Assembly (NCBI GenBank): GCA_021790195.1
Contig: JAJYIF010000020.1
Coordinates: forward strand, 1 to 62,715
Direction of reading: 5' to 3'
Length of the DNA stretch: 62,715 nucleotides
DNA from: Nitrospirota bacterium
GTDB lineage: Bacteria > Nitrospirota > Thermodesulfovibrionia > Thermodesulfovibrionales > UBA9159
Below the pieces are notes generated by a model, which was not told the DNA's origin, made no database searches, and saw only the letters and a list, made by a program, of their open reading frames with translations. Made by a program: the position numbers and the translations under genes. Below are positions 1 to 62,715 of the stretch, one piece after another (positions within the stretch are counted from its first letter, which is position 1; every line of letters starts with the position of its first letter).

Positions 1-44
1 TCGATTCCGCAAGAAAATTTGTGCTGCTTGGTGTAAAATCTCAT
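1..44 (-). CDS. IS110-family transposase, 5' end only (cut by window edge)
   Basis: The minus strand reads an ATG at 44-42 preceded by a strong AAGGAGG ribosome binding site (50-56), followed by MRFYTKQHKFSCGI before the window ends. This start resembles the amino terminus of IS110-family DEDD transposases, which typically begin M-x-FYTKQHK-x-x-CGIDLHA, where the first catalytic Asp falls just past the edge. Only about 14 codons are visible, so the assignment rests on this short signature, which I recognise from memory. The catalytic domains, the serine-containing C-terminal domain and any frameshift cannot be assessed. Confidence 0.65.
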   Translation of the reverse strand, partial: MRFYTKQHKFSCGI

Positions 45-73
45 TTGAGGCCTCCTTGTGAAAAGATCGGGTT

Positions 74-106
74 CCTGAATCATATCTGATTCGGGTATGA
101 TTCAGG
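74..106 (-). repeat. Perfect 10-bp inverted repeat with 13-nt loop in the IS end
   Basis: CCTGAATCAT (74-83) and ATGATTCAGG (97-106) are exact reverse complements around a 13-base loop. The hairpin lies 30-60 bases upstream of the transposase start. It has no T-run on either strand, so it is not a typical terminator. In an IS110 left end a hairpin of this kind would be a candidate stem of the bridge RNA. Confidence 0.6.
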
Positions 107-238
107 GGGGCCTTAATGAGTATCAAACGGCTCAACCGGACGCGGAATAAGCGTGGCACGATTTTCATTAATGTGTGGTTGCCCGCGCTAGTTAGCCACG
201 TCGTTGGATAGAAAAGAATGAGCTCTGACGGAAAATGA

Positions 239-343
239 ATTGAAGCCTTAGTTTCTTTCGACAAAGATGAGGAAAGCATATTCCTGAAAGCAATAATACC
301 GAACAGCAAGGCTACAAAGAAATATTTGGGAGGCAAGGCATGA
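239..343 (+). pseudogene. 3' remnant of a toxin gene (BrnT-like), 5' part lost
   Basis: An open frame of 34 codons runs from just after an in-frame TGA (236-238) to TGA at 341-343. It encodes a C-terminal piece containing VSFDKDEESIFLKAI and ATKKYL, and its stop overlaps the antitoxin ATG as ATGA. Toxin-then-antitoxin order with a 4-bp overlap is usual for BrnT-like toxins paired with CopG-type antitoxins, and the tail resembles the end of such small toxins. No upstream toxin coding sequence remains; the IS110-type end replaces it. The family assignment is tentative because only the tail survives. Confidence 0.4.
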
Positions 344-663
344 AAAAGACTGCACATTTGGATAAAAATGAAAAGGAACTGGCGGAATCGCTTGAAAAAG
401 ACGAATGGATTTACGATCTCGACAAGAAAGAAAAGAAACAATATGAAGCATATGCCCGTTATAGCCTTAATAAACAAAAGCGGATCAATATACGGATGAG
501 CCACCGAGATTTGAAGAAACTTCGCGCGAAGACAATTGATGAGGGCATTCCTTATCAATCGCTCATTTCAATGCTGATCCATAAATTCAATGAAGGCAAA
601 CTGACAATATCAATAAATCGCCCGACAAAAAAATCCAGCGGACGCAGAGTAAACGCGGCGTGA
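340..663 (+). CDS. CopG-type antitoxin (orphan)
   Basis: This 107-residue, highly charged protein has an N-terminal acidic helix (ELAESLEKDEW) and a central ribbon-helix-helix core (about residues 48-85, KRINIRMSHRDLKKL and EGIPYQSLISMLIHKF) typical of CopG-type DNA-binding antitoxins. The start is set by GGGAGG seven bases upstream and by the 4-bp overlap with the toxin remnant. It would normally neutralise the upstream toxin and autorepress the operon. Here the toxin's 5' part and the native promoter are gone, so the protein is probably an orphan, expressed if at all from the IS side. The short C-terminal tail is basic (KKSSGRRVN). Confidence 0.75.
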   Translation: MKKTAHLDKNEKELAESLEKDEWIYDLDKKEKKQYEAYARYSLNKQKRINIRMSHRDLKKLRAKTIDEGIPYQSLISMLIHKFNEGKLTISINRPTKKSSGRRVNAA

Positions 664-824
664 TTTTTGCAGCCTTGTTGCCGCGCCAATCCGGAAGAAC
701 TATTTTACCTGCAAATTTAAGATGGGAAAAGGGCAGGCAGAATGAGTGCTGCGCAACGAGAAGCGGCCTCGCTTTCGAATGCTGGCTCAGGGTCGTGAAG
801 GGGCCGGCAGAAATATTCCGCTGC

Positions 825-1886
825 TTAGAATATACTGAACTTAAAATACTTCTTCGGGTTTTCGCGCACGTCCTTCAGAAGTTCCTTGAGCTCCGCCACA
901 TTGTCCTTCAACTCCTTGGCAAGCTCCTTGTCGTTGACAATGGTCCCGGCCAGTCCTTCGCCCTTGTCGATGCGGTCCAGAACGGAAGAGAGTTTTAGCG
1001 ACGCCTTGTTGAGGTTGTCATACAGCTCAGCGTTTGCGGCAAGCTTACCGAGAGTACCCTTTCCCTCGTTTAGTTTCTTGCCGAAGTCCTCCAGGGAGGA
1101 CGTGGCCATCACCATATTGTTATAGAGGGTAGGGTCTTCTATCAGCTTTTTCAGAGATCCCGAGCTTTGGTTGAGGGTCTTGCCGAAATCCTCGATGGAC
1201 GACGAGGCAGCAAGCAGTTTGTTGTAAAGGGTCGGGTCTTCGACGAGCAGCTTCATAGTTCCGCGCGCCTCTCTTATTTCCTTCAGGGTAAGCGACAGAT
1301 TGAGCGTCGAATCCTTTAAGTTGTTGTAAAGCGCGGGGTCGCTGATGAATTTTGAAATGGTGCCCTGTCCCGCCTCTATCTTTGTGACGAGGCTGTCGAG
1401 CTTCTTCAGAAAATCGCTCATCTTCTGGATGGAGGCGGTGCCGACCTCCATGACGTCCTTAAGCTCTATCTGGGAGGCCCCTGCGATAGTGTCCCCGGCA
1501 GCAAGTCTTCCCGCCTCAGGCGAGCCGCCGCTCAGCTCTACATACTTGTCCCCGAGAAGCCCCATGGTCAGGACGCTTGCATGAGAGTCCTTCTTGAGGT
1601 AATCGAGGGCGCTCTTCTTGATCGAGAGGGTCACTGTAGTTCCATATCCGGGATTGAGACGAATGTCCTTTACCGAGCCTATCTCTATTCCCGACAGCCA
1701 TACCGGCGCACCTTTCCTGAGTCCTTTCACATCCGCTATCTGCGCCTTGATCTCCGCCTCCGGCGAAAACAGGAATTGAATGCCGCCCGCAAAAAAGACA
1801 GTGAGAAACAATGTCAGAAGGGCGGCGGTGATAACGAGGCCGACCTTGAGTTTCGACCACATAAGTTGTTTCTTCATATCAAACAT
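825..1886 (-). CDS. mlaD: MlaD-type MCE-domain phospholipid-binding protein
   Basis: A 353-residue protein with a cytoplasmic N-terminus, one membrane helix (about 14-36) and an MCE domain (about 40-118; ADVKGLRKGAPVWLSGIEIG). It is the periplasmic substrate-binding subunit of an Mla/MCE ABC transporter that moves phospholipids between inner and outer membrane. The C-terminal part (residues 172-326) holds five degenerate repeats spaced about 34-35 residues, each of the form G-x-G-x3-KL-x2-DP-x-LY-NNL, far longer than the E. coli MlaD tail. It is the last gene of mlaE-mlaF-mlaD and overlaps mlaF by 8 bases. No mlaC or mlaB is adjacent. Confidence 0.9.
   Translation of the reverse strand: MFDMKKQLMWSKLKVGLVITAALLTLFLTVFFAGGIQFLFSPEAEIKAQIADVKGLRKGAPVWLSGIEIGSVKDIRLNPGYGTTVTLSIKKSALDYLKKDSHASVLTMGLLGDKYVELSGGSPEAGRLAAGDTIAGASQIELKDVMEVGTASIQKMSDFLKKLDSLVTKIEAGQGTISKFISDPALYNNLKDSTLNLSLTLKEIREARGTMKLLVEDPTLYNKLLAASSSIEDFGKTLNQSSGSLKKLIEDPTLYNNMVMATSSLEDFGKKLNEGKGTLGKLAANAELYDNLNKASLKLSSVLDRIDKGEGLAGTIVNDKELAKELKDNVAELKELLKDVRENPKKYFKFSIF
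909..1373 (-). repeat. Five tandem ~34-residue repeats coding for the MlaD C-terminal region
   Basis: Within MlaD, the segments starting GQGTISKF, ARGTMKLL, SSGSLKKL, GKGTLGKL and GEGLAGTI recur every 34-35 residues; the first three also share DP(A/T)LYN. The copies have diverged enough that they are a protein-level repeat, not a DNA tandem repeat. They probably form helical segments that lengthen the MCE assembly. Confidence 0.75.
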
Positions 1887-2628
1887 TTTTTTCCTCCTGA
1901 GTATAGCGCAACTCGCTCAAAAAAATCTGGATCTCCGGTATGGTTGCATGGAGGAGGTCCTCCCTGTTTCCGTCGAGACGGACCCTGCCGTCATAGAGAA
2001 ACATGAATCTGTCTGCCACTTTTACCGCGTCGAAAACCTTATGAGTGACGATTATGAACCCTTTTCCATTCCGTGAGAGGTCGAGTATCAGTTTGCATAT
2101 GTTATCGGCGTTCACCGGATCGAGACCTGAAGTGGGCTCGTCGTAAAGGAACATCTTGGGATCGGTGGCCGCCAGAGAGCGCGCTATGGCGACCCTTCTA
2201 TGCATGCCGCCGCTCAACTCCTCTGGCATCAGGTCGATCGCACGCTCCACGTCCACGGTCCTCAGTAGTTCCTTCACCTTTTCCTCTATCTGTTCCTCGG
2301 GCATCTTCGTATATTCCCTCAGACAGAAGGCCACGTTCTCCTTTACATTGAGGGAATCGAACAGTGCCCCTTCCTGGAAGACTATGCTGAACTTCATCCT
2401 CGTGTCCCTGAGCTGCGCCTCGGTCTTGCATGTTATGTCCTCGCCGTCTATCAATATCCTGCCGGAGTCGGGTCTTATGAGTCCCATGATCAGCTTGAGG
2501 ATCGTGGTCTTGCCTTCACCGCTTCCTCCGAGGAAGGCGATGCGTTCGCCGGCACCAACGGAAAAACTTATATCTTTGAGAATTTCCCGCGAATTGTAAG
2601 AGAAGCGGACAGCGTCGAATACGATCAT
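1879..2628 (-). CDS. mlaF: MlaF-type ABC transporter ATP-binding protein
   Basis: A 249-residue ABC ATPase with all core motifs: Walker A GGSGEGKTT (about residues 34-42), Q-loop in SIVFQEGALFDSL, signature LSGGMHRRVAIAR, Walker B FLYDEPTSGLDP and the H-loop in IIVTHK. It powers the MCE lipid transporter formed with the adjacent permease and MlaD. It overlaps mlaE by 4 bases and mlaD by 8 bases, implying translational coupling. The closest families are MlaF and plant TGD3. Confidence 0.93.
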   Translation of the reverse strand: MIVFDAVRFSYNSREILKDISFSVGAGERIAFLGGSGEGKTTILKLIMGLIRPDSGRILIDGEDITCKTEAQLRDTRMKFSIVFQEGALFDSLNVKENVAFCLREYTKMPEEQIEEKVKELLRTVDVERAIDLMPEELSGGMHRRVAIARSLAATDPKMFLYDEPTSGLDPVNADNICKLILDLSRNGKGFIIVTHKVFDAVKVADRFMFLYDGRVRLDGNREDLLHATIPEIQIFLSELRYTQEEKNV

Positions 2629-3389
2629 ACCGAAAAACCCAGCACGTAGAGCAGTATTCTGGTAAGCAAGAAATCCGCAACGATTATCATGATTATGGAC
2701 GCAACGACGGCCCTCGTCGTTGAGCTCCTGAGGCCGATCGCGCCGCCTTTTGTGGAGAGTCCCATGTAACAGCTTATCGAGGAGATGAGAAAACCGAAAA
2801 TGAAGGGTTTCACCGAGCCGGAAAAGACATTCTCGAAAATGAGGACTTCCCTGACGGAGCTCCAGTAGACGTAGCCGCTCTGGTGACTCACAAAGACGGC
2901 TATGTAGTAACCTCCCAGGAGAGAGGCTGCATCGCCTATGAGCGTGAGGGCCGGCAGCATCAAAAAGGCGCTCAGCATGCGCGGGGTCACGAGCTTCTTT
3001 ACCGGGTCCACGCCGAAGACCCGCAGCGTGTCCACCTGGTGCCCGAGGACCATCGATCCCAGCTCAGAGGCCATTCCGGAGCCGACCCTTCCAGTAAATA
3101 CGAGTGCGGCCGCCACCGGACCTATCTCCCTTATGATGGAAATGCCGACCACCTTTCCCGTATACATTTTCAATCCGAGGACCGAAAGCTCTGCTGCAAG
3201 CTGCAGGGAAAGCGCCATGCCGACAAAGAGAGACACAAGCACGATAATGAAGAAAGAGCCGGCCCCTGCATAATCCATCTGCTCGATCACGTCCTTGCCG
3301 TAGAAGGGTCTCTGCAACGCTCCGAGGATGCCCTGTATCGAAAGCAGGTAATAATCCTGAAGGTCACTTATAAGTGCTTTTGCGTTCAT
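2625..3389 (-). CDS. mlaE: MlaE-type ABC transporter permease
   Basis: A 254-residue integral membrane protein of the MlaE/TGD1 permease family, with hydrophobic segments covering most of residues 45-250 and the family signatures REIGPVAAALVFTGRVGSGMASELG and MLGHQVDTLRVFGVDPV in separate conserved stretches. It forms the inner-membrane channel for phospholipid transport with MlaF and MlaD. It lies 18 bases downstream of the MglA-like gene in the same direction, so the lipid transporter is probably co-transcribed with the secA-led operon. Confidence 0.93.
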   Translation of the reverse strand: MNAKALISDLQDYYLLSIQGILGALQRPFYGKDVIEQMDYAGAGSFFIIVLVSLFVGMALSLQLAAELSVLGLKMYTGKVVGISIIREIGPVAAALVFTGRVGSGMASELGSMVLGHQVDTLRVFGVDPVKKLVTPRMLSAFLMLPALTLIGDAASLLGGYYIAVFVSHQSGYVYWSSVREVLIFENVFSGSVKPFIFGFLISSISCYMGLSTKGGAIGLRSSTTRAVVASIIMIIVADFLLTRILLYVLGFSV

Positions 3390-3407
3390 TGGTTTGAGGA
3401 CGGACCT

Positions 3408-4598
3408 TTAGAAGTGAAACCAGCGTCTTTTCTTGCCCGCCTCTGCAAGGGTGTGATTCATGTCTTTAAGCAGTCTCACCATATCCGCCTGTTGCCTCCC
3501 GGACTCCTTCATCGCAGAGGAAAGGAGATTCAGGCTCTGATTGATCCCGGAGAGTGTCTCCTTGATCTCCGGAAGAAGTGCCATCAGCGCGTCGATCTTT
3601 TCCTTCGGGTACGCCGGAGCTCCCGCTTCGACGGCAGGGGCCATCTTCAGCGGCCCCGGGGCCAGCCGGGGCGCGCGAGGACTCCTTATCTCAAAAACAG
3701 CCTCGTCAGGGACTTTCAGCGAAACAATCTTTTCCGTTGGGAAGACCGTTTCACGCTTGTGCGGCTCACCAGGAGCTCTTTCGACCTTTTCCTCCTCAAC
3801 AGCCTGCGGCCCTGAAACGAAAGGCCCGGAAACAGGCTGGGCCTTTTCCGGTTCTGCCGCGCTGATAATCTCTTCTTCCTGTTCAAGCGACTCGACGGAG
3901 ACCCTCGCTTCCTCTCCGGCCTGCGGTTGCGTCATGACAGGCGCCACAAAAGGCGTGGTCTTTTCAGGCGCCGCGAAAACGGTCTCCTCGACCACGGCGG
4001 GGGCCTCCACCTTATGCTTTCTGACCATGTCCTTAAGGAGGATCTTAGTTATGAGGCGGAAGGTCTCCTCGACCCCCTTGCCGTCAACGGCCACGGTCTC
4101 GATCGTCTGATAACCCTTTGCGTTCAGGTCGCTGTTGAGCTCCTCCTCGGAAAGTGCATTGGGCAGATCGCGCTTGTTGAATTGCAGGACGATCGGGATG
4201 CTTTCGGGGTCAAGATTATTCGAAAGAAGGTTTTCTCTCATGTTCGAAAAACTCTCGATGTTCTGCTCTCTCATGTCCTTCTGGGAATCGGCCACGAAGA
4301 CGACGGCGTCGGCCCCCTTGAGGACCAGTTTTCTGGTAGCGTTGTAGCGTATCTGTCCCGGCACTGTATAGAGCTGAAACCTCACCGAAAAATCCTTTAT
4401 CTTTCCGAGTTCCACAGGAAGAAAATCGAAAAAAAGGGTCCTGTCGGATTCGGTTGCGAGTGATATGAATTTACCTCTTGATGTCGGGTCGAGAACTGAA
4501 TACAGGTACTGAAGATTTGTGGTCTTGCCGCTGAGACCGGGGCCGTAATAGACTACTTTTAGGGTAATTTCCTTTGTTACATAATTGAAGAAAGCCAC
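3408..4598 (-). CDS. mglA: MglA-like small GTPase with long C-terminal extension
   Basis: The first ~195 residues are an MglA-type Ras-like GTPase: P-loop GPGLSGKTT (19-27), switch region ending TVPGQ, and base-recognition motif NKRD. MglA GTPases set cell polarity and direct motility machinery. The remaining ~200 residues are a low-complexity, Pro/Ala/Glu-rich linker followed by a short predicted helical bundle (about 335-396) with a basic, Trp-containing end (KKRRWFHF). The full 396 residues are about twice the usual MglA length. No partner MglB/roadblock gene is next to it. It starts one base after the stop of the diguanylate cyclase gene. Confidence 0.85.
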   Translation of the reverse strand: MAFFNYVTKEITLKVVYYGPGLSGKTTNLQYLYSVLDPTSRGKFISLATESDRTLFFDFLPVELGKIKDFSVRFQLYTVPGQIRYNATRKLVLKGADAVVFVADSQKDMREQNIESFSNMRENLLSNNLDPESIPIVLQFNKRDLPNALSEEELNSDLNAKGYQTIETVAVDGKGVEETFRLITKILLKDMVRKHKVEAPAVVEETVFAAPEKTTPFVAPVMTQPQAGEEARVSVESLEQEEEIISAAEPEKAQPVSGPFVSGPQAVEEEKVERAPGEPHKRETVFPTEKIVSLKVPDEAVFEIRSPRAPRLAPGPLKMAPAVEAGAPAYPKEKIDALMALLPEIKETLSGINQSLNLLSSAMKESGRQQADMVRLLKDMNHTLAEAGKKRRWFHF

Positions 4599-4599
4599 G

Positions 4600-5991
4600 T
4601 TAAATTATAGCATAAACCCCGTTTCTCGTATAGTTTTTCACCCTGTACATGGCTTCGTCCGCGAGCTTGAGCAGGTCCTCCTTCGACTTTGCGCTTTCCG
4701 GATATGACGCGACGCCGAAGCTGGCTGTTATCCGGATGACGTATCCTTCTTTTCTCAGGAAGGAGTTCTGCGCTATGGCCTTCCGTATCCTTTCGGCGAC
4801 CTTGGCGGCGACATCGGGAGGGGTCTGCGGCAGCACGACAACGAACTCGTCGCCTCCGTATCTGGCGACGATATCAATCGAGCGGAGGCTCCTTATCAAC
4901 AATTGTCCGACCTCCACAAGGACCTTGCTCCCGACGAGATGGCCGTAATGGTCGTTGACCTGCTTAAAATAGTCTATATCCATGAATATGAGCGAGACGG
5001 AAGTGGCCGAGCGGTCACATCTGTGTATCTCCACCTCAAGGGTCCGGCTCAGGTAGCGCGAGTTAAAGAGCTTTGTAAGGTCGTCGGTAATGGCGAGTTC
5101 GGCCATTTTATGGTACAGTGAGGACCTCTCTATGGTAAGCGCCGCGTAGTCCATTATCTTCTGGAGCAGACTAAGGTCGTCCCCGGTGAACGGCCCGCCC
5201 GTCTTCTTGTCAGTAAACTCCATCAGGCCGATTACCCGCTCTTTGCTCTTGATGGGTACGCATATAAGAGAATGCGCTTTTCGGTCGCCCTCCTTGACTG
5301 TCCTGCCGAGGAACCTTTCATCATGGGACACGTCCGGGACTATCAAGGGCATTCCCTCCTTTGCTACCCAGCCCGCTATCCCCTCGCCCGGTTTCAATCT
5401 GAGCTTGAGCACCTTGTCTTTCTGCTTCTTGTTGTCCGTTTTTTCAAGCACATACTCCCCTGATTCCTCGTCAATGAGAAACATGGACCAGGCAGAGGCC
5501 TCTATCATCTCCTTCGTCTTTTTAGTTATCTCAACGAGCATATCGTCGAAATCCACGTCCGAGGTCACGATTCTGTTGATCTCTTCAAAGAATTGGAGAT
5601 TAATCTTAAGGTCCGCCAGGTTCTGTTTAAGGCTCCTGTTTTCGCTCTCCAGGTTCCTCTCGTTTACGAGCCGGTCCGCGAGGAAGAGAAGTTCCTTTCC
5701 GTTAGGGTTGTGGACCGGGCAGGTGAAAGGTAATTTAAGCCACGGGGCAAGGCCCCTGTATGAGTTATCGAGCGAGATGACGATCTTGGGGATGTCCGCA
5801 AAGGACTTCGCAAAGGTCTTAAAGGAGGGTTCTTTGTGCTGGCTTTTCTCTATCAGAAGAAGAGCGATCTGTTCGTCCGCCCTGACATGCGCGGCATTTA
5901 CAGTCTTGAATCTAGATATCTCTCCATACTTGGAGAGCAGATCGAGGTCGTCAACGGCTATGCCCTCTCCTATCACCAAAACTTTAGACAT
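4600..5991 (-). CDS. GAF-domain diguanylate cyclase
   Basis: A 463-residue protein with an N-terminal receiver-like region of uncertain identity (about 1-110), a short coiled coil, a GAF domain (about 130-285) and a C-terminal GGDEF domain (about 300-460). The active-site motif RYGGDEF is intact, and an RSID sequence five residues ahead matches the RxxD inhibitory site, so the enzyme should make c-di-GMP from GTP under product feedback. The GAF domain probably senses a small ligand. Its first eight bases overlap the 3' end of secA, and the MglA-like GTPase follows one base after its stop. Confidence 0.88.
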
Positions 5992-8605
5992 TCACACCGC
6001 AGCATTTTTTGTACTTTTTGCCGCTTCCGCAGGGACACGGCTCGTTCCTTCCTATCTTCTTCCCCCGCGTCACGGGCTGAAGAGATTCGGAGCCTTCTCC
6101 CCGGTTGTATCTCACGGGCTGACTTGGGCGCTCCGGCTGCCTTCTGGCGCCTTCCTCCTCCCTCACCTGGATCTTGAAGATCCTGCTCAGGGTATCAGTC
6201 GAAATCCTCCCGGTCAGGTCAGCAAACATATCGAAAGCCTCTTTCTTATATTCTGTGAGAGGGTCCCTCTGGCCGTATCCTCTGAGGCCGATGCCTTCCT
6301 TGAGGTGGTCCATGGCAAGGAGATGGTCCTTCCACTGTGCATCCAGCACCTGCAGCAGGACGACCTTTTCGATATAGCGCATCATATCGCCGCCCATCTC
6401 GGCCTCTTTCTTTTCAAAAGCCGCCCTGAGCGAGACTGACAGCGATTCCCTCAGCTCGTCGAGGTTCGATGGGTTCATGTCTTGGCTCAGGGCGAAGATT
6501 CCGTAAATAGAGTCCTTGATTCCCTTCATATCCCATTGGTCCGGACGCTTGTCCTCGGGGCAATATATGAGAAGCAGCTCCTCTACGGTGTCCTCTATCA
6601 TCTGGAATATTCTTTCTTTGAGCTCCTCGCCCTGGAGTATCTCCCGCCGGAAGGAATAGATCTCTATTCTCTGCTTGTTCATGATGTCGTCGTACTCCAG
6701 CAGGTGTTTCCTTATGTCGAAGTTGTGTTCCTCGACCTTCTTCTGTGCGTTCTCAATCGCCCTCGATACCATTTTGTTCTCTATCGGCACGTCCTCGTCC
6801 ATGCCGAGCCTCGACATGAGTCCCGCTATCCTGTCGGACCCGAATATCCTCATGAGATCGTCTTCGAGGGAGAGGTAAAAACGGGAAGACCCGGGATCGC
6901 CCTGTCTGCCTGAGCGGCCCCTCAACTGGTTGTCTATCCTTCGCGCCTCATGACGTTCAGTGCCGAGTATGTGAAGCCCACCTGCCGAGACGACCTTTTC
7001 CCTGTCCTGACTGCATATCTCCACGGCCCTGGCGAGGGCCTTCGTCCAGTCCTCTTCCGTATAGTCCTTTTTCTCTCTCAGCATGTCCCTTGCTAGCCCT
7101 TCAGGATTGCCTCCGAGGACAATGTCGGTGCCTCTGCCGGCCATGTTTGTAGCTATAGTGACTGCGCCGCTCCTGCCGGCCTGGGCAATTATCTCTGCCT
7201 CCCGCTCATGGTATTTTGCGTTGAGCACGGAATGGGGGATTCCCTTCTTCTTGAGCATGTAACTAAGGTGCTCTGATTTTTCTATGGATATGGTGCCTAC
7301 GAGCACGGGCTGTCCTTTTGAGTGCAGGCCTTCGATCTCGTTTATCGCCGCATTGAATTTGCCTTTTTCCGTTTTGTAAATCATGTCGGGATTATCAGAA
7401 CGTATCATCGGCTTGTTGGTAGGGATCACGTCAACGTCGAGGTTGTAGATCTTCGCGAACTCCTCCGCCTCGGTATCCGCCGTACCGGTCATGCCCGCAA
7501 GCTTGTTGTACATCCTGAAATAGTTCTGGAAGGTAATAGTGGCGAGCGTCTGGTTCTCGCTCTCGATCTTTACGCCTTCCTTTGCTTCCACTGCCTGGTG
7601 AAGGCCGTCGCTCCAGCGCCTCCCGGGCATGAGTCTTCCGGTGAACTCATCCACTATTATGACTTCGCCGTCCTTGACGACATATTCGACGTCCCTCTTG
7701 AAAAGCGTGTGGGCCTTCAAGGCCTGGAGGACGTGATGCACGAGCTCGATATTGGCCGGATCGTAGAGATTGGAGGTCCCAATCAGCCTTTCCACCTTTA
7801 CATTGCCCTCATCCGTCAGGATGGCTGTTCGCGCCTTTTCATCGATTGTGTAATCGGTCTCTTTCTGGAGCTTCGGGATTATCTTGTCGATCTTGTAATA
7901 CTTGTCCGTGGACTCCTCGGAGGGGCCGGATATAATAAGCGGGGTCCTTGCCTCGTCTATCAATATGCTGTCCACTTCGTCCACGATAGCATAATTGAGC
8001 TCCCTCTGGACATATTGGGAAATGTCGTATTTCATGTTGTCCCTGAGATAGTCGAAGCCGAACTCGTTGTTGGTCCCGTAAGTGATGTCCGAGTTATACG
8101 ATACTTGTCTCTCCTCGTCGGTGAGGCCATGCACTATCACTCCCACCTTCATGTCGAGGAAGTTGTAAATCGGCTCCATCCATTTGGCGTCTCTTCTGGC
8201 AAGATAATCGTTGACGGTGACCACATGGACCCCTTTGCCGGTCAGCGCGTTCAAATAAACGGGAAGGGTCGCAACGAGGGTCTTTCCTTCGCCCGTCTTC
8301 ATTTCGGAGATTTTGCCTTCGTGCAGCACTATGCCGCCTATCAGCTGGACATCGAAGTGCCTCATTTTGAGTGTCCTTTTGGCTACTTCACGCACGACCG
8401 CAAAGGCCTCAGGAAGAAGGTCGTCAAGGGTCTCGCCTTCTTCAAGCCTTTTCCTGAACTGCGGAGTCTTGTCTTTGAGCTCTGAGTCGCTCAGAGAAAT
8501 TATCGACGGTTCCAGGGAATTAATCTTCTCCGCCAGCGGCCAGAGCCGTTTCATTTCCCTGTCGTTCTTTGTCCCGAAGATCTTGGCTAAGAGTGTCTGT
8601 ACCAT
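5984..8605 (-). CDS. secA: Preprotein translocase ATPase SecA
   Basis: An 873-residue SecA of normal length. It shows Walker A MKTGEGKT (about residue 102), Walker [16 protein letters not shown], helicase motif [14 protein letters not shown] and a C-terminal zinc-binding SEC-C tail [14 protein letters not shown]. It is the motor that pushes unfolded preproteins through SecYEG. No clear Shine-Dalgarno sequence precedes the ATG at 8605-8603; the AT-rich upstream stretch (8606-8640) may hold the promoter. It is the first gene of the run secA, diguanylate cyclase, mglA-like and mlaEFD. Confidence 0.97.
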
Positions 8606-8657
8606 AACATTTTAATGATAAATAATAATTCTCGTTAATTGCAAGGAAAAGGCAGTT

Positions 8658-9533
8658 TCACTCGATCTGGCAGTAGATCCCGCCGTTCTCGCACTCGGCG
8701 CATTCGAACTGGAGCATAGTGTGGCCGACCCCCATGTCTGAGAGCAGGAGCTCTATCTTTTCCCTTATGGCCTCCACCTCGCTCAGCCTCTGGTCGTGGA
8801 CCCATATGTGCGCGGAAAAAGCTATATGCCTGTGCGCAACGGACCATATATGGACGTCGTGGATGCCCATCACTTCAGGCATGTCGCATATCTTTTTTGC
8901 TATCTCTTCTGCGTGAAAGCCTTTTGGGGTCATTTCAAGGAAGATACCGAGAGCCTCTTTTACGACCCCCATGCCGCCGACAATAATGCCGACGCCTATG
9001 AGGAGGCTGGCGATAGGGTCGGCGTATACCCAGCCCGTGAAGTAAATGATGACGCCCGATGCGATTACGCCTACAGAAGACAAAGTATCGCCGAGCATAT
9101 GGAGCCAGGCGCTCTTGATGTTCAGGTCCTCATGTCCCCTTCCGATTATCAAGGCTGCAACAAGATTTCCTATGAAGCCGACGACCGCGATGGTAAGCAT
9201 CAGCGGAATATCTATTTGAGGGGGAGATATGAGCCTTCTATAAGACTCGAAGAAAACAAACAAGGCGATCAGCAAAAGACACAAGCCGTTTATAACGGCT
9301 GCCAGGACACCGACCCTCTGATAGCCGTAAGTGGCCCTGTGGTCTGATGGCCTTCGGCTTATCTTTGCAGCGACTATGCTAAGCCCGAGCGCAAAGACAT
9401 CCGTCAGGTTGTGAGCTGCGTCGCTCAACAGCGCTAGGCTGTTGCTGAGAAGCCCCCCCGCGACCTCGGCTGCTAGAATCAGAGCTGTCACCGCAAGGCT
9501 CAGGCGAAGTCGTTTCTCAGGATTTGAAGTCAT
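8658..9533 (-). CDS. Cation diffusion facilitator (CzcD/ZitB-type metal exporter)
   Basis: A 291-residue CDF protein with about six membrane helices and both zinc-site motifs: DAAHNLTD in helix 2 and HMLGDTLSS in helix 5. A C-terminal cytoplasmic domain (about 205-291) is His-rich (HDVHIWS, HRHIAFSAHIW) and ends with Cys-containing FECAEC and YCQ. It exports Zn2+ or related divalent cations using the proton gradient. It is separated from secA by 52 bases and may have its own promoter in the AT-rich gap 9534-9875. Confidence 0.92.
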   Translation of the reverse strand: MTSNPEKRLRLSLAVTALILAAEVAGGLLSNSLALLSDAAHNLTDVFALGLSIVAAKISRRPSDHRATYGYQRVGVLAAVINGLCLLLIALFVFFESYRRLISPPQIDIPLMLTIAVVGFIGNLVAALIIGRGHEDLNIKSAWLHMLGDTLSSVGVIASGVIIYFTGWVYADPIASLLIGVGIIVGGMGVVKEALGIFLEMTPKGFHAEEIAKKICDMPEVMGIHDVHIWSVAHRHIAFSAHIWVHDQRLSEVEAIREKIELLLSDMGVGHTMLQFECAECENGGIYCQIE

Positions 9534-9875
9534 TCTTACCCCTTTGATGGCGGATTATGACGCTATGTCGCGAAACCGCCATTTTGGATCCGGTTCTGCA
9601 TGAGCGAATACCCAAAGAAAAGACGCTTTAGAATAATGAAGTAAAACTTCAATAAAGATCAGTAACTCCGTAAAGTAATGTTACTTATTCGTTCCGAATA
9701 TAAAAGAGAATTAGATCAAAAAATATTACTTCGTTTCTATTATATCATACTTTTTCCTTCCCCCACCTCTCAAATAGTATGGCATAGGAATTGCTAAATA
9801 TTCCCAGGCAGGGATGCCCGGTCGGGTAGATTATTGTCCTGAATCTGTGGACCGGGATATTAACGAGGTGCTTCG
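9534..9875. other. AT-rich divergent intergenic region with two small inverted repeats
   Basis: This 342-base gap separates the divergently transcribed CDF gene (minus) and the sensor kinase (plus) and should carry both promoters. I see no ORF. GAAGT-AAA-ACTTC (9638-9650) and AAGTAA-TG-TTACTT (9673-9686) are short inverted repeats 23 bases apart that could bind a regulator. The stretch 9715-9765 is strongly AT-rich. I cannot name the promoter boxes with confidence. Confidence 0.4.
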
Positions 9876-11855
9876 ATGAAAAAGAGACTTCTGCGTCTTC
9901 CGCTCGCAAGCAAGCTGCTTATTCTCAGCGTGGTGCTGATCGCCGGAATAAGTGTCGCTTTCTGGTACCCCTCGATCCTCCACATCCAGAAAGAGGAGTT
10001 GGGCAAGAACATAAACTTTGCCGAATCTCAGATGGATGTTATAGAGCGGGCGCTGTACTACGGGATGCTCACCAATAACAGGGAGTTCATAGAGCAGACT
10101 ATCGAGTCTCTTGGCACGATGGACAGTATCCTCTGGATAAGGATTATCGACGCCGGCGGCACCGTTCGCTTTTCCTCGGTCAGGGGCGAATTCAATGTCC
10201 GGACCGGCCAAAGCAAAAAAGTTGGTAAGGATTCTCTTCCGGAGGCGAGGTTGTTGACTATCAAAGATCTGAATGGAAAGAAGGCCATAGAGATGGTCCA
10301 GCCGATACACAACATGCAGCCGTGCTATTCGGCGGCGTGTCATATTCATCCCGTGGAGAAGAATATACTGGGAAGGATTGAATATGGCTATTCGCTGCAG
10401 TCTGTGGACGCTTACATCAGGAGACAGGGTTACACGATGGCCGCGTTCGGCTTCGTCTTTATCGCGGTGCTCTCGATACCTCTGTACGTCATTGTCAACC
10501 GCTTTGTGCTGAAACCCGTGTCTCTCCTCGCCGACGGAATGCAGAAGATCACAGCCGGGGACCTCTCGCATGTCATAGAGCTTGATACCAGGGACGAGCT
10601 CGGGATGCTTGCCACCAGCTTTAATTCCATGACCAGGCAGCTTCAGGAGAGGAACCTTGCCGCCGCCAAAGAGCTGGACGAGTATCGCTCGTCCCTGCTC
10701 CACGCCCAGAAGATGGAAGCTATCGGCACGCTTTCCGCCGGCATAGCTCATGATTTTAACAACATACTTACAGGGATAATAGGCTATTCCGAGCTTATTC
10801 GTGAGGAGAGCGACCAGACGCGCGTTAAGGAATATGTCGGAAGTGTCCTAGAGCTTACCGATAGGGCATCGGAGTTCACAAGGCAGATACTTCTGATAGG
10901 GAGGAGGCTTCCTCCGGCACGCCGCCCTCTGGACCTCAACGGGCTTATCAATGATTCCATTAAGATGCTCAGGCGCATGGTCGAGGAGAATATCGAGATC
11001 AAGGTGTTTAAGCATCAGGGTTTGCACAGAATCGACGCTGATCAGGCCCAAATCACGCAAGTCCTGATGAACCTTGTGGTGAACGCCAGGGACGCAATGC
11101 CGAAGGGCGGAACAATCGAGATCAGGACCGGTGAGACCATGATCGATGAGGCTTACGTCAGACTTCACGCCTATTCAGGACCTGGGAATTATGTTTTTGT
11201 GGCCGTCTCCGACACAGGCAGCGGCATTCCCGAAGAAATAAGGGACAAGATATTCGAGCCCTTTTTTACGACCAAGTCGAAAGGCAGGGGCACCGGTCTT
11301 GGACTTGCGGTGACTTATTCCATTGTGAGAAGTCATGGAGGCTGGATAGATCTTTCTACCGAGGTCGGAAAAGGGACTGAATTCAAGGTATGTCTTCCGA
11401 CCTTTTCTGTGCGGGCCGGCGAGGATAGTATCGAGGCCGTCCCGGAGCCCAAGTCATTGCCGGGGGGGACCGAGAGCATCCTGCTGGTGGATGATGATGC
11501 TGTGATAAGGGACCTTGGGAAGTCCCTCCTTGAGGGGCTCGGTTATAAGGTTTATATAGCCTCGGACGGCGAAGAAGCGGTCAGGATATATAAGGAACGG
11601 ATCGGCGAAATTGCGATCGTTGTTATGGACAGGGTCATGCCTAAGGTCGACGGCGTCGAATCGTTCAACCGCCTGAGGGAGATAAACCCGGGAGTGAAGG
11701 TCATCATTTCAAGCGGTTATGCGGCGGATGAGGCAAAGAAGCTCAGGGAATCCGGTGTGATGGGTTTTCTCGATAAGCCGTACAGGATGGCCGAGATGGC
11801 GAAGGCCGTAAGGGAAGCGTTAGACGCCGATTCCGGTGTCCGCCGGTACAGTTAA
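9876..11855 (+). CDS. Hybrid sensor histidine kinase with possible haem c-binding periplasmic domain
   Basis: A 659-residue protein: membrane helix (about 13-33), periplasmic domain (34-185), second helix (about 186-206), HAMP (about 207-260), HisKA with HDFNNIL as phospho-acceptor site, HATPase_c ([26 protein letters not shown]) and a C-terminal receiver (VDDD and [10 protein letters not shown]). The periplasmic domain contains C150-YSAA-C155-H156, a CX4CH variant of the haem c attachment motif, near the second helix, where related sensors carry CXXCH. This suggests redox or gas sensing. The receiver may act as an internal phosphate sink. No cognate regulator gene is adjacent. Confidence 0.88.
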
Positions 11856-11860
11856 AGCGC

Positions 11861-12826
11861 TTACTGACTGATATACTTGAGTGCGAGAAAGATGATGGCT
11901 GCCCCGAGAAGTAACTTGATGACCCTCTGGGGCATAAATTTTTGTAAGCGCGCTCCAAAGTAGACCCCTATTATGCCTCCGATGCCGAACAATGCGCCGA
12001 GTAGCCAATCCGGCGACGCAGCCGTCCCGGAGCCGGCGGGAACCACGCTGTAAAAGGTGACGCCTGCGATAGAGGTGATAAAGGTACCCATGAGCGCCGC
12101 CCCTGCGATCGTATATACGGGCAAGTGAAATACGGCCACACAGAAGGGAGCTATAATGGCGCCGCCGCCTATGCCGTATGTACCGCCGATGATACCGACG
12201 ATAAAGGCGAGCATGAACATGCCGATAGTGCTATAAGAAAACCTTTCGCCCCAGAATTCATACTCTATCTTCGTGAACGAAACAGAGACAGTCTTAACTA
12301 CTGCCTCTTTCGGAAGCCCCGATGCCAGTCTCGATCTCTGTCGCTGTCTGATCTCTTCCGCCCTCTCCCGGAACTTTATCTCGAGCGCGTTTGTGCCTTC
12401 GTTTCTTAATCGGGATTTCCCGCTGAATTCGTATAAGAGTCTGCCGCCGATATACAGCAATACGCATCCCACGAATAATTTGAACATCCCGGGATCCGGA
12501 AGGTATCGGACCCTTATGTAGTAACCGATGAAGACCCCGGGCAGGGTTCCCATTATAACTACCCATGTCAGGGGCCATGCCATCCGTCCCTCCTTTATGT
12601 AGCGGTAAACGCCGCCCGGAATAGCCACTATGTTGAAGATAAAGTTGGTCCCGCTCACCGAAGGATTTGTGTAATTGAGGACGCTCATCTGAAAAGGCAG
12701 GAGGAGAAAAGCCCCGGAAACGCCGCCCATGGACGTGAAAAAAGAGATCGCCATCGCTACAAGAGGGGGCAGGAGGATGCTTGTCTTTACTCCAGAAACG
12801 GGAAAGACGTATTCAAGAAATTCCAT
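11861..12826 (-). CDS. TSUP (TauE/SafE) family membrane transporter
   Basis: A 321-residue integral membrane protein with two homologous membrane halves separated by a basic cytoplasmic loop (about 130-175). Glycine-rich GTYGIGGGAIIAPF in the second half and FTSMGGVSGAFLLLPF in the first are typical of the TauE/SafE sulfite/organosulfur exporter family. Substrates in this family include sulfite, sulfoacetate and sulfolactate, and the sequence alone does not choose between them. Its 3' end lies only five bases from that of the convergent sensor kinase, with no terminator between them. Confidence 0.85.
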   Translation of the reverse strand: MEFLEYVFPVSGVKTSILLPPLVAMAISFFTSMGGVSGAFLLLPFQMSVLNYTNPSVSGTNFIFNIVAIPGGVYRYIKEGRMAWPLTWVVIMGTLPGVFIGYYIRVRYLPDPGMFKLFVGCVLLYIGGRLLYEFSGKSRLRNEGTNALEIKFRERAEEIRQRQRSRLASGLPKEAVVKTVSVSFTKIEYEFWGERFSYSTIGMFMLAFIVGIIGGTYGIGGGAIIAPFCVAVFHLPVYTIAGAALMGTFITSIAGVTFYSVVPAGSGTAASPDWLLGALFGIGGIIGVYFGARLQKFMPQRVIKLLLGAAIIFLALKYISQ

Positions 12827-13287
12827 CGACCCCTTCCGATATTTTGATTGGCTTATTATATCCGGAAGAGGCCTTTTTTACTATACCAAACCAACTGGCG
12901 ATTCTGTTTGTGTCGCGCTGCGACGGGACAGAGCAGGAAACCTTACCGCATTTTGAACTTTTCCCCGGCGGCCGGGAATTGCCGACGGAACACTCAAGGT
13001 GTCTTGATCGTCACGGCGAACGAGTGAAGGGTAGTGGCAATCCACAAACTAAGCCTGTTTCGCCTTGCCCGCCATGGCAACCCCTAACAGCAATTCCGGC
13101 CGCCATTTTCCCCTCCGCTAGTCAGCATAACTCCCGGCGCCGGCGAAGTAAATACCCATATATGGGTATTTTTGGGGGACACGGCTATTTTAGCAGCAGG
13201 CTTCGAAGAGAAGGCGTGACATGAAGCGGATTACCAGTCCTGGTCAAATTATGCGATCTTCTCCTGTTTCTGGTAAACTTATATCCT
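12827..13287. other. 461-base divergent intergenic region with a 22-bp palindrome
   Basis: No convincing ORF is present between the TSUP gene and the ABC ATPase gene, which diverge here. The region contains a perfect palindrome at 13150-13171 (listed separately) and a GC-rich stretch around 12964-12975 (CCGGCGGCCGGG). I looked for riboswitch signatures such as cobalamin, fluoride and c-di-GMP and saw none. Confidence 0.45.
13150..13171. promoter_or_regulatory. Perfect 22-bp palindrome, candidate operator
   Basis: The sequence AAATACCCATATATGGGTAT, completed by TT, is its own reverse complement over 22 bases. It lies 117 bases upstream of the ABC exporter operon and 324 bases upstream of the divergent TSUP gene. 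Two GGGTATTT half-sites face each other like an operator for a dimeric regulator. It is followed by a short T-run (to 13173), so a weak terminator is the alternative. Confidence 0.45.
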
Positions 13288-14274
13288 GTGCCGATAATAA
13301 AAGTAGATCATCTTTACAAGCGTTTCGGTGAGACCGATGCAGTGCGGGACATCTCCTTTGAGGTGGAGCAGGGGACGATATTCGGTTTCCTCGGGCCGAA
13401 CGGCGCTGGGAAGACGACAACTATAAGCATACTCTGCACCCTGCTCTCGCCCACGTACGGAAAGGCCTCCATCCATGGATACGATTGCACGGAGCAATCG
13501 GCAGAGGTCAGAAAATCTATCGGCATAGTATTCCAGGACAGCACTCTTGACAAGGACCTGACCGCCTATGAGAACCTGATGTTCCATGCATATCTCTACG
13601 ACGTAAAAAAGGCGGAGATGAGGCAGCGTATTGACGAGGCCCTCCGCTTTGTGGACCTTTACGAGAGAAGAGACGACCTGGTGAAGAAGTTTTCGGGCGG
13701 GATGAAGAGGAGGCTTGAGGTCGCCAGAGGGCTGATTCACAGACCGAAGGTGCTGTTCCTTGACGAGCCGACCATAGGTCTCGATCCCCAGACAAGGGCC
13801 CACCTATGGGACTTCATTGTCGATCTCCCCAAAAAGCACAAGGTAACGGTATTTATGACGACCCACTACATGGAAGAGGCGGAAGTATGCGACAGGATCG
13901 CGATTATCGACCACGGCAGGATAATAACCGTCGGGACGCCGGAAGAGCTGAAGAAGACCATGGGAGGGGATGTCATATTCATCGGCACATCGGACAATGC
14001 AAGGGCAAAGGATGAGATCGAGAAGTTGTTCGGCGTTGAGGTATTCGAAAAAGAGGGCGAGTTATTTCTGACTTCGGCCAGGGGCGATGCCTGCATCCCT
14101 GAGATCATAAGGGCGCTCGGCGATATGGTATTGTCTGTAAAGCTACAGAGACCCACGCTGAACGACGTCTTTTTGAAAATGACCGGAAGGGCAATCAGGG
14201 CCGAGGAGCTGTCTTCGGGGGACACTTTCAAAGACGAGGTCAGATCCTACAGGAGGAAATTTGGTAGAGGCTAA
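13288..14274 (+). CDS. ABC exporter ATP-binding protein (DrrA-type)
   Basis: A 328-residue ABC ATPase with Walker A GPNGAGKTT, signature FSGGMKRRLEVARGL and Walker B LFLDEPTIGLDP, followed by a C-terminal DUF4162-like domain (about 225-300) typical of DrrA/CcmA-like drug and antibiotic exporters. The likely start is GTG at 13288; no strong ribosome binding site precedes it. It overlaps the permease gene by 14 bases. The pair probably exports a hydrophobic compound or a cell-envelope component; the substrate is not determinable. Confidence 0.9.
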   Translation: MPIIKVDHLYKRFGETDAVRDISFEVEQGTIFGFLGPNGAGKTTTISILCTLLSPTYGKASIHGYDCTEQSAEVRKSIGIVFQDSTLDKDLTAYENLMFHAYLYDVKKAEMRQRIDEALRFVDLYERRDDLVKKFSGGMKRRLEVARGLIHRPKVLFLDEPTIGLDPQTRAHLWDFIVDLPKKHKVTVFMTTHYMEEAEVCDRIAIIDHGRIITVGTPEELKKTMGGDVIFIGTSDNARAKDEIEKLFGVEVFEKEGELFLTSARGDACIPEIIRALGDMVLSVKLQRPTLNDVFLKMTGRAIRAEELSSGDTFKDEVRSYRRKFGRG

Positions 14275-15040
14275 TGCGATTTATGTCCTGGTCGCGAGGG
14301 AGTTCAAGAAGTTTGTAAGGGAGAGGAGCAGACTCATCTCAACTCTCGCAAGGCCGCTTATCTGGCTCTTTCTGGTGGGCGGAGGTATGTCCCGCCTCGT
14401 CTCGCCCGGGATGGGGGTCTTTTCACCGGGCAGGGGGATATCCTACATCCAGTTTATATTCCCGGGCATCCTCGGCATGACGATCCTTTTCAGCGCCATC
14501 TTCTCCTCGATATCCATAATATGGGACAAGGAGTTCGGACTGATGAAGGAGATACTCGTTGCGCCTGTTTCGAGATTCTCCATAGTCCTGGGAAAGGCGC
14601 TGAGCGGGACCCTTGTTTCCGCAATTCAGGCCGCAATAATATTAGCCCTTTTCCCGTTCCTCGGAATCAAACTGAGTGTCTTGTCGGTAATGGAGGTTGT
14701 TGTTATATGCATCCTTCTTTCGTTCTGCATAGCCGCATTAGGTATCGTGATAGCGACCTTTTATGAGAGCTTTGAGAGTTTCAGTGTTATCATGAATTTT
14801 GTAGTGATGCCGATGTTTTTTCTGTCGGGTGCGATGTATCCGGTCAGGACGCTCCCGCAAATATTGAAGGTTATCACAAGACTGAACCCCTTTACTTACG
14901 GGATAGACGCTTTGAAGCACGCAATATTCAGGGGCACCGACATTCTCGATTTTTCCCTTGTGACGGACCTCGGGGTCTTGTTGGGCACATCTGCAGTGTT
15001 CGTTGTGATTGCCGCCTTGATGTTCGAAAGAAAGAAATAA
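14261..15040 (+). CDS. ABC-2 type exporter permease (DrrB-type)
   Basis: A 259-residue ABC-2 permease with about six hydrophobic segments and the family hallmarks IPFPGILGMT-like FIFPGILGMTIL and FLSGAMYPVRTLP near the end. The start is TTG at 14261, decided by an AGGAGG four bases upstream (14251-14256) inside the ATPase gene; the product begins MVEANAIYV. It forms the membrane channel for the preceding ATPase. Confidence 0.9.
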   Translation: MVEANAIYVLVAREFKKFVRERSRLISTLARPLIWLFLVGGGMSRLVSPGMGVFSPGRGISYIQFIFPGILGMTILFSAIFSSISIIWDKEFGLMKEILVAPVSRFSIVLGKALSGTLVSAIQAAIILALFPFLGIKLSVLSVMEVVVICILLSFCIAALGIVIATFYESFESFSVIMNFVVMPMFFLSGAMYPVRTLPQILKVITRLNPFTYGIDALKHAIFRGTDILDFSLVTDLGVLLGTSAVFVVIAALMFERKK

Positions 15041-15047
15041 CGGCTTT

Positions 15048-15254
15048 CTATGACGATGTATAACCTTGAAGGGTCGATTTTGCCCGCGATTTGAATCCGA
15101 GTCTCAGAAAAAGGTGGCCGAGTTCCGCGATGTAATCGGCATTATGGGGCTCGATTCCCAGGGCCACGTTTATCGCTGCTACAGCTTCATGATACTTGTT
15201 CTGCTTGGCATAGGCGGTGCCGAGGCTGAATTCTGTCCCCGAAGTAGCCCATGG
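15048..15254 (-). pseudogene. Relic of a TPR-repeat protein
   Basis: The minus strand holds a 68-codon open frame, bounded by TAG at both ends and lacking a start codon, that encodes a clear tetratricopeptide repeat: SLGTAYAKQNKYHEAV, then ALGIEPHNADYIAELGHLFL and RLGFKSRAKSTL. The pattern of Ala/Gly/Leu/Tyr positions matches a TPR helix pair plus the first helix of a second. Only this C-terminal fragment remains between the ABC permease gene and ubiB, so it is probably a decayed or truncated gene. The parent protein (a TPR or DnaJ-TPR protein) is unknown. Confidence 0.55.
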
Positions 15255-15320
15255 CTAAATTATACTATGATTTGGCCGTTTTGCCGCCTTCTATCCGATT
15301 CGATAATAGAGTTCCAGAAC

Positions 15321-17027
15321 CTACAGTCTTCCAGAGCGTATGATCGATATGATGAGCCAGATTCCGAGGAGGAAGGCTATGCCGAAGCTTATAAGGGCGA
15401 GGATAGATATCCCGAAGATCTTAGAGCCTACCCCGGCCGCCTGCATTATGGCAGAACTGAGGAGTGTCGCGCTGATGATCATGCCGAAGGTGATGCGATT
15501 GCTGGATCGGTCCATGTCAGTGATGAGCCTGTCGAGCCCGCTATGCGAGAGTTTCATGTGCAGGTCGTCCCTCAAGACTTTCTGGATGACGCGCTTGATC
15601 TGCTTTGGGAAGAGAAGAAAAAAGTCTCCGAACTCAGCGACGTTCCTGCTGACCTTGTCATATATCTTGTTAAAGCTGTATCTTTCCCTTACGAGCTTCG
15701 AGGCATACGGCTCCGCCGCTGCGACAAAGTCAAAGGCAGGGTCAAGCTCTCTGCCGATGTTTTCCAGGATCAGCATGGCCTTGTTGATGAGAAGCAGATC
15801 GGAGGGTATCTGCATCCTGTGTTTGAGGGCGATATGGGTTATTACATCGAGGTATTGTGAGAAATTTATCTCCTGAAGGGTCATTCCGTAAAGGGGCTCG
15901 AGATAATAAAGGAGGTCGGTCCTGAATTCACGTCTGAACTTTTCGAGGTCGACGTCGTCCGGCACGTAGCCGAGCTCTATGTATTGGTCTATCAGCCTGT
16001 TGAAGTCCTTCTTTATGAGGGCGAGAAATGTGTTTGCCATCGTCTCCATCATCTCCGGCGACACCCTGCCGACTATGCCGAAATCCAGGAAGGCGAGCTT
16101 CCCCTCGGGCAGGACGAGAAGGTTGCCCGGATGGGGATCGGCGTGGAAGAAACCGTCCTCAAGGATCATTTTAAAATAAGCCTCCACACTGACTTTCACG
16201 AGTCTCTTACGGTCAACGCCCATATCGACAATCGCAGGGACATCGTCTATCCGCACCCCGTCGACTCTTTCCATCACAAGGACTTTCTCGGTCACAAACT
16301 CAGCATATACGCGCGGGATATAGATGTCCGGATTGTCGGCGAAATTTGCCCTGAACCTGGAGCAGTTCTTTGCCTCCACTATAAAGTCGAGCTCCTTTCT
16401 CACTGTCTTTGAGAATTCCTCGACTATCCCGACGGGGTTGAAAAACCTGCTCTCAGGCACATACCTGTCCAGGAGTCTCGCCACCGTGAAGAGTATGTTT
16501 ATGTCTGTCTCTATCTGCTCCCTGATTCCCGGACGCTGGACTTTCACGACGACCTCCGAGCCGTCCGTCAGTCTTGCATGATGGACCTGAGCTATGGAGG
16601 CGGCGGCCACAGGCTTTTCGACAAATTCGAGGAAGACCTCGTTCAGTGGCCGCTTCAGCTCTTCCTCTGTTATGCGTTTTGCCTCCGCTACGGGGAAGGG
16701 CGGGACTTCGTCCTGGAGCTTCTTGAATTCATTCGCAAACTGAGCTGTGATCAGGTCCGGTCTGGAGGAGAGAATCTGGGCCAGCTTTATAAAGCTCGGC
16801 CCCATCTCTCCAAAGGCGATCCTCAGCCTCTCGGGGACGCTCGGGCCCTTTAGAGCGGGCCATTGACCAAAAGCGCGGAGACGTTTCCTGAAGGGCACAT
16901 ATCTGCCGAGATGGATCTGGTCGATTATCCGGCCGAAGCCGTGTTTGAGAAGTATATTTATTATCTGCTGGAGTCTTCTTGCGGACCGGTAAGTGCGGGT
17001 AAATCTGAAGAGATCCACAGGGATCAA
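15321..17027 (-). CDS. ubiB: ABC1/UbiB-family atypical kinase
   Basis: A 568-residue protein of the ABC1/AarF/UbiB family. The invariant KxGQ-like motif appears as FIKLAQILSSRPD, the VAAASIAQVH loop replaces the usual glycine-rich loop, and catalytic motifs HADPHPGN and FLDFG are intact. Two hydrophobic helices (about 510-563) anchor the C-terminus. Members are ATPases or kinases needed for ubiquinone or other isoprenoid-quinone metabolism; in anaerobes the quinone is probably menaquinone. It overlaps the upstream phasin-like gene by 4 bases. Confidence 0.9.
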   Translation of the reverse strand: MIPVDLFRFTRTYRSARRLQQIINILLKHGFGRIIDQIHLGRYVPFRKRLRAFGQWPALKGPSVPERLRIAFGEMGPSFIKLAQILSSRPDLITAQFANEFKKLQDEVPPFPVAEAKRITEEELKRPLNEVFLEFVEKPVAAASIAQVHHARLTDGSEVVVKVQRPGIREQIETDINILFTVARLLDRYVPESRFFNPVGIVEEFSKTVRKELDFIVEAKNCSRFRANFADNPDIYIPRVYAEFVTEKVLVMERVDGVRIDDVPAIVDMGVDRKRLVKVSVEAYFKMILEDGFFHADPHPGNLLVLPEGKLAFLDFGIVGRVSPEMMETMANTFLALIKKDFNRLIDQYIELGYVPDDVDLEKFRREFRTDLLYYLEPLYGMTLQEINFSQYLDVITHIALKHRMQIPSDLLLINKAMLILENIGRELDPAFDFVAAAEPYASKLVRERYSFNKIYDKVSRNVAEFGDFFLLFPKQIKRVIQKVLRDDLHMKLSHSGLDRLITDMDRSSNRITFGMIISATLLSSAIMQAAGVGSKIFGISILALISFGIAFLLGIWLIISIIRSGRL

Positions 17028-17350
17028 TCCCCTTCGGAGCTTTCCCCCCTGACGCCTTCCAGCTTCTTGAGGCGGGCCGAAAGGGCCTGGACCTTATTAT
17101 TCAGTTTTTCGATGTCGTCTCTGGAGGGGAGGGCCATCTTGTCGAGAGTCTTCGAGATAAGCTCTGAAAGACTCTTGCCCAGCTGCTCGGTGTTCTTGTC
17201 GGCCTTTTCGGCCCACTCCTTTACGAGCTTGGCCCCCTGCGACTCGCTCAGTTCTCCCTTCTTTACAAGCTCGTTGACGAGCTCAGCGACTTTTTCCTGG
17301 ACCCCGAATCCGGCCAGTAATGCGTTCCTTACAACATCGAAGAGCGTCAT
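17024..17350 (-). CDS. Phasin-like coiled-coil protein
   Basis: A 108-residue helical protein beginning MTLFDVVRNALLAGFGVQEK. It has a charged middle and a C-terminal leucine-zipper segment, SRDDIEKLNNKVQALSARL, of the type found in PhaF/PhaI phasins and UbiK-like proteins. The start at 17350 is preferred over an upstream ATG because GGAGG lies six bases before it. It couples translationally with the ubiB-like gene, an arrangement that suggests an accessory role in the membrane or quinone function of UbiB. No polyhydroxyalkanoate synthase is nearby. Confidence 0.65.
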   Translation of the reverse strand: MTLFDVVRNALLAGFGVQEKVAELVNELVKKGELSESQGAKLVKEWAEKADKNTEQLGKSLSELISKTLDKMALPSRDDIEKLNNKVQALSARLKKLEGVRGESSEGD

Positions 17351-17370
17351 ATAACCTCCTGAATAAAGCA

Positions 17371-17440
17371 AGAGTAACGGATGACAAGCTATAAGCCGAG
17401 AATCGAAAAAATCGTCACTTGTTACTTGTCACGGTCCTTT
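17371..17440. repeat. Degenerate intergenic inverted repeat (AGTAAC / GTTACTTG type)
   Basis: Between the phasin-like gene and alaS, AGAGTAACGGATGACAAG (17379-17396) faces CACTTGTTACTTGTCAC (17417-17433) as an imperfect inverted repeat that runs into the alaS 3' end. A related string, AAGTTACAGGCAACAAG, occurs at 26808. Such short palindromic intergenic repeats are common; function is unknown and could be transcript 3'-end protection. Confidence 0.3.
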
Positions 17441-20057
17441 TGACTATATGGTATACGGATTCCATCGCCTTGTCCAGTGCGGCAAGGTCACTTGTGCCGC
17501 CTTGCGCCATCTCGGGCTTCCCGCCGCCCCTGCCTCCGGCCAGAGCGGCAACCTCTTTGAGGATCTCTCCCGCATTGAACCTGGAGCTCAGGTCTTTTGT
17601 CACCGTAAGGAGCATGGAGGCCTGGCCGTTCTTGACCGATGAAAGGAATATGATCCCCGAGGCGACCTTGTCCCTCAGCGCGTCTGCCAGGGTACGCAGG
17701 TCTTTCTGCTCGAGGTCCTCAATCCTGTGGGAGATGACGGTTATGCCGTCTATTCTTTGTGAACTCTCCAGGACAGATGACAGACCCATCGTCGCAGTCT
17801 TTGCGGCGGCGGCCTCGCGTTCCCTCTCGATCGTCCTCATGTCCGAAAGGAGTCTTTCTATCCGCGCATAGGCCCGGTCGGTCTTCAGCAACTCATTGAT
17901 CTTTCTGAGCTCTTCTGTCTTCGTCTTCAGGTATTGAAGGGCCTCTATGCCGGTAAGGGCCTCGATGCGTCTGATGCCGGAGGCGACACTGCTCTCAGAG
18001 ACGATCACAAAAGATCCGATGTCCCCGGTAGCCTTGCAATGGGTCCCACCGCAAAGCTCGGAGCTGAAACCCGGGACAGAGATCACCCTCACTTTGTCTC
18101 CGTATTTCTCTCCGAAGAGGGCCATGGCGCCGGATTCTACGGCTGTCCTGGTGTCCATCACAGACGTTACCACAAGCAGGTTCTCAAGGATCTTTTCATT
18201 CACTGTGGTCTCTATGGAGGATATCTCAGCGCCTTCCATGCCGGAGAAGTGGGTGAAGTCGAACCGCAGTCGCTCAGGAGATACGAGGGAGCCGGCCTGT
18301 TTCACATGCTCTCCAAGGACCGATCTCAGAGACGCCTGGAGGAGATGCGTTGCGGTATGGTTGCGCATGGTCGCCCTTCTCTTGGCCGCGTCGACCCTGC
18401 ATTGCACCCTGTCCCATACGCGCAGCGTGCCCTTCTTCACCTTGATTATATGAGAGTGAAGTCCTTCAAGGGGTTTCTTGCAATCGAGCACCCTGACACG
18501 GAAATCTTCTCCCGCAATCTCGCCCGTGTCGCCGACCTGACCGCCCGATTCCCCGTAAAACGGTGTCTTGTCCAGGAAGATCTCCGCTTCCGAGCCTTCG
18601 GCGACTTCTTTTATGACCTTTCCGTCCTTGACGATCGCCCTGACCACCGCGGCTGACTCGATGGCCTCATATCCTATGAACTCTGTCGGTCCGATCTCTG
18701 AAAGCAGTTCCCTGTATATGGAGGCGACGGCCTCTTCCTCGCCCACCCAGGAAGCCCTTGCCCTTTCCCTCTGGATCTCCATCTCGCAATGGAACCCTTC
18801 TTCGTCGATTAGGAGGTCGTTGTCGGCGGCGATGTCCCTCGCGAGGTCCAGGGGAAAACCGTATGTGTCATATAGCCTGAAGAGGTCTTTCCCCGGCATT
18901 ACTTTTCCGCTGGACGACTTGACGGAAGATATCATATCATCCATGATCTTCATCCCAACCTCAAGGGTCCGCGAAAAACGTTCCTCTTCCAGCATAAGAA
19001 GCTTTGAAGACCTGTCCTTTTCTTCGAGAAGCTCGGGATAAGTCTCTCCCATGGCCCCGGCGACGGCATCCAGGAGCGAGTAAAGGACCGGCTTTTCGAC
19101 GCCCAGGAGGCGGGCATGGCGCGACGCCCTTCTGATTATCCTTCTGAGCACGTAGCCCCTGCCGTCGTTGGCCGGCATCAGACCTTCCGCGAGAAGGAAA
19201 GAGACCGCCCTGATGTGGTCGGCGATGACCCGCAACGAAACGTCCTGCTCACGAGTTCTTCCGTATGTCGCGCCCGTTGCAGAGCATATAGCTGATATTA
19301 TTGGTGCGAAGATATCGATATCGAAGTTATTCAGTTTCCCCTGGAGCACGGCGGATATCCGCTCGAGTCCCATGCCCGTGTCGATGCTCGGCTTCGGAAG
19401 GGGCGAGAGGTTTCCCTTGTCGTCGCGATTGAACTGCATGAACACCAGGTTCCATATCTCGAGATACCTGTCGCAGTCGCACCCGACCGAGCAGTCGGGA
19501 CGTCCGCAGCCGACCGCGGGACCCTGATCTATTATGATCTCCGAGCACGGGCCGCATGGTCCGGTGTCGCCCATCTGCCAGAAGTTGTCCTTGGCGCCGA
19601 GTCTCACTATCCTGCTCTCGGGTATATCCGTGAGGTCCAGCCAGAGTCTGGCCGCCTCATCGTCGTCTTCATATACAGAGGCCCATAATTTCTCTTTCGG
19701 AAGCCCGAACTTCTCCGTCAGCAGTTCCCATGCGTAGGATATCGCGTCTCTCTTGAAGTAGTCCCCGAAAGAGAAGTTGCCGAGCATTTCAAAAAAGGTG
19801 TGGTGCCTGGCGGTATGTCCGACGTTTTCGATGTCGCTGTGTTTTCCGCCTGCACGCATGCATTTCTGACATGAGGTCGCTCTGGTGTATCCTCTCTTTT
19901 CTTCCCCGAGGAACACCGACTTGAACTGCACCATGCCCGCGTTTGTGAAGAGAAGAGTGGGATCGGCCTTCGGTATCAGGGAAGAGCTCTTCACGACCTC
20001 ATGTCCCTTCTCCCTGAAATAATCAAGGAAAGCCGCTCTTATCTCACTGCCCTTCAT
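17415..20057 (-). CDS. alaS: Alanyl-tRNA synthetase
   Basis: An 880-residue AlaRS of full length. It has the class II catalytic core at the N-terminus (RATSCQKCMRAGGKHSDIENVG, HTFFEMLGNFSFGDYF), the editing domain with zinc ligands HTATHLL and CGGTHC, and the C-Ala region with a glycine-rich end (GGRGGGKPEMAQGG). It charges tRNA-Ala with alanine and clears Ser/Gly mischarging. It lies in the conserved block recA-pilT-recX-lipoprotein-alaS, 30 bases downstream of the lipoprotein gene. Confidence 0.98.
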   Translation of the reverse strand: MKGSEIRAAFLDYFREKGHEVVKSSSLIPKADPTLLFTNAGMVQFKSVFLGEEKRGYTRATSCQKCMRAGGKHSDIENVGHTARHHTFFEMLGNFSFGDYFKRDAISYAWELLTEKFGLPKEKLWASVYEDDDEAARLWLDLTDIPESRIVRLGAKDNFWQMGDTGPCGPCSEIIIDQGPAVGCGRPDCSVGCDCDRYLEIWNLVFMQFNRDDKGNLSPLPKPSIDTGMGLERISAVLQGKLNNFDIDIFAPIISAICSATGATYGRTREQDVSLRVIADHIRAVSFLLAEGLMPANDGRGYVLRRIIRRASRHARLLGVEKPVLYSLLDAVAGAMGETYPELLEEKDRSSKLLMLEEERFSRTLEVGMKIMDDMISSVKSSSGKVMPGKDLFRLYDTYGFPLDLARDIAADNDLLIDEEGFHCEMEIQRERARASWVGEEEAVASIYRELLSEIGPTEFIGYEAIESAAVVRAIVKDGKVIKEVAEGSEAEIFLDKTPFYGESGGQVGDTGEIAGEDFRVRVLDCKKPLEGLHSHIIKVKKGTLRVWDRVQCRVDAAKRRATMRNHTATHLLQASLRSVLGEHVKQAGSLVSPERLRFDFTHFSGMEGAEISSIETTVNEKILENLLVVTSVMDTRTAVESGAMALFGEKYGDKVRVISVPGFSSELCGGTHCKATGDIGSFVIVSESSVASGIRRIEALTGIEALQYLKTKTEELRKINELLKTDRAYARIERLLSDMRTIEREREAAAAKTATMGLSSVLESSQRIDGITVISHRIEDLEQKDLRTLADALRDKVASGIIFLSSVKNGQASMLLTVTKDLSSRFNAGEILKEVAALAGGRGGGKPEMAQGGTSDLAALDKAMESVYHIVKRTVTSNK

Positions 20058-20087
20058 AACTCGTTATCTCCCTCAGTGGAATCGGCC

Positions 20088-20492
20088 CTATTTTTGTTCA
20101 CTCTGCTGGTCCTGCGGCTTTTCGTCAGACTGCGCGGGCTGTGCCTTTTCGGCAGGCTGCTCCGGCTCGGGATATATGTCCGCTAATTTGCCGTCGACAA
20201 ACACCAGCCTCCTCTTGACCAGCACGCCCACCCCGGAAGAATAGATCCATTCCTCCCTAGGTTTCCCCTCCAAAGAGGGGGAGATCACGTTCACGGTTGC
20301 GGGCGCACCCAGGGCATACCGCACCTGCTGCGTGGTCATACCCATTGCGACCTGACCTTCTCTGATGTCCTGCTGGATCTCCGGCGGAAAATCCTTGATC
20401 TCATCCGGAGAGTATCTCACCACCGGTGCACAGCCTGCGAGAGACCATAAAGCGAGTGCCAGAAAAAATACACAGACAAGATAGCGTTTCAT
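20088..20492 (-). CDS. Small lipoprotein with SmpA/BamE-like fold signature
   Basis: A 134-residue protein with a lipoprotein signal peptide (hydrophobic 4-19, lipobox LAGC, Cys at about 21). The mature part contains GMTTQQVRYALGAPATVN and EEWIYSSG, the pattern of SmpA/OmlA/BamE-type domains that act in outer-membrane assembly or as scaffold lipoproteins. The tail is rich in Pro, Glu, Gln and Lys and is probably disordered. It overlaps recX by 4 bases. Confidence 0.75.
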   Translation of the reverse strand: MKRYLVCVFFLALALWSLAGCAPVVRYSPDEIKDFPPEIQQDIREGQVAMGMTTQQVRYALGAPATVNVISPSLEGKPREEWIYSSGVGVLVKRRLVFVDGKLADIYPEPEQPAEKAQPAQSDEKPQDQQSEQK

Positions 20493-21085
20493 TCCATATC
20501 CTCCTTACATTTGATGTTTCTCAGGGTCTTTCTTATAGTCTCAGGGAGAAAGCCGCGCCGGGCGAGAAGGCCGTATAGTCTTCTGACCGTGGCTGCAGGC
20601 AATTCCACGTTGTCTCCCTCTGGCGGCGTAATTCTCCACGAAGCTATCTTCCTTTCTACGAGTCTTTTTGCCAAATCCGACTCGTCGATATCGGCTGTCG
20701 TCTCTTCAAGGAGATCCCTTGGCACGCCCCTCTCGGCAAGGAATCTCTTTGTGCCGAGGAGACCGAGGTGCTTTGATTCCCTGGCATACCTCTTGAGAAT
20801 GCCAGCAAGTCTACGGTCGTCGAGGAACCCGCCCGACCTCAGCCGCTCGATGACCTTGACGATCGCCGAATCATCAAAACCTTTCATCCTGAGCCGTCCG
20901 GCCAGCTCTTTTTCGCTTCTGTCCCTGTAGCTCAGGAGTCTGAAGGCATAGTTAAGAACAGGGTCGTTCCGGGAAGGACCGCGGGAAGGCGCCGAAGACT
21001 TACCTCTTGAAGGGCCGGTTGCATGTCTTTGATTCGCAGGATACCGTGAGACATGGGCGGCGGATTCGGGAGGGATTCTTCTCAT
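20489..21085 (-). CDS. recX: Regulatory protein RecX
   Basis: A 198-residue RecX with the conserved helical repeats starting at about residue 44 (LNYAFRLLSYRDRSEKELAGRL) and including FDDSAIVKVIERLRSGGFLDD. The first ~40 residues are a basic, low-complexity extension (SRGKSSAPSRGPSRND) absent from typical RecX. RecX binds RecA filaments and blocks their extension. It overlaps pilT and the lipoprotein gene by 4 bases each, one gene away from recA. Confidence 0.88.
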   Translation of the reverse strand: MRRIPPESAAHVSRYPANQRHATGPSRGKSSAPSRGPSRNDPVLNYAFRLLSYRDRSEKELAGRLRMKGFDDSAIVKVIERLRSGGFLDDRRLAGILKRYARESKHLGLLGTKRFLAERGVPRDLLEETTADIDESDLAKRLVERKIASWRITPPEGDNVELPAATVRRLYGLLARRGFLPETIRKTLRNIKCKEDME

Positions 21086-22227
21086 TTAGCGAATCGATCT
21101 ACGTTCATCTGGGGACTCTTAGGGTCAAAAGGTTCCTCAAGCGCAAGGTCGCTTGTAGAGCGAACGCCCTTGACCTTCAGAACGAAGTCATCCGGGTTCG
21201 AGGCCCTTCTGAGCGCCTCTTCATAAGTGATGAGGTTGGACTTGAAGAGATCAAAAAGGGACTGGTCGAACGTCTGCATGCCGTAATGAATCTTACCCTG
21301 AGCGATGACATCCGGAAGAAGTTTTGTCTTGTCCTGGTCGAGGATGCAGTCCTTGATCATGGCTGTAGCTACGAGAACCTCAACCGCAGGCACCCTGCCT
21401 TTGCCGTCGACCCTCGGCACGAGCCTCATAGAGACTATCCCTCTTATGACCGAGGACAGCTGTATCCTCACCTGCTTGTGCTGATAGGGAGGGAAGACCG
21501 ATATGATCCTGTTCACGGTCTCTGTCGAATCTATAGTGTGCAGCGTACTGAAAACGAGATGACCTGTCTCGGCAGCGGTCAGGGCCGTCTGGATGGTCTC
21601 GAAATCGCGCATCTCTCCGACGAGTATCACATCCGGGTCCTGCCTCAGGGCCGAGCGCAGCGCCTGGCCGAAGGATTCAGTATCGCTGCCGATCTCGCGC
21701 TGGTTGACAATGCTCTTCTTGTCCCTGTGCAGATACTCGATCGGGTCCTCTATCGTAATTATATTGCATGTCCTGTTCATGTTGATAAAGTCGAGCATCG
21801 AGGCGAGGCTCGTCGACTTTCCGCTCCCTGTAGTGCCTGTGACGAGGATAAGGCCCCTCTCTTCCATCGCAAGTTTCTGCAAGACCTGCGGGAGATTGAG
21901 CTCCTCGATGGAAGGTATTCTCATGGGGATCACCCTGAAGACCATGCCTATGGTGCCTCTCTGAATGAAGACATTGCACCTGAACCTGCCGAGACCAGGG
22001 ACGCTGTAGGCCAGATCGATCTCATTCTTCTGCTTGAAGACTTCCCTCTGCCCGGGGCTCATGACTGAAAAGGCCATCTTCATGGCGTCCTGCTGGGAGA
22101 TCCTTTCCTCCGAGCCTAAAGGGGTCAGATCGCCTGTAATCCGCAATATGGGAGGCGAACCGACCTTGATATGGACATCCGAGGCGTTGTTGGAAATCGC
22201 TGTTTTGAGGAGATCGTTTATTTCCAT
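21082..22227 (-). CDS. pilT: PilT/PilU-type twitching motility ATPase
   Basis: A 381-residue retraction ATPase: Walker A GTTGSGKST, Asp box EDPIEYLH, Walker B with VGEMRDFET, and the His box TAAETGHLVFSTLHT. It depolymerises type IV pili. The PilT C-terminal AIRNLIR motif is not evident; the corresponding region reads QSLFDLFKSNLITYEEALRRA, so a PilU-like or other PilT paralogue is possible. The gene sits between recA and recX, and no other pilus genes occur in the window. It starts two bases after the recA stop. Confidence 0.92.
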   Translation of the reverse strand: MEINDLLKTAISNNASDVHIKVGSPPILRITGDLTPLGSEERISQQDAMKMAFSVMSPGQREVFKQKNEIDLAYSVPGLGRFRCNVFIQRGTIGMVFRVIPMRIPSIEELNLPQVLQKLAMEERGLILVTGTTGSGKSTSLASMLDFINMNRTCNIITIEDPIEYLHRDKKSIVNQREIGSDTESFGQALRSALRQDPDVILVGEMRDFETIQTALTAAETGHLVFSTLHTIDSTETVNRIISVFPPYQHKQVRIQLSSVIRGIVSMRLVPRVDGKGRVPAVEVLVATAMIKDCILDQDKTKLLPDVIAQGKIHYGMQTFDQSLFDLFKSNLITYEEALRRASNPDDFVLKVKGVRSTSDLALEEPFDPKSPQMNVDRFAK

Positions 22228-22228
22228 A

Positions 22229-23224
22229 TCACTTGACCGTCTTGGCTTCCGCTATCTTCTGCTCGACTGCGCCGCACGCGTCGGGATTGTTCTTCAGGTA
22301 CTCCTTCGCGTTCTCTCTCCCCTGACCGATCCTTGTCCCGTCGAAACTGTACCATGCTCCCGATTTTTCGATTATCCCCTTTTCCACCCCGATGTCCACG
22401 AGCTCTCCCACCCTTGAAATGCCTTCGTTAAAGTATATATCAAACTCGGCCTGCTTGAAAGGCGGCGCCACCTTGTTCTTCACCACCTTTACACGCACTC
22501 TTCCTCCCACGGTCTCCTGGTTTTCCTTGATATTGTCTATTTTTCTTATATCCAGGCGCATGGAGGAATAAAATTTCAGGGCGGTGCCCCCGGTCGTGGT
22601 CTCGGGATTGCCGAACATTACACCGATCTTCATCCTTATCTGGTTGATGAACAGGAGGGTCGTCAGCGACTTGGAGATCGCCGCGGTGAGTTTTCTCATC
22701 GCCTGACTCATGAGTCTTGCCTGGAGTCCGGGGAGTGAATCTCCCATGTCTCCTTCGATCTCCGCTTTCGGAACGAGGGCCGCCACTGAATCTATAACGA
22801 CAATATCCACTGCGCCGCTGCGCACGAGGGCCTCGGCAACCTCCAGGGCCTGTTCACCCGTGTCCGGCTGAGACACGAGGAGGTCCTCTATCTTCACGCC
22901 CAGCCTCTTCGCATAGTTGACATCCAGCGCATGCTCTGCATCAATGAAGGCCGCTACGCCCCCGGTCTTCTGAGCTTCAGCAATGGCGTGAAGGGCCAGA
23001 GTTGTCTTGCCCGAGGATTCCGGGCCGAATATCTCTATTACACGTCCTCTCGGATACCCCCCAATACCTGTGGCAAGATCGAGAGAAATGGAGCCTGTTG
23101 GTATAACCTGGAGGCCTTCAGCGATCTCGGCAGAGCCAAGGCGCATTATGGAACCCTTGCCGAAATTCCTTTCGATCTGTGAGATGGCCATCTCCAGGGC
23201 CTTTGTCTTGTCTTTATTCGTCAT
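22229..23224 (-). CDS. recA: Recombinase RecA
   Basis: A 331-residue RecA with Walker [12 protein letters not shown], Walker [11 protein letters not shown], loop 2 signature [18 protein letters not shown] and the N-terminal helix [20 protein letters not shown]. It catalyses strand exchange and triggers LexA autocleavage. The C-terminal acidic tail is short (ending [10 protein letters not shown]). Its start overlaps the 3' end of thpR by 11 bases, so it is probably co-expressed with the upstream genes; no LexA box is evident just upstream. Confidence 0.98.
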
Positions 23225-23786
23225 AAGTCCTCCTCCCGAGGCGAAATTCAGCCAGAGTAGTATACTGAGCGCCTGCCGGTCTCAGATCGCTTTTCATCAG
23301 CGAGACAGCGCTGACCTCTATATTACCAAAATCCTTGTCTTTTAGCGCTTCAATAGCAGCCAGCAGAGAATTCATACCGCGAGAAGACCTGACCCGCCCG
23401 ATGGTAAGGTGCGGAGAGAAAGGTCTGTCCTCTCGTTCAAAGCCAACTGATAATGCGGCCTCCTCGACGTCCCTCTGGAGCTCTTTGAGATTTTCGCTGT
23501 CGGGAATGTCTATCCAGACAACACGGGGCCTTCTCCTATCAGGAAAAAGTCCTGTGCCGCGCAGATTGAGTCGGAATGACTCGTGTCGGGCGGCAAGCCG
23601 GGAGAGTTTCTCGTTCAGCCGGGAAGCTGTCTCCTCTTCAGTATTGCCCAGGAACTTGAGGGTCATGTGCATATTTGCGACAGGGACCCACTTGACGTCA
23701 GCGTTGCCCGACCTGAGTATCTCTATGGCCTTGTCTATCTCTCTCTTCAAAGATTCCTCGAAGTTTATCGAGATGAAACACCTCAT
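23214..23786 (-). CDS. thpR: RNA 2',3'-cyclic phosphodiesterase ThpR (2'-5' RNA ligase family)
   Basis: A 190-residue 2H phosphoesterase with both catalytic HxT/LxxF-type motifs: HMTLKFLG (about residue 40) and HLTIGRVR (about residue 125). It begins MRCFISINF, as usual for the family. It hydrolyses 2',3'-cyclic phosphodiester ends of RNA. It overlaps the CinA-like gene by 4 bases and recA by 11 bases; thpR-cinA next to recA is a common arrangement. Confidence 0.9.
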
Positions 23787-24271
23787 TTCCAGACCTCTAC
23801 GACCTCGTTGAGGAACTGAAGGGCGGCGATAGCAGCCTCACGCTTTATATCTTCCCTTTCGCCCTCGAAAAGCATCCCTTTCGATATCGTTTCCCGTTCC
23901 CAATCCACCGCCATAAAGACAAGGCCGACCCTTTTGTCTTCCATGGGTTTCGGGCCGAGATTGCCGGTGACGGACAAAGAGAAATCGGTACGTCTCTTCT
24001 TACGCACGGCCATTGCCATCGACCTTGCGGCCTCTTCGCTTACGGCGCCGTATTTTCTGATAACGGAGCCGCTGACCCCGAGAAGCTTGATCTTCGATTC
24101 CGTAGAATAGCAGACAACGGAAGAGTCGAAAAAGTCGGAGGCGCCCGGAAGCATTGTCAGCAGATGGCCTATGAGGCCCCCCGTGCACGATTCGGCGATG
24201 CTCAGACGGAGCGAGTTTCTTCTGAAGTTTTCGTGGGTCTTTCCGACCAATTCTATTTGAGGTGTATCCAT
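23783..24271 (-). CDS. pncC: CinA C-terminal domain protein (nicotinamide-nucleotide amidase)
   Basis: From the ATG at 24271 this is a 162-residue stand-alone CinA-C/PncC domain with AESCTGGLIGHLLT, SDFFDSSVVCYS and SLSVTGNLGPK in order. These enzymes deamidate nicotinamide mononucleotide to recycle NAD. Frame continuity allows a longer N-terminus from 24358, but that segment is unlike the family and reads antisense-like low-complexity sequence. The chosen start overlaps pgpA by 19 bases. The residue pattern LGPK replaces the more usual AGP, a mild oddity in the active-site loop. Confidence 0.82.
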   Translation of the reverse strand: MDTPQIELVGKTHENFRRNSLRLSIAESCTGGLIGHLLTMLPGASDFFDSSVVCYSTESKIKLLGVSGSVIRKYGAVSEEAARSMAMAVRKKRRTDFSLSVTGNLGPKPMEDKRVGLVFMAVDWERETISKGMLFEGEREDIKREAAIAALQFLNEVVEVWK

Positions 24272-24717
24272 ATCTGCAATAAAAGACTGGTGTAAACGCC
24301 GGCCATCAAATCGTCCGCCACAACACCCAACCCTCCCGGAAGGGTGCGCTCTATCCACCGCACCGGCGGCGGTTTTAGTATATCGAAAAAGCGGAATAAA
24401 AGAAAGGCGGCCGTTAGAAGGGGTAGGGTCCCAGGAAGCATAAGAACCGACACTGCGTAGCCGGCGAATTCGTCGATGACGATGTGCGTACTGTCCTTCT
24501 CGTTCAATATCTTTTCTGCGTGGTGCGCCGCGAGCGTGCCGACTCCGGCAACAACGATCACAATAAGGACCTGAACAGACAGAGACGGTTTCAAGAGATA
24601 ATAGAAGGCCATTGCAACGAGCGATCCCCAGGTCCCAGGCGCAATCGGCGCGTAACCCGTCGGGCCGAGGGTGGCGATATTCTTGAGTATATACTGCCTT
24701 AGATTAGACGGATTCAT
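24253..24717 (-). CDS. pgpA: Phosphatidylglycerophosphatase A
   Basis: From the ATG at 24717 this is a 154-residue PgpA with the signatures GYAPIAPGTWGSL, IVIDEFAGY and KPPPVRWIERTLPGGLGVVADD. It removes phosphate from phosphatidylglycerophosphate to give phosphatidylglycerol in the inner membrane. Four hydrophobic segments are visible. A further ATG at 24765 is in frame, but the extra 16 residues come from a palindromic repeat (SPLKPLFVKEG), so the later start, preceded by GAGGGG, is preferred. Confidence 0.9.
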   Translation of the reverse strand: MNPSNLRQYILKNIATLGPTGYAPIAPGTWGSLVAMAFYYLLKPSLSVQVLIVIVVAGVGTLAAHHAEKILNEKDSTHIVIDEFAGYAVSVLMLPGTLPLLTAAFLLFRFFDILKPPPVRWIERTLPGGLGVVADDLMAGVYTSLLLQIWIHLK

Positions 24718-24721
24718 TAGA

Positions 24722-24760
24722 TTCCCCTCTTTGACAAAGAGGGGTTTTAGGGGAGATTTT
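24722..24760. repeat. Palindromic intergenic repeat (10-bp stem, 1-nt loop)
   Basis: CCCCTCTTTG-A-CAAAGAGGGG (24724-24744) is a perfect inverted repeat followed by TTTTAGGGGAGATTTT. It translates as a PLFVKEG-type peptide on the minus strand. I recognise this string as a widespread dispersed palindrome in some bacteria, often overlapping gene ends. On the plus strand it looks like a terminator, but no plus-strand gene precedes it. Here it lies at the 5' edge of pgpA. Confidence 0.5.
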
Positions 24761-24799
24761 AGCAATCCTTATCAGATCCATAATCAGCAGTGTGCTCAC

Positions 24800-24905
24800 A
24801 ACAGTCGTCGTTTCAATATCTCATAGAAGTTTTCGCGCGCGCCTGAATCAGCGCGATGACTGTATCTACAAACCTTTTAGCCTGTTCAAGCCAATGACAT
24901 CATTG
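24800..24905 (-). pseudogene. Possible degenerate HEPN partner of the MNT gene
   Basis: Just downstream of the nucleotidyltransferase gene, the minus strand encodes HWLEQAKRFVDTVIALIQAR in one frame and, after a one-base shift, ENFYEILKRRLL before a stop. HWLEQAKR resembles the start of HEPN-domain proteins that pair with MNT nucleotidyltransferases. No start codon, in-frame stops and the apparent internal deletion point to a relic. The match is short and the assignment weak. Confidence 0.25.
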
Positions 24906-24921
24906 ACATTGCCCTGTTCTT

Positions 24922-25266
24922 TCAAAAAGGGATTCCTTCCTCCTCAATAAAGTCGTGTATCGGCAGAACAGATAGGTTGCCTTCTCGCCAATCTTTTTCC
25001 GAAACGATAAGGACGCTTATGTTGCAACAGTGCGCCAAATTCAGATAAAAGACCTTCTCTACTATGGAATGCCTGAGGTTCAGAGTAACCGGGCAGGGCA
25101 GGACTATCAGGAGGTCTGTGTCCGATTCCTCGTCTCCTCTTCCCACCGCCCTGGAGCCAAAAACTAAAAGCCTTGCAAGCGGAAATTCCTTCCTTATGGA
25201 TGAGGCAAGCTCTTCTATAGCCTGTTTTTCATTTTCCGTAAGGTTTAGCGACACCGTCTTGCTCAT
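24922..25266 (-). CDS. MNT-type minimal nucleotidyltransferase
   Basis: A 114-residue protein with the polymerase-beta-fold signature GSRAVGRGDEESDTDLL (GS followed by DxD), the metal-binding core of minimal nucleotidyltransferases. MNT proteins usually act as antitoxins that adenylylate or otherwise inactivate an adjacent HEPN toxin. An N-terminal helix precedes the core and the C-terminus is short. The start is supported by GGGG upstream (AAAGCGGGGTAATCT). No intact HEPN gene is adjacent; only a possible relic follows. Confidence 0.75.
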   Translation of the reverse strand: MSKTVSLNLTENEKQAIEELASSIRKEFPLARLLVFGSRAVGRGDEESDTDLLIVLPCPVTLNLRHSIVEKVFYLNLAHCCNISVLIVSEKDWREGNLSVLPIHDFIEEEGIPF

Positions 25267-25349
25267 AGATTACCCCGCTTTCACCATGTTTACACTACTT
25301 TTATACTGGTTATGCCGGGATATGTCAAGGACCAGAGCTTTACGTTGCT

Positions 25350-25766
25350 CTATCCCTCAACAATCCTGTAACTGAACGTTATCTTCGCGCAGCCTTCGAG
25401 TGTCGCTTTAACGGAGCAGTATTTTTCCATCGAGAGGTCGACCGCCCTCCTGACCGCTTCCTCGGAGAGGTTGTGGCCGGTCGCGACGAACTCTATATTT
25501 ATGTCGGTGAACTTCTTGGGATGCTCCTCGGCCCTTTTGCCGCTCACATTGATTTCGAGTCCATGCAGTTCCTGTCTCTTCTTCTTGAGGATGGATACGA
25601 CATCCATGCCGGAGCAGCCGCCGAGGCCGATAAGGATGAGTTCCGTCGGTCTGAGGGCCGTATTGTGCCCTCCAAATGCCTGCTCTCCGTCCATGACTAT
25701 CGCGTGGCCCGAACCCGCCTCTCCGACAAACTGAAGACCGTCAACGTATTTGACCTTGGCTTCCAT
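25350..25766 (-). CDS. OsmC/Ohr-family peroxiredoxin-like protein
   Basis: A 138-residue OsmC-fold protein with GLGGCSGMDVVSILKKKR containing the first active-site Cys (about residue 54) and LEGCAKITFSY containing the second near the C-terminus. OsmC/YhfA proteins reduce organic hydroperoxides or bind hydrophobic ligands. The arrangement is closer to the YhfA-like OsmC branch than to Ohr. The start is supported by GGAGGGA. The 242 bases between it and ymdB hold only a 54-codon open frame (25825-25989, minus) without a ribosome binding site, which I do not call. Confidence 0.88.
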   Translation of the reverse strand: MEAKVKYVDGLQFVGEAGSGHAIVMDGEQAFGGHNTALRPTELILIGLGGCSGMDVVSILKKKRQELHGLEINVSGKRAEEHPKKFTDINIEFVATGHNLSEEAVRRAVDLSMEKYCSVKATLEGCAKITFSYRIVEG

Positions 25767-26008
25767 TCAATCCCTCCACATATATTGAAAATTGAAATAG
25801 GACTCTAAATACGTGAACGCATCCCTATATGCGGATGGCGTTTGCGGAGAAATCTTTAGTTACGATACCCTGAAGCATCGAGAATACGGCAGCACAAGTC
25901 CCCTGACAAATCTTATGAACTTTACCGCTCATTGCCGATCTCAAAGATACAATCGTTTCTAAAGATTTTGGAGCGTACCCATCCCGCATCAAAAAAGCTA
26001 CTTAAACT

Positions 26009-26791
26009 TTACGGATAAGTCAACTGCAACCTCTGCACAGCGGTCGCTTGACCGGTTCTTTCATCGATCTCGATGACTATCGCGCAGAGGATGGCGCCGC
26101 CCTTGGCCGTGTCGAACTTTCTCGGCATCTGCAGAAGAAACCTATCTATGATCTGCTCTTTCTCTATGCCTATCACGGACACGGCGGGACCTGTCATGCC
26201 GACGTCCGTGATGTATGCAGTTCCGCCCGCCAAAATCTTTTCGTCGGCGGTCTGGACATGGGTGTGCGTTCCTATCACGGCACTCACCTTTCCATCAACA
26301 TAATAGCCGAAGGCGATTTTTTCGGAAGTTGCCTCTGCATGAAAATCGACAACAATGATATTCGACTCCGCCCTCAGCCGCTCGATTTCCGTCATTCCGA
26401 CCCTGAAGGGACAATCGATGCTCGACATAAAAACCCTCCCCGATATGTTGAGCACGGCTATCTTTATCCCATGGGAAGTGCTAACGACAACGCTGCCGTA
26501 GCCGGGGACGCCGGGAGGGTAGTTTGCCGGCCTTATAATGCGGTTCTCCTTTGCAATATAAGGGATGGCTTCCTTCTTGTCCCATATGTGGTTGCCGCTC
26601 GTGATAATATGAACGCCGAAATCGAAAATCTCCGCGGCGATCTTTTCGGTTATTCCAAAGCCTCCCGCAGCGTTCTCGCCGTTTGCTATCACGAAGTCGA
26701 TTTTATAGCGGTCGAGAAGGGGCGGCAGGAGGGCCTTGATAGCGGCCCTGCCGAGGGTGCCGACGATATCGCCGATGAAGAGGACTTTCAT
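26009..26791 (-). CDS. ymdB: YmdB-family metallophosphoesterase
   Basis: A 260-residue calcineurin-like phosphoesterase of the YmdB type with metal-binding motifs GDIVG, NGENAAGG, SGNHIWDK, DFHAEATSEK and GTHTHVQTAD. Family members hydrolyse 2',3'-cyclic or 3',5'-cyclic nucleotides and influence biofilm and RNase Y-dependent RNA turnover. It lies 78 bases downstream of rny, the common rny-ymdB pairing. Confidence 0.93.
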   Translation of the reverse strand: MKVLFIGDIVGTLGRAAIKALLPPLLDRYKIDFVIANGENAAGGFGITEKIAAEIFDFGVHIITSGNHIWDKKEAIPYIAKENRIIRPANYPPGVPGYGSVVVSTSHGIKIAVLNISGRVFMSSIDCPFRVGMTEIERLRAESNIIVVDFHAEATSEKIAFGYYVDGKVSAVIGTHTHVQTADEKILAGGTAYITDVGMTGPAVSVIGIEKEQIIDRFLLQMPRKFDTAKGGAILCAIVIEIDERTGQATAVQRLQLTYP

Positions 26792-26799
26792 AGCGGCAA

Positions 26800-26845
26800 G
26801 TTACAGGCAACAAGCAACAAGCAGAGGAGGTAACAAAGCAGGGGC
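26800..26845. repeat. Short A-rich dispersed repeat between rny and ymdB
   Basis: GCAAGTTACAGGCAACAAGC-type sequence (26804-26825) resembles the inverted repeat at 17371-17440. It fills the gap between rny and ymdB and may be a small mobile palindrome or its remnant. The evidence is only string similarity. Confidence 0.25.
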
Positions 26846-26869
26846 GCTATCAATCGCGGCCCTGCAAAT

Positions 26870-28432
26870 TCATTTCGCATATTCAACGAACCTCGATTCC
26901 CTTATTACGGTCACTTTTATCTGGCCCGGATAGGTCATCTCGGCCTCGATCTTTTTTGAAAGGTCTCTTGAAAGCATGGAGGCCATGTCGTCTGTTACGT
27001 CCTCGGGCTTCACGATAATCCTGACCTCCCTGCCGGCCTGAATGGCGTAGCACTTTTCGACGCCACTGTAAGACATAGCCATCTGCTCCAGTTTCTCGAG
27101 ACGCTTCAGATAGTTCTCTATGCTCTCCCTTCTCACGCCGGGTCTGGCAGCGGAAAGGGCATCCGCCGACGCAACAAGCGCCGCCTCGACGGTCGAAGGC
27201 TCTTCGTCTCCGTGGTGCACCAATATGGCATTGACAACCTTTGTGTTTTCCCCAAACCTCTTCGCTATGTTCGCCCCTATCTCCTGATGAGAGCCCTCAA
27301 TCTCGTGGTCAGCCGCCTTCCCTATATCATGTAGGAGACCACCTCGTTTAGCGAGTTTCACATCGACCCCGAGTTCTGCGGCCATCATCCCGGCGAGATA
27401 CGAGACCTCTCTCGAATGCTGCAGCATGTTCTGCCCGTAGGATGTCCTGTACTTCAGCCTTCCGAGGAGCTTGATTACTTCCGGATGTATTCCTGAAAGC
27501 CCGAGATCAAAGACGGCCTTCTCGCCCTCCTCCTTGATAGTGGAGTCAACCTCTTTCTTCACCTTTTCAACGATCTCTTCAATCCTTGTCGGATGTATCC
27601 TGCCGTCGGCTATAAGCCTTTCGAGGGAAAGGCGGGCGATCTCCCTCCTGACCGGATCAAAGGCCGACAGCGTTACGAGTTCGGGCGTATCATCCACTAT
27701 CAGATCGACTCCGGTGGCCGCCTCGAGCGCCCTAATATTTCTACCTTCTCTTCCGATGATTCTTCCTTTCATTTCATCGTTGGGAAGGCTCACGGCCGAT
27801 ACCGTGCCGTCCGTGACATAGTCGCTTGCATATCTCTGAATGGACAGGCTCACGATCTCCTTCGCCTTCTTGTCGGCCTGCTCCCTTGCTTCGTCCTCTA
27901 TCTTCTTGCCGAGTTTTGATGCCTCGAACTGAGCCTCTTCCTCCACCCGCCTCAGGAGCTCCCGTCTGGCCTCCTCTGCCCCCAGTCCGGACAATTTCTC
28001 CAGAACGGCTGTCTCTTCCTTTAGTATCTGGGCGTAGTGGTTCTCTTTTTCCTGAAGAGACTTTTCCTTGGAGTTGTATTCTTTCTCCCTTTTGTTGATC
28101 TCGTGTTCTCTTTTCTCGATCTGACCCGTCCTGCGGTCTATAGTCTCTTCCTTCTGTCTGAGCCTTCTCTCCTGCTGATTAAGGTCGTGCCGCCTTTCTC
28201 TCAGTTCCTTTTCGGCCTCCGATTTCGCCTGGAAAACAATATCTTTCGCTTCTACTGCGGCCTCTTTCTTCATTACGTCCGTGGCCTTCCTTGCTTCAGC
28301 GATAATACTTTCTTCCTCTTTCTTCAGGGCGAGCAGCTGGCCCCTCATTGAACGTCTGTAAACGAGACTCAAGAGTGCGCCGGCCGAGATGCCGATGACA
28401 ATAGCAATGATCAGATACCATGCATTAATCAT
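26870..28432 (-). CDS. rny: Ribonuclease Y
   Basis: A 520-residue RNase Y: N-terminal membrane helix (about 5-25), long Glu/Lys/Arg-rich coiled coil (about 35-200), KH domain with [13 protein letters not shown] and HD domain with [10 protein letters not shown]. It is a membrane-bound endoribonuclease that starts mRNA decay. The ATG at 28432 is preceded by GGAAGGGGG about 10 bases upstream. The conserved downstream partner ymdB and the 6S RNA upstream support the call. Confidence 0.96.
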
Positions 28433-28699
28433 CGTTCTTGACCCCCTTCCGTATTAGACTTTTTGATCGAGGGCTTAAGGCGTCGAAGCGTCTTGCGGGT
28501 TTGGCGGTTAGCTTGTGGAAGACGGGAGAGAAGGTGGAACACAGAACTGTTTGAAGCGAGAAGATAGTCCTGAAAGATCTCGTCTTTTCCGGATAGTCTG
28601 GACCGTAATTACTATCGCTGGAAAAAGGAAAAGCGCTAAATCTCCCACCTTTTTATTTATATTCTCCACAAAAAACAAAACCTTGATAATATTCCGCAA
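28433..28699 (-). other. Leader region between 6S RNA and rny
   Basis: About 267 bases without a supported ORF separate the 6S RNA 3' end from rny. It is AT-rich near 28650-28690 (GAATATAAATAAAAAGG on the minus strand), where an rny promoter could lie, and mixed elsewhere. An ORF opposite the 6S RNA and through this stretch has no coding character. Confidence 0.4.
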
Positions 28700-28905
28700 A
28701 ATAAACCCGCCCTGCCGTGTACGTGAATAATTAGATCCGCCTAAAATATAGGTGGGTGCCTTGAAGAAGACATAAGGCTTCCCGGTATACCAATGCCGGG
28801 CATGCACACCGTGCTTCCTACGCAGACTCCCAAAAGATCTAATTTGCCGGATCAACTTTTTTCACCCATCACGAACAGGGCAGGTAAGCCGCCCTCAATC
28901 TAACT
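28700..28905 (-). ncRNA. ssrS: 6S RNA
   Basis: On the minus strand, GCATGCCCGG, a short loop and CCGGGAAGCCTTA match the conserved upper part of 6S RNA (E. coli GCAUGCUCGG ... CCGAGAAGCCUUA). AATTAGATC pairs exactly with GATCTAATT on the other side of this hairpin, and CCTGCCCTG (28884-28876) pairs with CAGGGCGGG (28714-28706) as the outer closing stem. The whole forms one long, interrupted hairpin of about 190 bases, the size of 6S RNA, which mimics an open promoter and binds the housekeeping RNA polymerase. The location upstream of rny fits. The exact ends are estimates. Confidence 0.85.
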
Positions 28906-28914
28906 TTAATATAT

Positions 28915-28943
28915 TTATAACAGAAATGAGGGACTTTGGGCAA
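28915..28943 (-). promoter_or_regulatory. Candidate sigma-70 promoter for 6S RNA
   Basis: On the minus strand, TTGCCC (28943-28938) is followed after 17 bases by TTATAA (28920-28915). Transcription would begin near 28905-28908, just ahead of the outer closing stem of the 6S RNA. The -10 region is embedded in an AT-rich run (TTATAAATATATTAAAG), so the exact box is uncertain. Confidence 0.5.
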
Positions 28944-28951
28944 GGAGAAAA

Positions 28952-29755
28952 TTATGAAATGATCATTCCGGCGTAGCCCACAACATGGTCGTAATCGCCG
29001 CTGACGTCCCCGGAAGTGGCGTACCGGACGAGCGACGCCTTGGACGCCCCTAGCGACTTGCAGGCAAAAAGCATAATTGTCGCCGGCAGATACCCGCACA
29101 TGGTGATCTGCTCCCTTCTCACAACATTGAACAGGCCTTCGGGGTCGAGCGAAAGTACTCTGTCGATCGCCAACCGGTCCTTTTTTCTTGCCGCGCTGTC
29201 GGAGACAAAGTGGCTCATATCGGAGCTTGCCACGATTACGACGCGGGCGGCCGTGTCTTCTATTGACTTTGCTATAGCCCCGCCCAACGATCTGCACTCC
29301 TCAAGCGTTGCGGACATGACGGCAATGGGAAGTATCTTTACATCTTTTGAAAGATAGGCTATGAAGGGAAGCTGGACCTCAATAGAGTGTTCGAAGATAT
29401 GGGCCTGGGCATCGTCAAAGGCGAGAGACGTATTTGCGAGAACCTTCCGGCCGAGTTTCTCATCTATCTTCAGAACCGCCGAAGGTATTTCCCATTCCCC
29501 CTGCGACATGAGCGACACCGTCGCCCCCAGACCGGTATGGTTCGGTCCGAGGAGGACGAAGGTCTCGGGCATGGCCATACGCGAATAGACCTCGCCCGCA
29601 ACAGCCCCGGAGTATATGAGCCCCGCATGAGGGCAGACGGCGCCTAAAGCATTTTCTCTGGGAAGGTCAGTCCTTACGTATTGCTGGACCTGGCTGCTTA
29701 GTCTTGCGGCCGTGGCATGATAAAACTGTCCTGCGACTGCCGGCTTTCTCTTCAC
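28952..29755 (-). CDS. amrB: MEMO-family protein (AmmeMemoRadiSam system protein B)
   Basis: A 267-residue MEMO1 homologue with conserved CPHAGLIYSGAVAG, GPNHTGLG, HSIEVQLPFI and ASSDMSHF, which supply the metal-coordinating His, Asp and nearby Cys residues. Its start is GTG at 29755, preceded by GAGAGGG. MEMO proteins occur with an AMMECR1 protein and a radical SAM enzyme; neither is in this window, so it stands alone here. The biochemical role is not settled. Confidence 0.9.
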   Translation of the reverse strand: MKRKPAVAGQFYHATAARLSSQVQQYVRTDLPRENALGAVCPHAGLIYSGAVAGEVYSRMAMPETFVLLGPNHTGLGATVSLMSQGEWEIPSAVLKIDEKLGRKVLANTSLAFDDAQAHIFEHSIEVQLPFIAYLSKDVKILPIAVMSATLEECRSLGGAIAKSIEDTAARVVIVASSDMSHFVSDSAARKKDRLAIDRVLSLDPEGLFNVVRREQITMCGYLPATIMLFACKSLGASKASLVRYATSGDVSGDYDHVVGYAGMIIS

Positions 29756-29817
29756 CTATCCCTCTCGGAAGCGCGCAGCGGTCAGTGTCCTATTCCTATA
29801 CGTTGTCCGCCGCTTTC

Positions 29818-30063
29818 TTACTGCTTAGTGGCCGCCTTCATCAGTCTATCATATTTTTCGGCGCCAACGCATTCCTTTGCAGCAGGGCACCACTGGAGAC
29901 ACGTGAAGCCCATGTCTCTCGAAATCGTCTTCCCGCATCCCTTGCAGGACACCTCCGTCTCGTCGCTCCATATCTCATTGGAGGTCTTGCACCAGATGCA
30001 CTTTATCTCCTCCGGATACGGATTCCTTATCTCTCTGCTTCCCGGACATCCTTCCTTTATCAT
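29818..30063 (-). CDS. Small Cys-rich zinc-ribbon protein
   Basis: An 81-residue protein with CIWC and CKGCG forming one likely four-Cys zinc knuckle (about residues 22-43), followed by CLQWCPAAKECVG with three more Cys. The short spacing suggests one zinc ribbon plus a second metal site. It lies between the MEMO-family gene and the aminotransferase and is in the same direction as both. I do not recognise a named family. No strong ribosome binding site is seen, but amino-acid composition and the regular Cys pairs argue for a real gene. Confidence 0.6.
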   Translation of the reverse strand: MIKEGCPGSREIRNPYPEEIKCIWCKTSNEIWSDETEVSCKGCGKTISRDMGFTCLQWCPAAKECVGAEKYDRLMKAATKQ

Positions 30064-30294
30064 GTCTCTATTTTAACAAATTGCCGGCCCCATTCCATGA
30101 GCCAGATCATAACTGCTGCGATGTTATGAGGAGAAACATGATAACATTTTATTAAAGACGCAGACCCTACAAGACCCCTTATTTCGGATATTTTCAGGAC
30201 CCTTACGAGGACTGTAAAGACATTCATTGTCTATGTCTAGGGGCTTTTGCTGGTATCTTTTCAGGTAACGGTGCGCACCGATAGGCCCATCCTG

Positions 30295-31467
30295 TTACAA
30301 GAAGGTCTCTCTCATGACTTCTCCCATCCTGCCGATCCCCTCCTCGATCTTCTCGATCGAAGCATTGGAGAAGTTAAGCCTTATGGTATTCTCGCCCGAG
30401 CCGTCCGGAAAGAACTCCTGCCCCGGAACAAAGGCGACATTCCTCCGGAGGCAGCGGTCGAGCAGTCTTCTTGCGTCTTCGCCCTCGGGCAACTTGACCC
30501 ATAAAAACATGCCGCCTGAAGGACAGTTCCAGGTCACGGCCTCAGGGAAATGTCTTTTCATTGCAGAGAGCATGCAGTCTCTGCGAAGCGCGTACATCTT
30601 TCGCAGGTTCTCGATATGCGTGAAATACTTGCCGCTCTCGAGATATTCATCGACGAGGTACTGCCCTATCGTATTGGTCTGGAGGTCGGTGCCCTGCTTT
30701 ATAATGACAAGCTTGCTGATGATCTCTTCGTCCGCCAATACGTATGCCACCCTGAGGCCCGGCGCCACGGTCTTCGAAAAGCTGCTCATGTATATGAAGT
30801 TCCTCGACCCGCCGAGAGCAAAAAGCGAAGGGAGTCTTTCGCCTTTGAAAAGAAGCTCTCCGTATGGGTCGTCTTCTATCACTATCAGATCGTGACTGCT
30901 CACGATCTCGATCAGCTTGCGGCGGCGCTCAAGAGACAGGGAGCTGCCGGAGGGGTTCTGAAAATTCGGCATGAGATAGAGAAGGGCCGGTCTCTTCCGA
31001 CGCAGTCTTTCCAGAAGGTCGTTCGGTCGAATGCCGTTTTCGTCCGAAGCTATAGGAACGATGTCCCCCCGGAAGAGCTGAAAAGATTGAAGTGCGCCGA
31101 GATAGCTGGGATTCTCGGTGAAGATAACCGATCCCTTGTCGATGAAGAGCTTAGACAGCAAGTCGAGGCCCTGCTGTGAACCCTGAGTGATGAGGACATT
31201 GTCCGCGCCGATAGTCCCTGTATCGGAGTGAAATCCTGACGCGATCTTTTCCCTCAGCGGAAGGATGCCCTCAGTGATCGAATATTGGAGGACGGTCGAG
31301 CCGTATTTCAGAAACAACTTCTGGGCCGCATCAGAGATATCTTTTACAGGGAAGAGCTCCGGGGCCGGCAGTCCTCCCGCGAACGAAATTACCTCAGGCC
31401 GCGCAGTGATCTTCAGGATCTCGCGGATTGCCGAGCTCTTAAGTCCGGCCACTCTTTCGGCATACAT
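30295..31467 (-). CDS. PLP-dependent aminotransferase (2-aminoadipate/aromatic, LysN-like)
   Basis: A 390-residue fold-type I aminotransferase starting MYAERVAGLKSSAIREILK, with FAGGLPAPELFP at the N-terminus, cofactor-binding residues in YLMPNFQNPSG and DDPYGELLF, and the Schiff-base lysine in SSFSKTVAPGLRVAY. This set matches the LysN/MocR-related group that acts on 2-aminoadipate, aromatic or branched-chain amino acids. The ATG is preceded by GGAGG. It appears monocistronic. The 230 bases downstream to the small Cys-rich gene show nothing definite. Confidence 0.9.
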   Translation of the reverse strand: MYAERVAGLKSSAIREILKITARPEVISFAGGLPAPELFPVKDISDAAQKLFLKYGSTVLQYSITEGILPLREKIASGFHSDTGTIGADNVLITQGSQQGLDLLSKLFIDKGSVIFTENPSYLGALQSFQLFRGDIVPIASDENGIRPNDLLERLRRKRPALLYLMPNFQNPSGSSLSLERRRKLIEIVSSHDLIVIEDDPYGELLFKGERLPSLFALGGSRNFIYMSSFSKTVAPGLRVAYVLADEEIISKLVIIKQGTDLQTNTIGQYLVDEYLESGKYFTHIENLRKMYALRRDCMLSAMKRHFPEAVTWNCPSGGMFLWVKLPEGEDARRLLDRCLRRNVAFVPGQEFFPDGSGENTIRLNFSNASIEKIEEGIGRMGEVMRETFL

Positions 31468-31719
31468 CGACGCACCTCCAAATATCTTATGCTTTACAGA
31501 CTTAACGTTAATGCTCCTTTGGACATAAAACCCGAGAAAGACCTTATGAAGGTGTCGCAGATAAAGCCTTTCCGGGTCTTCATGACCAACTGCGCTGATT
31601 CTTCATATAAGTTCAAGGTTAATGATACACCCCTGCGATGCAGGGTGTAAAGATATCGGCAGGAACGACACGCGGCCTCTTGCTTCAAGGATATAGCGGA
31701 GACCAGAAGCGACCCAGGG

Positions 31720-33900
31720 TCAGTTTTTCTTCTTCTCCCAGGTCAGATAATTATGGCAGTAAGTGCACGAAGCACCTAAAGCGCCCCTGTGAGGGTCTTT
31801 GTGACAATCTTTGCAGTTGTCGTGTTTCAGGTTCTTGAACTGGGCCGTAGCGAGCGCGGCGTCCTTTGGACGGGGCTGGTGACAATCGACGCACTTGACG
31901 TTCTTGTGTTTGCCTTCGAGTTTGTATTTAGAGTCGCGGTCGTGTTCGAATATCAGGTCCTTGCCCTTCCAACCGTTCATCGTATGGCACGACTTGCATT
32001 TATCGCCCAGCTCCGACCTGTGCGGGTCCTTGTGGCAGTCCCTGCATAACTCATGTTTTAAGCTCTTGAACAAGGCGGTGTCAAGCGCGGCTCCCTTTGG
32101 ACGTGGCTGGTGGCACTCGACGCATTTAACGCTCTTGTGCTTGCCTTCAAGCTTGAATTTCGAGTCCCGGTCATGTTCGAAAAGAAGGTCTTTCCCTTTC
32201 CAGCTGTTCATGTTGTGACATGTCTTACACTTTTCTCCCGGGATTTCCGCCTTATGATTTACCTTGTGGCAGTCGTCGCACTTGTCGAACTTAAGGCTTT
32301 TGAACAGGGCAGTGGCGAGCGCAGCTCCCTTTGGACGCGGCTGGTGGCATTCGGTACATTTCAGAGTCCTGTGCTTGCCTTCGAGTTTGTATTTGGAGTC
32401 CCGGTCGTGGTCGAAAAGAACATCTTTGCCCTTCCAGCTGTTCATGTTGTGGCATGTCTTGCACTTGTCACCGGGGATTTCGGCCTTGTGCGGGACTTTG
32501 TTATGGCAGTCTCCACACTGGTCGTATCTAAGGTTTTTAAAGAGCGCGGTGGCGAGGGCGGCGTCCTTGGGGCGCGGCTGGTGGCAATCCACGCACTTCA
32601 ATGTCCTGTGCTTGCCCTCGAGACGGAACTTCGAATCTCTGTCATGATCGAACTTAAGGTCTTTGCCTTTCCATCCGGCCACCGAATGGCAGGTGGTGCA
32701 TTTATCGCCGAGCTCTGACCTGTGCGGGTCCTTGTGGCAGTCGGTGCAGACGTCGTGCTTGATTCCTATATAGAACCCCTGGTCTTGTCCGTTAGACCAT
32801 CTCCTGTGGCACTTGTCGCACTTGACCTCCCGGTGTTTGCCTTCGAGCTTGAAGTCGGCGAGATTGTGGTCGAATTTCTCCCGGTCGAGCTTGATGATAT
32901 TGCCGACGAGTCCCGGGTGTTCCTTGTGACATTTTCTGCAGGGCCCCTTGTTCTTCCCATGATACCCTATGGCGCCTTCTTTCCTCTGCTGGATTATATT
33001 ATGGCACTTTAGGCATTTGTCGTCCTTGATCTCTCCTGTAAGGGCGTGGCATTTATCGCACTTGTCGATTGCTTTTATCTGATGGGCCTTCGAGAGATCG
33101 TTCGGGGCGATAAGGGCGTCGAAACCCCTTGCCAGAGAGGCCCTTCTGGCCGCGTTGAAGATCTTCAGGCCCGTAAAGCCCAGGACGAAGGTGAGCACCA
33201 GGATGATGATCTCGATCTTCATGAAAGATCCGCCGAGGGCGTGGGCCTTCTGGGTCTCTTCTTGCTCTGTCTGAGGCAGCGTCAGGCTGTGATGATGGAC
33301 GATATAATAATCAGGGACCCAGCCGTGGAAGATACCGCCGAGGCCTACGCGGGTCGAGGGGTTCAGGAAAGACAAGTAAAGATGCCCGCCAACGCTCGTC
33401 GCGGCCATAAAGAAGAGGGCCGCGTGAAAATACCAGGAGATGAGGATCGTGCCGTAAAACCACATGACGAGCCCGCTGGCCGGAAATAACACGGCATAAA
33501 CTACTACCAGTATGCTGTTGATCTTCTGGCCCGTATTGAATTTCGCGGCGGGGGGAGGCTGGAGTTCGGGATGGTAAAGTGACCTGAAGGCGATTATCAT
33601 CCATTTTATGTCTTCCACGCCCAAGCTGAATATCTGCCTCAGGTTCCTGAAATTCAGTCTGGGGCCGAAAAATATAAAGGCGCCTGCGAGGGCAAGCGGC
33701 CAAATTATACCGGTAGTCTTATGCACGGTGCGGAGCACGTTAAATAAAGAGGCATTGTAGTGCAGGAACCGGTAGGCTATTATCAATCCGCCCGTGCAAA
33801 GGAGCGTGACAAAAGGCACTGCATTTGCCCAATGAAGGACCAGCTCCGTCGCTTCGAATCTCTTCAGTAGTTTGTTGTCTTTTTCCGTTGAATCACCCAT
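31720..33900 (-). CDS. Cytochrome b561 fused to an 18-haem c-type domain
   Basis: A 726-residue fusion. Residues about 20-210 form a four-helix cytochrome b561 (b-haem histidines in VLHWANA, TVHKTTG, WYFHAALF and GGHLYLSF). A fifth membrane helix lies at about 227-247. The rest is a c-type cytochrome region with 18 CXXCH motifs. Residues 401-711 consist of four tandem modules of 77-79 residues, each with three CXXCH and the shared core WKGKD, HDRDSK, LEGKH and CHQPRPK. It probably passes electrons between the quinone pool and a periplasmic or extracellular acceptor. No porin, partner cytochrome or reductase gene adjoins it. Confidence 0.9.
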   Translation of the reverse strand: MGDSTEKDNKLLKRFEATELVLHWANAVPFVTLLCTGGLIIAYRFLHYNASLFNVLRTVHKTTGIIWPLALAGAFIFFGPRLNFRNLRQIFSLGVEDIKWMIIAFRSLYHPELQPPPAAKFNTGQKINSILVVVYAVLFPASGLVMWFYGTILISWYFHAALFFMAATSVGGHLYLSFLNPSTRVGLGGIFHGWVPDYYIVHHHSLTLPQTEQEETQKAHALGGSFMKIEIIILVLTFVLGFTGLKIFNAARRASLARGFDALIAPNDLSKAHQIKAIDKCDKCHALTGEIKDDKCLKCHNIIQQRKEGAIGYHGKNKGPCRKCHKEHPGLVGNIIKLDREKFDHNLADFKLEGKHREVKCDKCHRRWSNGQDQGFYIGIKHDVCTDCHKDPHRSELGDKCTTCHSVAGWKGKDLKFDHDRDSKFRLEGKHRTLKCVDCHQPRPKDAALATALFKNLRYDQCGDCHNKVPHKAEIPGDKCKTCHNMNSWKGKDVLFDHDRDSKYKLEGKHRTLKCTECHQPRPKGAALATALFKSLKFDKCDDCHKVNHKAEIPGEKCKTCHNMNSWKGKDLLFEHDRDSKFKLEGKHKSVKCVECHQPRPKGAALDTALFKSLKHELCRDCHKDPHRSELGDKCKSCHTMNGWKGKDLIFEHDRDSKYKLEGKHKNVKCVDCHQPRPKDAALATAQFKNLKHDNCKDCHKDPHRGALGASCTYCHNYLTWEKKKN
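31768..32700 (-). repeat. Four tandem ~235-bp tri-haem modules in the cytochrome gene
   Basis: Four consecutive units of 79, 78, 77 and 77 codons encode C-x2-CH ... WKGKD ... F(D/E)HDRDSK ... LEGKH ... KC-x2-CHQPRPK ... C-x2-CHK. Adjacent copies are close at the protein level (for example CKTCHNMNSWKGKD occurs in modules 2 and 3). The array ends with one extra CXXCH (CTYCHN). This indicates recent unit duplication with possible copy-number variation. Confidence 0.9.
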
Positions 33901-34069
33901 CCTCTTGCTCCGAATAGAGCCAAATGGCCCACAAGAATTCCGTTAGGCAATTTCAGGAGGTATTGGATTGCAAATTTTATACCGGTAAAATGGTGACATA
34001 GTTCCTCGCGCCTTCCCCTTGTTCTTTTATATTGTCCGCTTTGTTGCGCCGTACGGGTGCTGCGGGTTC

Positions 34070-35443
34070 TTATCTTAGCACAAACAGTACTTTTTTTCCG
34101 GAGGCAAACAGCTGTCCTGATATTGTCTTTGCAAACGCAGAGAGCGTCTCGTCCCTCGCTCCGAAGATAACGTATGTATCCCATTGACCGGCACGGGCCA
34201 GTATGTCATCTCTCGTTCTCGCGGCTTCTACGGATCTTCCTGCTGCCTTGATCCCTTCTGCAAGGTCGAGGCTCGATATGTCTTTGCTCGCCGTGCCTCC
34301 GGCGTAGAAGATCGGCAGAAGGATGAGATGATCGCGGTCGCGCAAATGTTTGACGAATGTTTTGATATATTCGCTCTTCATCATCCTCGTGGGACCGAAA
34401 CCGTGGGGCTGAAATATGTAGCATATTTTCTCTCTGATAGGGGAGACGGTTTCCATCAGCGCTGAGATCTTGTGGGGGTTGTGGGCATAATCGTCGATGA
34501 CGAGGTGCTTGCCGTCGTCGAGGACTATATCGAAGCGTCTCTCTATCCCCTCGAATTCGTGCAGCACGGACGCAATCCCTGCAAGCGGTATGTTCATCAT
34601 ATTGAGTGTCGCTATGCATGAAAGAGCGTTTGAGAGATTGTGTCTGCCCGGGAGAGAAAGTCGGAAGGCGGTTCCGCCCACCGAAAAATGCGTTTTGAAG
34701 GGACCGTAAACCACGTCTTCAGCCCTGAAGTCGGATGGGCTGTTCATGGAAAATGTGACCGCGTCTGAAATGCCGAGCTCTTTCAGGTTATCGTCGTCTC
34801 GGTTCAGAACGATGCGTCCGGATGTGTTTTGAATAAGTCGCCGGAACATACCGGCAGTGGTATCTACAGGGTGATGATCGAAATCGAGATTGAGTATGAC
34901 GGAATGAAGCGGTTTATAATTCACTATGCTGCCGTCCGACTCGCACGCCTCCATTACAAGATGCCGCGAGCGACCCGACAGAGAGTTGCCGGGGTCCCGG
35001 GCATCATGGAATTGTTTTACCCGCCCGCCGCCTATGAAATTGGGGGCCAGCCCAAGCCTTTCCATCAGGAAGGCGAGCATTCCCGAGGTTGTTGATTTCC
35101 CGCTGGTCCCTGCAACCAAAATCGTCTCGAAGTCTCTCACGATATCGGCCAGCAATTCCGGGCGTGTCCTGGCGGGTACGCCGATTTCCCTTGCCCTGGC
35201 GACTTCGGGTCTATCGGGTTCGACGGCTGCGCTAAAGACCGCAAGGTCAAAGGAAGCGTCTATGCCGTTTCCGTCCTGAGGGACGAGAGATATTCTCTTG
35301 GAACGCAAAAGGCCGGCCACGGGGTGTGACGGGTCCTGGTCGAACGCGCGGTCGGAGCCGGCGACGGTATGGCCTTTATCTGACATAAAGCAGGCGAGGG
35401 CGGACATCCCGCTGCCGCCGATGCCCGAAAAAAAGATCTTCAT
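34070..35443 (-). CDS. mpl: MurC/Mpl-like Mur ligase family protein
   Basis: A 457-residue Mur ligase with an N-terminal nucleotide-binding motif FFSGIGGSGMSALA, ATP-binding AGTSGKSTTSG, central HLVMEACESDGS and C-terminal YAHNPHKISALMETV. UDP-MurNAc-binding ligases of this group are MurC and Mpl; the stand-alone location, away from other mur genes, favours Mpl, which re-uses tripeptide from cell-wall recycling, but a MurC-like paralogue is possible. ATG at 35443 begins at the family's usual start; an in-frame GTG at 35458 is the alternative (adds SKRL). AAGAGG precedes the ATG closely. Confidence 0.75.
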   Translation of the reverse strand: MKIFFSGIGGSGMSALACFMSDKGHTVAGSDRAFDQDPSHPVAGLLRSKRISLVPQDGNGIDASFDLAVFSAAVEPDRPEVARAREIGVPARTRPELLADIVRDFETILVAGTSGKSTTSGMLAFLMERLGLAPNFIGGGRVKQFHDARDPGNSLSGRSRHLVMEACESDGSIVNYKPLHSVILNLDFDHHPVDTTAGMFRRLIQNTSGRIVLNRDDDNLKELGISDAVTFSMNSPSDFRAEDVVYGPFKTHFSVGGTAFRLSLPGRHNLSNALSCIATLNMMNIPLAGIASVLHEFEGIERRFDIVLDDGKHLVIDDYAHNPHKISALMETVSPIREKICYIFQPHGFGPTRMMKSEYIKTFVKHLRDRDHLILLPIFYAGGTASKDISSLDLAEGIKAAGRSVEAARTRDDILARAGQWDTYVIFGARDETLSAFAKTISGQLFASGKKVLFVLR

Positions 35444-35560
35444 AAGCCTCTTTGACACGTCATATTATAGCAGCAGCGTTGCGGTAAATGTGCTGCAACT
35501 TCGCAGGGACCGTGATAGAATTAAGTTGGTGTATAAGGCTCAACCGACAGGGGTGGTCAA

Positions 35561-38500
35561 CTGGGAACTAAGCAGAAACTTCAGTATCTCTCACTTGTAA
35601 CGGTAATCCTCATCGGCGTTGCTCTTTCTTTTGCCGCGTTCACAGCTGCGTTGAAATCGGAGCGTGGCAAGATCTTATTTGAGTTCGAACATGGCGCTGA
35701 GGACAGATATGACGCATTGAGGAGAGAGATCGATTCTGACCTCTATGCCCTGGAGTCGATAGTCGCACTTTATGCCGCCTCGGAGGATGTCACGCGCGCC
35801 GAGTTCCGAGCTTTTGCAAGACGTTTGCTGCTCGGGAACGAAAGTATTCAGGCCCTCGAATGGATACCCCGCGTGACAGACGCTCAGAGGCACGCATATG
35901 AGGAGGCCGCAAGGAAGGACGGCTTCCCTGATTTCCGGATAACCGATCGTTTGTCTCAGGGAAAGATGATACGGTCCCCGCGTCTCAAGGAATATTATCC
36001 GGTATATTTTGTTGAACCCTACAAGGGCAACGAGGCCGCACTCGGTTTTGACCTCGCTTCAAATCCTGCCCGAAAGAAAGCCCTCGAAAGGTCGCGCGAT
36101 ACCGGAGAGACTTTATCGACCGGCCGCGTAGTGCTGGTGCAGAACGGCAAGATCGGCTTTCTGGTCTTTGATCCGGTATATAGACACGGTTCTCCGGGAA
36201 CAACCGTGCAGTCCCGGCGCAAGTATCTCGAAGGCTTTACACTCGGAGTTTTTAGAGTCGGAGACCTTGTAGAGAGGGCCTTCTCTTATATAAAGCCGGA
36301 GGGCATTTATACCTATGTCTACGACAAGTCTGCGCCCGTGGATGAAAGCTTCCTCTATTTTCATCCCCCGCGTACTGGGCGGACGAATGCCGAGCCGCCA
36401 GGCAGGGAGAGCATCGATGCGAAGAAGAACATTCTATTTGAGAAGACGCTCAAAGTGGCCGGAAGAGAATGGCTGATACAATGCCTGCCGTCGTCGGAAT
36501 ACATTGCAGAAAGAAAGACGTGGGAGCCCTGGGGAATCCTTTTGTCGGGACTCTTTTTTACGTGCCTTATAGCCGGCTTTATGATCTCAGGCATCAGGCA
36601 GGCAAGGAGTCTTTCTGATGCCAATCAGCGGTTATTGAATGAAATCACTGTGCGGAAACGGGCGCAGGAGATACTCGCGCGGAGCGAGGAGAGGTTCCGG
36701 AAGGTATTTGAAAAAGGTCCCGTGGGGATGCTCATGGTAGGGCCGGACCTTAAACTCGTAAAGGCAAACAGGTTTTTTTGCGAGATGATGGGATATAGCG
36801 AGGAGGAGCTAATAGGCCGGGTCATTAAAGACATAACTTTTCCTGACGACTTAGAGGAGAGTGAGAGAATGGCCGTGCGGCTCATCGGGGGAGAAATCCC
36901 GAACTTCCGGATCGAGAAGAGGTATGTCAGGAGGAATGGAGAGATCATCTGGGCCACCCTGACGGCAACGGTCATTCATACCGACGAAGGCGGCATGCTC
37001 TACGGCTTGGGGATGATCGAAGACATCAGTGAGCGAAAGAAGGCCGGGGAAGCCCTGCGCAGCAGCGAGGAGAGGTACCACTCCCTCTTTGAAAACATGC
37101 TCGAAGGATATGCCTATTGCAGGATGATTTTTGAGCATGACCTTCCTCAGGACTTTGTATATCTGGATGTCAACAGGTCGTTCGAGGGATTGACGGGATT
37201 GAAGGATGTGGTTGGTAAGAAGGTCAGCGAGGTAATTCCGGGCATAAGAGAGACATCTCCTGAGCTGTTGGAGACGTACGGCAGGGTTGCGCTGACCGGC
37301 AAACCCGAGAGGTTCGAGATATTTATCGGGTCACTCGGCATCTGGTTTTCGATTTCCGTTTACAGCACGGAAAAAGATCACTTTGTCGCGGTCTTCGACA
37401 ACATCACCGAGCGGAAGCAGCGCGAGAGGGAAATGAAGGCCATTTGTGACGTGAGCTCTGCCATGAGGGCCGCCCGCACGAGGGATGAGATGCTGCCTGT
37501 GATACTTGCCGAGGTAGTCAACATACTAAAGATGGAGGGAGCGGCCCTTGCCATGCGCGATACGGCCACGGGAGAGACTGTGATCGAGCTCGGCAGGAAA
37601 GACTGGGCGAGCTCGACAGGCCTTCGCCTTCCGCCGGGCGAGGGCATTGTGGGGCAAGTGATCTCGACAGGCAATGCATACGTGCACGATGATGTTCTCA
37701 GCGACCCTAACCTGAGCAGGCCGGACCTGATAGGGGACCTTTCCTGCATCGCCTGTGTTCCTCTCGTCTCGGAGGAGCAAATCATCGGGGCTCTCGTGGT
37801 GGGCCGCAGGACCCCGATTGTCAGTGAAGAGGTGAGACTTCTCACGGCCATAGGAGAGATTGCCGCAAACGCTATCCACAGGTCGACACTCCATGAGCAG
37901 ACCGAGCAACACCTGAAGAGGCTTTACGCCCTTCACGACATCGATTTGGCTATCTCTTCGAGCCTCGATCTGAGACTGACACTCAACATCTTCCTCCCTC
38001 ACGTCAAGACGCAGCTGGGTGTGGATGCGGCGGCTGTGCTGCTTCTCAACCCATATACGCAGACCCTGGAGTACGGGGCCGGCCTCGGGTTCCGCTCGCG
38101 GTCCGTCGAAGAGACGAGGATCAGATTGGGTGAGGATCACGCGGGCCTTGCGGCACTGGAGCGCCGGACCATAATCATTCCGGATGTCCTTGGAAAGACA
38201 GAGATGTGCGAGCACGCGAGAGGCCTTGAGGCAGACGCCTTTGTTTCTCACCATGTCGTTCCCCTTATCGTCAAGGGCCATGTGAAGGGCGTCCTCGAAG
38301 TCTTTCATCGTTCCCCTATCTATCCGGACAGGTCGTGGATGGATTATTTCGAGTCCCTTGCAGCGCAGGCGGCGATAGCGATAGACAATGCGTACCTCTT
38401 TAACGATCTGCAGCGCTCGAATGTCGAGCTTTTTCTTGCCTATGACGCCACTATTGAAGGCTGGTCCAGGGCGCTCGATATGCGGGACAGGGAGACCGAA

Positions 38501-39004
38501 GGCCATTCCCAGCGTGTCACCGGCATTACCGTGAAGATCGCCAGGGTCATGGGGATGGACGAGGCCGAGCTTGTCCATGTGAGGAGGGGGGCGCTGCTTC
38601 ATGATATCGGAAAGATGGGGATCCCGGACAGCATTCTTCTGAAGCCGGGGAAACTCGATGACGAAGAGTGGAAGGTTATGCGGCTGCATCCCGTTTATTC
38701 GCACCAACTGTTATCACCCATAGCTTTCCTGCAGCCGGCCCTCGATATCCCTTATTGTCACCACGAGAAGTGGGACGGCAGCGGCTATCCGCGCGGGTTG
38801 AAGGGAGAGAGCATTCCGCTTGGAGCGCGCATTTTTGCGGTAGTGGATGTATGGGACGCCCTGGCGTCCGACAGGCCGTACCGTCCTGCGTGGCCCAGGG
38901 AAAAGATCGTGGAGTATGTAAAGAATGAGGCCGGAAGGCATTTCGACCCGAAAGTGGTAGAGACATTTCTCAATCTGTACGATGAAAAGGAGATACAGGC
39001 GTAG
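35561..39004 (+). CDS. CHASE-PAS-PAS-GAF-GAF-HD-GYP sensor c-di-GMP phosphodiesterase
   Basis: A roughly 1147-residue membrane sensor. An N-terminal membrane helix (YLSLVTVILIGVALSFAAF) is followed by an extracytoplasmic CHASE domain, a second helix (GILLSGLFFTCLIAGFMISG), two PAS domains, two GAF domains and a C-terminal HD-GYP domain (HDIGKMGIPD, HHEKWDGSGYPRGLKG, DVWDAL). HD-GYP enzymes hydrolyse c-di-GMP. The frame contains no ATG, GTG or TTG upstream of TTG 35651, which would delete the first membrane helix. CTG at 35561 follows AGGGGTGG by four bases and keeps the helix, so I prefer it. It is transcribed divergently from the Mur ligase gene. Confidence 0.85.
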   Translation: MGTKQKLQYLSLVTVILIGVALSFAAFTAALKSERGKILFEFEHGAEDRYDALRREIDSDLYALESIVALYAASEDVTRAEFRAFARRLLLGNESIQALEWIPRVTDAQRHAYEEAARKDGFPDFRITDRLSQGKMIRSPRLKEYYPVYFVEPYKGNEAALGFDLASNPARKKALERSRDTGETLSTGRVVLVQNGKIGFLVFDPVYRHGSPGTTVQSRRKYLEGFTLGVFRVGDLVERAFSYIKPEGIYTYVYDKSAPVDESFLYFHPPRTGRTNAEPPGRESIDAKKNILFEKTLKVAGREWLIQCLPSSEYIAERKTWEPWGILLSGLFFTCLIAGFMISGIRQARSLSDANQRLLNEITVRKRAQEILARSEERFRKVFEKGPVGMLMVGPDLKLVKANRFFCEMMGYSEEELIGRVIKDITFPDDLEESERMAVRLIGGEIPNFRIEKRYVRRNGEIIWATLTATVIHTDEGGMLYGLGMIEDISERKKAGEALRSSEERYHSLFENMLEGYAYCRMIFEHDLPQDFVYLDVNRSFEGLTGLKDVVGKKVSEVIPGIRETSPELLETYGRVALTGKPERFEIFIGSLGIWFSISVYSTEKDHFVAVFDNITERKQREREMKAICDVSSAMRAARTRDEMLPVILAEVVNILKMEGAALAMRDTATGETVIELGRKDWASSTGLRLPPGEGIVGQVISTGNAYVHDDVLSDPNLSRPDLIGDLSCIACVPLVSEEQIIGALVVGRRTPIVSEEVRLLTAIGEIAANAIHRSTLHEQTEQHLKRLYALHDIDLAISSSLDLRLTLNIFLPHVKTQLGVDAAAVLLLNPYTQTLEYGAGLGFRSRSVEETRIRLGEDHAGLAALERRTIIIPDVLGKTEMCEHARGLEADAFVSHHVVPLIVKGHVKGVLEVFHRSPIYPDRSWMDYFESLAAQAAIAIDNAYLFNDLQRSNVELFLAYDATIEGWSRALDMRDRETEGHSQRVTGITVKIARVMGMDEAELVHVRRGALLHDIGKMGIPDSILLKPGKLDDEEWKVMRLHPVYSHQLLSPIAFLQPALDIPYCHHEKWDGSGYPRGLKGESIPLGARIFAVVDVWDALASDRPYRPAWPREKIVEYVKNEAGRHFDPKVVETFLNLYDEKEIQA

Positions 39005-39099
39005 TTATTCGCTCCGCTTGTCAACAGTTCAAAAGATCGTTGCCCCGTCTCCCTTCTTTAGCGCATACGGTCCGGTTTATTACAGGCGTCCGGTCTCAA

Positions 39100-39128
39100 T
39101 TGCGAAGGGTCTCTTTGTTTGATAGAGT
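39100..39128 (+). promoter_or_regulatory. Candidate sigma-70 promoter for the aldolase/phosphatase-ATPase run
   Basis: TTGCGA (39100-39105), 17 bases, then TAGAGT (39123-39128) lie about 38 bases upstream of the FBP aldolase/phosphatase ATG. Both boxes deviate from consensus in two to three positions, so this is a modest candidate. Confidence 0.35.
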
Positions 39129-39165
39129 GATTATAAAGGAGCGCACTCCTAAGGAGGAGAAGACT

Positions 39166-40260
39166 ATGGGCAAAGTGACGGTAAGCGTGATCAAGGCGGA
39201 TGTCGGCGGTTATGTCGGCCATTCCTCAATGCACCCTGACCTTATGAAGACGGCGGAAGACAGGCTGTCCAACGCCACTGAAAAGGGGGTGCTCATAGAC
39301 AGCCATGTCACAAGATGCGGCGACGACCTCGAGCTTATCATGACCCATGGTCGCGGAGTAGACAATGAGAAAATCCATAAGCTCGCATGGGACACCTTTG
39401 TTGCGTGCACAGAGGTGGCAAAGGACTTAAAACTGTACGGGGCGGGCCAGGACCTTCTGAAAGATTCTTTCTCGGGCACCGTAAAGGGGATGGGTCCCGG
39501 AGTCGCGGAGATGGAGTTCGAGGAGAGGAAAAGCGAGCCGATCATAGTGTTCATGGCCGACAAGACTTCCCCGGGGGCGTGGAACCTGCCGCTCTTCCGC
39601 ATATTCGCCGACCCCTTCAACACTGCGGGCCTCGTGATCGACCCGGCCATGCACGAAGGCTTTCGGTTCGAGGTCGTCGACGTATATAAGAACAAGAAGA
39701 TCATGCTCTCGACCCCGGAAGAGATCTACGATCTCCTTATGTTCATCGGCGCAATGAGGAGATTTATGATCAGAAACGTGTACAGGAAGGACGGGGTATT
39801 GACTGCGAGCGCCTCGACCCAGAAGCTGAGCCTGATCGCAGGGCGTTATGTAGGCAAGGACGACCCTGTCCTGATCGTGAGATGCCAATCGGGACTTCCC
39901 GCGGTCGGGGAAGTGCTCGAACCCTTCGTTTTCTCCCACCTTGTAGAGGGATGGATGCGCGGCTCACATCACGGTCCACTTATGCCGGTGCCGTTTTATG
40001 AGGCCAACCCTTCGAGGTTCGACGGACCTCCGAGAGTTATCGCCGCGGGATTTCAACTCTGCGGCGGAAAACTCATAGGTCCCAGAGATCTATTCGACGA
40101 CCCTGCCTTTGACGGCGCCCGGAAGAGGGCAAACGAGATAGCCGACTATCTCAGACATCACGGGCCGTTTGAGCCGCACAGGCTCGGTCTCGACGATCTT
40201 GAGTATACGACTATGCCGCAGCTGATGAAGAAGCTGGAAGACAGGTTTATGCCGGACTGA
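39166..40260 (+). CDS. fbp: Fructose-1,6-bisphosphate aldolase/phosphatase (class V)
   Basis: A 364-residue class V fructose-1,6-bisphosphatase of the archaeal/deep-branching bifunctional type, with N-terminal VIKADVGGYVGHSSMHP (metal and substrate residues), FMADKTSPGAWNLP and the PPRVIAAGFQLCGGKL loop. The enzyme condenses DHAP and GAP and then dephosphorylates the product, making gluconeogenesis one-way. ATG at 39166 is fixed by AAGGAGGA 10 bases upstream; the longer open frame from 39040 lacks family similarity. It is followed after 25 bases by the V-type ATPase operon. The presence suggests autotrophic or gluconeogenic growth. Confidence 0.95.
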   Translation: MGKVTVSVIKADVGGYVGHSSMHPDLMKTAEDRLSNATEKGVLIDSHVTRCGDDLELIMTHGRGVDNEKIHKLAWDTFVACTEVAKDLKLYGAGQDLLKDSFSGTVKGMGPGVAEMEFEERKSEPIIVFMADKTSPGAWNLPLFRIFADPFNTAGLVIDPAMHEGFRFEVVDVYKNKKIMLSTPEEIYDLLMFIGAMRRFMIRNVYRKDGVLTASASTQKLSLIAGRYVGKDDPVLIVRCQSGLPAVGEVLEPFVFSHLVEGWMRGSHHGPLMPVPFYEANPSRFDGPPRVIAAGFQLCGGKLIGPRDLFDDPAFDGARKRANEIADYLRHHGPFEPHRLGLDDLEYTTMPQLMKKLEDRFMPD

Positions 40261-40285
40261 CCGAACTGCAGAGAGGGGCGGTGCT

Positions 40286-40630
40286 ATGGGGAGCGATGTC
40301 CTTAAAGAGGTGATAGCGGCAGAGGCCGAGATACAGAGAAGCCTCGAGTCCGAAATAAAGGCGGCCGCTGACAGAATCGAAAAGATCAAAAGAGAGGTCG
40401 AACAGGAGATCGAGCGCGAGAAAGAAAGGATCGGGGAGTCCTGTGCCCTGATGCTCAAGGAGACGGAAAGGGAGGCGGAAGGCAGGGCCGCCAGTGTTGT
40501 TGCCGAAGCCTCTGAGAGGGCCGGCAATATCAGGGGGCTTAGCGGGGACGCCGTGAGGGAGGCGGTCCTGAGACATTTATGCCGCATACTGCCTGGAGAG
40601 GGCCGTGATAGTCAGGATGTCGAAGGTTGA
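40286..40630 (+). CDS. ntpF: V/A-type ATPase peripheral stalk subunit (H/G-like)
   Basis: A 114-residue, almost wholly helical, charged protein (repeating E/K/R-rich coiled coil over residues 8-85) at the head of the ATPase operon. Size, composition and position match the H (AhaH/NtpF-type) peripheral stalk subunit that pairs with subunit E. Its end overlaps the start of subunit I by 26 bases. The family is weakly conserved, so the call leans on context. Confidence 0.75.
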   Translation: MGSDVLKEVIAAEAEIQRSLESEIKAAADRIEKIKREVEQEIEREKERIGESCALMLKETEREAEGRAASVVAEASERAGNIRGLSGDAVREAVLRHLCRILPGEGRDSQDVEG

Positions 40631-42482
40631 GATCGTCGGACCAAAGGGCATGCTCCGGGAGGTGCTCGGTTTCCTGCGCGACCGGGGGATAATGCAGATC
40701 GAACCCGTCTTCAAAGGGTTTATAGAAAAGGAGGACGAGGAGCACATCCGTTCTTTCCTGCCGGACGAAAAGACACTCGGCGAACGGCTCTTTCTTGAAG
40801 ACCTGATTCGCAAGATCGATGAGCTCTCTTCGTATGTTCAAGAGGCCCCGGTAAGGACGATCTACATCGATCCCCTGTCGATACTTGATACCGTGGCCAC
40901 GACAATCGACAGACACATTGCCGGATGCAAGGAGCTCTTTGAAAGAAAAGAGAAGCTTGAAGGAGAAGCTTCCGAGCTCCATCGGTACCGCCTTTTTCTT
41001 AATGCCCTTGCCTCTCTTTTCAGGACTGCCGAGAGAACTCCCGACCTGGATTTCATAGGCCTGACCATAAAAGAACCCGGGATGGTGGGACGTGTCAGGA
41101 CGCTGCTTTCGCAGATAACGGACTGGGAGTTCGATCTGCTGACCGAGACGGCCGAGGACGGGACACTCGTCGGATTGATAACCATAGAAAAGAGCATGTC
41201 CGGCAAGGTCAAGAAGTCCTTGAGCAACGAACATATTCCCGAACTGACGTTTCCGCCTTCCTTCGAAGACCTGAGCTTCGCCGAAAAGATCGTTTACGTG
41301 CAGAAGAGGATTTCTCTTGTCTTATCCGAGAAGGAAGAGATAAACCGTAAGCTGGAGAGATTTGCTCACCGGTGGATGCCGATCTATACAAGAGTGAAGG
41401 AATGGTCGGAAGAGAGACTTTCGCTTTTGAGGACGGCCGCTTCGGTATTCGAGACGAGGATGTGTTTCTTTATCAACGGCTGGATTCCTTCCGGTGAGCT
41501 CGAAAAGGCCGGAAAGGACCTCGCGGATGTCTTTCGCGGAGAGGTTGCGGTCGAGGAGAAGGGGATATTCGAGGAGGACCTTGTCAGGGTCCCGGTCATC
41601 CTGAAGAACCCGCCTTATTTCAGGCCCTTCGAGCTGCTGGTGAGGTTCCTGCCGCTGCCACGCTACTCTTCCTTCGATCCCACGCCGTTCATAGGGATAT
41701 TCTTTCCGGTCTTCTTCGGCATGATTCTCGGCGACGCCGGATACGGCCTTTTGCTGGCAGGGCTGTCCCTGGTCATGAAAAGGAGGCTCCGCAAGAGAAA
41801 GGAGCTGAGGGACGCCTTTACGATATTGCTTATATGCTCGGTTTATGCGATCTTCTTCGGCATACTATACGGAGAATTCTTCGGCGAGCTCGGCAGCACG
41901 CTCTTCGGTCTCGCGCCGGTCTTCATCGAGAGGCGCAGCGCCATTAAGCCGATGATCCTGTTTTCTCTCTCCGTGGGCGTAGTCCATATTATCCTGGGTC
42001 TTACGATGGGGCTTGTGGCCGCGCTCAGAAGAAAAAGCAGGAGAGAGGCACTTTACAAGATCTCGATGATACTCATCACTGTCTGCATGATCGCTCTATT
42101 CGCATCGTTCTTCGAGGTCTTTCCGGGTCTTCTGGCGAGGCCGCTCATTATCGCCATACTCGTGCTCTCTCCATTTCTGTTTTTTTCGGGCGGTCTGCTT
42201 GCGCCACTCGAGCTTCTGAAGAGCATCGGGAATATTATCTCATATGTGAGGATCATGGCCATCGGACTCACATCCGTGCTCCTTGCATTTGCGGCAAACC
42301 GCATAGCCGGCATGACGGGCGACATTGTGATCGGCATAGTGGTCGCCAGCCTGCTCCATATTATAAATATCATCCTGGGTGTTTTTTCTCCTGCCATTCA
42401 TTCCCTGAGATTGCACTATGTGGAATTCTTCAGCAAGTTCCTTGAGCACGGCGGCAGGAGGTTTGAACCCCTGAGAAAGTAG
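40605..42482 (+). CDS. ntpI: V/A-type ATPase subunit I (subunit a)
   Basis: A 625-residue subunit with a cytoplasmic N-terminal half (long helices, dispersed coiled coil) and a C-terminal membrane half of about seven helices beginning at FFPVFFGMILGDAGYGLLL. The segment near NIISYVRIMAIGLTSVLLAFAANRIA carries the arginine that faces the rotor ring. It conducts ions at the interface with subunit K. GTG at 40605 follows GGAGAGGGCC; the ATG at 40617 is a second possible start. Confidence 0.93.
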   Translation: MIVRMSKVEIVGPKGMLREVLGFLRDRGIMQIEPVFKGFIEKEDEEHIRSFLPDEKTLGERLFLEDLIRKIDELSSYVQEAPVRTIYIDPLSILDTVATTIDRHIAGCKELFERKEKLEGEASELHRYRLFLNALASLFRTAERTPDLDFIGLTIKEPGMVGRVRTLLSQITDWEFDLLTETAEDGTLVGLITIEKSMSGKVKKSLSNEHIPELTFPPSFEDLSFAEKIVYVQKRISLVLSEKEEINRKLERFAHRWMPIYTRVKEWSEERLSLLRTAASVFETRMCFFINGWIPSGELEKAGKDLADVFRGEVAVEEKGIFEEDLVRVPVILKNPPYFRPFELLVRFLPLPRYSSFDPTPFIGIFFPVFFGMILGDAGYGLLLAGLSLVMKRRLRKRKELRDAFTILLICSVYAIFFGILYGEFFGELGSTLFGLAPVFIERRSAIKPMILFSLSVGVVHIILGLTMGLVAALRRKSRREALYKISMILITVCMIALFASFFEVFPGLLARPLIIAILVLSPFLFFSGGLLAPLELLKSIGNIISYVRIMAIGLTSVLLAFAANRIAGMTGDIVIGIVVASLLHIINIILGVFSPAIHSLRLHYVEFFSKFLEHGGRRFEPLRK

Positions 42483-42495
42483 GAAAGGAGGAGAC

Positions 42496-42714
42496 ATGGA
42501 AAAGGTATTGACATCTCTCGCGGCGGCCCTTGCCATAGGTCTCTCCGCCCTGGCAACCGCATGGGCGCAGTCGAGGATCGGGGCGGCGGGGGCGGGGACC
42601 CTGGCAGAAAAACCGGAACTGACCGGGACGGTCATTATCCTCGTCGCTATCCCGGAGACAATGGTGATACTCGGTTTCGTCGTGGCGTCGATGATCCTCT
42701 TTACGCTCAAATAG
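42496..42714 (+). CDS. ntpK: V/A-type ATPase subunit K (rotor ring)
   Basis: A 72-residue two-helix proteolipid. Helix 1 contains AWAQSRIGAAGAG and helix 2 contains the ion-carrying Glu54 in VAIPETMVILG. Gln25 in helix 1 and Thr55 next to Glu54 match residues associated with Na+ binding in some c/K rings, but this is not decisive. The loop is AEKPEL. The short two-helix form, not the duplicated four-helix form of Enterococcus, is present. AGGAAAGGAGGAG precedes the ATG, as expected for a subunit needed in many copies. Confidence 0.92.
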   Translation: MEKVLTSLAAALAIGLSALATAWAQSRIGAAGAGTLAEKPELTGTVIILVAIPETMVILGFVVASMILFTLK

Positions 42715-42715
42715 A

Positions 42716-43282
42716 ATGGGTCGCAGCGAACTCATCGAGGCCCTGCGCAGAGAAGGCGAAGAGAAGAGGCGGTCCATCCGTCGTCAGGCGGAGGAAGAGG
42801 CGGACAGAATCAGGAGGAATGCCGCCGAAGAAATAGAACGGTTAAGGCAGGAGTTGAGAGACCTTCAAGCCGCCGCAGTCAGAGAAAGGTGTGATGCTTT
42901 ACTTTCGGAAGCCCGCAGGAAGGCGCGGATGCTCCTTCTTGCTGCGCACGAGGAGTTGTCGGAGCGGCTCCGGCGGGAGGCGTTCGGGAGTCTCGACCGC
43001 CTGAGAGAAGGAAGTTATGCGGACGTCTTTCGCGGACTCGTAGCGGAGCTGCCGGCTTATAGATGGCAGGTTGTGACGGTCAATCCCGAGGATGAGGAGA
43101 TGGCGAAGGGATATTTCCCGGAGGCGGAGATCATATCGGACAGCGGTATTTCCGGAGGTCTGGACGTTGCAGAAAAGGGAGGGGCGGTCCGCATTGTGAA
43201 CACCTTCGAAAAACGGCTTGAAAATTTATGGGAGGACTTTCTCCCGGAGTTGATCAGGGATGTCTGCGAGAAGACGGGCTGA
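42716..43282 (+). CDS. ntpE: V/A-type ATPase subunit E (peripheral stalk)
   Basis: A 188-residue protein with an N-terminal charged coiled coil (about 1-90) and a globular C-terminal domain (YRWQVVTVNPEDEEM, ISGGLDVAEKGGAVRIVNTFEKRL) typical of subunit E. With the H-like subunit it forms the stator stalk that holds the A3B3 head. It begins one base after the subunit K stop. Confidence 0.88.
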   Translation: MGRSELIEALRREGEEKRRSIRRQAEEEADRIRRNAAEEIERLRQELRDLQAAAVRERCDALLSEARRKARMLLLAAHEELSERLRREAFGSLDRLREGSYADVFRGLVAELPAYRWQVVTVNPEDEEMAKGYFPEAEIISDSGISGGLDVAEKGGAVRIVNTFEKRLENLWEDFLPELIRDVCEKTG

Positions 43283-44243
43283 AATGGAGCTTTTGAGAAA
43301 AGTCGGGGAAGGCGAGTATCCGACCGATTATCTCCTTTCTAGGATAAGGGCGAGGAGGACTTTGATGATCACTGACTGGAGACGCCTTCTCCTTGGCGAA
43401 CCCATTCGGGACCTGGTTCTCTTCCGATACGGCCCTGTGCCGGACGAGGACCCGGAAGCGGTCTGGAGGTTTCTTTTGAAGGAATTCGGTTCGGTTTACT
43501 TCCAGATGAACAAAGACCTGCGCTCCTTTTTTGCTCCCTTTTTTCTTTACGCGGAACTCAGGACCGTTTATATCTGTCTCAGATACGCCAAAGGAGGACA
43601 GGGCGGAAAGGCCGGGAGGCTCCTCTCTTTCAGTCTCCTTTCCGGAAAAATCAGGGAGATCCTTGGGGGCGGATGGGAGCTGCCTTTAATAGTCGATAGG
43701 CTTGGGGAGCTGCTGTCGCAGCTTTCGAAGGGCTTGGGAGGCCTCGGGACTATCCTTGAAAAAAGGGGTCTGCGCGGATTAGAACAGCGGGTCACAACTG
43801 CCTATCTCGAATATGTGGTTCATTCCGGCCTTGATCCGCTCATGAAAGAGTTTTTCGTCTCCATAATCGATTCGAGGAATGTCCTATCCCTTTACAAATA
43901 TATCAGGTCAAGGGGAAAGACTGCCCCTCAGTTCATAGAGGGCGGCAGAATAACGGAAAAGATATATACAGGCATAGCGGTAAAGAGTGACGGCTCCGCT
44001 TTAGAGCATCTTCTTCTCAGACTTACAGGGGTCCGGATTGAAGACCAAGGAATTGCGACGGTTGAGAGTTCTCTTTACAAAATGACGACGCGATTACTGA
44101 GAAGGGCCGGAAGGGAACCCTTGTGCGCCGGAGTGATACTCGATTATCTCTGGAGATGTTCGCTCGAAGCTAGGAACCTCAGCGTTCTTCTTTACGGAAG
44201 CGGTATTGAGAAGGAAGTGCTTGCAGCCGAGATAGTCCAATGA
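43260..44243 (+). CDS. ntpC: V/A-type ATPase subunit C (d-like)
   Basis: A 327-residue, mostly helical protein of the vATP-synthase AC39/subunit C family, which caps the K ring and connects it to the central shaft. ATG at 43260 lies inside the subunit E gene; ATG at 43284 (MELLRKVGEGEYPTDYLLSR), directly after the E stop, is an equally good start. It overlaps the F subunit gene by 4 bases. Confidence 0.85.
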   Translation: MSARRRAEMELLRKVGEGEYPTDYLLSRIRARRTLMITDWRRLLLGEPIRDLVLFRYGPVPDEDPEAVWRFLLKEFGSVYFQMNKDLRSFFAPFFLYAELRTVYICLRYAKGGQGGKAGRLLSFSLLSGKIREILGGGWELPLIVDRLGELLSQLSKGLGGLGTILEKRGLRGLEQRVTTAYLEYVVHSGLDPLMKEFFVSIIDSRNVLSLYKYIRSRGKTAPQFIEGGRITEKIYTGIAVKSDGSALEHLLLRLTGVRIEDQGIATVESSLYKMTTRLLRRAGREPLCAGVILDYLWRCSLEARNLSVLLYGSGIEKEVLAAEIVQ

Positions 44244-44560
44244 AAAAGGTTGCGTTCATTACTACTTCGGATGCTGAATTCGGGTTCAGTCTGGCAGGCG
44301 TGATACAGCGTATCTCGCGCGGGGAAGACGCTTTAGAGCTTCTGAAGGAGCTGACGTCCCGGCCCGAGATAGGGCTCGTAGTTCTCGATGAGCGATTAAT
44401 AGAAGGCATAACGGAGGAGAAACTCCGGGAGATCGAGCAACAATGGCATGGGATCCTGCTCGTTCTTCCGGCGCCTGAAAGGCCTGCGGTCCCTGCCGAG
44501 GATTATATTCAACGGATGATTCAGAGGGCCATAGGATATCATGTGAGGCTGCAGCTATGA
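44240..44560 (+). CDS. ntpG: V/A-type ATPase subunit F
   Basis: A 106-residue Rossmann-like protein starting MKKVAFITTSDAEFGFSLAGV, with GLVVLDERLIEGI and LVLPAPE, the layout of subunit F in the central shaft. It overlaps subunits C and A by 4 bases at both ends. Confidence 0.9.
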   Translation: MKKVAFITTSDAEFGFSLAGVIQRISRGEDALELLKELTSRPEIGLVVLDERLIEGITEEKLREIEQQWHGILLVLPAPERPAVPAEDYIQRMIQRAIGYHVRLQL

Positions 44561-46164
44561 CCGGGAAGGTGGTGGGGATATCGGGGTCGACCGTATACGT
44601 CGATCTGAAGGGACTGAAACTCCTCGAAAGGGTTTATGTGGGTCATCGTATGCTCGCCGGAGAGGTTGTGCGGCTCGACGGGGAGAGGGCCATAGTCCAG
44701 GTTTATGAGGACACGCGGGGGCTCGGCATGAATGAGCCGGTGAAGGCTGGCGGCGCTCCCCTTACGGTGAGGCTTGGGCCGGGACTTCTCTCCGGAATGT
44801 TCGACGGACTGCAAAGACCTCTCGAGAAGTTAAGAGACGAGACGGGACCCTTTATCAGGATCGGAAAAGATATGCGCGCTCTCGACTGCTCAGCCGTGAG
44901 ACGCTTTGTCCCTCTGAAGAGAAAGGGTGACGAAGTCGCTCCAGGAGAGAATATCGGTTTTGTGGAAGAAGGCGCTTTCAGACATTTTATAGCCGCAGGC
45001 GGCCGATCGCAGAAGAGGCTCTCGTGGACTGCCGACGGAGAGATCAGTCTGGAGGGGCCGGTCGGAGTGTTTGAGGACGGCGAAATAATCACGGCCTGCA
45101 GCGAATGGCCTGTGAGGGTTCAGAGGCCTTGCAGGCGGAGGCTTCCGGTCTCCGGGCCTATCGTTACGGGTCAGAGGAGCATCGATTTTCTTTTCCCGCT
45201 TGCAAGGGGAGGGACGGCGGTCCTGCCCGGCGGGTTCGGGACGGGAAAGACTATCCTGGAGCAATCTATCGCCAAGCTCGCGGACGCCGACATTGTGGTT
45301 TATGTGGGTTGCGGCGAGCGGGGCAATGAGATGGCGGAGATGATCGAGGAATTTCTGGACCTGAAAGACCACTGGACCGGCAGGCCGCTGATGGAGCGCA
45401 CGATACTCGTTGTGAACACCTCGAACATGCCCGTTGCGGCGAGAGAGGCATCCATATATACAGCTGTGACCATGGCGGAATATTACAGGGACATGGGTTA
45501 TCACGTGCTCTTTCTCGCCGACAGTCTGTCCAGGTGGGCCGAGGCACTGAGGGAGATATCCTCTTCTCTTGAGGAGATGCCGGGAGAAGAAGGGTATCCC
45601 ACGTATCTCGCATCGAGGCTGTCAAGTTTCATCCAGAGGGCTGGGGTGGTGGAGACATTGAGCGGTGCGACAGGCTCGCTCAGCATGGTCCTTTCCGTTT
45701 CGCCCCCCGGGGCCGACTTTACCGAACCGGTCACGCAGGCCTGCCTTCGGGCCGGGGGAGCGTTTCTCATGCTCGACACGTCTCTGGCCCACAAAAGACA
45801 CTTCCCCGCGATAAACTGGTTCCAAAGTTACTCCCTTTACTCGAAGGATACAATCGAAGTCTACATTGAGAAGGTGTCCGCCCGATGGGGGACTTTAATG
45901 CAGCGCTGCAGGGAGCTCTTGCAAAAAGAACAGACGCTTCTTGAGGTCTCCGAGATTGTCGGCATTGAGGGACTTCAGGATGCAGACAGGCTTGTCATGC
46001 GGGTGGCCGGTATGATCAGGACCGAGTTTCTGGCGCAAAACGCGTATACGGAGGACGCCTTTTCTCCCCCGGAAAAGACCTGTGCAGTTATCACGAGAAT
46101 CCTGGACTACTACGACGACGCATCCGGGAGGTTGAAGCAGGGCAAGGGACTCGAAGAGATATGA
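44557..46164 (+). CDS. ntpA: V/A-type ATPase catalytic subunit A
   Basis: A 535-residue catalytic subunit with Walker A GGFGTGKTI (about residues 228-236), VYVGCGERGNEMAEMIEEF (catalytic Glu) and LADSLSRWAEALREISS (Walker B/arginine region). The A-specific non-homologous insert (about 110-200) is present. At 535 residues it is shorter than the common 575-600, mostly from a compact C-terminal domain. It makes or hydrolyses ATP in the A3B3 head. Confidence 0.95.
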   Translation: MTGKVVGISGSTVYVDLKGLKLLERVYVGHRMLAGEVVRLDGERAIVQVYEDTRGLGMNEPVKAGGAPLTVRLGPGLLSGMFDGLQRPLEKLRDETGPFIRIGKDMRALDCSAVRRFVPLKRKGDEVAPGENIGFVEEGAFRHFIAAGGRSQKRLSWTADGEISLEGPVGVFEDGEIITACSEWPVRVQRPCRRRLPVSGPIVTGQRSIDFLFPLARGGTAVLPGGFGTGKTILEQSIAKLADADIVVYVGCGERGNEMAEMIEEFLDLKDHWTGRPLMERTILVVNTSNMPVAAREASIYTAVTMAEYYRDMGYHVLFLADSLSRWAEALREISSSLEEMPGEEGYPTYLASRLSSFIQRAGVVETLSGATGSLSMVLSVSPPGADFTEPVTQACLRAGGAFLMLDTSLAHKRHFPAINWFQSYSLYSKDTIEVYIEKVSARWGTLMQRCRELLQKEQTLLEVSEIVGIEGLQDADRLVMRVAGMIRTEFLAQNAYTEDAFSPPEKTCAVITRILDYYDDASGRLKQGKGLEEI

Positions 46165-47522
46165 GACTTTCGGAGCACAGATACCGCACCATTTCCTCAC
46201 TGGAAGGCCCGCTGCTCTTTGTGAGAGAGGTTTTTGCAGCGAGGATCGGAGAGGTCATAAGGATAGTTGCTCCTGACGGCAGGGAGCTGGCCGGAGAGGT
46301 CCTGAGAATAGAGGGGGAGACGGTCCTCGTGGAGGTTTATGGAGAGACGCGCGGTCTGGACGCGGAGTCGACATCGGTCATATTCACCGACGCCCTGAGA
46401 AGCGCCCCTCTATCTAGTGAGCTTCTCGGCAGGACGTTTAACGGTTCGTTCAGGCCGATAGACGGCGCGCCGATGTTCGTTCCTGAAAAAAGGTCGCCCA
46501 TCGGCGGTTGTCCGATCAATCCGTCTGCGAGGGCGCGGCCCCAGGAATTCATTGAAACCGGGTTCTCCGTGATCGACGGTCTGAATACGCTTGTGAAAGG
46601 ACAGAAGCTGCCGGTCTTTTCCTGCGCCGGGCTTCCTTCAAAAGAGCTTGTCGCCGGAATTCTCAGAAACGCGCGGACCGTGTCGGCTTCGGGTTCGGGA
46701 CATCCCTTGTTGCCGGGCGCGGAAGCCGCTTTCGTAGTCGTCTTCTGCGCCGTTGGGGTTACGTTTCAGGAGTATCATTTCTACATGAAGGTACTCGAAG
46801 AAATCAGGACCGGGTTCGTAGCCTTCGTGAACATGGCGGATGATCCGGTCATGGAAAGGCTTCTTGCCCCGAGGTTCGGGCTGACGGCGGCCGAATTCCT
46901 GGCATTCGGCTGCGGGATGGACGTCCTTGTGGTCATGACCGACATGACGAATTACTGCGACGCCCTGCGGGAGATATCCACGGCGCGTGAGGAACTGCCG
47001 GGAAGAAGGGGTTATCCCGGCTATATGTATTCCGACCTGGCTTCTCTGTATGAGCGGGCAGGCAGGATAAGGGGGATGAAGGGCTCGGTCACTCTTCTGC
47101 CGGTGGTGACTATGCCCGAGGACGATATCACTCATCCCATCCCGGACCTTACGGGTTATATTACGGAGGGCCAGCTCGTAATGAGCCGTGAGCTTCACCA
47201 GATGAACATCTTTCCTCCGGTAGACGTGCTGCCGAGCCTCTCGAGGCTTATGCAAAAAGGCATAGGAGAGGGCCGGACGAGAAGAGACCACAGGGAGATA
47301 TCGAACAGTCTTTACAGGCTATACGCAAAGGGAAGGGACCTCAGGAAGATCGAGGCGATTGTCGGCAGGGACGGAATGACAAAGGGAGACGTCCTGATGC
47401 TCGACTTTGCGGACGCCTTTGAAAGGGAATTTGTCAATCAGGGGACGAGGGGCAGGACCATAGATGAAACGCTCGATCTCGGCGCAGCTGTTCTCAAGAG
47501 GTTCCAGTCGGGGAAGGCATGA
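46161..47522 (+). CDS. ntpB: V/A-type ATPase regulatory subunit B
   Basis: A 453-residue non-catalytic nucleotide-binding subunit with FIETGFSVIDGLNTLVKGQKLPVF, where the P-loop is degenerate (CAGLPSKEL), and with DMTNYCDALREIS and YPGYMYSDLASLYERAGRI. It contributes the arginine finger at the A/B interface. It overlaps subunits A and D by 4 bases. Confidence 0.95.
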   Translation: MRLSEHRYRTISSLEGPLLFVREVFAARIGEVIRIVAPDGRELAGEVLRIEGETVLVEVYGETRGLDAESTSVIFTDALRSAPLSSELLGRTFNGSFRPIDGAPMFVPEKRSPIGGCPINPSARARPQEFIETGFSVIDGLNTLVKGQKLPVFSCAGLPSKELVAGILRNARTVSASGSGHPLLPGAEAAFVVVFCAVGVTFQEYHFYMKVLEEIRTGFVAFVNMADDPVMERLLAPRFGLTAAEFLAFGCGMDVLVVMTDMTNYCDALREISTAREELPGRRGYPGYMYSDLASLYERAGRIRGMKGSVTLLPVVTMPEDDITHPIPDLTGYITEGQLVMSRELHQMNIFPPVDVLPSLSRLMQKGIGEGRTRRDHREISNSLYRLYAKGRDLRKIEAIVGRDGMTKGDVLMLDFADAFEREFVNQGTRGRTIDETLDLGAAVLKRFQSGKA

Positions 47523-48196
47523 TACACCCGACGAGGACAAACCTCTTTCTGTTAAAGGAAAAGGCCAGGGCCGTCTCCGGCAGTGCAGGGATACTGAAGG
47601 CGAGGAGACAGGCGCTTATAAGGGAGTTTTTGGAGACGAGCCGGCCCTTTCTCAGATCGAGAGAAGAGATCAGGAACACTTACGGGAACGCCCTCCGGGA
47701 GCTCGCGCTCAGTCTCGGACACGAGGGAAGGGACGCTGTCGGTTCCGTAGCTGCCGCGGCAGCGAGGGATTTCGCGATCGATATTGCTGAGAAGAGTATA
47801 TGGGGGCTTAAATATAAAGACATATCGGTGGCCGAAGGACCGGTGAGGGCGCCCGAGGAAAGGGGATACGATTATCTTTCGACTACACCCCACCTCGATG
47901 AGTGCATTTACCGCTTTGAAAAACTGCTCGAATCGATGATAGATAACGCGGAGTTTGAAAGCAAATTAAAGCGGCTCGGCGCCGAGATACTTAAAACGAC
48001 AAGGAAGATAAGGGTGCTCGAAGAAATCGTGGCTCCGGATCTCAGACGCAAAATCAGGGGCATCACTCAATTCATCTCTGAGCGGGACAGAGAGTCATAT
48101 TATCGTCTTAAGAGGTTTAAGAAGAAGGCGCGGAGACAGATTCACAGGTCCCTGACAAATTTGCCGAGTCTCGATAGCTCCGATCTCAGTTCCTGA
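47519..48196 (+). CDS. ntpD: V/A-type ATPase subunit D (central shaft)
   Basis: A 225-residue antiparallel coiled-coil protein ([21 protein letters not shown] at the start) with helices at both ends, the rotor shaft inside the A3B3 head. It is the last gene of the ATPase operon. Its final 55 bases overlap the 3' end of the convergent hybrid kinase gene, so the two mRNAs would be complementary there. Confidence 0.93.
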
Positions 48197-51096
48197 ATGA
48201 GGGACATAGCTCCGGAGAGATTGTGATCGCGTCCCGACTTCTCTATCCTCTCCGCCAGAGACGTCATCCGGACTGCGCTCAACGTGGCAGAGGAGCCTTT
48301 GAACCCGTGGGCCAGGGACCGCACCTTCTCGGTATCGCCGGCAACAGCGGCCCTGTATAGGACCTCTATCTGTTCCGGGGCGTATTCCATGAATTTGCAG
48401 AACATCCGTTTGAGAAACTCTGTGTCGTTGTCGAATCTGGAGAGGGCGCTTTTTATGTCGACGGGGGAGTTATGGTCAACAGCCGTCCCCTCCTCCGATT
48501 TTCCATCACCGGAACAGACTCCCTCATTTGCCTGTCCGTCGAGATGTATTACGCTCTCGGGTCCGACCCATTTCTCGATGATCTTGCACATCTCTACCGG
48601 GGTTATCGGCTTAGAGATGTAGTCGTCCATGCCGGACTGAATGCAGCGCTCGCGGTCTCCGGTCATGGCATGGGCCGTCATAGCAACTATGATGTGATGC
48701 CTTTCTCCCGTCTCCTTTCCGCGTATAGCCCTTGTCGCCTCAAAACCGTCCATCTCAGGCATCTGAACGTCCATGAAGACGAGGTCATAGTTGTCTCTGT
48801 CGAGCGCCCGGACTGCCTCAAGGCCGTTTTCAGCGACATCCACTGCGCACCCCGCCCTCTCCAGGATAGCCAGGGCTGTCTTCTGGTTTATAGGATTGTC
48901 TTCTACGAGAAGAACGCGCACGTTCCGAAACATCACGCGCGCTCTCCTGGAAGGAACGTACAGGGACCTTGTCTCCTTTTCGGGAGGCGCGGCTTTCCGG
49001 CTCAGGACGGTTGTGATCGTGTCCAGGAGGAGGTATTCCTTCACGGGCTTTATCAGGTATCCGTCGCAGCCCATGCGTCTTGCATGGGAGATATCGCCGT
49101 GGGTCCCAAAGGAGGTAAGGAGAATTATTGAGGTGTCCTTTATACCGGCAGTGGTCCTGACGGCGGCTGCGGTCTGCTCTCCGTCCATTGCAGGCATGTG
49201 CATGTCCAATAGCAGCAAGGCGAAGGGATTTCCGGCCCGCGCCGCCTCCACGAGCACCTCAAGGGCCGCGGCGCCGCTTTCAACAACCTGGACGTCGAAG
49301 CCGAAGCCCTGAAGTGTCTTCCAGAGGACTATCCTGTTGGTCTCATTATCGTCGGCCACGAGAACCCTCTGCGACCTAATGTCCGGCAGGACCGCTCTTC
49401 GCAGCGCCTCCTGTTCCGGCTGTTTTTCGAGGTGTAGGGAAAACCAGAAAACGCTTCCTTTCCCCGGTTCGCTTTCAACGCTTATCCGGCCCCCCATCAG
49501 CTCGACGAGCTTCTTGGATATGGACAGGCCGAGACCCGCTCCTCCATGCCTGCGCGTGGTCGAACCATCCGCCTGAATGAAGGGATCGAATATGATCTCG
49601 TGCTTGTCTTCGGGAATGCCTATCCCCGTGTCGATTACAGAGAAAACTACCCGTGCGTGCGTATGAGATTCCTCGGCCATTTCGGCCCTTATGATGACCT
49701 CTCCCTTGTCCGTGAATTTTATGGCGTTTCCGCCCAGGTTGAGAAGGATCTGACGGATCCTTCCCGCATCGCCCCTCAGGAAGGAGGGAACGTCATGATG
49801 CACGAGAGAGACTAGTTCGAGGCCTTTGCCGGCAGCATGAGCAGAAAGGGTATCGACCACCCCTTCCACCGTCTGGCGCAGGTCGAAATCCACGATGTCG
49901 AGTGAGAGCTTGCCCGCCTCGATCTTCGAGAAATCGAGGATGTCGTTGATGATATTGAGGAGGGCATAGGCGCTCTTCTGGACGGTGTTAAGATAATCGC
50001 GCTGTTCAGCGGTGAGGTCTGTGTCGAGGGCCATTGCGGTCATTCCTATAATGCCGTTCATAGGCGTACGTATTTCATGGCTCATGTTAGCTAGGAATTC
50101 CGATTTGAGCCTGCTCGTCTCTTCTGCCGCGCGGCGCGACTCTATAAGCTCCCGGTGTGTGTTTTCGAGAATATGCATCATATTGTAAAAGGTCTCGCGT
50201 ACTTCGTAGGCCTGCTCTTGGGTGGCTTCCTTGTAAACATCACACTCCTTGCAGTCGCTGAACTTCTTTGCAAAGTAGCCCTGGACGACTCCTCCGCAAT
50301 GGGTCCCGGCTATCTGCCAGCAGCGGGCGCCCTTCGCGCCGTATACCGGGCACTCCTTGTACGGGCAGTTCTTCAGCTCCCAGCACGTCGGAATGTTGGG
50401 GTTAGGCAGAGGCTTGTAAAGATAGAGGTCAAAGCCCTTCTTCTTCTCCACCTCCGACACAATATACGAAAAGACGTCGATTGAGTCCCGCAGACTGTCT
50501 CTGTCTTTTTCGAGTCTCTTCTTGTCCTCGGCGAGGTCGTATTGCATTGCAATCCCCCTGACTATGCCGCGATTGCTCATATGGCGCCATATGAATGCGG
50601 TCACAAGAATGGAGATCAGAAACGCATTCTCACTGACGAAATGAGCGGGATCGGTCACGCGGTCGAAGATGAGAATAGGGAAGAGATAGATGGAATAAAC
50701 TACGGCGGCTATGGACAAGGACCATAATGTGTCGAAGGGGATGAACCCCAGGACTGCTATCGTCAATACCGCCATGCCGCCGTAATAAGGCGACTTGTGC
50801 CCTCCAAAAGACAATATCATTAATTCGATCACTGCGGCGGATACAGAAGCTCCGATGAAGCCTATCAGATACAGGGAGCGCCTGCCCGACTTGAGTCTGG
50901 TCAGAAGGAAGCATATGGCAAGCGAAATGCTGACGATAGCGCGATACAGGAGGAATCTGCCGAAATTTTCAGGGGTCACATAATAATCGAGAAGCGACAG
51001 GGCCAAAAAGATTGCGGCGCCGAGAAGGCATATCACGCCCGTCCAGGTCCTGGTTATTTTTTCGAGGCCGGCCTCTACATACTGCTCTTTGGTCAT
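48142..51096 (-). CDS. Hybrid histidine kinase with two receivers, HPt and Cys-rich sensor segment
   Basis: A 984-residue protein: about six N-terminal membrane helices (20-195), a cytoplasmic Cys-rich segment (about 235-285: [32 protein letters not shown]), HisKA ([14 protein letters not shown]), HATPase_c ([19 protein letters not shown]), two receivers ([12 protein letters not shown] and [13 protein letters not shown]) and a C-terminal HPt domain with [12 protein letters not shown]. It can run a full His-Asp-His phosphorelay by itself. The Cys-rich segment could bind a metal or iron-sulfur cluster. It has no adjacent output regulator. Confidence 0.9.
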
Positions 51097-51151
51097 CCTC
51101 TAATATATTCTAACTTTTGGGATGAAAGCCCGCAATAGCGGTACTGGAACG

Positions 51152-52171
51152 CTATGCGGGATCGGGTATTACGACGACCTTAAGAGATTCCTTTGCCTGA
51201 GACACGAGCTTAAAACCGTTCTGTATGTCTGAAAGGGCGACCACGTGGGTGACCATCTTCCTTGCCGCGAACGTGCCGCTCTCGATCAATCCGATGGCCT
51301 CACGAAGGTCTTCAGGGGCGGACCCGTAAGAGAAGGCGATCCTGGCCTCGTCCCTCCAGAATTCCGTCGAGGGGATACATATCTCTCCTTGAGGCACGGC
51401 AAAAAAGAGGATCATTCCCCTTCGGTCGATGGAGGACACTGCATGGTCTATCGCCTGCCTTGCGCCTGCGCAGACAATGATCCGCTCAGCGAGTCGTCCG
51501 TTATTAACGCGTTTCAGCTCCGCCGCCGAATAGGCGTCTGCCTTGAAGACGTTATCGGCCCCGAACTCTCTCGCTATCCGGATGCGGTAGTCGTCTATAT
51601 CCGTGGCGATGACTCTTGCGCCTCTCAGCTTGGCGAGACGGATATGCAGAAGACCGGAAATGCCTGAGCCTATGACGAGGACCGTGTGCCTGTCCGTGAT
51701 CCCGAGACCTCTCTGCCCCAGGAGCGCGCAGGCAAGGGGTTCGATCATCGCCGCTTCCTCATAGGTGATTCCGTCCGGAAGGCGAAATGTCCCGAACCTT
51801 ACATTCTGCTCAGGTACCCGTATATATTCCGAAAAACCGCCGGGGTCATAATTCCCCGAGTGCAGGGACTCGCAGGCCGTATAATTTCCTTCAGAACAGT
51901 AACGGCAGTTGTAGCAGGGCACATGATGGGATACAAAGACCCGGTCGCCCGTCCTAAAATCTCGTACCGCGCTGCCGGCCGCAACGATCTCGCCCGCCAT
52001 CTCGTGTCCCAAAACGCGCGGCGCCTTCTTTATGCGGTACCATTCCATTACATCCGTGCCGCATATCCCGCACGCCATCATCTTCACGAGCACCTCTCCG
52101 TCGGAAATAGGGGGGACCGGATGCTCCTCTATCCTCACGTCATTGTTGCTGTAGTATACGGCGACTTTCAT
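51152..52171 (-). CDS. Zinc-containing alcohol/polyol dehydrogenase
   Basis: A 339-residue medium-chain dehydrogenase with catalytic zinc ligands in ACGICGTDVMEWY and GHEMAGE, structural zinc site with four Cys (CYNCRYC ... CES), and the Rossmann motif VIGSGISGLLHI. Relatives are sorbitol and threonine dehydrogenases; the exact substrate is not predictable. ATG at 52171 is preferred over an upstream in-frame start because GAGGGA lies 10 bases before it. It follows the aldolase gene by 74 bases and may be co-transcribed. Confidence 0.88.
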   Translation of the reverse strand: MKVAVYYSNNDVRIEEHPVPPISDGEVLVKMMACGICGTDVMEWYRIKKAPRVLGHEMAGEIVAAGSAVRDFRTGDRVFVSHHVPCYNCRYCSEGNYTACESLHSGNYDPGGFSEYIRVPEQNVRFGTFRLPDGITYEEAAMIEPLACALLGQRGLGITDRHTVLVIGSGISGLLHIRLAKLRGARVIATDIDDYRIRIAREFGADNVFKADAYSAAELKRVNNGRLAERIIVCAGARQAIDHAVSSIDRRGMILFFAVPQGEICIPSTEFWRDEARIAFSYGSAPEDLREAIGLIESGTFAARKMVTHVVALSDIQNGFKLVSQAKESLKVVVIPDPA

Positions 52172-52245
52172 ATAAGTAATTCCCTCGAAAATACCGCATG
52201 CCCGAGGCGTGTCCGCCATGGTGCAGAGTCGTTTTCGTTCCTTCC

Positions 52246-53073
52246 CTAGACCTTCTCCATCTGTTCGTCAATATCCCTTTCGCTCCCAGTGCTTTGCGGT
52301 TTCTTCGTCTTTTCGTAGATATCGAAGGCCTCTTTCGCGGAGACGCCTTTATGCACGATGGCCCTGACCGCCTTGATCATGCCGACCGGGTTGTCGCTCT
52401 GGAAGATATTCCTTCCCATGTCCACTCCTGAGGCCCCTGCCTTTATCGCACCTTCGGTCATCAGGAGGGCGTCGAGCTCCGGTATCTTCTTCCCACCCGC
52501 TATGACGATCGGCACAGGGCATCCTTCGGCCACTTTGTGAAAGTCCTCGCAAAAGTAAGTCTTTACGAAATGGGCCCCGATTTCAGCGGCCATCCTGCAG
52601 GCGAGGCCGAGATAGCGGGAGTCCCGCGCCATTTCCTTGCCTACCGCAGTTATGGCAAGGACGGGGATACCGTATCTCTCAGCTTCATTTATGAGCCGGC
52701 CAAGGTTAGAAATCGTCCTGTCTTCGTTCTTCGCGCCGACGAAGATCGACATGCCGACGCCCGAGGCATTGAGCCTGACGGCCTCTTCCATAGAAGTAGT
52801 GATGTCCTCATTCGATAAGTCGCCGAGGATGCTCGGTCCTCCCGAAACCCTGAGACAGACCGGGGTATCGATCTTCGGGTCGATGCAATTTCTCAAGATG
52901 CCTCTCGTGACGAAAAGACAGTCTGCGTTAGGGATAAGCGGGGTTATGCCCTTCATGTCTCTCAGGCCGGTCGTGGGTCCCTGAAAGTAGCCGTGGTCCA
53001 CGGCAAGCATGACGGTCTTTCCGGTCTTCGGATTAAAGATCTTCGAGAGCCTGTTTTTCATTCCAAAATCCAT
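52246..53073 (-). CDS. Class I aldolase of the DhnA/LsrF family
   Basis: A 275-residue TIM-barrel Schiff-base aldolase with VMLAVDHGYFQGPTTG at strand 1, VKTYFCEDFH (likely lysine) and VIAGGKK, and C-terminal GASGVDMGRNIFQ. The family includes archaeal-type fructose-bisphosphate aldolase, LsrF thiolase and the ADH synthase that starts an alternative aromatic amino-acid route. The context does not choose among these. ATG at 53073 is fixed by AAGGAGGAATT upstream. Confidence 0.85.
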   Translation of the reverse strand: MDFGMKNRLSKIFNPKTGKTVMLAVDHGYFQGPTTGLRDMKGITPLIPNADCLFVTRGILRNCIDPKIDTPVCLRVSGGPSILGDLSNEDITTSMEEAVRLNASGVGMSIFVGAKNEDRTISNLGRLINEAERYGIPVLAITAVGKEMARDSRYLGLACRMAAEIGAHFVKTYFCEDFHKVAEGCPVPIVIAGGKKIPELDALLMTEGAIKAGASGVDMGRNIFQSDNPVGMIKAVRAIVHKGVSAKEAFDIYEKTKKPQSTGSERDIDEQMEKV

Positions 53074-53241
53074 GGTCGAATTCCTCCTTCTTTTGCCGTA
53101 ACGAAAAAATTCATCGCTGAAGAAAAATGCCCGTTGATAGCTTAACAAAAATTGAAGGTCCTGTGGAAGGTTTCAGGTATCTGGATTTTTGGCCGGAATA
53201 TTGATAATATTTCTAGAACGACGGATGCCGTATACGAGAAG

Positions 53242-54531
53242 ATGAAGGAGATGAAGCCTATGGTGCACAGACATCACGAAAGGATACATATAGACGACAG
53301 GAACCTCTGCAAGTTGTGCATAAATGAGCTGGGCGACCTCTATATGGACCTGGGTCTTTCTGCGGACGAGCTCGAGCTGCTCGCAATGCCGAGGCGGTCT
53401 TTCACATTCCATTTCCCTGTGAGGATGGACTCCGGTAAGACCCGGATGTTTGTGGGCCACCGGATACAGTACAACGACGCGCGGGGGCCGACGAAGGGAG
53501 GGCTGAGGTTCCATCCGGAGCTGACCGTCGACGATGTCAGGGACCTCGCCTTTCTGATGGTGCTGAAGTGCGCGGTGGTGAATATCCCGTTCGGCGGGTC
53601 GAAGGGCGGGGTCGTCGTGAACCCGAAGGAGCTGAGCAAGAACGAGCTCGAACAGGTGACGCGCGCCTATATCCGCGCGATTCAGGACTATATCGGGCCT
53701 TTCAAGGACATTCCCGCGCCGGACGTGTATACCGACGAGCATATCATGGTCTGGATACTGGACGAGTACGAGCGCATAAAGGGGCAGCATGTTCCTGCTG
53801 TTGTGACGGGTAAACCGTATGAGCTTCAGGGCATCAAGGCCAGGACTTATTCAACGTCGCTCGGGGGAATATATGTCCTCGAAGAGGCCATGAAGAGGCT
53901 CCGTATGAGTAAGGCGAGGGCGAGGGTCTCGGTGCAGGGTTTCGGTCACGTCGGGGAGAACGCGGCACGAATCCTTTTCGAGGAGGGTTTCAAGATAGTT
54001 GCTGTGAGTGATTCCAAGGGCGGCACGATGAACTCCAGGGGTCTCGATATTCATAAGGTGATGCAGCACAAGGAAAAGACCGGCTCGGTGGCGGACTTCA
54101 AAGGGGGCCGGAATATCAGCAACGCTGAACTGCTTACGTCCGACTGCGACATTCTCATACCTGCTGCGCTTTCAGATCAGCTGAATAAGGAGAATGCGGG
54201 ACGGGTCAGGGCGAAGATAGTCCTGGAGCTTGCGAATGCCCCCACAACGACGGAGGCTGACCAGATCTTCTCGAAGAAGGGAATAATGCTTGTGCCGGAT
54301 GTGCTTGCCAACGCAGGCGGGGTTGTGGTGAGCTATTTCGAATGGAGCCAGAGCCTGACGAACGAGTATTGGGACGAAGAAAAGGTGTTAAGGAAGCTGA
54401 AATCGGTCATGATAACCGCATTCCACGATGTTTTTGCCCTGTGCGAGAATAGGTGCAGGATGAGAAGGGCGGCGTATCAGCTTGCGGTGAGGAGGATCCT
54501 TCATGCCGAGAGGATGCGCGGAAATCTGTAG
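53242..54531 (+). CDS. gdhA: Glutamate dehydrogenase
   Basis: A protein of about 429 residues of the Glu/Leu/Phe/Val dehydrogenase family, with QYNDARGPTKGGLRFHPE, the catalytic lysine region NIPFGGSKGGV, and the cofactor motif VQGFGHVGENAARIL. It interconverts glutamate and 2-oxoglutarate plus ammonia. The frame extends to a TTG at 53152, but the extra residues are unlike the family. ATGs at 53242, 53251 and 53260 are close alternatives; AAGGAG sits nine bases before 53260. It is divergent from the aldolase gene, with little room for two promoters (the gap is 53074-53241). Confidence 0.9.
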   Translation: MKEMKPMVHRHHERIHIDDRNLCKLCINELGDLYMDLGLSADELELLAMPRRSFTFHFPVRMDSGKTRMFVGHRIQYNDARGPTKGGLRFHPELTVDDVRDLAFLMVLKCAVVNIPFGGSKGGVVVNPKELSKNELEQVTRAYIRAIQDYIGPFKDIPAPDVYTDEHIMVWILDEYERIKGQHVPAVVTGKPYELQGIKARTYSTSLGGIYVLEEAMKRLRMSKARARVSVQGFGHVGENAARILFEEGFKIVAVSDSKGGTMNSRGLDIHKVMQHKEKTGSVADFKGGRNISNAELLTSDCDILIPAALSDQLNKENAGRVRAKIVLELANAPTTTEADQIFSKKGIMLVPDVLANAGGVVVSYFEWSQSLTNEYWDEEKVLRKLKSVMITAFHDVFALCENRCRMRRAAYQLAVRRILHAERMRGNL

Positions 54532-54640
54532 CCCACTCTGTTGAAATGATCGCACGCCTGTTTAATCTCTGATCAGATCGGACCTTTCCGAGGAAATCTG
54601 CATTATCCCCAAGCCCGGATTATTTATGAACTTTGTTGCA

Positions 54641-54661
54641 TGACGGGCAGACACGACTCAA
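54641..54661 (+). promoter_or_regulatory. Repeated motif, copy 1 (upstream of nuoE)
   Basis: TGACGGGCA, four extra bases GACA, then CGACTCAA. A second copy without the extra bases occurs at 58424-58440 just before the nuoG-like gene. Sharing of 17 bases in two leader regions of the same gene cluster suggests a regulatory or structural role; chance is possible. Confidence 0.35.
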
Positions 54662-54834
54662 AACTTTTTTCAATCGATCTTGAACGCGCAATTGAGCCGG
54701 ATAGTGCTTAGAAACTGTTTATAGCGAGCTCGCCGTATTTGTGTCCTGATTTGGATGTTAGTGATGAGTCAAATGAACTTTACGGAAATTAAAAATAATA
54801 AATAATAAAAAATATTAATAAAACCATAAGGTCA

Positions 54835-54864
54835 TTGATTATACCGGAAAATTGTTGGTAAAAT
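54835..54864 (+). promoter_or_regulatory. Candidate sigma-70 promoter of the NuoEFG-like operon
   Basis: TTGATT (54835-54840), 18 bases, then TAAAAT (54859-54864), about 50 bases ahead of the nuoE ATG and downstream of an AT-rich tract (54780-54830) that could act as an UP element. Confidence 0.5.
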
Positions 54865-54914
54865 TCAAAACTTTACGCTTGCCAGAGCGAAAACTGACCT
54901 AAGGAGGTACTGAG

Positions 54915-55394
54915 ATGCCGGAACCAGTCTGGGTGGAAGAATATTTTGGCGAGACCGGTGCGGTCCTTGACGAGAAACAGAAGAGGAGGGGCCTGCTGAT
55001 CCATGCCTTTCAGGAGATTCAGAAGGAGCACAACTATCTTCCGGAGGATAGGCTCAATGAGCTTTCCCGGGACCTCGGCATCCCCCTTTCCGAGGTATAT
55101 AGCACGGCCTCTTTCTATAAGCATTTCTATTTCAAGCCGAGGGGAAAGAATATTGTCTGCGTCTGCACCGGGACAGCCTGTCACGTCAGGGGCGCATCAA
55201 AGGTGCTCCAGAGACTTGAAGAGGAATTCGGTATAAAGGAAGGCGAAACAACCCCGGACAGCTCAATGACACTCGAGACGGTCGGCTGTGTCGGATGCTG
55301 CGGCCTTGCCCCGGTTGCGACAGTCAATGAAGAGGTAGTGGGCGAGATTGATGCGGCCAAGGCGGAAATGCTGATCACCAAAGTGAAGGGATAG
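54915..55394 (+). CDS. nuoE: NuoE-like NADH dehydrogenase subunit (thioredoxin-like [2Fe-2S])
   Basis: A 159-residue 24-kDa-type subunit with the [2Fe-2S] ligands in CVCTGTACHVRGA (two Cys) and TVGCVGCCGLAPV (two Cys). It partners the NuoF-like flavoprotein in passing electrons to or from NAD(P)H. AAGGAGG precedes the ATG. It begins the operon nuoE, nuoF-CBS, ferredoxin-like protein and nuoG. Homologues also serve electron-bifurcating hydrogenases (HydC) and NAD-dependent formate dehydrogenases. Confidence 0.95.
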   Translation: MPEPVWVEEYFGETGAVLDEKQKRRGLLIHAFQEIQKEHNYLPEDRLNELSRDLGIPLSEVYSTASFYKHFYFKPRGKNIVCVCTGTACHVRGASKVLQRLEEEFGIKEGETTPDSSMTLETVGCVGCCGLAPVATVNEEVVGEIDAAKAEMLITKVKG

Positions 55395-55406
55395 GAAGGG
55401 GCGCGC

Positions 55407-57746
55407 ATGGAAAAGCTGTTGAACAGGGATGATTTGAAGAAACTGAGGGAGAAGCTGGCATCAGAGGTGTTTCTCGAGGGGAAGGAGCGGGCGAGGGTAT
55501 GCTGTGGGACCGCCTGCACCGCTTCGGGTTCCTCGAAGGTGGTTCATGCGCTTGAAGAGGAAGCAAGGAAGAAGGGCCTCGACATGGAGGTCGTGAGAAC
55601 AGGGTGCCAGGGCATGTGCCAGAAGGGCCCGATCATGAAGATGGAACCCCAGAACATCTTCTATCAGAGGGTGAAACCCGAACAGGCAACGTCACTTATA
55701 GGTTATACCTTCGAGACCGGCACACCTTTCAGAGAAGCCCTTTATAGGAAAGATATCCTCAGCGAGCCCATCACGGAGATGCTTGACCTGCCTTTCTATA
55801 AGAAACAGCTCCGTATTGCGCTCAGGAACAACGACAAGATCGACCCGGCCAATATATTGCATTACATTGCGGTGGGAGGGTACGCAGGCCTTGAGAAGGC
55901 GCTTTCCGCCATGAGCCCGGAGGACGTCTTGCATGAAGTGGACCGGGCGCTTCTGAGGGGAAGGGGCGGGGCCGGTTTTCCGGCCGGAAAGAAGTGGATG
56001 CACACAAAGAGCGCACCCGGAAACATAAAATTCGTCATCGCCAACGGAGATGAAGGAGACCCCGGGGCCTTTATGGACAGGTCCATTATGGAGGGCGACC
56101 CCCACAGTCTTTTTGAGGGCATGCTCCTCTGCGCTTATGCCATAGGAGCGTCCTACGGCTTCATATACGTCCGGCATGAGTATCCCCTTGCGGTCAGGAA
56201 CCTCAAGCAGGCGATTCATCAGGCGGAGGAGCTCGGACTCCTTGGCAGGAACATCCTCGGCAGCGGCTTCAGCTTCCACCTTGACGTGAGGGAGGGCGCC
56301 GGCGCTTTCGTCTGCGGAGAGTCCACCGCCCTAGTTGCGTCTATCGAGGGAGAAAGGGGGTTCCCAAGGCCGCGACCTCCAAGGCTCTCCGAGCCTGGCG
56401 GAGGCGTCTGGGGATACCCGAGCAACCTGAACAATATCGAGACCTATGCCTGTGTGCCGCCCATTATTGAAAAAGGCGCGGACTGGTTTCGGAGCATCGG
56501 CACGGAAACTTCCCCCGGCACCAAGGTCTTTGCCCTTACCGGCAAGGTCAAGAACACGGGTCTGGTCGAAGTGCCCATGGGAACGACGCTCAGGGAGATC
56601 ATCTTCGATATCGGCGGCGGCATCCTTAATGACAAGAAGATAAAGGCGGTCCAAACCGGCGGACCTTCGGGAGGATGCATTCCGGCGAGCCTGCTCGATA
56701 CCCCGGCGGATTTCGATTCTCTATGGAAAGTGGGCTCGATGATGGGCTCGGGCGGAATGGTCGTCATAGACGAGGACACCTGCATGGTGGACGTGGCGAA
56801 ATACTTTCTTTCTTTCACCCAGTCGGAGTCCTGCGGGAAGTGCCCTCCGTGCAGGATCGGGACTTACCAGATGCTGGAGATCCTTAAAGATATCACGAGC
56901 GGAAAGGGAAAGCACGGCGACATCGAGAGACTTATAGAGATGGGGAGACAGATCCAGAAAGGGTCTCTGTGCGGGTTGGGCCAGTCGGCCCCGAACCCGG
57001 TGCTCAGCACAATCCAGTATTTCAGGGACGAATACGAGGAACATATCTATGGGAAATACTGCAGGGCAAATGTGTGCGGGGGCACCGGCGTCTTCGTGAT
57101 CAATTCCGCGGAGTGCATCAGCTGCGGGCTCTGCAAGCAGGCCTGCGCCTACGGGGCCGTGAAAGAGACCAGAGAACACTTCTTTATTGACCAGGATGTC
57201 TGTGAAAAATGCAAGGCGTGCTTTAACGCGTGCCCCATCAGCGCGGTCAAGATAAGAAAGCAAAGCATTGTGAAGCTCGAAGAGCAGTTCAGGGTACCTC
57301 CTGAAAAGATTGAGCTACTCGAAAGGAGAGCGAAAATGACACTGAAGGACCTGTTACAGGCGAAGCCTTCAAAGATGGTTACGTGCAAAACAACATGCAT
57401 TGTTGCCGACGCGATAACGGTCATGGACGGACACAATGTCGGCTCCATACTGGTGCTGGATGAGAACGAGAAACTGGCCGGTATCTTCACTGAGAGGGAC
57501 ATCATGCACTGTTTCGCGAAGAACATTAATTTCAAGGAGGAGACCATGGCTACTATTATGACCGCCAAGCCGATCGCCCTTGGGTCGGCCACGGACATAA
57601 GTGTCGCCATTGCGGTCATGTCGGAAAAGAAGATCAGGCATCTGCCGGTCATGGAGGACGACAAGATCATCGGAATGGTTTCATACCGGGACCTGGTTTC
57701 TTACCTGCTGCCTGAGGTCATCTACATGGCGGAAGATATCTATTAG
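55407..57746 (+). CDS. nuoF: NuoF-like flavoprotein with ferredoxin domain and C-terminal CBS pair
   Basis: A 779-residue fusion. Residues 1-115 are a thioredoxin-like [2Fe-2S] domain (CCGTACTASGSSK, TGCQGMCQKGP). Residues about 150-560 are the NuoF core: FMN site GRGGAGFPAGKKW, NADH site GDEGDPGAFMD, and the [4Fe-4S] motif ESCGKCPPCRIG. Two [4Fe-4S] clusters follow (CISCGLCKQAC, CEKCKACFNACP), then a CBS-domain pair (about 643-779: VGSILVLDENEKLAGIFTERD, IRHLPVMEDDKIIGMVSYRD). The HydB-like layout is usual for bifurcating enzymes; the CBS pair is not. An in-frame ATG at 57336 with AAAGGAG upstream could also yield the CBS module alone. Confidence 0.93.
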   Translation: MEKLLNRDDLKKLREKLASEVFLEGKERARVCCGTACTASGSSKVVHALEEEARKKGLDMEVVRTGCQGMCQKGPIMKMEPQNIFYQRVKPEQATSLIGYTFETGTPFREALYRKDILSEPITEMLDLPFYKKQLRIALRNNDKIDPANILHYIAVGGYAGLEKALSAMSPEDVLHEVDRALLRGRGGAGFPAGKKWMHTKSAPGNIKFVIANGDEGDPGAFMDRSIMEGDPHSLFEGMLLCAYAIGASYGFIYVRHEYPLAVRNLKQAIHQAEELGLLGRNILGSGFSFHLDVREGAGAFVCGESTALVASIEGERGFPRPRPPRLSEPGGGVWGYPSNLNNIETYACVPPIIEKGADWFRSIGTETSPGTKVFALTGKVKNTGLVEVPMGTTLREIIFDIGGGILNDKKIKAVQTGGPSGGCIPASLLDTPADFDSLWKVGSMMGSGGMVVIDEDTCMVDVAKYFLSFTQSESCGKCPPCRIGTYQMLEILKDITSGKGKHGDIERLIEMGRQIQKGSLCGLGQSAPNPVLSTIQYFRDEYEEHIYGKYCRANVCGGTGVFVINSAECISCGLCKQACAYGAVKETREHFFIDQDVCEKCKACFNACPISAVKIRKQSIVKLEEQFRVPPEKIELLERRAKMTLKDLLQAKPSKMVTCKTTCIVADAITVMDGHNVGSILVLDENEKLAGIFTERDIMHCFAKNINFKEETMATIMTAKPIALGSATDISVAIAVMSEKKIRHLPVMEDDKIIGMVSYRDLVSYLLPEVIYMAEDIY

Positions 57747-57758
57747 AGGTGGGGAAAG

Positions 57759-58358
57759 ATGGAGAAGAGCTCTGCGGAGAAGAAAGAGATCAAGATTGAA
57801 GAGCTGAAAATACACGCCGAGGAAAAGGGCTGCCCCGTGCAAAAGGCGCTTTGTTACATAACGGAATTCCTCGACGGTCCCATGTGCGGAAGATGTTTCC
57901 CCTGCTCCATGGGCAGCTATGAGGCGAAGATAAGACTCGAAAGGATCGCGGGCGGCGGAGGCTCCGGCGAAGACGTGAGGGCCCTCAAAAGGATTGCCGG
58001 GAACATGCTCGAGTCCTCCTTCTGCAAGAAGGGGAAGGACACGGCGAGGTTCATTGTCGACTGGATGGCTTCGGACGTTTTCGACGTGCATGCCGGAGGA
58101 GGGTGCCCCTCGATGGAGTGCCGGGCCCTTGTTGAATACCGTATCATCCCCGGCAAGTGCGACGCGTGCGGCCTCTGTATGGACGCCTGCAGGCCCCACG
58201 CTATTCTCGGACAAAAGAGAAAGCCTTATCAGAGCGGATATCCGGCTTTTGAGATCCGGCAAAAGAGGTGCACTAAATGCGACAATTGCAGGGGCGTCTG
58301 CCCGACAGGGGCGATTGTGGTCGTCAATGCAAATTTCAGGGAGTCCGTAGGCGTTTAA
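57759..58358 (+). CDS. Truncated NuoF-like [4Fe-4S] domain fused to ferredoxin
   Basis: A 199-residue iron-sulfur protein. Residues about 20-95 resemble only the C-terminal [4Fe-4S] domain of NuoF (CGRCFPCSMGSYEAK, then SSFCKKGKD), without any FMN or NADH part. It continues with a spacer containing GGGCPSMEC and two [4Fe-4S] ferredoxin motifs (CDACGLCMDACRP, CTKCDNCRGVCPTG). It lies 12 bases after nuoF and is followed by the nuoG-like gene after 101 bases. It probably provides an extra electron-exit path for the complex. I know no assigned name. Confidence 0.85.
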   Translation: MEKSSAEKKEIKIEELKIHAEEKGCPVQKALCYITEFLDGPMCGRCFPCSMGSYEAKIRLERIAGGGGSGEDVRALKRIAGNMLESSFCKKGKDTARFIVDWMASDVFDVHAGGGCPSMECRALVEYRIIPGKCDACGLCMDACRPHAILGQKRKPYQSGYPAFEIRQKRCTKCDNCRGVCPTGAIVVVNANFRESVGV

Positions 58359-58423
58359 AAAGGACTCGATACTGATGTTCGCAGTCGGATTGCGGGAACG
58401 GCGATGCTCCACCTGCAATAGGC

Positions 58424-58440
58424 TGACGGGCACGACTCAA
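58424..58440 (+). promoter_or_regulatory. Repeated motif, copy 2 (upstream of nuoG)
   Basis: TGACGGGCACGACTCAA, matching the copy at 54641 without its inner GACA. It ends nine bases before the AGGAGG of the nuoG-like gene, so it would lie in the mRNA leader. Confidence 0.35.
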
Positions 58441-58459
58441 GAAAAAGGAGGAATTTTGA

Positions 58460-60475
58460 GTGGCAAACGTGGTAAGACTCACTATAGACGGCAGAGAGAT
58501 TCACGCGCATGAGGGAATGAACCTCATCGATGCGGCTGAGCTCGGAGGTATCCATATACCGAATCTTTGCTACCTGAAAGGGATGAAGGGCATCGGCGCT
58601 TGCCGCTTGTGCATGGTCGAAATCGAGGGGTTGAAGGCCCCGATGATAGCCTGCACCACAAAGGTGAAGGAAGGGATGAAGGTCAAAACGAAGACCGATA
58701 AGGTCCTCGAAACCAGAAAGTTTGTGATAGACCTTGTCCTGTCCATGCACCCCCTTGACTGCATGACCTGCACGAAGGCGGGCGTATGCAATCTCCAGAA
58801 ATACGCCTATGATTTCGAGATCAAGGAATCGACTTTCATCAGAAAGCAATTCGGGTTCTCTGTGGACGACGCCAACCCTTTTATCAAGCGGGACCCAGAT
58901 TACTGCGTGCTCTGCGGCAGATGCGTGAGGGTCTGCAAGGACCAGGGCACGAACGTTTTGGAGTTTATGGGACGGGGCGTTGGGTCGAAGGTAGCCACGG
59001 CAAATGACAGGCCCCTTCAGGATTCAGGGTGCACATTCTGCGGCAGCTGCGTGGACGCTTGTCCGGTGAACGCGCTTTTGGAGGCCGACAGGTGGCGCAG
59101 GGGGCGGGAATGGGATTACGAGAAGACCAATTCGGTCTGTCTGCTCTGCGGCAATGCCTGCGAGCTCAGAGTCAGCACGACGGACGGCAGGGTCGCGAAG
59201 ATAAATGCGGGTGCGCCCGAAGGCTCGCCCGAGAAATATATCTGCGCCTATGGCCGTTTTGGGTTCGACGCCATTGAGGCCGACTCCCGCATCAGGACGC
59301 CGATGAAGAGAGTGGACGGGCGACTGCAGGAAACGAGCTGGGAAGACGCCCTCGCCGCAGTTTCTCAGGAGATAAGAAAGGCCGGAGGCAATTCGGGGTT
59401 CGTCACTACGGCGGGCATCCTGAACGAGGATGCGCTGCTGTTGAAGAGATTTGCCTCGGAGGTGGCGGGGACCCATAACCTCGACAGCACCGCGAGCATA
59501 TACGGCGACGAGTCGATGCTCATTTCCGGAGGCGCTGACCTTGCATCGGCCGACCTTTTTGTGCTCGCAGGGCTTGACCCTGACCAGTGGAAGAGGGAGC
59601 TGCCGGGCCTCGATGCCATTATCAGGAAGAGGATCAATGAGGGAGCGAAGCTGATAACGATCAACTCCACGGAGCCGCGCATTTCATCTGTCGCTGCCAT
59701 TAATCTCATAGGTGAAGAGTTTCAGACGCTCAGGGCGCTGGCAAAGGCGATCATGGACGGGGGCATAAAAGTTAATGGGAAGCTCGCTTCTTCCGTCTCT
59801 GGAGCAACGATTACCGATGCGGTCGAGTCTGCTGCCGCGCTTTATCTCGCTGCCAGGGAGCCTGTGATTCTCTCGTCCCCCTCGCTCTATACGGCCTCAT
59901 CCAACTTTCGCATGCTGAAGGGAGCGGTAGTTTCGGTGTCCCCGGAAAGCAATTCGAAGGGCGTGGTCCTCATGGGGATCAAGAAGCAGGGGAAGTCTTA
60001 TCGGGAGATGACAGAGGGGAAGACGGCGCTTCTTTATGTTGTCGGGGAGATACCTTTACAAGAAAGTCCTCAGACGGATTTCCTGATTGTGCAGGCGTCG
60101 CACTTGACTGAGCTGGCGCAGAAGGCGGACATCGTCCTGCCTGTCGCAGCACACCTTGAGGCCGGTGGGACCATCGTAGACTTTCTCGGAAGGCTGAGAG
60201 AGATCCGGAAGGCGGTCGAACCGGCCGGCGAGGCGAAGAGCCACAGGGAGATATTTATCTCGCTCGCAAAGGCTATGGGAACTTCTATAGAGGAGGCAGG
60301 AGAGAGTGAGATAAGGAAGCTTGCAGAGATAGAAGCTGCCGCAACATTTCATCCCTTCGAGCGTCCGGGAGGTTTCGAGACAGAGACCGGGAATTTGATT
60401 AAGTCCATGAGATCATCGGTGACCAATGGTTCGAGACTCCTCTGGCTGACTGAACGGAGGAAGATGCCGGTGTAG
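58460..60475 (+). CDS. nuoG: NuoG-like iron-sulfur / molybdopterin-fold subunit
   Basis: A 671-residue protein: N-terminal [2Fe-2S] (CYLKGMKGIGACRLCMVEI), a His/Cys [4Fe-4S] motif (HPLDCMTCTKAGVCNL), two [4Fe-4S] clusters (CVLCGRCVRVC, CTFCGSCVDACP), a further cluster motif (CLLCGNACEL) and a molybdopterin-oxidoreductase fold (about 260-640). The C-terminal dinucleotide-binding domain of formate dehydrogenase is absent and no H-cluster motif exists, so it is neither a complete formate dehydrogenase nor a hydrogenase. It resembles NuoG. The start is GTG at 58460, with AAGGAGG 9 bases ahead. Confidence 0.88.
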   Translation: MANVVRLTIDGREIHAHEGMNLIDAAELGGIHIPNLCYLKGMKGIGACRLCMVEIEGLKAPMIACTTKVKEGMKVKTKTDKVLETRKFVIDLVLSMHPLDCMTCTKAGVCNLQKYAYDFEIKESTFIRKQFGFSVDDANPFIKRDPDYCVLCGRCVRVCKDQGTNVLEFMGRGVGSKVATANDRPLQDSGCTFCGSCVDACPVNALLEADRWRRGREWDYEKTNSVCLLCGNACELRVSTTDGRVAKINAGAPEGSPEKYICAYGRFGFDAIEADSRIRTPMKRVDGRLQETSWEDALAAVSQEIRKAGGNSGFVTTAGILNEDALLLKRFASEVAGTHNLDSTASIYGDESMLISGGADLASADLFVLAGLDPDQWKRELPGLDAIIRKRINEGAKLITINSTEPRISSVAAINLIGEEFQTLRALAKAIMDGGIKVNGKLASSVSGATITDAVESAAALYLAAREPVILSSPSLYTASSNFRMLKGAVVSVSPESNSKGVVLMGIKKQGKSYREMTEGKTALLYVVGEIPLQESPQTDFLIVQASHLTELAQKADIVLPVAAHLEAGGTIVDFLGRLREIRKAVEPAGEAKSHREIFISLAKAMGTSIEEAGESEIRKLAEIEAAATFHPFERPGGFETETGNLIKSMRSSVTNGSRLLWLTERRKMPV

Positions 60476-60505
60476 ATTTCTTTTAACAGGGCTGACCTCA
60501 ACTCG

Positions 60506-60535
60506 CCCCGCCTGAAAAGGCGGGGTCCTTTTTTT
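60506..60535 (+). terminator. Rho-independent terminator after the NuoEFG-like operon
   Basis: CCCCGCCT-GAAA-AGGCGGGG (60506-60525) is a perfect 8-bp stem with a GAAA tetraloop, followed by TCC and seven T (60529-60535). It lies 31 bases past the nuoG stop. The adjacent minus-strand gene ends at 60549. Confidence 0.92.
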
Positions 60536-60548
60536 GTAGGAAGAGTAT

Positions 60549-62324
60549 TCAGCCTTTCGACTCGCGAATGGCCTGAAGCAGGCCCATGGCTGCGGCCCTG
60601 GGTCCTATATGCTCGAACCCCCCGATGCCCAGCCTTGTCCGCACCTGCCCGACCTTGACTTCGGCCCTGAACATATGACCGAAATAAAGCTTTGCCTGCA
60701 TTTCGTGGATGTCCCTGCGCTGCGGCGCGCCGAAGGGATTGGCGAAATAGGTATGAACCAGGCCCTTTTCATCAGTCGTGCCCTTGGCAAGCCTCGCTCC
60801 GCTCCTGAAGACTTCGAGAGCCTCTTCATCGGACTTGAAGAGCTCCACCACCGAATGGTCGTCGTCTATCTGCTCGTAGTTGTTTGCATAGAGCAGGAAG
60901 TCGACCGGGTAGCCCTTGATGACGTGATTGTACCTCGTCACAGGAATGATAAGTCTCGCATTGATCTTGTCCGGGTTCATGAAGATCGATCTGTCGATTT
61001 CCTCATACGCATATCCGGCCTCCAGGTCGTCGAGTCTGACGAAGGCGCCGATCTCGGTGCCGTATCCGGCGACCCTGCCATCGGCATCGATGCCGATGGA
61101 GCCCATGTCATCGAATATTATCTTGAGGTCGCAGATGTCTTCCGTATTGAGTGTGCGGAACGCCTCGATCGTCTCCGATTTCCCCGCGCCGCTGTCGCCG
61201 ACAATGACGACATTTGCCTGTGCTCCGTCCTTCAGTCTGACATGGACCATGGCGCCGTGGACGGGAAGTCGTCCCCTTTTCAGCATCGCAATGTTATGCA
61301 GGGTCAGGGCCATCTTTTTGAAGTAACCGAAATAGTCCACCTCTTCAGAATATCCTACCAGCCCGGTCAGGATGTTATTGTCCTTGTCCTCGAAGAAGAC
61401 GGTATCGGATTTGAGAGCCTGCCCCTGCAGACCGAAGAGCATGATCAAATCCGGCTTTCGATTGCGGACATCCTCGTAACCTGCTATTTCGAACAGGTTG
61501 GAAAGGGAGAGCGCAAGTGATATGAAATCCTGGTGGAAGAATATAAACGCCGTCAGCTCCCCGACCTTTGCGGGATAGCAGAACCACTCTGTCGGGTCGA
61601 CTCTGAGAGCGCTTTGTGACAGGCCGTCTATCTCCTCGAACGCGCCTTTTCTCTGGTTGGACCTGGGATAGAAAATAACGGGGGGATTGACGAGAGAAAG
61701 CCTGATGAAAGGTACTTGTGCGAGACTGCTGTAAAGGCCGGGACACATCCAGTCAATCTGCTCTGTGAGCATCCCCATGTTTGCTCCCGAGGGCAGCTGC
61801 CTGTAAACCCTGGGGCTGCTTCCGGTGATGTTCTGCGCAATACTCCTGTAAACGTAAAGAACAAGGTTCTTGAAGTCCTCGTTGGATTTTATGAACTGTA
61901 CTCCGTGAAGTTCGCTGTTGGTCGCCTCCTGCCTTTTGGGGGCCTCCAGATAAAGAAAACGCTCGAAGCGGCGCCAGTAATTGTAGAGCTCCTCGACTAA
62001 CTCGTGCAGCTCTTCCTTGTGCGAGAGGACCGGCCCGAAGTCGCTGTTCATAGCAGTTATCTCTGCGGACGTGTGGCTGGCAAGCAGCCTGAGCAGGTTT
62101 GCCATATATGCTGGCAGGTCCTTCCTCTTAAGCTGGGGCAGGGTTTCGAGAAGGAAGGCAAAGAGCGCGCTTCCCCTGGCAGCAGCTCTCTCGATAAAAC
62201 GGTCTACGAGATCGAGGAAGAGCGGGCTTCTCAAGAGCTTTTCCGGCGTGTCACAGTATATGCGCACGTAATCCATGATTACTTTGTTGCGGGTGATGAT
62301 ATAGGGCTTCTTAACGGAAATCAC
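60549..62324 (-). CDS. PEPCK/HprK-like P-loop protein
   Basis: A 591-residue protein. The C-terminal half (about 350-560) carries HGAMVHVRL, a P-loop GDSGAGKSET (about 373-382) and IIFDDMGSI, as in the PEP-carboxykinase/HPr-kinase superfamily, followed by a PEPCK-like stretch (DRSIFMNPDKINARLIIPV). The N-terminal ~340 residues have no recognised family and contain helix-rich, Arg/Leu segments. It could be a kinase or a PEPCK-like enzyme; substrate and function are not predictable. GTG at 62324 is the tabulated start; ATG at 62276 is the alternative. A TATAAT (62338-62333, minus) sits just upstream. It lies next to the CRISPR array but shows no Cas features. Confidence 0.7.
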   Translation of the reverse strand: MISVKKPYIITRNKVIMDYVRIYCDTPEKLLRSPLFLDLVDRFIERAAARGSALFAFLLETLPQLKRKDLPAYMANLLRLLASHTSAEITAMNSDFGPVLSHKEELHELVEELYNYWRRFERFLYLEAPKRQEATNSELHGVQFIKSNEDFKNLVLYVYRSIAQNITGSSPRVYRQLPSGANMGMLTEQIDWMCPGLYSSLAQVPFIRLSLVNPPVIFYPRSNQRKGAFEEIDGLSQSALRVDPTEWFCYPAKVGELTAFIFFHQDFISLALSLSNLFEIAGYEDVRNRKPDLIMLFGLQGQALKSDTVFFEDKDNNILTGLVGYSEEVDYFGYFKKMALTLHNIAMLKRGRLPVHGAMVHVRLKDGAQANVVIVGDSGAGKSETIEAFRTLNTEDICDLKIIFDDMGSIGIDADGRVAGYGTEIGAFVRLDDLEAGYAYEEIDRSIFMNPDKINARLIIPVTRYNHVIKGYPVDFLLYANNYEQIDDDHSVVELFKSDEEALEVFRSGARLAKGTTDEKGLVHTYFANPFGAPQRRDIHEMQAKLYFGHMFRAEVKVGQVRTRLGIGGFEHIGPRAAAMGLLQAIRESKG

Positions 62325-62417
62325 TGTGATTTATTATAAGGGCTCGTTACAAGAAAAATAAAGGCTGACTCGATGAAAGTCTTTCACGTGCGTGGCCGAC
62401 AGATCCCGCCCTCGTCA

Positions 62418-62715
62418 GTTTCAATCCACGCTCCCGCGCGGGGAGCGACGGTCCAGGGCAAGGAAGGATGGAGAGTCAAGACAGATGTTTCAATCCACGC
62501 TCCCGCGCGGGGAGCGACATAGTCCTCAGCGTCTTTCGCCGTCTCCCCTTCCGTTTCAATCCACGCTCCCGCGCGGGGAGCGACCTCCTTTTCGTCTTTC
62601 TCTTCTTTCCCTTTTGTAAGTTTCAATCCACGCTCCCGCGCGGGGAGCGACTCTGAACCATCTCATGACATCGTCATAAGACGGCGGTGTTTCAATCCAC
62701 GCTCCCGCGCGGGGA
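62418..62715 (-). CRISPR. CRISPR array, subtype I-C-type repeats (leader-distal end)
   Basis: Four complete identical 32-base repeats start at 62418, 62487, 62553 and 62620, and a fifth (62689) is cut by the window end after 27 bases. The repeat begins GTTTCAATCCACG and ends GGGGAGCGAC and holds the palindrome GCTCCCCGCGCGGGAGC on the opposite strand. Spacers are 37, 34, 35 and 37 bases. The reverse complement ends in GTGGATTGAAAC, the usual 3' handle of I-C repeats, so the array is probably transcribed on the minus strand. The repeat at 62418 would then be the leader-distal (oldest) end. cas genes must lie beyond the window. Confidence 0.97.

Follow-up and report, generated by a model that had tools for sequence, protein, structure and literature searches.

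The gene studied here lies on contig JAJYIF010000020.1 of a Nitrospirota bacterium, the whole stretch of 62,715 nucleotides being referred to as the window. It raises the question of whether a quinone-reactive b-type cytochrome and a long chain of c-type haems are carried by a single polypeptide, and what such a protein would do between the quinone pool and the cell envelope.

Domain architecture of the protein

The gene is one uninterrupted frame of 726 residues (Table 1), starting with ATG and delimited exactly as in an earlier, sequence-only reading; the purine-rich stretch GGAGCAAGAGG, resembling a ribosome-binding site, stands directly upstream of the start. The claim of that reading that a b-type quinone domain and c-type haems share a single chain was borne out by the open frame, by 18 CxxCH motifs at residues 281–712 (the haem part covering residues 281–716) and by Pfam matches, all above their cut-offs, to Ni_hydr_CYTB (residues 15–181) and, over the remainder, to Cytochrome_C7, Cytochrom_CIII and Cytochrom_c3_2. 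No other frame longer than 60 residues with a CxxCH motif was found in the whole 62.7 kb window. A four-helix dihaem b domain is thus followed by a fifth membrane helix and then by the 18 motifs, hydropathy and the model giving five membrane helices in total.

Table 1 Features of the gene and its immediate neighbours in the window
Feature	Residues	Position	Strand	Basis
Whole gene: b-type cytochrome domain and 18-haem c-type arm	726 aa	31720..33900	(-)	frame, motif count, Pfam
Dihaem b domain, FdnI-like; His 23, 60, 159, 173; quinone loop FNTGQK at 121–126	15–180	33361..33858	(-)	PF01292, 12-sequence alignment, 1kqf_C profile and Foldseek matches
Fifth membrane helix	220–258 in model	33127..33243	(-)	hydropathy, AF2 helix, comparison with L040/L046-type proteins
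Leading haem triplet (spacing 15, 25)	CxxCH 281, 296, 321	32926..33060	(-)	motif scan, comparison with relatives
Tri-haem module 1; haems 361, 385, 401	338–412	32665..32889	(-)	repeat comparison, module tree
Tri-haem module 2; haems 436, 462, 480	413–491	32428..32664	(-)	repeat comparison, module tree
Tri-haem module 3; haems 515, 541, 558	492–569	32194..32427	(-)	repeat comparison, module tree
Tri-haem module 4; haems 593, 619, 635	570–646	31963..32193	(-)	repeat comparison, module tree
Tri-haem module 5; haems 670, 696, 712	647–726	31723..31962	(-)	repeat comparison, module tree
Class I/II aminotransferase (neighbour outside the system)		30295..31467	(-)	annotation
Mur ligase (neighbour outside the system)		34070..35458	(-)	annotation

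Membrane part

The b domain is, as judged from sequence and fold comparison, a relative of FdnI—the gamma subunit of formate dehydrogenase-N—retaining the full set of four haem-ligand histidines together with the motif of the quinone loop. It scores 43.2 bits with PF01292 (threshold 30.1), and a profile built from 12 b domains, fused as well as separate, matched one sequence in the PDB, the FdnI of Escherichia coli (1kqf_C, E = 4.6e-19). The same chain was the only significant fold match found by Foldseek (probability 1.00, TMt 0.72) with the AlphaFold model, whose pLDDT for this domain is mostly 75–95. Exactly four histidines are invariant across the 12 aligned b domains (H23, H60, H159 and H173), and they align with H18, H57, H155 and H169 of FdnI, which are taken here to be the b-haem ligands in the 1KQF structure; N122-T-G124-Q-K126 matches the FdnI loop N110-A-G112-Q-K, presumably part of the menaquinone site. 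The score with the FdnI equivalog model TIGR01583 is 56 bits, below the cut-off of 115.85, and there are no formate dehydrogenase genes among the annotated neighbours.

Concerning the fifth helix, it corresponds to the signal or anchor segment of stand-alone haem relatives. Both termini of FdnI are cytoplasmic, and therefore this helix would carry the haem arm to the periplasm; basic residues follow it, so that an outside location is not favoured by the positive-inside rule, a small mark against a periplasmic arm.

Haem arm and its repeats

The arm consists of a divergent leading triplet, conserved in both fused and stand-alone relatives, and five c7-like tri-haem modules. The four tandem modules of 77–79 residues recognised in the sequence-only reading do exist—they are the last four, modules 2–5—but the total is five, with the triplet in addition. 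The modules match PF14522 at 77.6 bits, as tandem units with c7-like spacing. In 59 aligned two-module segments, three further histidines per module are invariant besides those of the CxxCH motifs, which fits bis-histidine ligation, and the top match of a two-module profile in the PDB was the Geobacter protein GSU1996 (3ov0_A, E = 2.1e-15). In the AlphaFold model, built without haem, the arm has a pLDDT mostly below 60; a haem-free two-module model with a pLDDT of 78 gave no match in fold searches by Foldseek or VIA, as may be expected without haem. In a plasmid collection the arm was matched in part only.

The modules had also been thought to be recently duplicated, and this did not hold for the window gene. 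Modules 2–5 share 62–82% of their amino acids and 67–75% of their nucleotides, about a third to a half of their fourfold sites agree (e.g. 7 of 21), and the longest exact repeat among the modules is 26 bp; the modules are therefore old. Since the repeats have diverged enough, and with no Ns in the window, their collapse in the short-read assembly is unlikely. The worry about repeat number does apply to a paralogue in the same genome (L002, C18:113207-115290, 60% identity), where exact repeats of 127–140 bp and a 10-N scaffold gap occur within the array, and for which, as far as the assembled sequence tells, recent module duplication is supported. Similar assembly trouble is seen in Nitrospirae GWC2_42_7, with N runs in one of its fused genes (L036) and a third copy apparently split across contigs C15 and C173. 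In the module tree, module 1 joins module 1 of other genomes (86/89), whereas the inner modules tend to cluster within their own gene, which suggests that each lineage multiplied or homogenised them on its own.

Fused, split and stand-alone relatives

The search for the same architecture elsewhere, proposed with the sequence-only reading, was successful. Fused relatives come from Nitrospirae GWC2_42_7 (L035, with 18 haems and 56% identity, and L036, with 16 visible haems and a gap), from a Verrucomicrobia MAG (L037, 23 haems) and from a Deltaproteobacteria MAG (L038, 22 haems). Within the same phylum, of which 396 genomes were sampled, the b part and the arm were found in one frame at E ≤ 1e-20 in the own genome only. 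It should be added that in L037 (8564-12637) the first 470 or so positions of DUF6079 lead in frame into the b domain and the 23-haem arm, which is either a real fusion or an assembly join, and that a Deltaproteobacteria MAG (L039:9962-13096) has 44 CxxCH motifs in a 1045-residue frame with a leading triplet like that of the window gene.

In further relatives the two halves are separate genes side by side. In L047 the b frame (9911-10618) overlaps a 16-haem frame (10552-12066), and in three loci of the same class (L150, L151 and L152) the b gene and the haem gene are separate but adjacent. These overlapping and neighbouring pairs, together with the fused genes, argue that the b domain and the haem arm act together, the gene pairs being the main evidence for their putative joint working. 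In L150, the b gene and a 42-haem gene flank a gene for a protein with a SPOR domain, a barrel-like part and a C-terminal aromatic residue, and a relative of this protein is encoded beside a b gene in L155/L156; the label barrel-like is a reading of the sequence in L150 and L155, Pfam giving at most a weak porin match. An Alginate_exp barrel gene follows the fused gene of L037. The haem arm also occurs without the b domain, in a large set of genomes of Bacteroidota, Acidobacteria and others. In the b-domain tree, fused and split sequences part at one fork (86/96); the tree is weak and unrooted, and is compatible with one b/c fusion event or with several.

A separate observation concerns a conserved run of genes in Bacteroidota (L048:7527-16169 and L058:7754-15409), which starts with a small membrane protein and an anchored protein with FAD/4Fe-4S pyridine-nucleotide oxidoreductase domains, and continues with a 20-haem protein, a 28–39-haem protein and a barrel-like protein with a C-terminal aromatic residue; judged by its gene content, the run may encode an electron route across the envelope that is linked to NAD(P)H.

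Neighbourhood and genomic background

Beyond the two genes flanking the window gene, the annotated neighbours (Memo, a sensor protein, FBPase and a V/A-type ATPase) are likewise unrelated, and the absence of a nearby porin or partner reductase gene, noted earlier, was confirmed among them. The window also carries a CHASE-PAS-GAF-HD signalling protein (35651-39004), divergent from the Mur ligase gene and upstream of FBPase, a V/A-type ATPase operon (40605-48196) and NuoF/NuoG-like subunits of an NADH dehydrogenase or hydrogenase-diaphorase (55407-60475). The MtrB family (PF11854) was absent from the own genome by search, although an unrelated type of barrel may be encoded elsewhere in it; the barrel-like protein of L155 had no match there in a search run without a positive control.

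The same genome encodes menaquinone genes of the futalosine pathway, ResB and CcsA for haem-c assembly, LpxC and many multihaem proteins, several of them near or above 2000 residues, and some of its other b561 genes adjoin molybdopterin oxidoreductases on contigs C52 and C13. Four of its frames (L190:4481-11353, L192:4766-11638, L187:1-6136 and L193:7861-13405) span about 1850–2290 residues with 23–31 CxxCH motifs. Two of them, L187 and L193, stop at contig ends with identical last residues (GLISLNAWTLIA), so that contigs C13 and C16 are probably interrupted within a repeat common to both. On contig C33 (L191:6428-12362), 26-haem and 16-haem paired-CXXCH proteins accompany a PpiC-type isomerase and an NHL-repeat protein, an arrangement which we take to be reminiscent of clusters for extracellular cytochrome filaments; L191:10617-12362, considered as a barrel, was rejected, since it is the PpiC-type isomerase.

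Proposed function

Based on the above results, the protein is probably an inner-membrane oxidoreductase between quinone and periplasmic cytochromes, made as one chain and serving as a functional counterpart of CbcL with the domain order reversed. In the N-terminal FdnI-type domain, two b haems would span the membrane and menaquinone would be bound on its cytoplasmic side; helix 5 would lead to the periplasm and place the arm there, with 18 bis-histidine c haems, mostly in tri-haem modules like those of c7 and GSU1996; and the arm would store electrons and pass them to, or receive them from, other multihaem cytochromes. The topology, haem loading, quinone type, partners and direction are inferred. 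The single open frame with its upstream sequence, the relation to FdnI, the conserved ligands, the GSU1996 match, the fused and split relatives, and the menaquinone, haem-c assembly, LpxC and multihaem genes all speak for this reading; the poor prediction of the arm without haem, the basic residues after helix 5, Met227 at the start of that helix and the lack of an adjacent partner gene speak against it.

Met227 matters because the c part might also be made separately from it, as an anchored 18-haem protein beside a free b domain. It precedes the signal- or anchor-like helix, a methionine at this position is shared by the paralogue, L035 and L038, and stand-alone haem relatives begin at about this point; with no clear ribosome site before it, no such methionine in L036 and a plausible site at the main ATG, an internal start is nevertheless improbable. 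The direction of transfer is a different matter. Quinol oxidation had been assumed at the outset, but an FdnI-type quinone loop fits either direction. In formate dehydrogenase-N this site reduces quinone on the cytoplasmic face of the membrane and conserves energy through the uptake of protons there, so that quinone reduction by the window protein would conserve energy likewise. Electrons from periplasmic or extracellular donors, such as Fe(II) or partner cells, might then be delivered to menaquinone, a rival on direction but not on architecture. Members of the CbcL/MtoC family occur in Fe(III) reducers as well as in Fe(II) oxidizers, and nothing in them marks the direction (PMC6295460), and Cytbc, with the identical domain order, has been proposed for Fe(II) oxidation (PMC5566968); against this, CbcL, with a comparable set of centres, acts as a quinol oxidase in Geobacter (PMC9129911), and a gene for Fe(II) oxidation was not identified next to the window gene. 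Transfer from quinol to the periplasm is tentatively favoured, the reverse being possible but less likely.

As for the destination of the electrons, the arm could be a capacitor on the quinone pool that feeds periplasmic reductases and takes no part in extracellular transfer, in keeping with GSU1996, to which the modules are closest among solved structures, being regarded as a periplasmic capacitor (PMC10138318), and with no outer-membrane gene adjoining the window gene. The barrel-like genes beside split relatives (L150 and L155), the Alginate_exp barrel gene of L037 and the wealth of multihaem proteins in the own genome tell against such a store, which we consider rather unlikely. At the other extreme, the sequence-only reading had seen in the long arm, with no partner gene nearby, a self-contained conduit from quinol to the outside, one chain linking inner membrane, periplasm and cell exterior. 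This is hardly credible any longer: the sequence shows neither a barrel nor any other segment of outer-membrane type, related loci carry a barrel-like protein as a separate gene, adjoining the gene pairs in some of them, and multihaem proteins are numerous elsewhere in the genome.

The preferred reading, an oxidoreductase of quinone and periplasmic cytochromes, can be extended, speculatively, to a quinone-anchored wire of adjustable length that would span the periplasm to an outer-membrane partner in place of soluble shuttles and would grow or shrink as tri-haem modules are gained or lost; the basis for this is the 18, 22 and 23 haems of fused relatives and the recent module copies in the paralogue. 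With the quinone site and the 18-haem arm on one chain, the protein would moreover offer a compact means of following electron flow through a wire whose modules are countable.

Comparison with known systems

The sequence-only reading had held a fusion of b-type and multihaem parts to be unknown, which is not the case, both the CbcL/MtrH/MtoC and the Cytbc fusions having been published (PMC6295460, PMC5566968). The CbcL/MtrH/MtoC family, with 3–23 c haems in 15 phyla and usually six transmembrane helices (four or five in a few members; PMC6295460), means that neither the idea of a fusion nor even a haem number such as this is new. A published description of a b-first, c7-modular form with 18 haems was not found in the literature searched, of which the coverage was partial, and among 297 sampled genomes of the L038 phylum no recognisable CbcL was found, although b domains and haem arms were.

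The protein resembles CbcL/MtrH/MtoC in joining a HydC/FdnI-like dihaem b domain to a multihaem c domain in one quinone-linked, inner-membrane chain. CbcL itself, with nine c haems and required for low-potential acceptors in Geobacter (PMC9129911), has its haems N-terminal and six helices C-terminal, whereas here the b domain comes in front, with five helices in total, and the c7-modular arm of 18 haems is twice as long. Because the haem part of that family is N-terminal, the window protein, set apart by the published description, is not filed as a member. Closer in order is Cytbc of the Gallionellaceae in culture KS, which, compared by description, has an N-terminal b561 domain and C-terminal c haems and is likewise proposed to be quinone-active, yet carries two c haems (PMC5566968) as opposed to 18 CxxCH motifs. 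The dodecahaem ‘nanowire’ GSU1996 (PDB 3OV0) shares the tandem c7-type tri-haem domains, four in number, but is soluble and periplasmic, has no b domain and contains one His-Met haem per domain, unlike the modules here with their three invariant extra histidines. FdnI (PDB 1KQF, chain C) shares the fold, the four ligand histidines and the quinone loop, but works with the FdnG and FdnH subunits, the place of which is taken here by a fused c arm. The stand-alone multihaem relatives of Bacteroidota, Acidobacteria, Nitrospirota and others (about 16–44 haems, about 30–45% identity) have the leading triplet and the tri-haem units, but their chain lacks a b domain. Quinone modules of the same kind are thus found fused to multihaem wires with the CbcL order inverted, and the side-by-side genes for both halves in relatives may serve, in Nitrospirae and others, as a marker for a little-described route linking the quinone pool with envelope cytochromes.

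Follow-up and report, generated by a model that had tools for sequence, protein, structure and literature searches.

The mechanism of the Bfu enzymes is debated, with the hinge (Zn or [2Fe-2S]) and the mobile ferredoxin clusters acting either as a wire or as a gate; to our knowledge, the route from CO dehydrogenase (CODH)/acetyl-CoA synthase to NADH and ferredoxin in Nitrospirota is not settled. Structurally described HydB/BfuB subunits (Thermotoga maritima HydABC, 7p5h; A. mobile HydABCSL, 7t2r; and NfnABC, 9bp5/9n5u) have a C-terminal half that contains a B1-type cluster, a Cys3His site, and two ferredoxin clusters. For T. maritima HydB, the Cys3His equivalent was modeled as Zn (Furlan 2022, PMC9499530), and for A. 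mobile as a five-coordinate [2Fe-2S] cluster (Schut 2022, PMC9304861). NuoF of respiratory complex I possesses the N3-cluster domain but no ferredoxin domain, and it is described as devoid of the Cys3His site in PMC9499530. In the [FeFe]-hydrogenase CbA5H of C. beijerinckii, the same kind of module is fused to the hydrogenase and so is an accessory to another type of catalytic unit. The available text of PMC9304861 defines BfuB by IPR011538, IPR019554, IPR019575, and IPR017896, and it describes Codh-Bfu as BfuABC genes intertwined with those for CO dehydrogenase, reported from Firmicutes only, a Type 2 Codh-Bfu whose BfuA lacks clusters A3 and A5, and Por-Bfu as BfuABC plus four pyruvate oxidoreductase genes, found mainly in Chloroflexi and Proteobacteria. 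The searched text of that paper makes no mention of a flavin-less BfuB paralogue or a CBS domain for Codh-Bfu.

The 62,715-nucleotide stretch of Nitrospirota DNA analyzed here (the window) encodes a four-gene set that fits the Bfu family by its domains, from which electron bifurcation is predicted (Table 1). All four BfuB domain types were present in the second gene product (Pfam in place of InterPro), which is arranged as an N-terminal thioredoxin-like [2Fe-2S] part, an FMN domain, SLBB, NADH_4Fe-4S, two Fer4 domains, and two CBS domains; its match to the NCBIfam nuoF_fam model was below the cut-off. The set also includes a NuoE-like BfuC and a BfuA with 2Fe-2S and 4Fe-4S domains, and the four products would make up a Bfu-type (HydABC-like) enzyme consisting of BfuC, BfuB, a small protein, and BfuA. 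What is new compared to the known Bfu family is the small protein, a flavin-less half of BfuB. The sequence-only reading had placed its gene between nuoF and nuoG; the downstream neighbor is indeed NuoG-like, but the upstream gene is of the BfuB type with a CBS pair rather than a plain NuoF. This CBS pair occurs at the BfuB C-terminus in some families and is absent from others; it forms a separate ORF in loci L025 and L037 and lies after NuoG in L059, and it possibly senses adenylates. In the window, the gene immediately preceding the set encodes a glutamate dehydrogenase. Terminator-like sites in the region numbered seven, compared to a mean of 5.9 for shuffled sequence.

Table 1. Features of the window, with positions numbered from its first nucleotide
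Feature	Position	Strand	Evidence
Gene run resembling a V/A-type ATPase operon	40286-48196		read from ORFs
Glutamate dehydrogenase gene	53152-54531		
BfuC/NuoE-like subunit, thioredoxin-like [2Fe-2S], 159 aa	54915..55394	+	PF01257, 2.4e-45
BfuB/HydB-type subunit, 779 aa	55407..57746	+	Pfam PF01512, PF10531, PF10589, PF01257, Fer4, PF00571
CBS-domain pair at the BfuB C-terminus	57327-57743		
Small protein (199 aa), flavin-less FeS half of a BfuB paralogue	57759..58358	+	Pfam, PDB sequence matches, alignment A1, AlphaFold2, fold matches
Zn or [2Fe-2S] hinge ligands C25, H111, C116, C121 (Cys3His)	57831..58121	+	invariant in 34/34 rows
B1/N3-type [4Fe-4S] ligands C43, C46, C49, C89	57885..58025	+	invariant in 34/34 rows
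Two ferredoxin-type [4Fe-4S] motifs, C134-C144 and C171-C181	58158..58301	+	Fer4; invariant in 34/34 rows
NuoG-like BfuA, 671 aa	58460..60475	+	Pfam; alignment with a Sec-type formate dehydrogenase
Terminator-like hairpin after the fourth gene	60505..60526	+	pattern scan
CRISPR-like array, running off the window end	62418-62715		five ~32-nt repeats with spacers

The ORF of the small protein, which starts 12 bases 3' of the upstream gene and is followed by the NuoG-like gene, is genuine and conserved. Pfam assigned residues 31-101 to NADH_4Fe-4S (PF10589, 3.5e-12) and residues 132-186 to Fer4 domains, whereas the FMN-binding Nuo51 domain and the SLBB domain were sought with Pfam and not found, and the N-terminal thioredoxin-like 2Fe-2S part of BfuB is absent. 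Because these two families alone match, the small protein is not itself a BfuB; it does possess the NADH_4Fe-4S and 4Fe-4S ferredoxin domains, the ligands of clusters B1, B3, and B4, and the Cys3His site of that subunit. A PDB sequence search aligned residues 21-191 colinearly and without rearrangement with the C-terminus of HydB/BfuB (7p5h, E 4.5e-21), and a profile match to the HydB C-terminus gave E 1.1e-33. The AlphaFold2 model (pLDDT 90.2, pTM 0.82) had BfuB/HydB chains as its top structural matches, with 9bp5_B yielding a Foldseek E of 2.8e-10 and superimposing over 160 residues with Z 16.0 and an rmsd of 2.0. The similarity to NuoF/HydB thus extends far beyond the cysteines in sequence, profile, and fold, in agreement with the sequence-only reading. 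That reading had also described a NuoF [4Fe-4S] domain to which two ferredoxin clusters had been added; both parts were found, but the clusters were not joined to the NuoF domain since this order is native to HydB/BfuB. The match to complex I NuoF was to the N3-cluster domain (8e9h_F, Z 14.0, 98 residues). In the small protein, CKKGKDT replaces the CGLG...APNP loop that follows the fourth B1 cysteine in HydB/BfuB, and the stretch between the two ferredoxin motifs is longer than there.

Conservation of the metal ligands was assessed in alignment A1, which held 34 diverse relatives chosen from 82 hits by <72% identity and a length of at least 170 aa. Sixteen of its 26 invariant columns are metal ligands by homology; those of the ferredoxin motifs are C134, C137, C140, and C144 along with C171, C174, C177, and C181. 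In a separate look at 58 unfused small proteins, from which fused copies had been dropped by a score rule, one truncated row was without the last five ligands. The Cys3His site had escaped the sequence-only reading. At the position of the fifth B2 ligand, which is Cys or Thr in BfuB, the small proteins vary, so a four-ligand metal site fits better at their hinge. The retained Cys3His hinge site, together with bridge clusters like those of T. maritima HydB (PMC9499530), would also agree with the small protein being a structural stand-in that supplied the second bridge domain of a HydABC-type dimer, serving as a hinge or gate on BfuB with electron transfer secondary. We consider this rather improbable, as the ligands of the B1-type cluster are also invariant and a gate alone would not require them. 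Precedent for the reuse of a related module is provided by the accessory domain of CbA5H (9f46_B; Z 11.9 over 153 residues, rmsd 5.4), although the module is fused to the hydrogenase there and is a separate subunit or joined to BfuB here. The small protein is a HydB half that is naturally split from the flavin with every ligand kept, and as a separate subunit it could be made alone, making its cluster content, potentials, and hinge metal measurable without flavin.

We investigated the origin of the small protein with a tree of the C-terminal domains (63 rows, comprising 31 of 52 prepared small proteins, 25 operon BfuBs, 2 other BfuBs, and 5 PDB sequences). The small proteins formed one clade with support of 100/100, and the BfuBs of the same operons formed a separate clade (100/99). 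The window protein matched the HydB proteins of T. maritima, T. kivui, and A. mobile at 33-34% identity (89-90 bits) versus 26% (59 bits) for its own neighboring BfuB. A recent duplication of the neighbor was rejected on the basis of these identities and the separate clades. The related proposal that a partial duplication of the adjacent nuoF became joined to a ferredoxin is exceedingly improbable: the domain family is shared with the neighbor, and a tree grouping the small proteins with the operon BfuBs, as an ancient sister relation would have it, was not rejected (p-AU 0.459), but the small-protein clade is not nested in the neighbors' lineage, the HydB match is the better one, and the ferredoxin part belongs to BfuB natively. 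We regard the split as old, and because the joint tree was not rejected, the stem of the operon lineage is among the candidate sources. Judged from these sequence comparisons, the small protein is an old paralogue of the complete iron-sulfur half of BfuB. The mirror-tree correlation (r 0.57) came from only 14 loci, too little to lean on.

One-to-one relatives of the small protein were present in 53 of 61 related genomes. At E <= 1e-38, it was detected in 106 of 295 genomes of the phylum, belonging to the class of the window and to one family (f23) of another class. The sole probe of distribution beyond the phylum, a search with peptide patterns taken from the small protein of the window that would miss divergent members, identified 32 loci, of which 30 were true relatives with titles naming exclusively Nitrospirae/Nitrospirota, Nitrospiraceae, Nitrospira, Thermodesulfovibrio(nales), or Magnetocorallium; the other two (L061 and L062) matched at ferredoxin residues only. 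The search of viral contigs returned no relative, and no description of the small protein was found in the openly available literature searched, which included a paper on Thermodesulfovibrio N1 (PMC5165239).

The gene order seen in the window (NuoE-like, BfuB, small protein, NuoG-like) had been a suggested search target, and it recurs widely, being shared by nearly all loci that were read. Both the small protein and the NuoG-like gene (E <= 1e-100) occurred in 52 of the 61 genomes and neither in eight; one genome had the small protein alone. Six genomes carry, besides an unfused copy of the small protein, a second copy that is fused to BfuB in one frame of 898-919 codons. The constant gene order, the pairing with the NuoG-like gene across genomes (both present or both absent), and the natural fusion to BfuB indicate that the small protein is likely associated with the complex. 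Loci L046, L051, and L079 have two or three tandem BfuB genes per set and a single small protein. The fusions could also be accommodated by an unlikely, though not far-fetched, scenario in which the small protein is a private ferredoxin. As a detachable carrier, it would shuttle electrons after docking at the C-terminal domain of BfuB, and it would be neither a fixed subunit nor in touch with the CO dehydrogenase CooS. It has two ferredoxin-type clusters, and a tether to BfuB might be expected of a private carrier. A simple carrier would have no need, however, of an entire helical domain with B1-type and Zn-hinge sites and invariant ligands.

Membership of the set in complex I or in a membrane Nuo-Bfu (14 subunits) was rejected because the membrane Nuo genes lie on other contigs of the window genome: NuoH-family genes were located on C33, C11, and C17, whereas the window is on C51. 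The complex I NuoF is beside NuoH on C11; since complex I has its own NuoF elsewhere, the Bfu set is not the NADH module of complex I.

The NuoG-like BfuA contains Fer2_4, NADH-G_4Fe-4S_3, and Fer4 domains (Pfam), and none of its cluster motifs, the one beside the pterin domain included, has lost its Cys ligands. Pfam gave no match to a C-terminal pterin domain in this protein. A Tyr occupies the position at which the Sec-type formate dehydrogenase of locus L073 has a TGA codon. BfuA as a formate dehydrogenase (Fdh-Bfu) was rejected, given the lack of Cys/Sec at the pterin metal position and of the C-terminal pterin domain. From its sequence, BfuA looks like a conduit, and a conduit-like subunit implies that a partner enzyme is needed for the third substrate. 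Locus L073 is itself a second Bfu set; its formate dehydrogenase gene contains an in-frame TGA where Sec is expected, and the product of a gene nearby reads as a formate-tetrahydrofolate ligase lookalike.

Genomes with the small protein nearly always encoded CooS. When the 295-genome sample of the phylum was scored without regard to phylogeny, CooS (E <= 1e-100) was present in 105 of the 106 genomes with the small protein versus 17 of the 189 without it, and AcsB in 104 versus 30. The distance from the small protein to CooS was at most 12.3 kb in 88 of the 106 genomes. Among the 53 related genomes with the small protein, CooS was within 12.3 kb in 42 and AcsB within 10.3 kb in 39. Many loci have AcsB and CooS (identified by NCBIfam NF040764 and TIGR01702, both above the cut-off) preceding the Bfu set; in L106-L111, from another class, CooS comes after it; in L112 and L113, CooS comes before it with AcsB not adjacent; and in L089 and L130, and probably in L115 (where the NuoG match is a fragment), CooS is inside the set between BfuA and BfuC. 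AcsB as a constant partner was rejected, since L106-L113 have CooS adjacent and AcsB not; AcsB was elsewhere in the genome in 13 of 13 genomes tested from families f23 and f14. These arrangements resemble the Firmicutes Codh-Bfu in having CODH beside or within the BfuABC genes and differ in belonging to another phylum and usually including AcsB, so that CODH-linked Bfu gene sets now extend beyond Firmicutes, the sole group named for Codh-Bfu in the text available from PMC9304861. In the window itself, CODH is neither beside nor within the Bfu genes. The AcsB-CooS-NfnBA genes of this genome are on another contig (C8, locus L128) and the Bfu genes stand alone, so contact with CooS is not implied by the window locus. 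Likewise, the 17 CooS-bearing genomes of the phylum without the small protein indicate that CooS does not need it.

Separation of the two gene sets agrees with an alternative in which the Bfu set is only co-regulated with CODH/ACS or Por and deals with some other third substrate via the end cluster of BfuA, with no CooS contact. No CooS gene lies within 13 kb of the small protein in the window genome or in 17 others of the 106, and BfuA retains its pterin-side cluster ligands. Against it stand the adjacency of CooS in three gene orders and two classes and the loci with CooS inside the set, and we judge it about as improbable as a hinge or gate role for the small protein.

The fused copies have different company. 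BfuB-small protein fusions were read in L056, L076, L077, L078, L120, and L121, and PorG-D-A-B (pyruvate:ferredoxin oxidoreductase) genes follow the fusion in L077, L078, L120, and L121; only a PorB-like gene was recognized downstream in L076, and L056 ends before that point. The four pyruvate oxidoreductase genes are shared with the Por-Bfu of Chloroflexi and Proteobacteria, but here BfuB and the flavin-less half form one protein, which has an additional tandem ferredoxin segment. This ferredoxin-like segment, with two more CxxCxxCxxxC motifs, separates the halves of the fusion in L121 (2843-5530), L120, and L077. Because the fused version goes with Por and not with CooS, the partner is not unique.

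We read the small protein as an internal wire on account of its complete set of clusters, its missing flavin, and the company of CooS or Por. With a B1-type cluster, the hinge site, and two ferredoxin clusters retained and no FMN, it would carry single electrons and would not handle NAD(H). A BfuA without pterin chemistry would leave the third substrate to a partner, most likely the nickel CO dehydrogenase CooS or, in the second, fused version, pyruvate:ferredoxin oxidoreductase. Assembled in one complex with that partner, the flavin-less half would connect it to the bifurcating core and replace free ferredoxin. The idea of a second exit or entry point for electrons, put forward in the sequence-only reading, is thus plausible, and we narrow it to CO dehydrogenase or pyruvate:ferredoxin oxidoreductase as the candidate partner. 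On balance, we lean slightly toward the small protein being an additional subunit, devoid of flavin, that wires the partner to the core of an NADH/ferredoxin bifurcating enzyme of the Bfu type linked to CODH. It probably wires CO dehydrogenase, or some other enzyme whose usual carrier is ferredoxin, to NADH and ferredoxin. More tentatively, and with distinctly less conviction, we suggest that the flavin-less copy serves a Nitrospirota CODH-Bfu (Por-Bfu for the fused form) as an additional, dedicated subunit, a built-in wire by which enzymes otherwise dependent on free ferredoxin would supply or draw on the bifurcating core. As to the direction of flow, oxidizing CO to yield NADH and reduced ferredoxin is the thermodynamically easier course; with CO2 as the substrate, the mean potential of NADH and ferredoxin would be too weak, and CO2 fixation by this route would have to be explained in some other way. 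If our proposal is true, the CODH of the Wood-Ljungdahl pathway would be coupled directly to NAD(H) across a whole bacterial class.

Some genomes have a second copy of the set with additional neighbors. In L072, L115, and L131, the copies adjoin a conserved LarC-like nickel insertion protein (PF01969) and a LarB-like AIRC protein (PF00731), with Pfam run on these neighbors for L115 only, as well as a LarE-lookalike and a 590-592 aa protein, neither of which had a Pfam match. These Lar-like neighbors suggest a link to the nickel-pincer cofactor. Elsewhere in the window, we noted a gene run resembling a V/A-type ATPase operon and, at the end, a CRISPR-like array (Table 1).
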